The notes beneath the pieces were generated by a model. It saw nothing but the letters and a program-made list of their open reading frames with translations, was not told where the DNA came from and did not search any database. 27,293 bases of DNA, taken from positions 1 to 27,293 of the forward strand of contig DZCR01000027.1 in the NCBI GenBank assembly GCA_022736495.1. The letters run 5' to 3'. Source of the DNA: Desulfobacca acetoxidans (GTDB lineage Bacteria; Desulfobacterota; Desulfobaccia; Desulfobaccales; 0-14-0-80-60-11). The number at the start of each line of letters is the position of its first letter. Positions within the stretch are counted from its first letter, which is position 1. Made by a program: the position numbers and the translations under genes. Positions 1-27,293 of this stretch are shown here, piece after piece.

Positions 1-341
1 GAAAAGGTGGACTCCGAGGGCACATCGGCCCGCCTCACAAAACCGCAGATGCGTCGCAAGACCGGCGCAGCCCGCAAGGCCTCAATTGTGGCACGGGTGT
101 TGGGATGGTTATACACCGCCTTACCCACAAAGGCCCGGGCCAAAGTCTGCCGTTCCCGAGGCTTCCGGCCGAATCTCCGGGCGGGCCGCCCGGCAAATTG
201 CTCGATGTGGAGCAACTCCAAGATGCTGACTAATTGCTGCTCCTTATCGGTTAACGGACGCTCGCAGCATTCTTCCAATCCAGGAATCAAATTACGTTGC
301 AATGTCCCCATTAACCATGATACTGATTCCTTAAGCCTCAT
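1..341 (-). CDS. DDE transposase, N-terminal part (cut by window edge)
   Basis: The minus-strand reading frame opens with ATG at 341 and runs off the left end of the window. About 113 residues are visible. The protein has a basic patch (RRFGRKPRERQ) followed by LARAFVGKAVYNHPNTRATI and then VRRADVPSESTFS. This is the usual N-terminal layout of IS4/IS5-superfamily transposases, a DUF772/InsH-like helical domain that precedes the DDE catalytic domain. The catalytic part lies outside the window. A second copy starts at the right end in the opposite orientation, with about 86% identity over 69 residues. An 11-codon reading frame (ATG at 373) ends in an ATGA overlap with this start, which could be a translational leader. 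The exact IS family cannot be named from this fragment. Confidence 0.75.
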   Translation of the reverse strand, partial: MRLKESVSWLMGTLQRNLIPGLEECCERPLTDKEQQLVSILELLHIEQFAGRPARRFGRKPRERQTLARAFVGKAVYNHPNTRATIEALRAAPVLRRICGFVRRADVPSESTF

Positions 342-422
342 CGACGCCTCGCTATGCTTGCGGTTTTACTCATAAAATCACCTTAGCACAGGAGCGCCGC
401 TGAGGCTTTATATTTTCAATAA

Positions 423-803
423 ATCAACCCTCAAGAGACTTTTGCAAGAGGCTCGCTTGTTAACGAATATATGTACCTTGTAGCTGATCTCCAAATTCAT
501 TTGCTTCGGCCAGAGCCACCGGGTTCTGTTAAAGCACAGTCTGGTGACCTCGATAATCGCATGAAGACGTTGTTCGATGCTCTTCGAATACCGCGCGAAG
601 ACAAGCTGCTTACGGGTGATACTCCAGGCTCCAACGAAAACCCCTTGTTCTGTTTGCTGAAGGATGATGCCCTAATTAACAGCTTCTCGGTTACAATTCA
701 CCGTTGGGTCGAGCCGAAAATTTCGCATAAAGAGGTAATTTTATTAGTTGCCGTGCGTACTTCCGTTACGCGCTTGATGACTCGTAACTCGAAATTAGCC
801 TGA
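423..803 (+). pseudogene. 5'-truncated conserved hypothetical gene, RusA-like signature
   Basis: The open frame starts just after a stop at 420-422 and ends at 803; the first ATG is at 471, with no ribosome-binding site in front of it. The readable part contains PGSVKAQSGDLDNRMKTLFD and then NENPLFCLLKDDALI. The DLDN segment followed by an alpha-helical stretch resembles RusA-like resolvases and a family of conserved hypothetical proteins that are normally longer at the N-terminus. Coding-like sequence continues upstream of ATG 471 to residue I423, and the neighbouring transposase lies immediately upstream. I infer that insertion removed the 5' half. A short functional protein from ATG 471 (110 aa) cannot be excluded. 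Confidence 0.45.
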
Positions 804-843
804 CAAGTTATCTAACAGATTTAAAACGAGAGGTTTATGGTCT

Positions 844-868
844 CGTTCCCAAGTTGCACTTGAGAACG
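844..868. repeat. Intergenic hairpin, CGTTCCCAAGT type
   Basis: Arms 844-854 (CGTTCCCAAGT) and 858-868 (ACTTGAGAACG) pair with one mismatch around a 3-base loop. I recall similar CGTTCCCAAG...CTTGGGAACG elements scattered between genes in many bacterial genomes. It lies 40 bp after the truncated gene and has no U-tract, so it is more likely a REP-like element than a terminator. Confidence 0.5.
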
Positions 869-918
869 CCCATTTTCGCCCCGTAGGCCAGGCGGCAGCG
901 CCCGCCACCCTTGCCTGT

Positions 919-940
919 AGGGGCGGACCTGCATGTCCGC
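919..940. repeat. REP-like palindrome GGGCGGAC/GTCCGCCC
   Basis: Perfect 8-bp arms at 919-926 and 933-940 are separated by 6 bases. The unit sits 60 bp upstream of the start of the hydrolase gene at 1003. It has the form of a dispersed GC-rich intergenic repeat; no U-tract follows. Confidence 0.5.
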
Positions 941-1002
941 CCTCTATCGGCACGTAGCCGCCTATTCCTGATATCTCTCTTTCTTAATGAAGGAGGGGAG
1001 GG

Positions 1003-1668
1003 ATGGTTATTAATAACCCGATGCCTCTGAGTATCACCGCGGCGACGACAGGCCCCCTCCAGGTGATCACCTACCTGGTGGCCTGCCGGGACACGGGCGA
1101 AGCGCTCCTCATCGACCCCGGGGGTCCCTCCGACGAATTGGCGGCCAAACTTCGGGACGAAGATTGGCGGCTGCGCTGGATTGTCAACACCCACGGACAT
1201 GCGGATCACACCGCGGGCAACGAGCAGTGGGCTCATGCCACTGGGGCCCGCATCGTCATTCATCAGTTGGACTGGGAGTTTTTCCGGACGCCTGAGATGC
1301 AGGCTGCAGCCCTTGCCGAAGGCTTTCCGCCGCTTTCGCACGCCGATGTTTTGGTGACCGATGGCCAGCGTATTCCTTTGGGCGCGTGTGAGGCCCTGGT
1401 CCTCCATACTCCGGGCCACTCCCCGGGGGCCATCTGCCTGAACTTTCCCGGCCATCTGTTCACCGGGGATACCTTGTTCGTAGGGGCCGCCGGCCGCACC
1501 GATCTGCCGGGCGGGTCCCTGACCCAACTCCTCGCCTCCCTGGAGGGAAAAATCATGCCCCTGCCGGACGACACCCGCATCTGGCCCGGGCATGATTATG
1601 GCGAGACCCCCACTTCCACCTTGGGCGAGGAGAAAATCAACAATCCCTATCTCACTGATTTTTTCTAA
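1003..1668 (+). CDS. Metallo-beta-lactamase-fold hydrolase (glyoxalase II-like)
   Basis: The 221-residue soluble protein has every zinc-site element of the metallo-beta-lactamase fold: THGHADH with H64, H66, D68 and H69, then TPGHSPG with H139, GDTLF with D156, and GHDYG with H197. The short, compact form fits the hydroxyacylglutathione-hydrolase-like branch, which hydrolyses thioesters or related substrates using a dinuclear metal centre. The long C-terminal domain of true glyoxalase II is absent, so the substrate is unknown. The start at 1003 is supported by AGGAGG at 991-996, 6 bases upstream. It appears to be a single-gene unit followed by a possible terminator. Assignment to the fold is secure; the substrate is not. 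Confidence 0.85.
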   Translation: MVINNPMPLSITAATTGPLQVITYLVACRDTGEALLIDPGGPSDELAAKLRDEDWRLRWIVNTHGHADHTAGNEQWAHATGARIVIHQLDWEFFRTPEMQAAALAEGFPPLSHADVLVTDGQRIPLGACEALVLHTPGHSPGAICLNFPGHLFTGDTLFVGAAGRTDLPGGSLTQLLASLEGKIMPLPDDTRIWPGHDYGETPTSTLGEEKINNPYLTDFF

Positions 1669-1684
1669 TGGGCCCCTCTCAGTC

Positions 1685-1717
1685 GCCAGTTGTTTTTAAT
1701 TGGCAATAATATTTTTT
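1685..1717 (+). terminator. Possible Rho-independent terminator after the MBL hydrolase
   Basis: GCCAGTT (1685-1691) pairs with AATTGGC (1698-1704) through one G-T wobble around a 6-base loop. A T-run at 1712-1717 follows after 7 A/T-rich bases. The stem is weak and the T-run is offset, so this is tentative. Confidence 0.35.
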
Positions 1718-1799
1718 CGAAAAAACAAAGCTCTTTGGCCTCCGCCTTCCCCTGGATGCTCGGGTTCCGCCGGGTCAGCGGTTTCTCGCCAAAATAACC

Positions 1800-1828
1800 T
1801 TGCATCCTCTTAGGTGCGGGACTAAATT
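1800..1828 (+). promoter_or_regulatory. Possible sigma-70 promoter for the histidine kinase
   Basis: TTGCAT at 1800-1805 and TAAATT at 1823-1828 are 17 bp apart, and the expected transcript start is about 20 bp before the ATG at 1854. The -10 match is only fair. Confidence 0.3.
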
Positions 1829-1853
1829 TTAGATTAGAGGTTAACAGGTTAAC

Positions 1854-3326
1854 ATGACGGCTTCTCAGGCATGCGGCGCCTTTATCCGTAAGCCGCCGGA
1901 AGGGCTGTTCGCCCGCCTCCTGGACAGCGTTGCGGATATTTATGCCCTGGTACTGGACCAGGATGGCTTGATTACCTACGCCAATGTCTCTTTTTTAGAG
2001 CACTTCGGACAGGCCTGGGGAGAAATCTGCGGCCACCCTTGCCGCGACCTGGGTCAGCCCTTTTTGGGCACTGACGGTCTGCAGGTGGGTTTTTGTGCCA
2101 CCGAGAGAAGCCCTTTCTATCCGGCCCAGACCCTCCTGACCCGGGAGGTGGAGGACAAGGTCTACGTCTATGAGACCACCCGGTACCATCTGGAGGGTTC
2201 CGGCGGGACTGTCTGGACCCTCTGGTCTCTCCGGGACGTGACCGACCGCTTTCGGCTGGAATCCCAAGTTCGGCAGATGGACGAACTGGAGCGCAACCTG
2301 ATGCAGGCCTCCATGGATGGGATCGTCGTCAATGACCTGTTGGGGAACGTCCTCATCTTTAATAACGGGGCCGCCAAAATATTGGGGTATTCCCCCGACG
2401 AGGTCATCGGCAAAATTAAGGTCGATAAACTCTATCCGGATAAAACCGCTCATGAAATCAAGCGGTTAATTTATGATCCTGCCCATGGGGGTGTGGGCAT
2501 TTTGGAAAATTATGAGACCCAGGCCCTCCATAAAGACGGGTCTCTGATACCCATTTGGCTGTCGGCGCGCCTCTTGCATGAAGATAGCCGGGAAGTGGGC
2601 ATTGTCGGCTATTTCAGGGATTTAAGGGAACGGCAGCGGCTGGAGAGGGAACTTTTGCGCAACGAACGGCTGGCCACCCTGGGGAAGATGGTGGCTCATA
2701 TCAGCCATGAAATCAAGAATCCCCTGGTAACCATTGGGGGGTTTGCCAACCAACTGGGGCGCCTGCCCGACCTGCCCGCTAACGCCCGGCGCCGCTTGAC
2801 CATCATCTATCAAGAAGTACAGCGTCTGGAGAAGTTTCTCACTGACCTGGGCACCTTCACTATAGGCGCGCCGCCACAAAAGACGGTGGGAGACCTTTTG
2901 GCCTTGATTCGGGAAGTGGCTGAACTCATGGACAGCGCCTTCAAAGAGCGGGGCGTCGTTTTTCAGCTGAACACCACGTCCGCTATTTCCACGTTTGCCT
3001 TTGACTCCGGGCAGATTCGCCAGGTATTGATCAATCTCTTCAAAAACGCCCTGGAGGCCATGACCCATGGCGGTGAGCTCAGGGTAACCGTCACAGTCCA
3101 ATCCGATACCCTGGTCCTCACCATCGTCGACACCGGGAGCGGCATCGCGCCAGAGCAGTTGCCCAACCTGTTCACGCCGTTTTTTACCACCAAACAGGGC
3201 GGCACCGGCTTGGGGCTGACCATTTGCCGGGGCCTCATTTCCCAGCATCAGGGTGAGATCAACATTGCCAGCGAAGTGGAGCGCGGCACTACCTGCACCA
3301 TACACCTGCCTTTGGCCGCGGCTTAA
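1854..3326 (+). CDS. PAS-PAS sensor histidine kinase, NtrB/HisKA type
   Basis: The 490-residue protein has no clear membrane segment, so it is probably cytoplasmic. The first PAS domain covers about residues 20-130 and the second about 145-260. The HisKA dimerisation helix carries the phospho-acceptor H285 in SHEIKNPL. The ATPase domain has the N-box NLFKNALEAM (N398), the G1 box DTGSGIAP (about 426-433), the F box FFTTK and the G2 box GGTGLGLT (about 449-456). It would autophosphorylate in response to a cytoplasmic signal. No response regulator lies next to it; its partner may be elsewhere or may be the receiver at 17146-17535. The ribosome-binding site is weak, so the start is less certain than the rest. 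Confidence 0.88.
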   Translation: MTASQACGAFIRKPPEGLFARLLDSVADIYALVLDQDGLITYANVSFLEHFGQAWGEICGHPCRDLGQPFLGTDGLQVGFCATERSPFYPAQTLLTREVEDKVYVYETTRYHLEGSGGTVWTLWSLRDVTDRFRLESQVRQMDELERNLMQASMDGIVVNDLLGNVLIFNNGAAKILGYSPDEVIGKIKVDKLYPDKTAHEIKRLIYDPAHGGVGILENYETQALHKDGSLIPIWLSARLLHEDSREVGIVGYFRDLRERQRLERELLRNERLATLGKMVAHISHEIKNPLVTIGGFANQLGRLPDLPANARRRLTIIYQEVQRLEKFLTDLGTFTIGAPPQKTVGDLLALIREVAELMDSAFKERGVVFQLNTTSAISTFAFDSGQIRQVLINLFKNALEAMTHGGELRVTVTVQSDTLVLTIVDTGSGIAPEQLPNLFTPFFTTKQGGTGLGLTICRGLISQHQGEINIASEVERGTTCTIHLPLAAA

Positions 3327-3520
3327 CCCGGACGGCGCGGGCCGGCGAAAACAGCTCGCTATCCCGCCATCAGCCCCTAATACTAAGATGCTATCTATAA
3401 AGCCATATTAAGAAATAATGTTCATCGTCTCCCCTTGATAAATTCCGAGGCAGACTGTCATATTACCCCTTCGCTCTGAGCTCTTTTCACCGAAGGCGTG
3501 CAGCGGAAAACTGTATTACA

Positions 3521-3550
3521 TTGACATCTTTGTGGACTGACTTATATATT
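3521..3550 (+). promoter_or_regulatory. Sigma-70-like promoter for the acyltransferase gene
   Basis: A perfect -35 TTGACA (3521-3526) is followed by TATATT (3545-3550, 18-bp spacing) or TATATA (3543-3548, 16-bp spacing). The expected transcript start near 3557 leaves a leader of about 20 bases before the ATG at 3577. Confidence 0.55.
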
Positions 3551-3576
3551 GATGAGATAAGGATAATCGCAGGTTC

Positions 3577-6279
3577 ATGATGCACACCGATTTGGAAAAA
3601 CCGGGGCCCGGCGGGCCGGACGCCCCTGGCACCGATAAGCCCCGGGGCTGGTTGGGACAGGCGCTGGGTCGCCTGGCCGGGTGGCTGGGGGGGTATGATT
3701 ACCATTACGCCGGGTACCTGCCCAGCCGCCCGGGATTCTTGTTGCGCTATACCCTGGACCCGTTCTATAAGCGAGTTACGGTGAACCCCCGCTATCTGGA
3801 GCGGTTGCAGGAGCTGTCCAGTCAGGGGGCGCTGGTTTATGCCCTGAAATATCGCAGCCACCTGGACTTTCTTTTCTTTAACCGACGTTATCAGGAACTG
3901 GGCGTGGTTGCCCCGCAAGTGGCCTTTGACCTGAACCTTTGGGTGTGGCAGCCCCTGTCCCATCTGATTCAAATCGTCTCTGCCGCGGTCAATTATTTTA
4001 CCCGGCGCCGCTCCTGGCCCAATCCGTTCCAGGATGGCTATTTCTTGAAGACCATTCAGGAAAAACGCGGCTCCCTTCTCTTTCTGGTAGACCAGGTGGG
4101 GTTCCGGCAACGCTTCCTCAAGCCCCGGGAAGACCCCATCCGCCATCTCCTGGAGATCCAGGAACAGGTGGATTTCCCCATTTTTCTGGTCCCCCAAATG
4201 GTCATGTACGAAAAGATCCCCTTCCGGGATTATAAGGGGTTGCGGCAGCTCTTTTTCGGCGACAGCGAAAACCCCGGCCGGCTGCGGAAGTTGGCTCTGT
4301 GCATCCTCAAGGCCAAGGGCGCGGTGGTGGAGGTGGCGGAACCGGTGAACCTCAAAGAGGCCCTGGCCGCGGCGGCTCCAGACGTGCGCCTGCGGGATCT
4401 GGCCCAGGAAATCCGGCGCGAGATGATTCAGCGACTCGACCTGCAGCGGCGGGTGATTACCGGACCCGTGGTCAAGTCCCGGGAAGAGGTCATGGAACTC
4501 ACCCTCACCGATCCGGCCCTGAGCCGCACCATGGAGCACCTGGCGGAAACCGAAAAAAAGAAGCTGGCCAAGATCAAAAAGACGGCCCAGGATTACTTCT
4601 GGGAGATCTCCGCCGACCCCAGCGTGTTTTACACCAGCAATATGCACCGGATAGTGAATTGGCTGTCAAAACACCTGTTTGAGGGCATCTCCTTTGATGA
4701 GCGGGGGTTCGAAAAGGTGCGGGAGGCCAACCAGCGGGGCGGTCTGATTTTCGTCCCCTGCCACAAAAGCCACCTGGACTACCTCATCCTTAACAACCTT
4801 ATTTTCCAGCACCACATGCAATCGCCGCGCATTGCCGCAGGCAAGAATCTTTCCTTCTGGCCTTTAGGCCCGATTTTTCGGGGCGCCGGCGCGTTTTTTA
4901 TCCGCCGGCGGTTCCTGGGAGGCAAACTCTATGCCGAGGTGCTCTACACCTACATCAAGACCCTGATCAAAACTGGTTACAATCTGGAATTCTTCATCGA
5001 AGGGGGGCGCAGCCGCACCGGCAAATTGGTGCTGCCTAAGCTGGGACTCCTTAATATGATCCTGCGGACCTACGATGAAGGGGCCGCTCCCGATATCCTT
5101 TTTGTTCCCACCTTCATCGGTTATGACCAGGTGCTGGAGGAAAAAGCCTATCTCAAAGAGTTGGAGGGTGGCAAAAAAGAGGCGGAATCGGTGGGCCAGT
5201 TGGTCAAGGCCAGAAAATTCCTCCAGAAACGCTACGGCCGGGCCTATATCCAGTTCAGCGAACCCCTGTCCTTGAAAAACTACTTGTCCCAGTTACACCC
5301 GACGGAACCCGGGGAGGTTGAGGCCTGTCTCCATGGGCAGGAACTGGCTTACCGCATCATTCAGGCCATTAATCAGATTTCCGTGGTCACCCCCTTCTCC
5401 CTGGTCTGCGCCGCGCTGCTCACCTATCCCAGGAAAGGCGTCTATCGCCGGGAACTGTTGCAAATCATCCAGGTCCTGAGTGATTATCTCAAGGCCCAGA
5501 AGGTCCCTGAGGCCGATTCCCTGGAAGATCTCCATCAGGCGGTGGAGGAGACCCTGGCCCTGTGCGAGTCCCGCAAGCTTGTCACCCCCATCGAGAAGGA
5601 AGAGGGTTTGACCGATGAATTGGGGTTGGGCGGCTACAGCATCGATGAGACCAAACGCCCTCTGCTGGAATACTACAAAAACAACATCCTCCACTTCTTT
5701 CTGCCTGCGGCCATGACCTCCCTGGCCATCCTGGCCCGCCAGGGTTTTGAATTCAAACGGGCCCAAATCCTCGAGGATTATGGCTTTCTCCAGGATTTTT
5801 TCCGCAATGAATTCATTTTCAGCGATGCCGATCCGGAGGCCCAGGTAACTAAAACCCTGGCCTTCTTCGAGTCCCGGGGAGTGGTGATCAATCTGGATCC
5901 GCAGGAAGCCTCTTATACCCTGGCGGCGTCTGGCCTCAAAGAACTGGCCTACTTCGCCAACCTGCTGTTCAACTACCTGGAGTCCTACTGGGTCGTGCTG
6001 CGCTCCATGAAGTATCTGCAGAAAAAGCCCCGGAGCGAGAAGGAATTTTTGAAGCGTATCCAGTCCATCGGCCAGAAACTTTTCAAGATGGGCGAAGTGG
6101 AACGGAGCGAGGCCCTCTCGGAAGCTACTTTTCAAAACGCCTTAAAGATTTTCGGGGAAAAGGGCATCGTCCTGAAAAAGGCCCCGGAAGGCAAGGGCGC
6201 CACGACCTTCAGCCGCCCCGCCGACGAAGACGCCAAAGAATACTACGGCCGCCAACTGGCCCGGTTTCTCAGAAGATAG
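3577..6279 (+). CDS. plsB: Glycerol-3-phosphate 1-O-acyltransferase, PlsB family
   Basis: The 900-residue protein carries the four acyltransferase blocks: HKSHLDY (H396 to D401), GAFFIRRRF (about 438-446), FIEGGRSRTGK (about 473-483) and VPTFIGYD (about 510-517). AAGKNLSFWPLGPIFR between blocks I and II is a close PlsB signature. The enzyme transfers an acyl chain to position 1 of glycerol-3-phosphate at the inner face of the cytoplasmic membrane, the first step of phospholipid synthesis. It is longer than E. coli PlsB (about 807 aa). An N-terminal region repeats the block I pattern in decayed form (YRSHLD, 92-97, with Tyr in place of the catalytic His). ATG codons at 3577 and 3580 are both possible; GCAGG lies just upstream. 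A sigma-70-like promoter at 3521-3550 supports this start. Confidence 0.9.
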   Translation: MMHTDLEKPGPGGPDAPGTDKPRGWLGQALGRLAGWLGGYDYHYAGYLPSRPGFLLRYTLDPFYKRVTVNPRYLERLQELSSQGALVYALKYRSHLDFLFFNRRYQELGVVAPQVAFDLNLWVWQPLSHLIQIVSAAVNYFTRRRSWPNPFQDGYFLKTIQEKRGSLLFLVDQVGFRQRFLKPREDPIRHLLEIQEQVDFPIFLVPQMVMYEKIPFRDYKGLRQLFFGDSENPGRLRKLALCILKAKGAVVEVAEPVNLKEALAAAAPDVRLRDLAQEIRREMIQRLDLQRRVITGPVVKSREEVMELTLTDPALSRTMEHLAETEKKKLAKIKKTAQDYFWEISADPSVFYTSNMHRIVNWLSKHLFEGISFDERGFEKVREANQRGGLIFVPCHKSHLDYLILNNLIFQHHMQSPRIAAGKNLSFWPLGPIFRGAGAFFIRRRFLGGKLYAEVLYTYIKTLIKTGYNLEFFIEGGRSRTGKLVLPKLGLLNMILRTYDEGAAPDILFVPTFIGYDQVLEEKAYLKELEGGKKEAESVGQLVKARKFLQKRYGRAYIQFSEPLSLKNYLSQLHPTEPGEVEACLHGQELAYRIIQAINQISVVTPFSLVCAALLTYPRKGVYRRELLQIIQVLSDYLKAQKVPEADSLEDLHQAVEETLALCESRKLVTPIEKEEGLTDELGLGGYSIDETKRPLLEYYKNNILHFFLPAAMTSLAILARQGFEFKRAQILEDYGFLQDFFRNEFIFSDADPEAQVTKTLAFFESRGVVINLDPQEASYTLAASGLKELAYFANLLFNYLESYWVVLRSMKYLQKKPRSEKEFLKRIQSIGQKLFKMGEVERSEALSEATFQNALKIFGEKGIVLKKAPEGKGATTFSRPADEDAKEYYGRQLARFLRR

Positions 6280-6359
6280 CCGCGCGGGTTGCGGGTGTTA
6301 GGGATCAGGTGGGGCTCGGGGCTAATATTTTCAAAGGGATCAAAAGAACCTGAGCCGGC

Positions 6360-8354
6360 CTATTTACTATCCAGGGTGAGAACTCCCGACCAATCGGAAG
6401 AGGGGGGGTGCTGCCGGTAGAGGCGCACCCGGTTGAGGAAAACCTGGGCCGGTTTATCTGCCGGCTTGAGGCGCAGGACATTCTGAAAATACCCTTCGGC
6501 CTGATCCCAGTCACAATTCCGGTAAGCTTCCCGGCCGGCTGAAAAAATTTTGAGCCATTCCGGCTCTCCGTCGGCGCCCGCCAGCAATTCATAGATGGCC
6601 ACCGGTTGCACCCGGCCCTGCACCCGGATGGTATCCAGTTCCCGCACCAGGCACCCCCCCGCCAGCAAGCGATACACCGACTCGCTCAAGAGGATGTCCG
6701 TGCCATAGATTTTATTCACTGCTTCCAAGCGGGAGGCCAGGTTCACGGTATCTCCCAAGACCGTGTAATTGAACCGTTCCTGGGAGCCCACGTTGCCAGC
6801 GATCAGGGGTCCGGCGTGTAGCCCCAGGCGAGCCGAAAGCGGCGGCAATCCTCGCGTCAGCCAGCCTTCCTGCAAAGTCTGCATGGCGGCCTGCATCTGT
6901 AATGCGGCCTGGCAGGCCAGCACGGCGTGGTCAGGGAGGGGCAGGGGCGCCCCCCAAACCGCCATGATGGCATCGCCGATATACTTGTCCAGGGTCCCCC
7001 GGTGGGCCAGGATGATCTCCGTGAGTGGGGAGAAATATTCATTGAGCAAGCGGATCAAGTCGGCAGGAGGCATGGTTTCGGACAGGCTCGTAAAACCGGC
7101 TAGATCGGCAAAGAGTACGGTCCCTTCCACCTCTTCGCCCCCCAGCTTCAAGAGTTCGGGATGGGTGACGAGGTTCTCCACGACCGTGTGGGATAAATAG
7201 CGGCCAAAGGCCTGGCGCAGCCAGCGCCGTTCCCGGGCTTCCAAAAGGTAATGCCCCAAGACGTTGCCGCTGTAAACCGCGGCTACCCCCCCTACCAGGA
7301 GTATTGGCGGCACCCAGTAATTCCAGCCCAGGAAAAGGATCGCCGACCCTACTAGAATAAGCAGGCTCAATCCACCCAGGACAGCCAGTCCCACCAAGGG
7401 CGTCAGGCGGGCCAGCCCATAGGCGGCGCCCAGGATGACTGCAACATAGAGCCCCAGGCGGCCGACTGCCGGTAGTTCCCGGCCCCAGCGACCGCTCAGG
7501 AGGGTATGAATAATTTGCCCATGGATATCCACTCCCGAGGCGACCTGTCCGGTAGAGGAGTAATACGGGGTATGGAAGGTATCGCTCCGCGCCTGGGGGG
7601 CAGGCGAGGCCCCCAACATGCGGCCCACCAGGACAATGCGGTCCCGGATGCGGGCCGCAGGAAGAGGATGAACCGGGTCCAGCACCTGGTAGTACGACAC
7701 CGTGTCCAGGCTGCGGGCCGGGCCGGTGTAAGCAATCAGACCGGACAGGTCAGGGGCCAGGCGCAGAGCGGGCTCGAAGGCCTGGGCCGCCACCGCCGCC
7801 AGAGTCTTCTGGCCCTGGACTTTCAGATGAAAATGGCGCACCACCCCATCGGGATCGGGAGTGACCGCGGCCAAACCGTGAGCCAGAGACGCCTGACGCA
7901 GGGGTTTAAAGGGCTGTACCAGGATCATCCGGGAAAAATGCGGGTCTTGGACTATATCCAGGTCTTCTGCCAGGATGACATTGCCGGCCTCGCGGATGGC
8001 CGCCGCAAGCTCGGCGTCATCTTTTTCATTGGTGGGGTCGGCGAACACCACGTCAAAGACGATAAGCCGCGCCCCTGCGGCTTTCAGTCGAGCCACCAGG
8101 TTGGCGTGGAATCTCCGGGGCCAGGGCCAGGGCTGGCCAAACTCCTGGAAGGACGGTTCGTCGATGCCCACGATGAGCAGATTGGCAGGCGGAGGTTGGA
8201 GAGCACGCCGGACATAGAGAAAGTCCAACCCGTAATTTTCCAGGAGTTGCCCAAAGGTCGTAAAGCTCAAGGGAGCCAGGATTAGGAGAATCATTACTCC
8301 CAAAAGCAGGGCGCGGCTCCGGGGGGTGCGGAATATTTCAGAAATAGAGGGCAA
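6360..8354 (-). CDS. CHASE2-domain transmembrane adenylate cyclase
   Basis: The 664-residue protein begins with a membrane segment (about 14-34), followed by a periplasmic CHASE2 sensor (about 40-290) with the pattern LLIVGIDEPSFQEFG. A cluster of two to three hydrophobic helices follows (about 300-370), and then a class III cyclase domain. The cyclase shows the metal-binding Asp in VLFADLAGFTSL, LDKYIGDAIMAVWG with the adenine-contacting Lys and second metal Asp, and VLGDTVNLASRLE with Asp for ATP specificity plus the transition-state Asn and Arg. A short TPR-like tail follows. It should make cAMP in response to a periplasmic signal. The start codon appears to be TTG at 8354, 17 bp inside the upstream gene, so translational coupling is likely. 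A later ATG at 8294 would break the first membrane helix. Confidence 0.88.
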   Translation of the reverse strand: MPSISEIFRTPRSRALLLGVMILLILAPLSFTTFGQLLENYGLDFLYVRRALQPPPANLLIVGIDEPSFQEFGQPWPWPRRFHANLVARLKAAGARLIVFDVVFADPTNEKDDAELAAAIREAGNVILAEDLDIVQDPHFSRMILVQPFKPLRQASLAHGLAAVTPDPDGVVRHFHLKVQGQKTLAAVAAQAFEPALRLAPDLSGLIAYTGPARSLDTVSYYQVLDPVHPLPAARIRDRIVLVGRMLGASPAPQARSDTFHTPYYSSTGQVASGVDIHGQIIHTLLSGRWGRELPAVGRLGLYVAVILGAAYGLARLTPLVGLAVLGGLSLLILVGSAILFLGWNYWVPPILLVGGVAAVYSGNVLGHYLLEARERRWLRQAFGRYLSHTVVENLVTHPELLKLGGEEVEGTVLFADLAGFTSLSETMPPADLIRLLNEYFSPLTEIILAHRGTLDKYIGDAIMAVWGAPLPLPDHAVLACQAALQMQAAMQTLQEGWLTRGLPPLSARLGLHAGPLIAGNVGSQERFNYTVLGDTVNLASRLEAVNKIYGTDILLSESVYRLLAGGCLVRELDTIRVQGRVQPVAIYELLAGADGEPEWLKIFSAGREAYRNCDWDQAEGYFQNVLRLKPADKPAQVFLNRVRLYRQHPPSSDWSGVLTLDSK

Positions 8355-11300
8355 GCTTGAACATTATCCTTCTGGCGGGAAGAACCGGCTCCGAAGCCAC
8401 AAACTCTGTCTGGTAAAAGAAATGCCGGTTCAGCAGGTTGGTGACGTCCAGGGTGACCAAGCCCCTTTTGCCGGGGAACTCATAGCCCAGCGAGGCATTC
8501 AGGAGACCGAAGCAACTATCTCCCCGGTTCGTCAGGTCTTGTTTTACCAGCACGGAATTTATGCCGGCCCGCAAGCCGCTGGGGTGCCAAAAGAACAACT
8601 GGGCGTAAGCATCGTATTCTTTGTAATCGGCACTGCCCACAAAGTTGGGGTCTACCTTCCCTGCCAAGACTCCCAGGTTCACCCCGAAGTAACGCCCCAC
8701 AATGCGGTTGACGACCAAAGAAGCTTGATAGCGCTTCCACATCCAGTAGACCCGGGACTCCAGTCCCGTCGTGCTTACCTCGTACATGGGGATAGAGATG
8801 CGGTGGGCATCCAACTGCAACCGGCTGAAGGTTTTGGGGTCCCATTGGGCCTCCCAGGCCAATCCGGCTTCCCGCACCAGAGCGCCGTTATCCGCATTGA
8901 TCTGCCAGGGGAAACTGGCAATCTCCGCCGGCACCAGAGACGGCGAGTAAAAGTAGTGGGTGTTGACGGATTCCTGCAGGGCCAAGCGCAGCGTATGCTT
9001 TTTGTTTATCTCATAGTTGATCCCCAGGCGGGGGCTCCACTTGTTGGCATAAATCGGGGTGGCAAACCCTAAACGGGAACTCTTGGCGATGTCTTTAAAC
9101 AACCCGAATTGGATCAAGAGATTGGGGCGAATACTCCAGTAATCCATCAGGTAGAAGGAGTAACTGCGGTCAGGAGGCCGGTAGGCGAAATTAAGATTCG
9201 AGGTGTTGGCAATATTTAACGGCAGGACAAAGGGATCAGCAAAGGTCGTATCCAAAAAGGGAAGGGTTGGGAAAGTCCAAGTTGTGGTCAAATTAATATA
9301 ATCTTTTAAGAAAAATTGCAGTTGCTCATTGGAACGGTACTTTAAATGTCCGGAAAAATAATCAAAGCCGCTAAAAATAGTATGGTCTCCCAAAGTTAGT
9401 TGTTTTTGGATCTGAAAATTATGAAATTCATGAGAGATGGATTGCAGATAAAAATCTTTTAAGCTGTAATTAGTATACCCAGAATTTGTCTCATACCAAA
9501 CACCTGGGATTATTTCGGTGGGAGGATACGTAAAGGGAACTTGGCCACTTTCATATGTTTTATTATTTGTACGGCTGTCATTACTGGAATAATTGTAATA
9601 TGTCAAAAACGTAAGGTTTGGATTATAACGATAAACGTAACCCAATTCATAGGTGCGTAAGCGGGCATTTTGACGCCAGTAAGGCGAATTGTTGTAGCCA
9701 TAATCATTAAGATTGCGGTCATCTCCACGTTCCACATCATAATAAGAGTAATTAAACAGAAAAGAGTGCTTCACCGTAGGTTCCCATTTTAGGAGGCCGA
9801 TGACAGTATTATTCTTGTTGTCGTTGTTGCGGCTCCTGAACCCCCGGTCTTCACCGTAGGATCCATATATATCAAAGGCCAACCCCGGCAACCCGCCGTA
9901 AACCTCCGCGGCGTAGCCCTGAATTGACTGGCGTTCTTCCCAGGAACCGATTCCCCCTTCCAATTGAGCTCGCAAATAAGGCATTTCGAACATGGGGGTA
10001 TAGTCGTTGAAGAGGCTGAAGGTGTTCTGGTTGGCCGGCGACAGGAGGCGGTAGAGCAACAATGAAGTGCTCCCGGCTCCCAGGCGATTTGTTGTGGCGA
10101 CGTAACTTTGAGCCAGGAAATAGTAGGCGGAACTGTTGGTGGGAGCCTTATTAACCGCAGTCACCGCTTTGCTGTAAGCCCAGTTTGCCAGCCCCAATTC
10201 AGTATAAGCCCTGGCGAGGTTATAGTTGCTGACGGCCCGGTCCTGGTCCAACATGAGCCGGGACCGGAAAACCCCCCGGTTGTCATTCATCTCAATGGCA
10301 CGGTTGATTTCCTGCACGGCCTCTGCCGGCCGGTTGAGATCGGTGAGGGCAATGCCTTTATAGAGATAAGGGGTGGGGTCGTTGTGGTCCAGGGTTTTGG
10401 CATAGTCATATACTTCCAGGGCCTTGTCGAAGGCCCGGACCTGATAAAGCGCCTTGCCCAATTCGGACTGATAGAGGGAGATGCGGGGTTCCAATAACGT
10501 GGCAGTGAGCATCTCGAACAGGCCCTGGTCCATGTTACGATAGCGGAAAGCGTAAATTCCCAACCCCAGATGCGGCTCCCCCAATCCGGGATTGGCGGCC
10601 ACGGCCTGGTCAAAATAGCGCTTGGCGGCCCCATAATCCCGAAAGGCCAGGCGGATGAAACCGGCCAGAGCGAGCACCTCGGCCTCTTGGGGAGCCAGCT
10701 TCAGGGCCCGTTGAATGGTGGCCCAGGCCCGACTCAGGTAATTGCCTCCCAACTGAACTTTGGCCAGATACACGTAGGCCGTGACAAAACGCGGGTCCGC
10801 ACTAAGGGCTCCCTGGAGATGCCGGCTGGCCGCAGGCAGGTCAAAAAAAGCGATGTCCACCAGGGCCATGGTGAGTTGAGCCAGGGGCGAGGCGGGAGCC
10901 TGCCCGAGGGCCTGAGCCGCTTCGGCCCGGGCCTGGTCTTTGTGATTCTGGACCAGGTATATTTGCGCCAGCAGGCAGCGGGCCAGGATATCATGAGGCC
11001 ATTGCCGCAATACCGACTTGAGCGTTGCAGAGGCCTCCTCGACTCTGCCCACCATCAGGGCCATATAGGCAGACATCGTGGCCAGGAGCGGCGAAGATTT
11101 ATGGCGCTGGTAGGCTTCCTGAAGGAGCCGGAACGCTCCGGGGACGTTTCCCAACCGGTAACGGGCCAGGGCCAGGCCCACCACGGCGTGGTCACCGGGG
11201 TTTCGAACCTGCAGGAAATACTTCTCGGCTGCCTGCGGGTCCTGGTGTTGGAGGCTCAGCCACCCCAACACGGTCAGGGCGCCGCCGTTGCCCGGAGAGA

Positions 11301-12153
11301 GCTCAAGGGCTGCGGTTGCGTCTTTCTGGGCCTGCCCCAGGCGACTCTGATCATAGTTTGACGTTGCCTGCAAAACCAGATTAGCCACAGGCGGCGGTCC
11401 GGCGGCGTCGATGATTGTTCCCGGCGGAGGAGAAAGAGGCAGATCTCGAAAGCTGAAGATACCCGGATAGTAAAGAGACCACTGCACCGCATCGGTGGGC
11501 TGGATGACGACCCGCTTGGTAGGCGCCTGGCCCGGGCGGGCCATGCCCTCTTCCCCGGGGCTGAGCAACACTTGGCCGTAGTCATTGACCAGTTGGAGAC
11601 TGCCGCTCAAGAGGGTGAGATAACTGGCGCCGCCCTGGCGCACCCGCAAGTTGAACTCGGTGCCGCGTATAGCTGCAGTAGCTGCCGGGGTTTCTACCGC
11701 AAAGGGGAAATTTTCTTTGTTGTTGCGCACCCAGATTTCCCCCTGGGGGACTTGGTAGAGGCTCCCAGGGGATTCACCGGCCCTTGCCGGCTGCATCGCG
11801 GCCAAACCCAGACGGGGCGACGGCGCCACATTTCTCAAAACCAGCACAGTATTTTCGTTGAGCTTGAGCTGGCTTTCATCTCCACACAGAATGGCCGCCC
11901 GAGAGTCTGCCCCGGTTTGAATGGCATCACCAACGAATAAGTCCTGGTTGACCCGGGCTTTTTGCCAGTTCTGGCTGCCGCCCTGAGCCACAGCCACTTC
12001 CCCTTGGAAAGAGATCAACTTTCCGGCCAAAGGCGAGTTGGCATGGGCTTTTGAAGGGCTCGCAAGCTGCCAATAAGCGATAATCATGATCAGGGCGAGC
12101 CAACCGCACCTTAAGGTCAGGTCACCTGCGAATCGACATAACGCTGGAACCAT
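8338..12153 (-). CDS. FecR domain - TPR - outer-membrane beta-barrel fusion protein
   Basis: I place the start at ATG 12153 because TGGAGG lies 6 bases upstream; an in-frame GTG at 12186 would add 11 residues. The 1271-residue product starts with a signal peptide (hydrophobic WLALIMIIAYW, Ala-x-Ala cleavage near residue 38). A FecR-type domain follows (about 40-215), including AVQ-type entry and TAAIRGTEFNLRV. About a dozen TPR units cover about 270-690. The remaining 550 residues are rich in Tyr, Asn and alternating aromatic strands, contain DVTNLLNRHFF typical of TonB-dependent receptor C-termini, and end in LALYF with a terminal Phe, the signal for outer-membrane insertion. No plug domain or TonB box is evident. 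It is co-transcribed with the cyclase. Substrate or partner is unknown. Confidence 0.8.
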   Translation of the reverse strand: MVPALCRFAGDLTLRCGWLALIMIIAYWQLASPSKAHANSPLAGKLISFQGEVAVAQGGSQNWQKARVNQDLFVGDAIQTGADSRAAILCGDESQLKLNENTVLVLRNVAPSPRLGLAAMQPARAGESPGSLYQVPQGEIWVRNNKENFPFAVETPAATAAIRGTEFNLRVRQGGASYLTLLSGSLQLVNDYGQVLLSPGEEGMARPGQAPTKRVVIQPTDAVQWSLYYPGIFSFRDLPLSPPPGTIIDAAGPPPVANLVLQATSNYDQSRLGQAQKDATAALELSPGNGGALTVLGWLSLQHQDPQAAEKYFLQVRNPGDHAVVGLALARYRLGNVPGAFRLLQEAYQRHKSSPLLATMSAYMALMVGRVEEASATLKSVLRQWPHDILARCLLAQIYLVQNHKDQARAEAAQALGQAPASPLAQLTMALVDIAFFDLPAASRHLQGALSADPRFVTAYVYLAKVQLGGNYLSRAWATIQRALKLAPQEAEVLALAGFIRLAFRDYGAAKRYFDQAVAANPGLGEPHLGLGIYAFRYRNMDQGLFEMLTATLLEPRISLYQSELGKALYQVRAFDKALEVYDYAKTLDHNDPTPYLYKGIALTDLNRPAEAVQEINRAIEMNDNRGVFRSRLMLDQDRAVSNYNLARAYTELGLANWAYSKAVTAVNKAPTNSSAYYFLAQSYVATTNRLGAGSTSLLLYRLLSPANQNTFSLFNDYTPMFEMPYLRAQLEGGIGSWEERQSIQGYAAEVYGGLPGLAFDIYGSYGEDRGFRSRNNDNKNNTVIGLLKWEPTVKHSFLFNYSYYDVERGDDRNLNDYGYNNSPYWRQNARLRTYELGYVYRYNPNLTFLTYYNYSSNDSRTNNKTYESGQVPFTYPPTEIIPGVWYETNSGYTNYSLKDFYLQSISHEFHNFQIQKQLTLGDHTIFSGFDYFSGHLKYRSNEQLQFFLKDYINLTTTWTFPTLPFLDTTFADPFVLPLNIANTSNLNFAYRPPDRSYSFYLMDYWSIRPNLLIQFGLFKDIAKSSRLGFATPIYANKWSPRLGINYEINKKHTLRLALQESVNTHYFYSPSLVPAEIASFPWQINADNGALVREAGLAWEAQWDPKTFSRLQLDAHRISIPMYEVSTTGLESRVYWMWKRYQASLVVNRIVGRYFGVNLGVLAGKVDPNFVGSADYKEYDAYAQLFFWHPSGLRAGINSVLVKQDLTNRGDSCFGLLNASLGYEFPGKRGLVTLDVTNLLNRHFFYQTEFVASEPVLPARRIMFKLALYF

Positions 12154-12330
12154 ATCCGGCCTCCAGAAGTCTATTGGATACGCCACCGGGTATCTTTCCG
12201 CAGTCCCTTGCTTGACCCGAACGCCATACGGTGAATCAGATTGGTGCGCCAGTTGCGGCAGTAATCAAGATCTCCTTTATACTGCTGAGTTTTTTAGCCT
12301 GCCTCGAAAGAACCTATTTTTTTAAAACTA

Positions 12331-12361
12331 ATTTTAAGCATACCGTGATTTATATTGTCAA
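12331..12361 (-). promoter_or_regulatory. Candidate sigma-70 promoter for the FecR-barrel / cyclase operon
   Basis: On the minus strand TTGACA (12361-12356) is followed by TAAAAT (12336-12331) after 19 bp, slightly long spacing. It would give a leader of about 170 bases before the ATG at 12153. Confidence 0.4.
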
Positions 12362-12492
12362 GATATATTTGGTAATTTTAAATTTATTAAAAATATTGAT
12401 TATAAGGGGCATTCAGGTAGTTATGGCAGTGATGCGGAGGGGGAAAATGGGAGGGCCCCCATTTTCTCACGTGCTCATTTGGGTTGAGCAAC

Positions 12493-12552
12493 ACCCAACC
12501 ACGCGGAGACCGGGCTTATAGAGGCTCTCTCTTATTCCCCGCGTGGTTGGGT
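12493..12552. repeat. Perfect 14-bp inverted repeat with 32-base loop
   Basis: ACCCAACCACGCGG (12493-12506) is exactly complementary to CCGCGTGGTTGGGT (12539-12552). The loop holds a small secondary stem (AGAG/CTCT). It lies 55 bp past the stop of the HdrD-like gene. It could end the operon transcript as a processing or stabilising hairpin; there is no U-tract on either side, so an intrinsic terminator is not supported. Confidence 0.7.
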
Positions 12553-12606
12553 AACCTGCAATGGTCGACGCTTAATCTGGGCCGGTTTTTCCTAATCTCC
12601 TCAGGC

Positions 12607-13923
12607 CTATTCCTCATCCATCTCAACGCCGAGCCGCTCCCATTGGGCCGCGCCTTCGGCCTCACCCTGGGCAATTTCCTCTTCGCTCCAGGGCTCAATA
12701 ATCAGACTATCGGCCACCAGCTCCCACAGGTATTTCACCTCATATTTATAGTCGGGATAGAATTTGGGAACGCGTTTCATGAGCTGGTCGTGGCAGTTAG
12801 AGCAGGCGAGCACCAAGACATTGGCGCCGGTGCTCTGGATGGATTCATACCGTGCATGTCCATGCCAGGCGGCTTCAGCTTCATAGGGGCCGGGCCACAT
12901 GCCGCCGCCGGCGCCGCAGCAGTGAGCGTTGGCCCGGTTGGGCTCCATATCGACAAAGTTGTCCACGCACTGTTGAATAATCCAGCGGGGCTCCTCATAG
13001 AAGCCCTTGCCGAAATGGCGCTCCAGCTCCCGGCCGTGTTTACAGGAGTCATGCCAGGTGAAAATTTTGCCCTCGTTCACGCTTTTGTCGAGCTTGATCC
13101 GGCCCGATTTGATGAGGTTAACGAGATATTCATAGAGATACACGTAGTTGATCTCATTTTCCGGGCTGTCATGCACACACAGCTTCATGCCCACGCGGCA
13201 ACCGTACGAGCCCCCGCCGCAATCTGGCATGATCATTTGTTTGATGTGGAATTTTTTCATGAAGTCGATTTTGCGCTGGGCAAAGGTCCTGATGTACTCA
13301 AAGTTCCCGGTAAACAGACCCCAGTCCACCGACTCCCAGTTTTCCGACGGGATGGTCCAGTTTTCACGGGCGGCGTAGAAGATCTTCCACCACCATTTCA
13401 TGTCATCGTTGTCGGCAAAGACTTCCTTGGAATTGGGAAAAAAGAGCGTGTCGGCCCCCTCTTTATCGATGGGGACATAGAAGCCGGGGCAGTCATCTTC
13501 GGCTATTTCTTTGCCCATGTCGGACATGAGGAAAAAGTAATCTTCCTGGGGGATAGCCATGTTGTTGCCGGTATTGAAGCAGTTTTCGGCGCCCTTGTGG
13601 AGGATGCCCGGGACTTTGTCCCTGGGGCGCAGGGACTTCATGTGCAGCATGATGTAGGGGATATCGAGATCCATGGGGCAGGCGTGGGCGCAGCGGCCGC
13701 AGCCGGTGCACACCCAGGGGAACTTCGAGTCGACCACCTCATCAACCATGCCGAAATGCAGCATTCGCAGGACCTTTCTGATGTCCCAGCCTTCCATCCC
13801 GGGCGTTCCGGTAATAGGGCAGCCGCTGGTGCAGGTCCCACAGGTCAAGCACAGGTTCAGGTTAAATTTTGCCAGGGCCTCTTGGATCGGCTCCGGTAGT
13901 TTTTGCGGTGTTACAGCTTGCAT
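12607..13923 (-). CDS. HdrD/DsrK-like heterodisulfide-reductase iron-sulfur subunit
   Basis: The 438-residue protein joins an HdrC-like ferredoxin part to an HdrB-like CCG part. Two complete 4Fe-4S motifs sit at C25, C28, C31, C35 (CLTCGTCTSGCP) and C72, C75, C78, C82 (CTGCGRCAHACP), each final Cys followed by Pro. The second CCG module is complete: C294, then HCCGAGGG (C335, C336) and C374-x2-C377, which should hold a noncubane catalytic cluster. The first CCG module is reduced to MPDCGGGSYGCR (C235, C242), a form resembling DsrK-type proteins. It is last in the metF-hdrA operon and probably replaces separate HdrB and HdrC subunits, passing electrons between HdrA and the reductase. GAAGGAG precedes the ATG by 6 bases. 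The exact partner is inferred. Confidence 0.85.
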   Translation of the reverse strand: MQAVTPQKLPEPIQEALAKFNLNLCLTCGTCTSGCPITGTPGMEGWDIRKVLRMLHFGMVDEVVDSKFPWVCTGCGRCAHACPMDLDIPYIMLHMKSLRPRDKVPGILHKGAENCFNTGNNMAIPQEDYFFLMSDMGKEIAEDDCPGFYVPIDKEGADTLFFPNSKEVFADNDDMKWWWKIFYAARENWTIPSENWESVDWGLFTGNFEYIRTFAQRKIDFMKKFHIKQMIMPDCGGGSYGCRVGMKLCVHDSPENEINYVYLYEYLVNLIKSGRIKLDKSVNEGKIFTWHDSCKHGRELERHFGKGFYEEPRWIIQQCVDNFVDMEPNRANAHCCGAGGGMWPGPYEAEAAWHGHARYESIQSTGANVLVLACSNCHDQLMKRVPKFYPDYKYEVKYLWELVADSLIIEPWSEEEIAQGEAEGAAQWERLGVEMDEE

Positions 13924-13964
13924 AATGATCTCCTTCCCATGAAGACAAAAGATGGTTTAACAAC

Positions 13965-13994
13965 CCTGCGCGCAGGTCCGCCGGCAACCGGCGG
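13965..13994. repeat. Tandem palindromes between the kinase and HdrD-like genes
   Basis: CCGCCGG-CAA-CCGGCGG (13978-13994) is a perfect 7-bp hairpin touching the stop codon of the upstream gene. CCTGCGCGCAGG (13965-13976) is a 12-bp self-complementary sequence directly after it. Without a U-tract it may reduce or separate expression of the HdrD-like gene rather than stop transcription. TTTAACAACC at 13956-13965 is the same 10-mer found at 24051-24060. Confidence 0.6.
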
Positions 13995-15521
13995 TCATGC
14001 TCCAGGGCAGGGAATAAAGACGTGGAAGGTACTCCCGCGGTCAGGCGCACTCTCCACGCGGATAAAGCCGTTGTGGGCCTCAACGATGCTTTTAACAATG
14101 GCGAGTCCCAGGCCGGTACCGATGATAAATCTCGTCTTGTCGTTTTTTATCCGATAGAAACGATTAAAGATGCGGCTCAGGTCTTCAGGGGCCATACCGA
14201 TACCATTATCGGCAACACTGACCTTGAGGTAGCCGTTCTCCATGGCGGCGGAAACGGTCACTGTGCCCCCCTCGGGGGTATAGCTGATGGCATTGCTGAT
14301 AAGATTGGAAAACACCTCCTCCATATTGCGCCGGTCAACCAACACGGGAGCAAGTTCGGGCAGAGGTTCCAACGTCAGTGAAATCCCCTTGGCCTGAGCT
14401 TTAGCGGCGTGAAAGGTCACCTGATCAGCCAGGATATCGGACAGGTTGAGCTGCTCCATTTCCTGGTTGATCAGCCCGGATTCAATGCGGGCCAGGTCCA
14501 GGAGCTCGGATGACAGGGTCACCAGGCTTTTGACCTTTTCTGAGGCCCTCCCCAGAATTTCTTGTTGCTTTGGGGTGATCTCCCCGGCCAAGCCGTCGAG
14601 GATAATCTTTATTTGGGCCAGGACCGAATTCAACGGACTCCGGATTTCATGGGAAACCATGGAGACGAATTCCGATTTGATCTGGTCCATGCGCTTCAGG
14701 GTAGTGATATCGTGCAGTACGGTGATGGTTCCCACGTTCCGGCCGGCCCGGTCGATATAAGGGATACAGCGGGCGCTCAGGATCGGCCCCGTTTGACCTG
14801 TTGCGGCCTCACAGCCGATCTCTTCCGTCAGTTCCATGAGCTCATCTCCGGCCAGGGCCAGGGCGCGGTCGATCATTTGTTCCAGCGGGGCATTGTGCAT
14901 GACTTCACCGACCTCGCGCCCCACGGTCTGGACTTCCCGGCATCCCACCAGCCTCAGAAAGGCCGGGTTGGCGAGCACTATCCGCTTGGCGGAATCCGTG
15001 GCCATGACGCCGTCTGTGAGCCGATTGATGAGCACCCGCATGCGAGACTTTTCGTCGGCAATGTCCTGCATAGCCCGGGTATATTCGATGGCCTTTTTGG
15101 TAAGGACCCGCAATTGCTCGGGCGAAAAGGGTTTGGGGATAAAATCAAAAGCCCCCCGTTTCATGGCCTCGATGGAGTTTTCCACCGTAGCGTAACCGCT
15201 GATCACGATGATTATCGTGTCGGGGTGCAGCATCTTGACGTGGGCCAGCACATCGAACCCGGAAAGACTGGGCATCATCAGGTCCAGGAGAATCAGGTCA
15301 TAATGCTGGCGCTCGATCATTTTCAGCCCGACTTCGCCGGATTCGGCGATGGTCACCTCATACCCATCCCGGGCCAGGACCTTGCGGCAGCCTTCGCGCA
15401 CGCGTTCCTCATCGTCGATAACCAGAATAGTTGGGCAAGACTGCTTGCTTGCTGCCATCTTTTCGACCATGACTTCAGGGCCCTCCCCCTGGGTACGGAG
15501 AGATCGATTGCTAAAGCTCAT
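13995..15521 (-). CDS. Hybrid receiver - PAS - histidine kinase
   Basis: An N-terminal receiver domain has the acidic pair in VIDDEE, phospho-acceptor Asp in LILLDLMMP (D80 from ATG 15521), and the conserved Lys in FIPKPFSPEQ. A PAS domain follows (about 160-275). HisKA carries the His in SMVSHEIRSPL (about H291), and the ATPase domain has SNLISNAISYTPEGG, DNGIGM and GTGLGLAIV. The order receiver-PAS-kinase suggests that it receives phosphate from the preceding kinase and then acts as a kinase itself. It overlaps the end of the upstream kinase gene by 11 bp. The start is uncertain: GTG at 15533 and ATG at 15470 (GGAGG upstream, no overlap) are alternatives. It sits inside the metF-hdr operon with no DNA-binding output domain. 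Confidence 0.87.
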   Translation of the reverse strand: MSFSNRSLRTQGEGPEVMVEKMAASKQSCPTILVIDDEERVREGCRKVLARDGYEVTIAESGEVGLKMIERQHYDLILLDLMMPSLSGFDVLAHVKMLHPDTIIIVISGYATVENSIEAMKRGAFDFIPKPFSPEQLRVLTKKAIEYTRAMQDIADEKSRMRVLINRLTDGVMATDSAKRIVLANPAFLRLVGCREVQTVGREVGEVMHNAPLEQMIDRALALAGDELMELTEEIGCEAATGQTGPILSARCIPYIDRAGRNVGTITVLHDITTLKRMDQIKSEFVSMVSHEIRSPLNSVLAQIKIILDGLAGEITPKQQEILGRASEKVKSLVTLSSELLDLARIESGLINQEMEQLNLSDILADQVTFHAAKAQAKGISLTLEPLPELAPVLVDRRNMEEVFSNLISNAISYTPEGGTVTVSAAMENGYLKVSVADNGIGMAPEDLSRIFNRFYRIKNDKTRFIIGTGLGLAIVKSIVEAHNGFIRVESAPDRGSTFHVFIPCPGA

Positions 15522-17070
15522 ATCCTTCTGCACCTTGCCAGAGGGGAAGTTCCAGGAGGAAAGTTGTTCCGGCTGGGCTGGTTTCCTTCACCCAGATATT
15601 GCCGCCGTTCTCCTGGACAATGCCGTAGACGGTGCTCAAACCTAAACCGGTCCCTTTGCCCAGGTCCTTTGTCGTAAAAAATGGGTCAAATATGCGGGGA
15701 AGATTTTCCTCGGTTATGCCGCAACCGGTATCGGAGACTTCCAGGTAGGCGAAGCCTGCTGCGCCTTTTTTGCCAGCCCCTGTTTTCTTTCCCTTATCGC
15801 AGTAGGTCGTCAGGGTCAGGGTGCCTTTTCTTTCCATGGCATCAATAGCGTTGATGACCAGGTTGATAATCACCTGGTTGAGCTGGCTCCGGTCCACTTT
15901 AAGGAGCATGTTTTCGTCTGAAAACTTTTTCAACACCTCTATGTTGATGAACAGGCTCTGATCACGAATAAGGCTCAAGCTTTGTTCGACCAGTTCATTG
16001 AGATCCAGCGTCTCCTTGTTGGCGCTGGTTTGCCGGCTGTAGGCGAGCAAGCTCTTGACAATGTTTCGGCATTGATTGGCGTCTGCGATGATAGACTGCA
16101 TATCCGGGTATTTGGGGTCGTCTTTGGGCAGGTCTTCCAGAAGCAGGCCGCCGTACAGGAGGATGCCGGTCAGCGGATTGTTGATTTCGTGGGCAACGCC
16201 GGCGGCGAGTTGGCCGAGTGAGGCCATTTTCTCGGCCCGGGCTGCTCTCAGCAGCACCTTCTTAATCCTCTCCTCTTGGGCCAGTTTTTCCCTGAGGTCG
16301 TTAAAGATACCCATGGTGGCCACTTCTTTGCCGCCCTCATAGATGGTTGCGGCGGTCAGCTCCACGGGAATCTCTTCCCCTTTGGCGCTTACCAGTATGG
16401 TTTGGCTGCAGGTCAGCTTTCCTTTGCCACCGAAGGCCCCGCTCCGGAGTTTTTTCATGATTTCTTTCGCCTGTCCCGGCGGATACAGATCCAGAACCGT
16501 AATCTTGTCGCGGGCCTCCTGGAAGGTATAGCCGGTGAGCTCTTCTGCGGCCGGGTTCATGATCAGGATCTTCCCCTGCCGGTCTGCGGCAATGATGCCG
16601 CTGATCGAGCTCTGGACAAACTTTTCCATGAAGACCTTAATCCCGGAAAGCTCTCTTTCCAGCTTCTTGACATGCGTGACATCGCGGATTTTCTCGATGA
16701 TGTATCGGACCTCGCCGGCCTGGTCCAGAATGGGCGAAAAGATGCGGTCCTCCCATTTTTCCTTCCCGCCATGGACCTCCACGCGTCTAAGGATGGTCTT
16801 CCCGGTTTTTTCCGCCAGCACCTTGGAGAGCGGACAGGTGTCATAGGGGCAGGGATCTTCAGACTGGTAAAAGAATTCATGGCATTTCTGACCGATAATT
16901 TCATCTTTACAAATGCCGTAATGCTTCAAGAAGCTGGCGTTAGCATCAAGAACTACCCGGTTCGGCTCCAATATCAGGGTAGGCAGAGAAAGGGAATCGA
17001 ATACTCTCGACCGCCAATCGAACACTTCAGTGGTTTCACCGGCCTCTTCAGCCATAGAAAAACCCATCAT
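15511..17070 (-). CDS. PAS-PAS histidine kinase with cysteine-bearing PAS domain
   Basis: From ATG 17070 the protein has about 519 residues. The first PAS (about 17-127) contains GQKCHEFFYQSEDPCPYDTCP, with Cys at 63, 74 and 79 spaced like a metal, Fe-S or thiol redox site. The second PAS covers about 147-260. HisKA has H294 in AAGVAHEINNPLTG, and the ATPase domain has INLVINAIDAM, DTGCGI and GKGTGLGLSTV. No membrane segment is seen, so it senses a cytoplasmic signal. A TTG at 17094 would extend it into the repeat at 17081-17142, which I consider unlikely; ATG 17055 is also possible. It follows the CheY-like gene and precedes the hybrid kinase, making a three-gene phosphorelay set within the operon. 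Confidence 0.87.
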   Translation of the reverse strand: MMGFSMAEEAGETTEVFDWRSRVFDSLSLPTLILEPNRVVLDANASFLKHYGICKDEIIGQKCHEFFYQSEDPCPYDTCPLSKVLAEKTGKTILRRVEVHGGKEKWEDRIFSPILDQAGEVRYIIEKIRDVTHVKKLERELSGIKVFMEKFVQSSISGIIAADRQGKILIMNPAAEELTGYTFQEARDKITVLDLYPPGQAKEIMKKLRSGAFGGKGKLTCSQTILVSAKGEEIPVELTAATIYEGGKEVATMGIFNDLREKLAQEERIKKVLLRAARAEKMASLGQLAAGVAHEINNPLTGILLYGGLLLEDLPKDDPKYPDMQSIIADANQCRNIVKSLLAYSRQTSANKETLDLNELVEQSLSLIRDQSLFINIEVLKKFSDENMLLKVDRSQLNQVIINLVINAIDAMERKGTLTLTTYCDKGKKTGAGKKGAAGFAYLEVSDTGCGITEENLPRIFDPFFTTKDLGKGTGLGLSTVYGIVQENGGNIWVKETSPAGTTFLLELPLWQGAEGYEL

Positions 17071-17080
17071 CCTGGGTGCC

Positions 17081-17142
17081 AGTTCAAGGTTCAAGGTTCA
17101 AAGTTCAAAGACCCTTGAACCCGGAACCTTGAACTTTGAACC
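17081..17142. repeat. Iterated GTTCAAG/GTTCAAA repeat with inverted arms
   Basis: Heptamers of the form GTTCAAG or GTTCAAA are repeated about four times (17082-17108), followed by the reverse-complement form (TTGAAC) through 17142. GGTTCAAAGTTCAA (17095-17108) pairs perfectly with TTGAACTTTGAACC (17129-17142). The element fills the gap between the CheY-like stop and the kinase start and may form an RNA hairpin within the operon transcript. Confidence 0.75.
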
Positions 17143-17145
17143 CCA

Positions 17146-17535
17146 TCAGCGCATGAGATTTTCCCGGACGATATCCATGAGCTTATCCAGGTCTATGGGC
17201 TTGGAAATGAAATCATCCGCCGGCGTGGTTCTGCCCTCGTGATGGGTGTAGGTGGTCGTCGGCAGATTATCCACCACTGCGGTGAGCAGCACTACCGCAA
17301 TATCTTTAAAGTTAGGGTCCTTCTTGATCTCTTCGCAGGTGACATAACCGTCCTTTTTAGGCATCATGACGTCCAGAATAACCAAGGCCGGCTTCTCCTG
17401 CCTGATCTTCTCCCAGGCCTGGACGCCATCGTAAGCCTTCGCAATCCTGTAATTATTGGCCTCAAGCTTGGTGGCGACCATATCCACCAGATCGGGATCA
17501 TCGTCCACCACCAAAATAAGTTCCTTGCCGCTCAT
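17146..17535 (-). CDS. Single-domain CheY-like response regulator
   Basis: The 129-residue protein is a lone receiver domain: acidic pocket VVDDDPD (about 10-14), phospho-acceptor D55 in LVILDVMMPKKDGY, Thr in LLTAV, and Lys in FISKPIDL. It has no output domain, so it acts through protein contact or as a phosphorelay intermediate with the two kinases that follow. Its ATG overlaps the MetF stop as ATGA (17532-17535), which couples its translation directly to MetF. There is a small insertion near TTTYTHHEGRTTPADD before the conserved Lys, a feature common in delta-proteobacterial lone receivers. A role in adjusting reductase activity or synthesis is an inference from position only. Confidence 0.88.
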   Translation of the reverse strand: MSGKELILVVDDDPDLVDMVATKLEANNYRIAKAYDGVQAWEKIRQEKPALVILDVMMPKKDGYVTCEEIKKDPNFKDIAVVLLTAVVDNLPTTTYTHHEGRTTPADDFISKPIDLDKLMDIVRENLMR

Positions 17536-18494
17536 GATTTGCCTCCTCGCACTTTTTGAGCACCCAAATCACCACTATTAGGTCTGGGCAGCAGTCCCGC
17601 CCGTTCCACGATTTCGGGGACCTTCTGCTCCCACTCAATGGCCATGATGTGGAACCCCCGGACGCCTACCACGCCTTTGAGACGCTCGATGGATTCCAGA
17701 CAGATCTTGATGCCTTCGTCTGCCTGCTTGTCCTTGGGCACCCCGCCCATGCGCTTCACCACCTCATCCGGCACATCCATCCCCGGCACCTTATTTTTCA
17801 TGTAGCGCGCCATCCCCACCGACTTCATGGGCGTGATGCCGGCCAGGATATGAACTCTTTCATGCAGACCCCGGTCCCGCACCCCTGCCATCCACTTTTC
17901 AAATTTGTCGAGGTTGTAGATGCACTGGGTCTGGACGAAATCGACCCCGGCGTTCGCCTTTTTGGCCAGGCGGGCAACCCGCAGCTCAAAGGGGTCGGCG
18001 AAAGGATTGGCCGCGGCGCCGATGAACATTTGGGGAGGGTCATCGATTTTATCCCCGCCCTGGAACTTCCCTTCATCCCGCATCTCCTTCACCATCTGGA
18101 TCAACTGGATCGAGTCGATGTCGTGCACCGCGGCGGCCATGGGGTGGTCGCCGAAGTGGGGATGGTCGCCGGACAGGCAAAGCATGGTGTCAATGCCGTG
18201 GGCATAAGCTCCCAGGATGTCGCTTTGCATCGCCAAGCGGTTGCGGTCCCGGGTGACCATCTGGAGGATAGGGTTGAGGCCCATCAGCTTCAGGAGGATG
18301 CAGGCGGCCAGGCTGGACATTCTGACCATGGCCGTCTGGTTGTCGGTAACGTTGACCGCGTCCACAAAACCCCGGAGCATTTCGGCCTTTTCCCGAACTT
18401 TCTGTGCTGAGGTGCCTCGGGGCGGCCCGCACTCGGAGGTGACTGCCAGGTCTCCTGATGCCAATATTTTTTCCAGAGTGCTTGCCGTTTTCAT
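17532..18494 (-). CDS. metF: Methylenetetrahydrofolate reductase catalytic subunit MetF
   Basis: The 320-residue protein is the TIM-barrel flavoprotein that reduces 5,10-methylene-H4F to 5-methyl-H4F (or the reverse) in the methyl branch of the Wood-Ljungdahl pathway. Key residues are present: E21 in TSECGPPRG (proton donor equivalent of E. coli E28), the Asp in LSGDHP (D110, folate-binding loop), RDRNRLAMQSD and Gln in QTQCIYN (equivalent of E. coli Q183). The start at 18494 is chosen because it overlaps the MetV stop by ATGA; an upstream extension exists but would run deep into MetV. It lacks the C-terminal regulatory domain of eukaryotic enzymes. Together with MetV, MvhD and HdrA it fits a multi-subunit reductase that does not use NADH directly at this subunit. 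Confidence 0.92.
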   Translation of the reverse strand: MKTASTLEKILASGDLAVTSECGPPRGTSAQKVREKAEMLRGFVDAVNVTDNQTAMVRMSSLAACILLKLMGLNPILQMVTRDRNRLAMQSDILGAYAHGIDTMLCLSGDHPHFGDHPMAAAVHDIDSIQLIQMVKEMRDEGKFQGGDKIDDPPQMFIGAAANPFADPFELRVARLAKKANAGVDFVQTQCIYNLDKFEKWMAGVRDRGLHERVHILAGITPMKSVGMARYMKNKVPGMDVPDEVVKRMGGVPKDKQADEGIKICLESIERLKGVVGVRGFHIMAIEWEQKVPEIVERAGLLPRPNSGDLGAQKVRGGKS

Positions 18495-19159
18495 AGCGCC
18501 ATATCCTCTCTGATGATTTTCCGCGGTCCCGCGCCCCCTCCCGGACGCCAATCTTTGGCCGGCAGGTTCTCCTCGTACCTGTCCGTCATCCCCAAGGCTT
18601 TGAGGCGGTCCCAAATGAGCTGCCAGGCGCAGTCCATGTTCGGGTCCACTTCGCACTTGCCGTTGGTGGAGCCGCCGCACGGCCCGTTGAACAACTGCTT
18701 CGAGCACCGGGCTACGGGGCAGACGCCGCCGGTGTACCCCAGGACGCAGTCGCCGCAGCCCTGGCAGCGCTCGGCCCAGACCCCCTGACGCTCGGAGGCT
18801 CCCATAAACTTAGTGTTCACCGCCGGGAAGACCGGCTTGTTATGAAAACGCCGGGCAACTTCCTGGACGCCGCAGCCGCAGGCCATGGAGAGCACCGCGT
18901 CCACCTGGTCGATGAGCGGGACCAGTTCCTCTACGTACTCGGGATCGCATTGCCTCTCGAGGGTGATTTCTCTGATTTCGATGGGCTGGCCTTCTTTCAA
19001 AAAATGCATCTTGAGCGCGGAAGCCAGCACCCCGACTTCCTTGCGGCCGCCCGCGGCGCACACCGTAACGCACTCGTTACAGCCGGCCAGCAGAATGCTG
19101 CGATACGGCTTAACGCATTGGATAAGCTCTTCCATAGGTTTTCGTTCAGCAGTAATCAT
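18491..19159 (-). CDS. metV: MetV, iron-sulfur/zinc subunit of methylene-H4F reductase
   Basis: The 222-residue protein matches the MTHFR C-terminal-like MetV family. The N-terminal half has a Cys set GCNECVTVC (C27, C30, C34), C71 and the MACGCG pair (C94, C96). The C-terminal half has RCQGCGDC (C132, C135, C138), GVCPVARCSKQ (C147, C152), NGPCGG (C161) and GKCEVD (C169), the signature of the MetV Fe-S domain. MetV binds MetF and passes electrons to its flavin. It is adjacent to metF with an ATGA overlap and follows MvhD after 28 bp. An alternative start is Met9. Confidence 0.92.
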   Translation of the reverse strand: MITAERKPMEELIQCVKPYRSILLAGCNECVTVCAAGGRKEVGVLASALKMHFLKEGQPIEIREITLERQCDPEYVEELVPLIDQVDAVLSMACGCGVQEVARRFHNKPVFPAVNTKFMGASERQGVWAERCQGCGDCVLGYTGGVCPVARCSKQLFNGPCGGSTNGKCEVDPNMDCAWQLIWDRLKALGMTDRYEENLPAKDWRPGGGAGPRKIIREDMAL

Positions 19160-19187
19160 CTTGGCTCAGTCTCCTATTCCTGGCGAG

Positions 19188-19625
19188 TCAACCTGCGGCC
19201 CGCTGATCTTTATGAGCGACCTTGGCGGGATTAGGCCCAAGTTGCCGAATCTTCTCGGTGAAATCCGTGGCGATTTGGGCAAAACGCTCGCCCATGCCCG
19301 CGGACATTTCGAACATCGCCAGGCGCTCGCCTTCGATGCCGATTTCATCGAGGAGCTTCTTTAAGTAGGCCACCCGATGGGTTGCCCGCACATTGCCATT
19401 TTTGAAGTGGCAATCCCCCTCCAGGCAGCCGGCCACGAACACCCCGTCAGCCCCTTTTTCCAGGGACTTCATGATGTGAATGGCATCCACCTTCCCCGAG
19501 CAGGGCACGCGGATGATTTTCACATTGGGCGGATAGCGCAGCCTCATGCTGCCGGCCATGTCTGCCGCCGTGTAAGCACAATAGTGGCAACAGAAACCCA
19601 CAATTACCGGTTCGAAATTCTCCAT
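19188..19625 (-). CDS. mvhD: MvhD-like electron-transfer iron-sulfur protein
   Basis: The product of about 145 residues carries the MvhD cysteine pattern: GFCCHYCAY (C12, C13, C16), VPCSGKVD (C42) and GCLEGDCHF (C67, C72), which holds a 2Fe-2S cluster. In methanogens MvhD links a hydrogenase to HdrA; in Moorella an MvhD homologue is part of the MetF-MetV-HdrABC complex. There is no hydrogenase gene here, so it likely connects HdrA to MetFV. ATG 19625 overlaps the HdrA stop as TGATG; a GTG at 19628 is an alternative that adds one residue. Confidence 0.9.
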   Translation of the reverse strand: MENFEPVIVGFCCHYCAYTAADMAGSMRLRYPPNVKIIRVPCSGKVDAIHIMKSLEKGADGVFVAGCLEGDCHFKNGNVRATHRVAYLKKLLDEIGIEGERLAMFEMSAGMGERFAQIATDFTEKIRQLGPNPAKVAHKDQRAAG

Positions 19626-22600
19626 CACATTATCCCTTCCAAAAGTCCGTCTAATTTCGCCATGAGATGATCATCCTCATACTGCATGAGCTGAATCGCC
19701 TTGGCGGGACATTCTGACGCGCAGACCCCGCAGCCGTGACACAGGGACGGGTCGATCTCCGAATAGCCTTCCTCGTTGATGAACGGCACGCCGAAGGGGC
19801 AGGCCCGCACGCAGATGAGGCAGGCGGCGCACAACTCCCCGTTTACCTGGGCCACAGCCGCGCCCAGGTTGATGCTGTCCCGGGCCAGGAAAGTCTGGGC
19901 CCGGCCCGCCGCGGCCTGCGCCTGGGCGATGGTCTCCCGGATGAGCTTGGGCGCATGCGCAGTGCCGGCCACAAAGAACCCCGGGATCGGCAGGTCGATG
20001 GGCCTGAGTTTGACGTGATCTTCAAGGAAATACCCATCCGGGGTCCTGGGCAGGCGAAGGATCATGCCCAGGTCTTCGCTTGACTCCTCATCGGCTATCA
20101 TGCCGGTGCTTAAGGCGAGACAATCTGCGGATATTTTTACTTCCCGCCCCAGAATCGGATCGTTAAACGCCACGGTCACTTTGGCGCCATCGGGCTCGAC
20201 CACCGGTTTGTCTTCCGGTTTATAAACGACAAAAATGACCCCTTGCTCCCGGGCTTTCCGGTAATAGTCCTCCTCAAAACCCGGCGTGCGCATGTCGCGA
20301 TAGAGCACGAAGATCTGGGCCGCGGGATTCAGTTCCTTAATCATTAGAGCGTTTTTGACGGCCGCCTGGCAGCAGACCCGGGAACAGTTGGGATTCTCGG
20401 GTTCGCGGGAGCCGACGCATTGAATCATGGCGACTTTCTGCCAGGACTGGGCCTCTTCAGGATGATCTGCCAAAAAAGCCCCGAGGTCGAGTTGGGTCCG
20501 CACCGCCTGATGTTGGCCCAAGAGGTACTCTCGAGGACGGTTGGGGAGCGCCCCGGTGGCCAGGATCGTGATGCCGTGCCGGATTTCCCGGTAGAACATC
20601 TGGGGCCCCACCTGGATACCCGTCTTGAACATCCCGGCCATGCCCGAGTGGTCCACCACCATGGACTGCTTCCACACCTGAATCCGCTCGTGCCCCTCCG
20701 TTCTCTTGACGAGATCGGCGACAAAGGCTTGCACGTCTTCGCCCTCGAGGGTCCGGCGAACCAGCTTTGCTACGCCGCCGAGCTCTTTGAAGCGTTCCAC
20801 CAGGTGGACTTTGTAGCCCAGGTCCGCGAGTCTGAGCGCCGCCGTCATGCCGGCAACCCCGCCACCCACCACCAGGATATCTTTGTTCAGCGGCAGGGTT
20901 TGGTCAGCGAGCGGCCGGGCCAGACGCACCGACGCAATGGCCATGCGCATCAGGTCTTTAGCCTTGGACGCGGCAACACCGGGCTGGTCCCGATGCACCC
21001 AGGTGTCCTGGTCTCTCAGGTTGGCGATCTCCACCAGGTACTTATTCAAGCCCGCCTTGCGCACGGTTTCCTGAAAGAGCCCTTCATGCGTCCGGGGCGA
21101 ACAGGCCCCCACCACCACCCGATTGAGATTCTGCGTGCGGATGGCGTCCTGGATATGTTCCAGGGATTCGCGGCTGCAGCCGTAGCCGATGGTTTTGGAA
21201 ACGACCACCTGGGGGAGGCCGGCCATACTCGCGGCCAGCTCCTTGACGTCAACCACCCCGCCGATATTCAAACCGCAGTCGCACACAAAGACCCCGATCC
21301 GCGGTTCTGCACCTGCAACCTCGCGCTCGGGCGGCAGCACCTCTTTGGATTCCGCCACGACCCGCAAGGGCGTGAGGTCCTTGGCGGCATTGGAGGCGGC
21401 GGCACTAGCCTGGACCATGGTGTCGGGGATGTCTTTGGGGCTTTGGAACATACCGCAGACATAGACGCCGGGCTTGGAGGTGGCCACCGGATCAAAACTT
21501 CCCGTTTTGGCGAAGTTGTGCTCGTTAAGGTCGATGCCGATCTTAGCGGCCAACTCTTGCGCTTCCGGTGATACCCGAAAACCGGTGGCCAGGACCACCA
21601 TATCGAAGAGTTCGATGCTAAAGGAGCCTTCGTCCTCCGAGGGATATCTGATCTGGAGGTCGCCCGTTGGGGTTCCGGCTTCGATGATCGGTTCGACGGT
21701 ATGGGGGCGGGCCCGCACCAGGCGGATGCCGTAGTCGTTGATGGCCCGCTGGAGGTAGAGCTCGTAATCTTTGCCCGACGTGCGCATGTCCATGTAGAAC
21801 AGGGTCGTTTCTATATCGTCAGAGAAGCGCTCCCGGGTAACGATGGCTTCCTTGAGGGCGAACATGCAGCAGGCGCTCGAGCAATAAGAGACCGAGCCCA
21901 CCTGAACCCCCCGGGACCCGACGCACTGAATCCAGGCGATCTTCTGGGGCCGCTTGCTGTCGGAGGGACGCACGAGTTCCCCTTTGGTCGGCCCGGACGC
22001 GGAGAGGATCCGTTCGTATTCCAGGCTGGTGACGACGTTCGGGTTGACTCCATAACCATAGGTATCCAGGACCCGGGGGTCGAAGATGGCCGCTCCCGGG
22101 GCCAGGATGACGGACCCGATCTCGACCTCCTGCACTTTCTCCTGGTCGTCGGGCAGGATCGCCCCGGCCGGGCAGCAGCTTACCAGCCCCGCAAAGTCGG
22201 TGTGCTCATCTTTAATGATGGAATAGGCATACGGGGTTCCCTGAGGGTACCGCATGCAGGTGGGCGCCCGGTGATCCAGGCCGGGCGTGAAACGCACCGA
22301 CTCGGGATATTTGCGGAAACACTCGCCGCATCCTATGCATTTCTCCAGATCGATGTAGCGGGGCTGCGTCGTGAGGGTAACTTTGAAATGGCCTGCCTCC
22401 CCGGTAAGGGCGCTCAACTGTGTCATCGTCATGAGCTGGATATGCAGTTTGCGGCCGCTTTCCGATAGATGGGGTGACAGGGTGCAGAGATCGCAATTAT
22501 TGGTGGGAAAGGTCCGATCGAGCTGGGTCATGAGACCGCCGATGGCGAAGTCTTTATCGATCAGCACCACGTCCCGGCCCGTTTCGGCCAGATCCAGAGC

Positions 22601-22675
22601 GGCTCTGATGCCGCCCATGCCCCCACCGACCACAAGCACCTTGTTGCTGGATTGGAATTTTTTTGGCTCTGACAT
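19625..22675 (-). CDS. hdrA: HdrA-type FAD/iron-sulfur subunit with two FAD modules
   Basis: The 1016-residue protein is about one and a half times a methanogen HdrA. The first module has VVGGGMGG (16-22), TQLDRTFPTNNCDLCTLSP with C61 and C64, and CIGCGEC (C113, C116, C119), where the fourth ligand is Y123. A VCDCGLN element follows at 464-470. The second dinucleotide module has VVGGGVAG (602-609) and its own ATG-type FAD loop. The C-terminus holds two complete 4Fe-4S motifs: C949, C952, C955, C959 and C979, C982, C985, C989. HdrA is the flavin-based electron bifurcation site in Hdr complexes. AGGG lies 5 bases before the ATG. It is followed directly by MvhD, MetV and MetF. Whether this version bifurcates cannot be told from sequence alone. 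Confidence 0.9.
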   Translation of the reverse strand: MSEPKKFQSSNKVLVVGGGMGGIRAALDLAETGRDVVLIDKDFAIGGLMTQLDRTFPTNNCDLCTLSPHLSESGRKLHIQLMTMTQLSALTGEAGHFKVTLTTQPRYIDLEKCIGCGECFRKYPESVRFTPGLDHRAPTCMRYPQGTPYAYSIIKDEHTDFAGLVSCCPAGAILPDDQEKVQEVEIGSVILAPGAAIFDPRVLDTYGYGVNPNVVTSLEYERILSASGPTKGELVRPSDSKRPQKIAWIQCVGSRGVQVGSVSYCSSACCMFALKEAIVTRERFSDDIETTLFYMDMRTSGKDYELYLQRAINDYGIRLVRARPHTVEPIIEAGTPTGDLQIRYPSEDEGSFSIELFDMVVLATGFRVSPEAQELAAKIGIDLNEHNFAKTGSFDPVATSKPGVYVCGMFQSPKDIPDTMVQASAAASNAAKDLTPLRVVAESKEVLPPEREVAGAEPRIGVFVCDCGLNIGGVVDVKELAASMAGLPQVVVSKTIGYGCSRESLEHIQDAIRTQNLNRVVVGACSPRTHEGLFQETVRKAGLNKYLVEIANLRDQDTWVHRDQPGVAASKAKDLMRMAIASVRLARPLADQTLPLNKDILVVGGGVAGMTAALRLADLGYKVHLVERFKELGGVAKLVRRTLEGEDVQAFVADLVKRTEGHERIQVWKQSMVVDHSGMAGMFKTGIQVGPQMFYREIRHGITILATGALPNRPREYLLGQHQAVRTQLDLGAFLADHPEEAQSWQKVAMIQCVGSREPENPNCSRVCCQAAVKNALMIKELNPAAQIFVLYRDMRTPGFEEDYYRKAREQGVIFVVYKPEDKPVVEPDGAKVTVAFNDPILGREVKISADCLALSTGMIADEESSEDLGMILRLPRTPDGYFLEDHVKLRPIDLPIPGFFVAGTAHAPKLIRETIAQAQAAAGRAQTFLARDSINLGAAVAQVNGELCAACLICVRACPFGVPFINEEGYSEIDPSLCHGCGVCASECPAKAIQLMQYEDDHLMAKLDGLLEGIM

Positions 22676-22739
22676 GTTTACCCTGATCTTCTTTTTAAGG
22701 TTTCAATGAGGCTCCGGATGCTTTCCGGCGCGTCCGGTA

Positions 22740-23612
22740 TTAAAGGCCGGCATAGTCCAAAATTGCGGGTAGGCGGTGCTCCCAGCCCAGGGTGACAAAC
22801 CGCACGCCCTGCGCCAGCTCCTTTAAAGCCGCCGCGGTTTCTCCGGCCACCCGGATGCATTCCATTTCCCGGTCACCGGCTTTCCGAATCCGGCGGATCA
22901 ACTCCTCCGAAATCCCCGAAGCCGGTTCAGTGCTGGCGATATAGCGGGCTGAGCCCACGGATTTCAGCAGGAAGACGGTGGCGATGATGGGCACTGCCAA
23001 GCCCTTGGCCCGCTCCATGAATGACCTGAAGAGGTTCAGGTCGTAGACCGCCGGAGTGACGACGAACGCGGCGCCGGCCGCCACCTTCTCGCGGGTGGCC
23101 TCAAGCTCGCGTTCCAAAGCCGACTCATCCGCACACTGACACATGGAGCAGCCCATGACGAAACTGGGGTTGCCGTTGAGCTCCAGGCCCGCCAGATCAA
23201 TCCCCTGCTCCAGGGAACGAATGGCCCGGATCAACCCCAACTCATCCAGGTCGTTCACGGCCGTGGCATCCTGATGGTCGCAATTGGCCATGTCTTCGCT
23301 GCAGGTTACGATCAGATTCTGGATGCCCAAGCCATAAGCCGCCAGGATATCGCCCTGGAGCGCCATCCGGTTCCGGTCCCGGCAATAGACATGGATGATC
23401 GGCTCAACCCCCTGCTGGTTCAGCAGCACGCCACCGGCCAGGGCGCTCATCCGCATAATGCCGTTGTCCATATCCGGCACGGTGACTGCGTCAATCCGCC
23501 CCTTGAGCCGGCGCGCATGGGACACCAGCAGCGAGATGTCGACCCCTTTGGGGGTGTTCATCTCGGCCAGGACAACGAATTCGCCGGTCGACAATCGTTT
23601 TTGAAAACTCAT
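22740..23612 (-). CDS. Divergent MetF paralogue with cysteine-rich loop
   Basis: The 290-residue protein aligns with MetF along its length (EMNTPKG, RDRNRMALQGDILAAYGLG, KSVGSARYI). Several catalytic positions differ from the MetF at 17532-18494. The Glu of the entry loop is kept (E17), but the GDHP folate loop reads SEDMANCDHQDA. The AANPFADPFE segment is replaced by CSMCQCADESALE with C155, C158 and C160, and TQCIYN with the folate-binding Gln becomes TPAVYD. It may bind a different C1 substrate, or serve as a scaffold or electron-transfer subunit. AGAGGGGG precedes the ATG. It is the second gene after the sigma-54 promoter and lies 64 bp before hdrA. Confidence 0.85.
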   Translation of the reverse strand: MSFQKRLSTGEFVVLAEMNTPKGVDISLLVSHARRLKGRIDAVTVPDMDNGIMRMSALAGGVLLNQQGVEPIIHVYCRDRNRMALQGDILAAYGLGIQNLIVTCSEDMANCDHQDATAVNDLDELGLIRAIRSLEQGIDLAGLELNGNPSFVMGCSMCQCADESALERELEATREKVAAGAAFVVTPAVYDLNLFRSFMERAKGLAVPIIATVFLLKSVGSARYIASTEPASGISEELIRRIRKAGDREMECIRVAGETAAALKELAQGVRFVTLGWEHRLPAILDYAGL

Positions 23613-23650
23613 AGGCCCCCTCTTCTTTTGGTCATCGTCTGCCCTAGGTT

Positions 23651-23890
23651 TCAGATTCGCTTCACCCGAATTCGAAAGAAATTGGCGTCCTTGTTAAACT
23701 CCATATCGATCACTTCGCAGGACCCCGCGGGGATCAACTTGAAGACATCCGTCCGGGCAACCGCATCGCGCGTGATGATCTCCAAAACCTCATCCCTATT
23801 CATTTCCCGCATCACCTGAGTCATCTTGAGAAGAGCAAAGGGTGTGATAGTTTGGCTGAAATCGAGGACATAATCGGCTTTGGGCTTCAA
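23651..23890 (-). CDS. TusA/SirA-fold small protein lacking the active cysteine
   Basis: The first gene of the operon encodes about 79 residues with the TusA beta-alpha-beta pattern: DFSQTITPFALLKMTQVM, DEVLEIITRD, and a closing FFRIRVKRI strand. The TusA motif CPxP is here TPFA, so the sulfur-carrying Cys is replaced by Thr (T16). The open frame extends to TTG 23917, but that codon lies only about 8 bases after the predicted sigma-54 transcript start. AGGAGG at 23908-23903 points to initiation downstream, and TTG 23890 is the first suitable codon, though its 12-base spacing is long. It may be a structural or regulatory partner rather than a sulfurtransferase. Confidence 0.65.
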   Translation of the reverse strand: MKPKADYVLDFSQTITPFALLKMTQVMREMNRDEVLEIITRDAVARTDVFKLIPAGSCEVIDMEFNKDANFFRIRVKRI

Positions 23891-23935
23891 CGCCTTGATG
23901 CACCTCCTTTTGTTCAATCCTGCACAAACTATCTC

Positions 23936-23950
23936 GCAAGTTCAGTGCCA
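23936..23950 (-). promoter_or_regulatory. Sigma-54 (-24/-12) promoter of the metF-hdr operon
   Basis: On the minus strand the sequence reads TGGCAC-TGAAC-TTGC, a full match to the sigma-54 consensus with correct 5-base spacing. The -24 GG is at 23949-23948 and the -12 GC at 23937-23936. Transcription should begin near 23925, just ahead of the AGGAGG at 23908-23903. A sigma-54 activator gene is divergent from it. Confidence 0.85.
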
Positions 23951-24027
23951 GGAGAGAACAAAAATGCTATCTATCACATATTTCGGGACTTTTTAGATTT
24001 ACCCAAGGTTAATGTTCATAAATTAAG

Positions 24028-24056
24028 GTGTTAAAGTGATAAAATTATCTTTTAAC
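24028..24056. promoter_or_regulatory. Candidate activator-binding dyad 1 (GTGTTAAA ... TTTAAC)
   Basis: GTGTTAAA (24028-24035) faces TTTTAAC (24050-24056) across an A/T-rich centre ATAAAATTAT. It lies about 80-115 bp upstream of the sigma-54 promoter, a normal distance for an enhancer site. The same half-site recurs at 24163-24194 and 24236. Confidence 0.55.
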
Positions 24057-24145
24057 AACCATTACAAATTTAAACAATGATGGCGATATTGACCGGGATT
24101 TTGGCGACGAATCTTGCAGGGCTTGTCCGGGCACCCATAAATTTT

Positions 24146-24160
24146 GGGCACAAAGCCTGC
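24146..24160 (+). promoter_or_regulatory. Weak candidate sigma-54 promoter toward the activator gene
   Basis: GGGCAC-AAAGC-CTGC keeps the GG/GC dinucleotides with correct spacing but misses two other consensus bases. If real, the activator gene would be controlled by sigma-54 as well. No good sigma-70 promoter was found for it. Confidence 0.3.
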
Positions 24161-24162
24161 TG

Positions 24163-24194
24163 GTGTTAAAAAATATCTGGCCATTTTTTAACAC
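24163..24194. promoter_or_regulatory. Candidate activator-binding dyad 2, perfect 12-bp arms
   Basis: GTGTTAAAAAAT (24163-24174) is exactly complementary to ATTTTTTAACAC (24183-24194) with an 8-base spacer. It lies about 215-245 bp upstream of the operon promoter and about 70-105 bp before the activator start. The spacing and repetition suit a dimer of the Fis-type HTH protein encoded next door. Confidence 0.65.
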
Positions 24195-24235
24195 TATTAT
24201 ACAATTAATTAGGCCCTTGTGATTTTGCTCTCGAA

Positions 24236-24245
24236 GTGTTAAAAA
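24236..24245 (+). promoter_or_regulatory. Single GTGTTAAAAA half-site before the activator gene
   Basis: The half-site seen in both dyads recurs 22 bp ahead of the activator start, close to its ribosome-binding region (GAGGA, 24251-24255). It could serve autoregulation. Confidence 0.4.
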
Positions 24246-24266
24246 TTTAAGAGGAAGACCTGAGAT

Positions 24267-25655
24267 ATGTTTGAAGAAGAAGCTGACAGATATTGGAAAA
24301 CCATCGTGAACACTATCCGAGACGGCATCATGGTAGTGGACACCACCGGCTCCATCCTGTCAGTGAATAGGGCCCTGGAGACCATAACCGATTATACACA
24401 CGAAGAACTCATCGGTCAGAAATGTTCCATCTTGAACTGCAGCATCTTTAACCTGGCCCGGGAGAAATGCGGAGAACACTGGTGCCTCCTCTTTAAAACG
24501 GGGTCCATGAATATGCGCCGCTGCACGATTATGAAGAAAGACGGCACCTACGTGCAGGTGCTCAAGAATGCCTCCCAGCTCCATGACAGCAAAGGCAGGG
24601 TAATCGGCGCCGTCGAGACGATAACCGATATTTCGGAGATCGTTGAAAAAGACAAACAGATCGCCGCGATCCGTCGACACCTGAGATCTGAAGATGCCTT
24701 TCAGGGCTTAATCGGGGCCTGTGCGCCCATGCAGCAGGTGTTTGGTCTTATCGAAAACGCGGCCCAATCGGACGCGCCGGTTATTATCGTGGGTGAAAGC
24801 GGCACCGGCAAGGAACTGGCGGCCCGGGCCATCCATCAACTGGGGGAGCGGAAGAAGCGCGCCTATGTCAAAGTGAACTGCGCCGCGCTGACGGAATCTC
24901 TCTTAGAAAGCGAGCTTTTCGGGCACGTCAAGGGGGCCTACACCGGCGCTTACAAGGGCCGGGCCGGAAGATTTGAAATGGCTCAGGGGGGGGATATCTT
25001 TCTCGACGAAATCGGCGACCTGCCGCTGGCTACTCAGGTCAAGCTCCTGCGGGTGCTGGAAGAGAAGGTCATTGAACGGGTCGGCGACAGCAAGTCCATC
25101 CCGGTAGATGTGCGCATCATCTCGGCAACGAACAAAAACCTCTCTGACCTGGTGGAAACGGGGGCCTTTAGAAAGGACCTCTACTTTCGGATTAACGTTA
25201 TTCCGATCCAGATGCCGCCACTCCGGGAGCGGGTCGAAGACATTCCTCTCCTGGCCGAATCCTTCTTTCGGAAGCTGCGCATCAAGAGCGGCAAAAGCAT
25301 CGAAGGCATAAGCAACCTGGCCCTGGAAATTCTCATGAAATACCAGTGGCCCGGAAATGTCCGGGAACTGAAAAGCGCCTTTGAATATGCCTTTGTCACC
25401 TGTCAGGAGCGCTTAATTTCTCCGCATCATCTGCCACCTGATATCCTCAACGAAGAAAAATCTCTCCCAACGATGAAAGCCGAAGGGCCCAGCAAACAAG
25501 AAATCCGGAAACGGCAGCTGGTCGATGCCCTGGCCCGGGCCAAGGGCAACCAATCCATCGCGGCGGACATCCTGGGGGTTTCACGGGTTACTGTCTGGAA
25601 CCGCATGAAGCGGTTCGGCATAAGTTATAAGCGGCACCTCGAATCCCACAAATAG
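24267..25655 (+). CDS. Sigma-54-dependent activator with cysteine-rich PAS sensor
   Basis: The 462-residue protein has a PAS domain (about 8-125), an AAA+ domain (about 147-380) and a Fis-type HTH (about 415-455, ending in AADILGVSRVTVWNRMKRF). The AAA+ part shows Walker A GESGTGKE (176-183), the sigma-54 contact loop GAYTGA (223-228, Tyr in place of the usual Phe), Walker B GGDIFLDEIGD (241-251) and the arginine-finger region FRKDLYFRIN. The PAS holds C53, C58, C68, C73 and C86, suggesting Fe-S, metal or thiol sensing. There is no receiver domain, so it responds to a ligand or redox signal directly. It is divergent from the metF-hdr operon, which has a consensus sigma-54 promoter, making that operon its probable target. 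Confidence 0.92.
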   Translation: MFEEEADRYWKTIVNTIRDGIMVVDTTGSILSVNRALETITDYTHEELIGQKCSILNCSIFNLAREKCGEHWCLLFKTGSMNMRRCTIMKKDGTYVQVLKNASQLHDSKGRVIGAVETITDISEIVEKDKQIAAIRRHLRSEDAFQGLIGACAPMQQVFGLIENAAQSDAPVIIVGESGTGKELAARAIHQLGERKKRAYVKVNCAALTESLLESELFGHVKGAYTGAYKGRAGRFEMAQGGDIFLDEIGDLPLATQVKLLRVLEEKVIERVGDSKSIPVDVRIISATNKNLSDLVETGAFRKDLYFRINVIPIQMPPLRERVEDIPLLAESFFRKLRIKSGKSIEGISNLALEILMKYQWPGNVRELKSAFEYAFVTCQERLISPHHLPPDILNEEKSLPTMKAEGPSKQEIRKRQLVDALARAKGNQSIAADILGVSRVTVWNRMKRFGISYKRHLESHK

Positions 25656-25773
25656 GGCTGGCACACCGCCGGCTTAGGGAATATACATCCGGACAGCAGG
25701 TGGTTTTGAGGCGTTTGGCGAGAGGTTAGCGCGTCTTGCGGTTTTAGCTACAGCCCTGTCCCCAATTATCTAT

Positions 25774-25802
25774 AAAAAACCTGATTGCCATGGTTTGGCA
25801 AT
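25774..25802 (-). terminator. Rho-independent terminator of the C45-type hydrolase gene
   Basis: On the minus strand ATTGCCA (25802-25796) pairs with TGGCAAT (25790-25784) around a 5-base loop. CAGG and a run of six T follow. It begins 15 bp after the stop codon of the gene that ends at 25817. Confidence 0.65.
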
Positions 25803-25816
25803 GGGCCTCCGCTGCA

Positions 25817-26884
25817 TCAGCCCCACAATTTTATGGCCGTAAAGGGTCCCTGGTTTACCGGAGGGGTCTCTCCCTGGGCCACCCACAGGAGCCGCTCAGC
25901 GGGATTAAAGATGGCGCAGACCGCGGTGCCGGCATTGGCGACTTGGGCATCGGCGAGAATTTTTTGGAGATCCTCCTGCCCCACCGTGCGGTTTAGGGCC
26001 AACTGCTGGAGCCGCTGATTGCGGGCCTGGCTGTAGGCTTCCGAGAAATGAGCCGCAGAGAGGACGGAATAAGGGGGCGGCGGGGGAAAGCGCCCCTTGA
26101 GGCTCTGCATGGCAGGACTCTGAAAGTGATTGGTGACGGTGAGCACGCCGCCGCGGGGATGGCGAACCATGGCGTGGCGGGCAGAAAGCTCCAGCACCAG
26201 GGCGGCTTGGGGCCCGCAGAGCAGAAGATTGTTGCCGATGGTGCCGGGGGCATTAAGGACGCGAGCGGCCACCGCGTCCACGGTGTCCCCGGCTTCCAGG
26301 GCCTGCCGGTAGCGCAACGCCGCCGGGGTCCCTTTGAGGGAGCGCTCTCGGCTCATTGCGGAGAGCTGGGCCAGGGCCACGCCGGCGTGATTCATGCCGG
26401 TGCAGACTCCCACATAGCCCGGCCAGGCCAGGGAGGCCAGGGGCTGCCCCTGGTGCGGCTCCAGGAGAAACAGGGTTTGGAGCTGGGCCAAGGGCTCGAT
26501 GAAGAGGGGATAATCCAGGTTGCGCCCCATCAAAAAGGGGCCTCCGGCGGTGCGGCGCTCTCCCACCGCCAGGGCGGAACACCGGGGGCTGTTATTGGCC
26601 AGATCATCCACCACATTGATAAGCAGCAGGCTGCCCAGCCCCAAGTCGGCCCCGGCCGCGACCCCGGCCAACTCCTGCCGCAGGTGGGCCGGGATGTGGG
26701 GTAAAAACCCCCGGGCCAGCCAGGTAAGGAGGCCATACAAGGGCAGGGCTCCGGCGTAAAGGGTGAGCCGGGCCAGGTAGTTAAGGAGGACCCGGCGCAA
26801 CACGCGGATGTCGGCGCCCAGGAGGTGCCCGTGACGTCGGCCGCGCTCCTTAGGTGTGCCCCAGAGTTCCACTCTACGCAGCAT
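25817..26884 (-). CDS. C45-family / acyl-CoA:6-APA acyltransferase-like Ntn hydrolase
   Basis: The 355-residue protein resembles peptidase family C45 (AAT, carcinine hydrolase type). The signature is NNSPRCSALAV, with candidate nucleophile C102, followed by GRNLDYP (120-126), then GYVGVCTGMNHAGVAL and GTIGNNLLL. Family members cleave themselves before the Cys, which becomes the N-terminal nucleophile, and then hydrolyse or transfer acyl groups on amides. The substrate here is unknown. Hydrophobic stretches near 32-60 (LLNYLARLTLYAGALPLYGLLTWLA) could associate with the membrane; no cleavable signal peptide is clear. It appears to be transcribed alone, convergent with the sigma-54 activator gene. 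The ribosome-binding site is weak. Confidence 0.8.
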   Translation of the reverse strand: MLRRVELWGTPKERGRRHGHLLGADIRVLRRVLLNYLARLTLYAGALPLYGLLTWLARGFLPHIPAHLRQELAGVAAGADLGLGSLLLINVVDDLANNSPRCSALAVGERRTAGGPFLMGRNLDYPLFIEPLAQLQTLFLLEPHQGQPLASLAWPGYVGVCTGMNHAGVALAQLSAMSRERSLKGTPAALRYRQALEAGDTVDAVAARVLNAPGTIGNNLLLCGPQAALVLELSARHAMVRHPRGGVLTVTNHFQSPAMQSLKGRFPPPPPYSVLSAAHFSEAYSQARNQRLQQLALNRTVGQEDLQKILADAQVANAGTAVCAIFNPAERLLWVAQGETPPVNQGPFTAIKLWG

Positions 26885-26898
26885 GTAACCGGCCTGAA

Positions 26899-27023
26899 TC
26901 AGCCTTTCTCGTCGATGTTCACGCAGAAGCGACTGGCCACGCTGATGTTCAGCGCTCCTGCCTGATCTGGGGTGCGAAAGTATTCCAGGGCTTTGAAGCC
27001 CTGCACTGCGACAATCTTATGAA
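26899..27023 (-). pseudogene. C-terminal remnant of an unidentified gene
   Basis: A minus-strand frame open across this interval ends in TGA at 26901-26899. Its last residues read ALNISVASRFCVNIDEKG, preceded by FKALEYFRTPDQAG, which look like real coding sequence by composition. No start codon is seen before the adjoining transposase gene. I infer the 5' part was lost through insertion. I do not recognise the family. Confidence 0.4.
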
Positions 27024-27293
27024 ATGATCCCGGGTTTTCTGATTAGGGGGATCTTAGCCTTTGGAGCCCAGGCGGAGGCCGCCGTGAAAGAAGCAGTATC
27101 ATGGTTAACCGGAACTTTGCAACGGAATTTAATCCCTGGTCTGGAAGAATGTAGCGAGCGTCCCTTAACCGAGAAAGAGCAGCAATTAGTCAGCATCTTG
27201 GAGTTGGTCCACATCGAGAAATTTGCCAGTCGGCCCTGCCGGAGATTCGGCCGGAAGCCGTGGGAGCGCCAGGCTCTGGCCCGGGCCTTTGTG
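27024..27293 (+). CDS. DDE transposase, N-terminal part (cut by window edge)
   Basis: The open frame from ATG 27024 (or GTG 27084) runs off the right end. From residue KEAVSWLTGTLQRN onward it matches the left-end transposase at about 86% identity over 69 residues, through RRFGRKPWERQALARAFV. Similarity to the left copy begins just after GTG 27084, so GTG 27084 is the more likely start. The body of the gene lies outside the window. The two copies are not recent identical duplicates. Confidence 0.7.
   Translation, partial: MIPGFLIRGILAFGAQAEAAVKEAVSWLTGTLQRNLIPGLEECSERPLTEKEQQLVSILELVHIEKFASRPCRRFGRKPWERQALARAFV

What the first reader, a model, noticed from the sequence alone, without database searches (positions are those of the whole stretch)
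12607..23950. One sigma-54-driven operon joins a MetFV-HdrA-MvhD reductase to its own signalling genes
Ten minus-strand genes run in series with short gaps or overlaps from a consensus sigma-54 promoter: TusA-like, MetF paralogue, HdrA, MvhD, MetV, MetF, CheY-like, kinase, hybrid kinase, HdrD-like. The enzyme genes match the hexaheteromeric MetFV-HdrABC-MvhD reductase described for Moorella thermoacetica. What differs is the single HdrD/DsrK-like subunit in place of HdrB plus HdrC, a second MetF, a TusA-like protein, and three two-component proteins placed between MetF and the HdrD-like gene. A reductase operon carrying an internal phosphorelay is unusual and suggests direct control of C1 flux or electron bifurcation.
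Basis: partly seen in the sequence, partly recalled or inferred. Interest (0 to 1): 0.85.

Follow-up and report, generated by a model that had tools for sequence, protein, structure and literature searches.

The report
C1 reductase operon with built-in signalling
In many sulfate-reducing bacteria and their relatives, the genes for a key one-carbon enzyme complex share an operon with their own sensor kinases and switch protein, which suggests that this step of carbon metabolism is under dedicated signalling control.

Summary
In detail: ten minus-strand genes (12607-23917) follow an exact sigma-54 site. The signalling genes are no local oddity. Among 80 related metV loci the receiver follows metF in 74 of 77 readable ones. 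Of 52 loci with enough downstream DNA, 50 hold receiver and kinase, 38 all three proteins, 41 also ACT proteins that the window lacks. Only 1 of 20 other metVF loci (15 further copies, 5 divergent ones) has the receiver. Three Cys of the kinase PAS are invariant in 66 of 66, four of the activator PAS in 24-26 of 26, which suggests redox sensing. The structural points are weaker: HdrD-like in 2 of 41 complete loci, HdrB in 24, neither in 15; the TusA-like protein lacks the sulfur-carrier Cys (0 of 28) and MetF2 the folate-site Gln (2 of 82). I read it as an Hdr-type methylene-THF reductase with its own transcriptional and phosphorylation control. What the receiver acts on is unknown; the enzyme itself is my first guess (about 0.4).

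The parts
24267..25655 (+). divergent PAS / sigma-54 AAA+ / Fis activator without receiver domain; PAS with conserved Cys53, 58, 73, 86
   Evidence: Pfam; sequence; Cys 26, 26, 25 and 24 of 26; PAS and no receiver found in the 25 relatives' divergent activators
24164..24193 (.). TGTTAA...TTAACA pair, candidate activator site about 235 bp from the promoter
   Evidence: 72 half-sites in 26 intergenic regions against 7.45 (sd 2.7, largest 17 of 500) in first-order random sequence; L060 has none
24029..24057 (.). TGTTAA...TTAACA pair, candidate activator site about 100 bp from the promoter
23936..23950 (-). sigma-54 -24/-12 site TGGCACTGAACTTGC
23651..23890 (-). TusA-like protein without the CPxP cysteine (ORF open to 23917)
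   Evidence: Pfam TusA 32.2 bits, cut-off 28.6; no Cys at the motif in 28 of 28
22740..23612 (-). MetF2, MetF paralogue with altered folate-site residues
   Evidence: Pfam MTHFR; 32% identical to MetF; residues
19625..22675 (-). HdrA, 1016 aa: TrxR-like core, then HdrA N-terminal domain, second TrxR-like core and C-terminal two-cluster ferredoxin domain
19188..19628 (-). MvhD/FlpD
   Evidence: Pfam FlpD 1.8e-53
18491..19159 (-). MetV
   Evidence: Pfam DUF5981 9.3e-39
17532..18494 (-). MetF, methylene-THF reductase, 320 aa
   Evidence: Pfam MTHFR 1.4e-37; start codon
17146..17535 (-). CheY-like single receiver domain, ATGA overlap with metF
   Evidence: Asp12, Thr85, Lys112 in 100 and Asp55 in 101 of 101
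15511..17094 (-). PAS-PAS histidine kinase, no membrane segment; PAS1 with invariant Cys71, 82, 87
13995..15533 (-). receiver-PAS-HisKA-HATPase kinase
12607..13923 (-). HdrD-like protein (relative of HmcF, TmcB, DsrK): two [4Fe-4S] motifs, one complete CCG motif
12495..12550 (-). stem with 12-bp arms behind the last gene, possible transcript end; loop too long for the scan, no T run
   Evidence: read by eye

Best explanation
The operon makes an Hdr-type methylene-tetrahydrofolate reductase of the Wood-Ljungdahl pathway (MetF and MetV as catalytic pair, MvhD and a double HdrA as electron-transfer and flavin core, here with an HdrD-like outlet) together with its own regulators. Amount: the divergent PAS sigma-54 activator, probably sensing redox state in the cytoplasm through a Cys cluster, binds the TGTTAA pairs and opens the -24/-12 promoter. 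Activity: the soluble Cys-PAS kinase and the receiver kinase set the phosphorylation of the CheY-like receiver, which is probably translated in coupling with MetF and, I think most likely, binds the MetVF-Hdr complex and adjusts its activity or its electron partner. Shown by sequence: genes, order, conservation, promoter and site enrichment, intact phosphorylation residues, invariant Cys. Inferred: the enzymatic reaction, redox sensing, kinase-receiver pairing, the receiver's target. Operon with cognate signalling module: about 0.9; receiver acting on the enzyme: about 0.4.
For: Receiver within about 0.4 kb behind metF in 74 of 77 readable loci (70 by script; L003, L004, L020, L070 read; L056, L065, L076 end at the contig edge). 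In 26 of 39 scorable loci of 40 further genomes, most of more divergent type. It stays behind metF where both kinases lie on the other strand (L079; L091, L095, L125). In four of four genomes searched the window receiver's best match is the one in this operon, among 106-194 first-look candidates; the second best in G001 and G004 lies behind another metVF. Pairwise distances of the operon's proteins rise together (r 0.81-0.94; with MetF 0.81-0.89). Phosphorylation residues intact, kinase Cys 66 of 66, activator Cys 24-26 of 26. Sigma-54 sites in 21 of 26 plus L001; half-sites 72 against 7.45 expected. The divergent window-type activator has no receiver domain in 25 of 25 relatives, so this branch must end elsewhere. 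All 10 of 10 chosen genomes with such operons carry CdhC/AcsB.
Against: Divergent metVF loci carry a sigma-54 activator with receiver domain (L090, L095, L096, L097, L107, L125, L145), so the relay may feed transcription. L015, L018 and L021 have no receiver behind metF, and 12 of 52 loci have receiver and kinase but no receiver kinase. 13 of 39 loci of the second set lack the receiver, and three of the 26 first hits there are only 29-36% identical. The second-best receivers of G002 and G003 do not stand behind a metVF. Correlated distances are also what plain inheritance as one operon gives.
Confidence: 0.5

Rival explanations
1. The kinases and receiver serve transcription only: they phosphorylate a receiver-bearing sigma-54 activator encoded elsewhere (for instance beside a paralogous metVF operon), and the single receiver is a phosphate sink or relay step.
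For: Receiver-type activators stand in seven divergent metVF loci, among them L145 in G001, the genome of the nearest relative, with the order MetV-MetF-receiver-ACT-kinase-receiver kinase-activator.
Against: The window-type divergent activator has its own Cys-PAS and no receiver domain; L097, L107 and L145 keep a separate single receiver beside the receiver-type activator.
Confidence: 0.3
2. The reductase has another job (for example methyl groups for biosynthesis, or MetF2 acting on another C1 carrier) and not the Wood-Ljungdahl step.
For: G001-G004 have 2-5 MetV matches each; MetF2 has lost folate-site residues, so the complex is no plain copy of the Moorella type; G087 has a close MetV copy but no CdhC match.
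Against: MetF, MetV, MvhD and HdrA match the set described for Hdr-type reductases; CdhC/AcsB is present in 10 of 10 chosen genomes and in 6 of the 7 genomes of the phylum draw with the closest MetV copies, against 101 of 158 overall.
Confidence: 0.12
3. The signalling genes are neighbours without functional link to the enzyme.
For: Two-component genes are abundant in these genomes (106-194 first-look receiver candidates each).
Against: Receiver and kinase present in 50 of 52 loci, receiver behind metF in 74 of 77, 4-bp overlap with metF in the window; 1 of 20 other metVF loci has it.
Confidence: 0.05

Closest known systems
Hdr-type methylene-THF reductase MetVF-MvhD-HdrABC of Sporomusa ovata and Moorella thermoacetica (PMC9430772, passages seen)
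   Same: MetF, MetV, MvhD and an HdrA with an extra N-terminal TrxR-like domain in one gene cluster; interaction of MetVF with HdrA, HdrB and MvhD was shown by pull-down for S. ovata
   Different: HdrB and HdrC absent from the window (HdrD-like gene instead); added MetF2, TusA-like protein, receiver, two kinases and a sigma-54 activator. A search of that paper for response regulator, two-component, CheY and regulator found none
hdr/mvhD loci of Desulfobacterium autotrophicum HRM2 (PMC2702500, sections 18 and 20 read, passages elsewhere)
   Same: the Fig. 4 legend lists a CheY-like regulator, a response regulator and a histidine kinase beside hdr genes
   Different: figure not visible to me; sections 18 and 20 do not discuss these genes; the passages seen on the Wood-Ljungdahl locus name MetF1 without them
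Hmc/Tmc redox complexes with adjacent regulators and kinases in Desulfococcus multivorans and Desulfovibrio vulgaris (PMC5109826, passages seen)
   Same: electron-transfer complex genes directly beside several kinases and response regulators
   Different: other complexes; regulators described there as DNA-binding; the window receiver scores 67 bits against a cut-off of 160 for the NCBIfam DVU0259 receiver model

Membership tests
Hdr-type MetVF methylene-THF reductase | MetF with MTHFR fold | tested here: met
   PF02219 1.4e-37; PDB methylenetetrahydrofolate reductase chains 3apt, 1v93, 6fcx matched; Gly-Asp and Thr-Gln motifs in 80 of 80
Hdr-type MetVF methylene-THF reductase | MetV partner with Cys motifs | tested here: met
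   PF12225 9.3e-39; 14 of 15 Cys invariant in 30 sequences
Hdr-type MetVF methylene-THF reductase | MvhD and HdrA in the cluster | tested here: met
Hdr-type MetVF methylene-THF reductase | HdrB and HdrC in the cluster | tested here: not met
   none among the ten genes; HdrD-like gene instead; HdrB in 24 of 41 complete relatives
Hdr-type MetVF methylene-THF reductase | methylene-THF reduction and electron bifurcation | not testable with these tools
   needs protein
sigma-54-dependent operon | -24/-12 site conserved at the operon start | tested here: met
   21 of 26 loci at 8 of 10 or better, L001 exact; L003, L018, L028, L044 not
sigma-54-dependent operon | AAA+ activator with GAFTGA-type loop and upstream sites (loop recalled) | tested here: met
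   GAYTGA in the window; Tyr 21, Phe 5 of 26; half-sites
two-component system | phosphoacceptor His and Asp residues | tested here: met
   kinase His302 66 of 66, receiver kinase His295 and Asp84 49 of 49, receiver Asp55 101 of 101
TusA sulfur carrier | catalytic Cys of the CPxP motif (recalled) | tested here: not met
   Ser 21, Thr 5, Ile 1, Lys 1 at that place, no Cys at alignment positions 22-29 in 28 members
catalytic MetF (for MetF2) | Thr-Gln and Gly-Asp motifs as in MetF (role recalled) | tested here: not met
   Gln in 2 of 82 (Pro in 70) at the Gln place; Glu in 68 of 82 next to it where MetF has its Gly-Asp; conserved Glu17 in 80 of 82
HdrD/DsrK-type CCG protein | CCG motif plus two [4Fe-4S] motifs (recalled) | tested here: met
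   Pfam CCG and Fer4; C294, CC335/336, C374-C377 and two CxxCxxCxxxC sets; below the cut-offs of the HmcF, TmcB and DsrK models

The most novel reading that the evidence does not exclude
A Wood-Ljungdahl enzyme complex with its own phosphorylatable CheY-like subunit: the receiver binds the MetVF-Hdr complex and, told by a redox-sensing Cys-PAS kinase and in most related loci also by ACT ligand sensors, switches the complex between electron partners or directions (CO2 fixation or acetate oxidation).
Probability: 0.3. Interest if true: 0.88.

Novelty: new variant of a known kind. Interest (0 to 1): 0.62.

Why it matters
How sulfate reducers control the reversible Wood-Ljungdahl pathway is little understood (recalled). 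A signalling module tied to the methylene-THF reductase in loci titled Desulfobacterales, Desulfobacteraceae, Syntrophobacterales, Desulfobulbaceae and Desulfocarbo gives named genes to test, some in cultured strains (Desulfoferrobacter suflitae L010, Desulfoprunum benzoelyticum L049, Desulfosediminicola flagellatus L080, Desulfopila aestuarii L066). It also bears on annotation: many receivers of this subfamily are named PhoP of alkaline phosphatase synthesis in source databases.

Tried and rejected
Considered and dropped: a sulfurtransferase role for the TusA-like protein (no Cys); the HdrD-like gene as the defining difference (2 of 41 complete relatives); a known RNA element (no Rfam match); chance proximity of the signalling genes. 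Literature: ten searches of the open-access library gave no paper in which the passages I saw describe receiver or kinase genes as part of a metFV operon; subscription papers are not covered, figures not visible, and most listed papers were seen as listings only. Passages seen: PMC10553843, PMC6085437, PMC9430772, PMC7325909, PMC12827605, PMC11887813, PMC5109826, PMC4103992, PMC4046663; in PMC2702500 sections 18 and 20 plus passages.

Limits of the samples: L001-L080 are the best 80 of 361 relatives, thus close to the window; L013 and L014 come from one MAG. L085-L124 are the best MetV copies of 40 out of 116 genomes with MetV in a draw of 158, taken from the top of the list, some copies at contig edges skipped; L106 could not be scored. 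L125-L144 are 15 further copies plus the best copies of 5 genomes with divergent MetV. L145-L151 were picked in part because the receiver search hit there and are in none of these counts. L081-L084 repeat L001, L063, L010 and L080 and were left out. Kinase, receiver-kinase and activator alignments used identity cut-offs of 48, 52 and 55%, so distant members are not in the Cys counts; all alignments include the window. Presence means a tblastn match anywhere in the locus, on either strand. ACT proteins: the second has Pfam ACT matches; the first matches aspartokinase regulatory domains (best E 2e-6) and 11 of 31 members hit ACT_9 at E 0.1 or better, while a direct profile comparison of the two was weak (probability 17%). 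No locus outside this phylum was reached.
Full report
What is there. Ten minus-strand genes run from 23917 to 12607 behind an exact -24/-12 sigma-54 element at 23936-23950. HdrA-MvhD, MetV-MetF and MetF-receiver overlap by 4 bp. The gene facing away, 24267-25655, is a PAS/AAA+/Fis sigma-54 activator without receiver domain; the finding did not mention it. Between the two lie TGTTAA/TTAACA pairs at 24164-24193 and 24029-24057. A stem with 12-bp arms follows the last gene (by eye).

Proteins. MetF, MetV and MvhD are plain family members. HdrA is 1016 aa: a first TrxR-like core, then the usual HdrA N-terminal domain, a second TrxR-like core and a C-terminal two-cluster ferredoxin domain. S. ovata HdrA is described with an extra N-terminal TrxR-like domain too (PMC9430772, passages). 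MetF2 is 32% identical to MetF; MetF has Gly-Asp and Thr-Gln in 80 of 80 relatives, MetF2 has the Gln in 2 of 82 and Pro in 70. In E. coli MetF such residues hold folate and flavin (recalled). The TusA-like protein has no Cys at the CPxP place in 28 of 28. The HdrD-like protein resembles HmcF, TmcB and DsrK, below their cut-offs, with one complete CCG motif. The receiver keeps its phosphorylation residues and carries a short insertion with T-x-Y-T-H-x-x-G, the His in 87 of 101. Both kinases show no membrane segment in a hydropathy scan.

Conservation. A scan with a MetV alignment gave 80 loci; titles are deltaproteobacterial names, except L004 (Thermodesulfobacteriota) and L051 (Proteobacteria). 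The order MetF2-HdrA-MvhD-MetV-MetF-receiver-kinase-receiver kinase recurs. The receiver lies within about 0.4 kb behind metF in 74 of 77 readable loci: 70 by script, four by reading; three loci end at the contig edge; L015, L018 and L021 lack it. By tblastn, of 52 loci with at least 6.5 kb downstream, 50 have the receiver, 50 the kinase, 38 the receiver kinase, 41 an ACT-like protein; L015 and L021 have none of them and 12 lack only the receiver kinase.

ACT proteins. Two ORFs of about 170 aa, or one fused ORF of 326-367 aa, fill the space between receiver and kinase in most loci. In the window and in nine relatives the gap is 32-203 bp with no ORF; L012 is a tenth (134 bp; the script misread it). 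The second protein has Pfam ACT matches. The first matches aspartokinase regulatory domains, 11 of 31 members hit ACT_9; a direct comparison of the two is weak.

Controls. In 40 other genomes of the phylum, 26 of 39 scorable best MetV copies have a receiver behind metF, 29-65% identical to the window's; 13 do not. Among 20 further or divergent copies 1 has one. In four genomes with 106-194 first-look candidates the best match of the window receiver is the operon's own. The second best stands behind another metVF in G001 and G004 (L145, L147) but not in G002 or G003 (L146 shows no metVF); a weaker G003 match lies in a metVF locus (L148). Pairwise distances of seven operon proteins correlate at 0.81-0.94, which inheritance as one operon also explains.

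Control of transcription. Of 26 loci with the divergent activator, 21 have a sigma-54 match of 8 of 10 or better, 15 of them 9 or 10; L003, L018, L028, L044 do not. L001 scored zero through a misplaced ORF start but has an exact site at 5229-5243. TGTTAA half-sites number 72 in the 26 intergenic regions against 7.45 (sd 2.7, largest of 500 runs 17) in first-order random sequence; L060 has none.

Sensing. Kinase PAS1 has Cys71, 82 and 87 in 66 of 66 homologues; activator PAS has Cys53 and 58 in 26 of 26, Cys73 in 25, Cys86 in 24. This suggests a metal or Fe-S cluster or a thiol switch in both; that is inference.

Where the phosphate goes. The divergent activators of the 25 relatives carry the PAS domain and no detected receiver domain. 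Divergent metVF loci L090, L095, L096, L097, L107, L125 and L145 carry receiver-type activators. In L145, from the genome of the nearest relative, the order is MetV-MetF-receiver-ACT-kinase-receiver kinase-activator. The separate receiver is kept in both kinds and stays behind metF where the kinases lie on the other strand (L079, L091, L095, L125). I therefore favour a target other than DNA for the receiver, most simply the reductase complex, at about 0.4, with transcription through another activator at about 0.3.

Accessory electron modules vary. Of 41 loci complete on both sides 24 have HdrB, 2 the HdrD-like gene, 15 neither (2 of all 80 have the HdrD-like gene, L003 and L010). Behind the kinase L080 has a NarI/Fe-S protein and a CCG protein, and L036 has ORFs of like size; L015 has an Fe-S protein without NarI match and a CCG protein directly behind metF. 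A membrane link in some lineages is possible.

Pathway. CdhC/AcsB is present in 10 of 10 genomes with such operons that I chose and in 6 of the 7 genomes of the phylum draw with the closest MetV copies, G087 being the exception, against 101 of 158 in all.

Verdict. Observation confirmed; interpretation partly supported. The notable result is a conserved regulatory module on a central C1 enzyme that I found described nowhere in the passages seen, not a local curiosity. That absence rests on ten searches of an open-access library; a 2009 figure legend lists such genes near hdr loci without comment in the two sections read.

Noticed in passing
L016:12286-13331, L039:12067-13174, L080:12088-13166, L062:7369-8349 and others: Aspartokinase-like ACT proteins, a pair or one fusion, between receiver and kinase; an ACT match in 41 of 52 loci but not in the window.
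   Followed up: partly
L080:15062-17712, L015:10964-13681: NarI/Fe-S protein (L080) or Fe-S protein without NarI match (L015) plus a CCG protein in the metFV neighbourhood: possible quinone-linked version of the complex.
   Followed up: partly
L145:1-8123: Second metVF locus of the nearest relative's genome with receiver, ACT, kinase, receiver kinase and a receiver-type sigma-54 activator in series.
   Followed up: partly
window 6360-12186, minus strand: CHASE2 / nucleotide-cyclase protein overlapping a 1282-aa FecR-TPR protein downstream of the operon.
   Followed up: no
window 1854-6279, plus strand: PAS histidine kinase followed by a glycerol-3-phosphate acyltransferase.
   Followed up: no
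P0132-P0135 and others: Receivers of this subfamily bear the source name alkaline phosphatase synthesis regulator PhoP although at 128 aa they have only a receiver domain.
   Followed up: no
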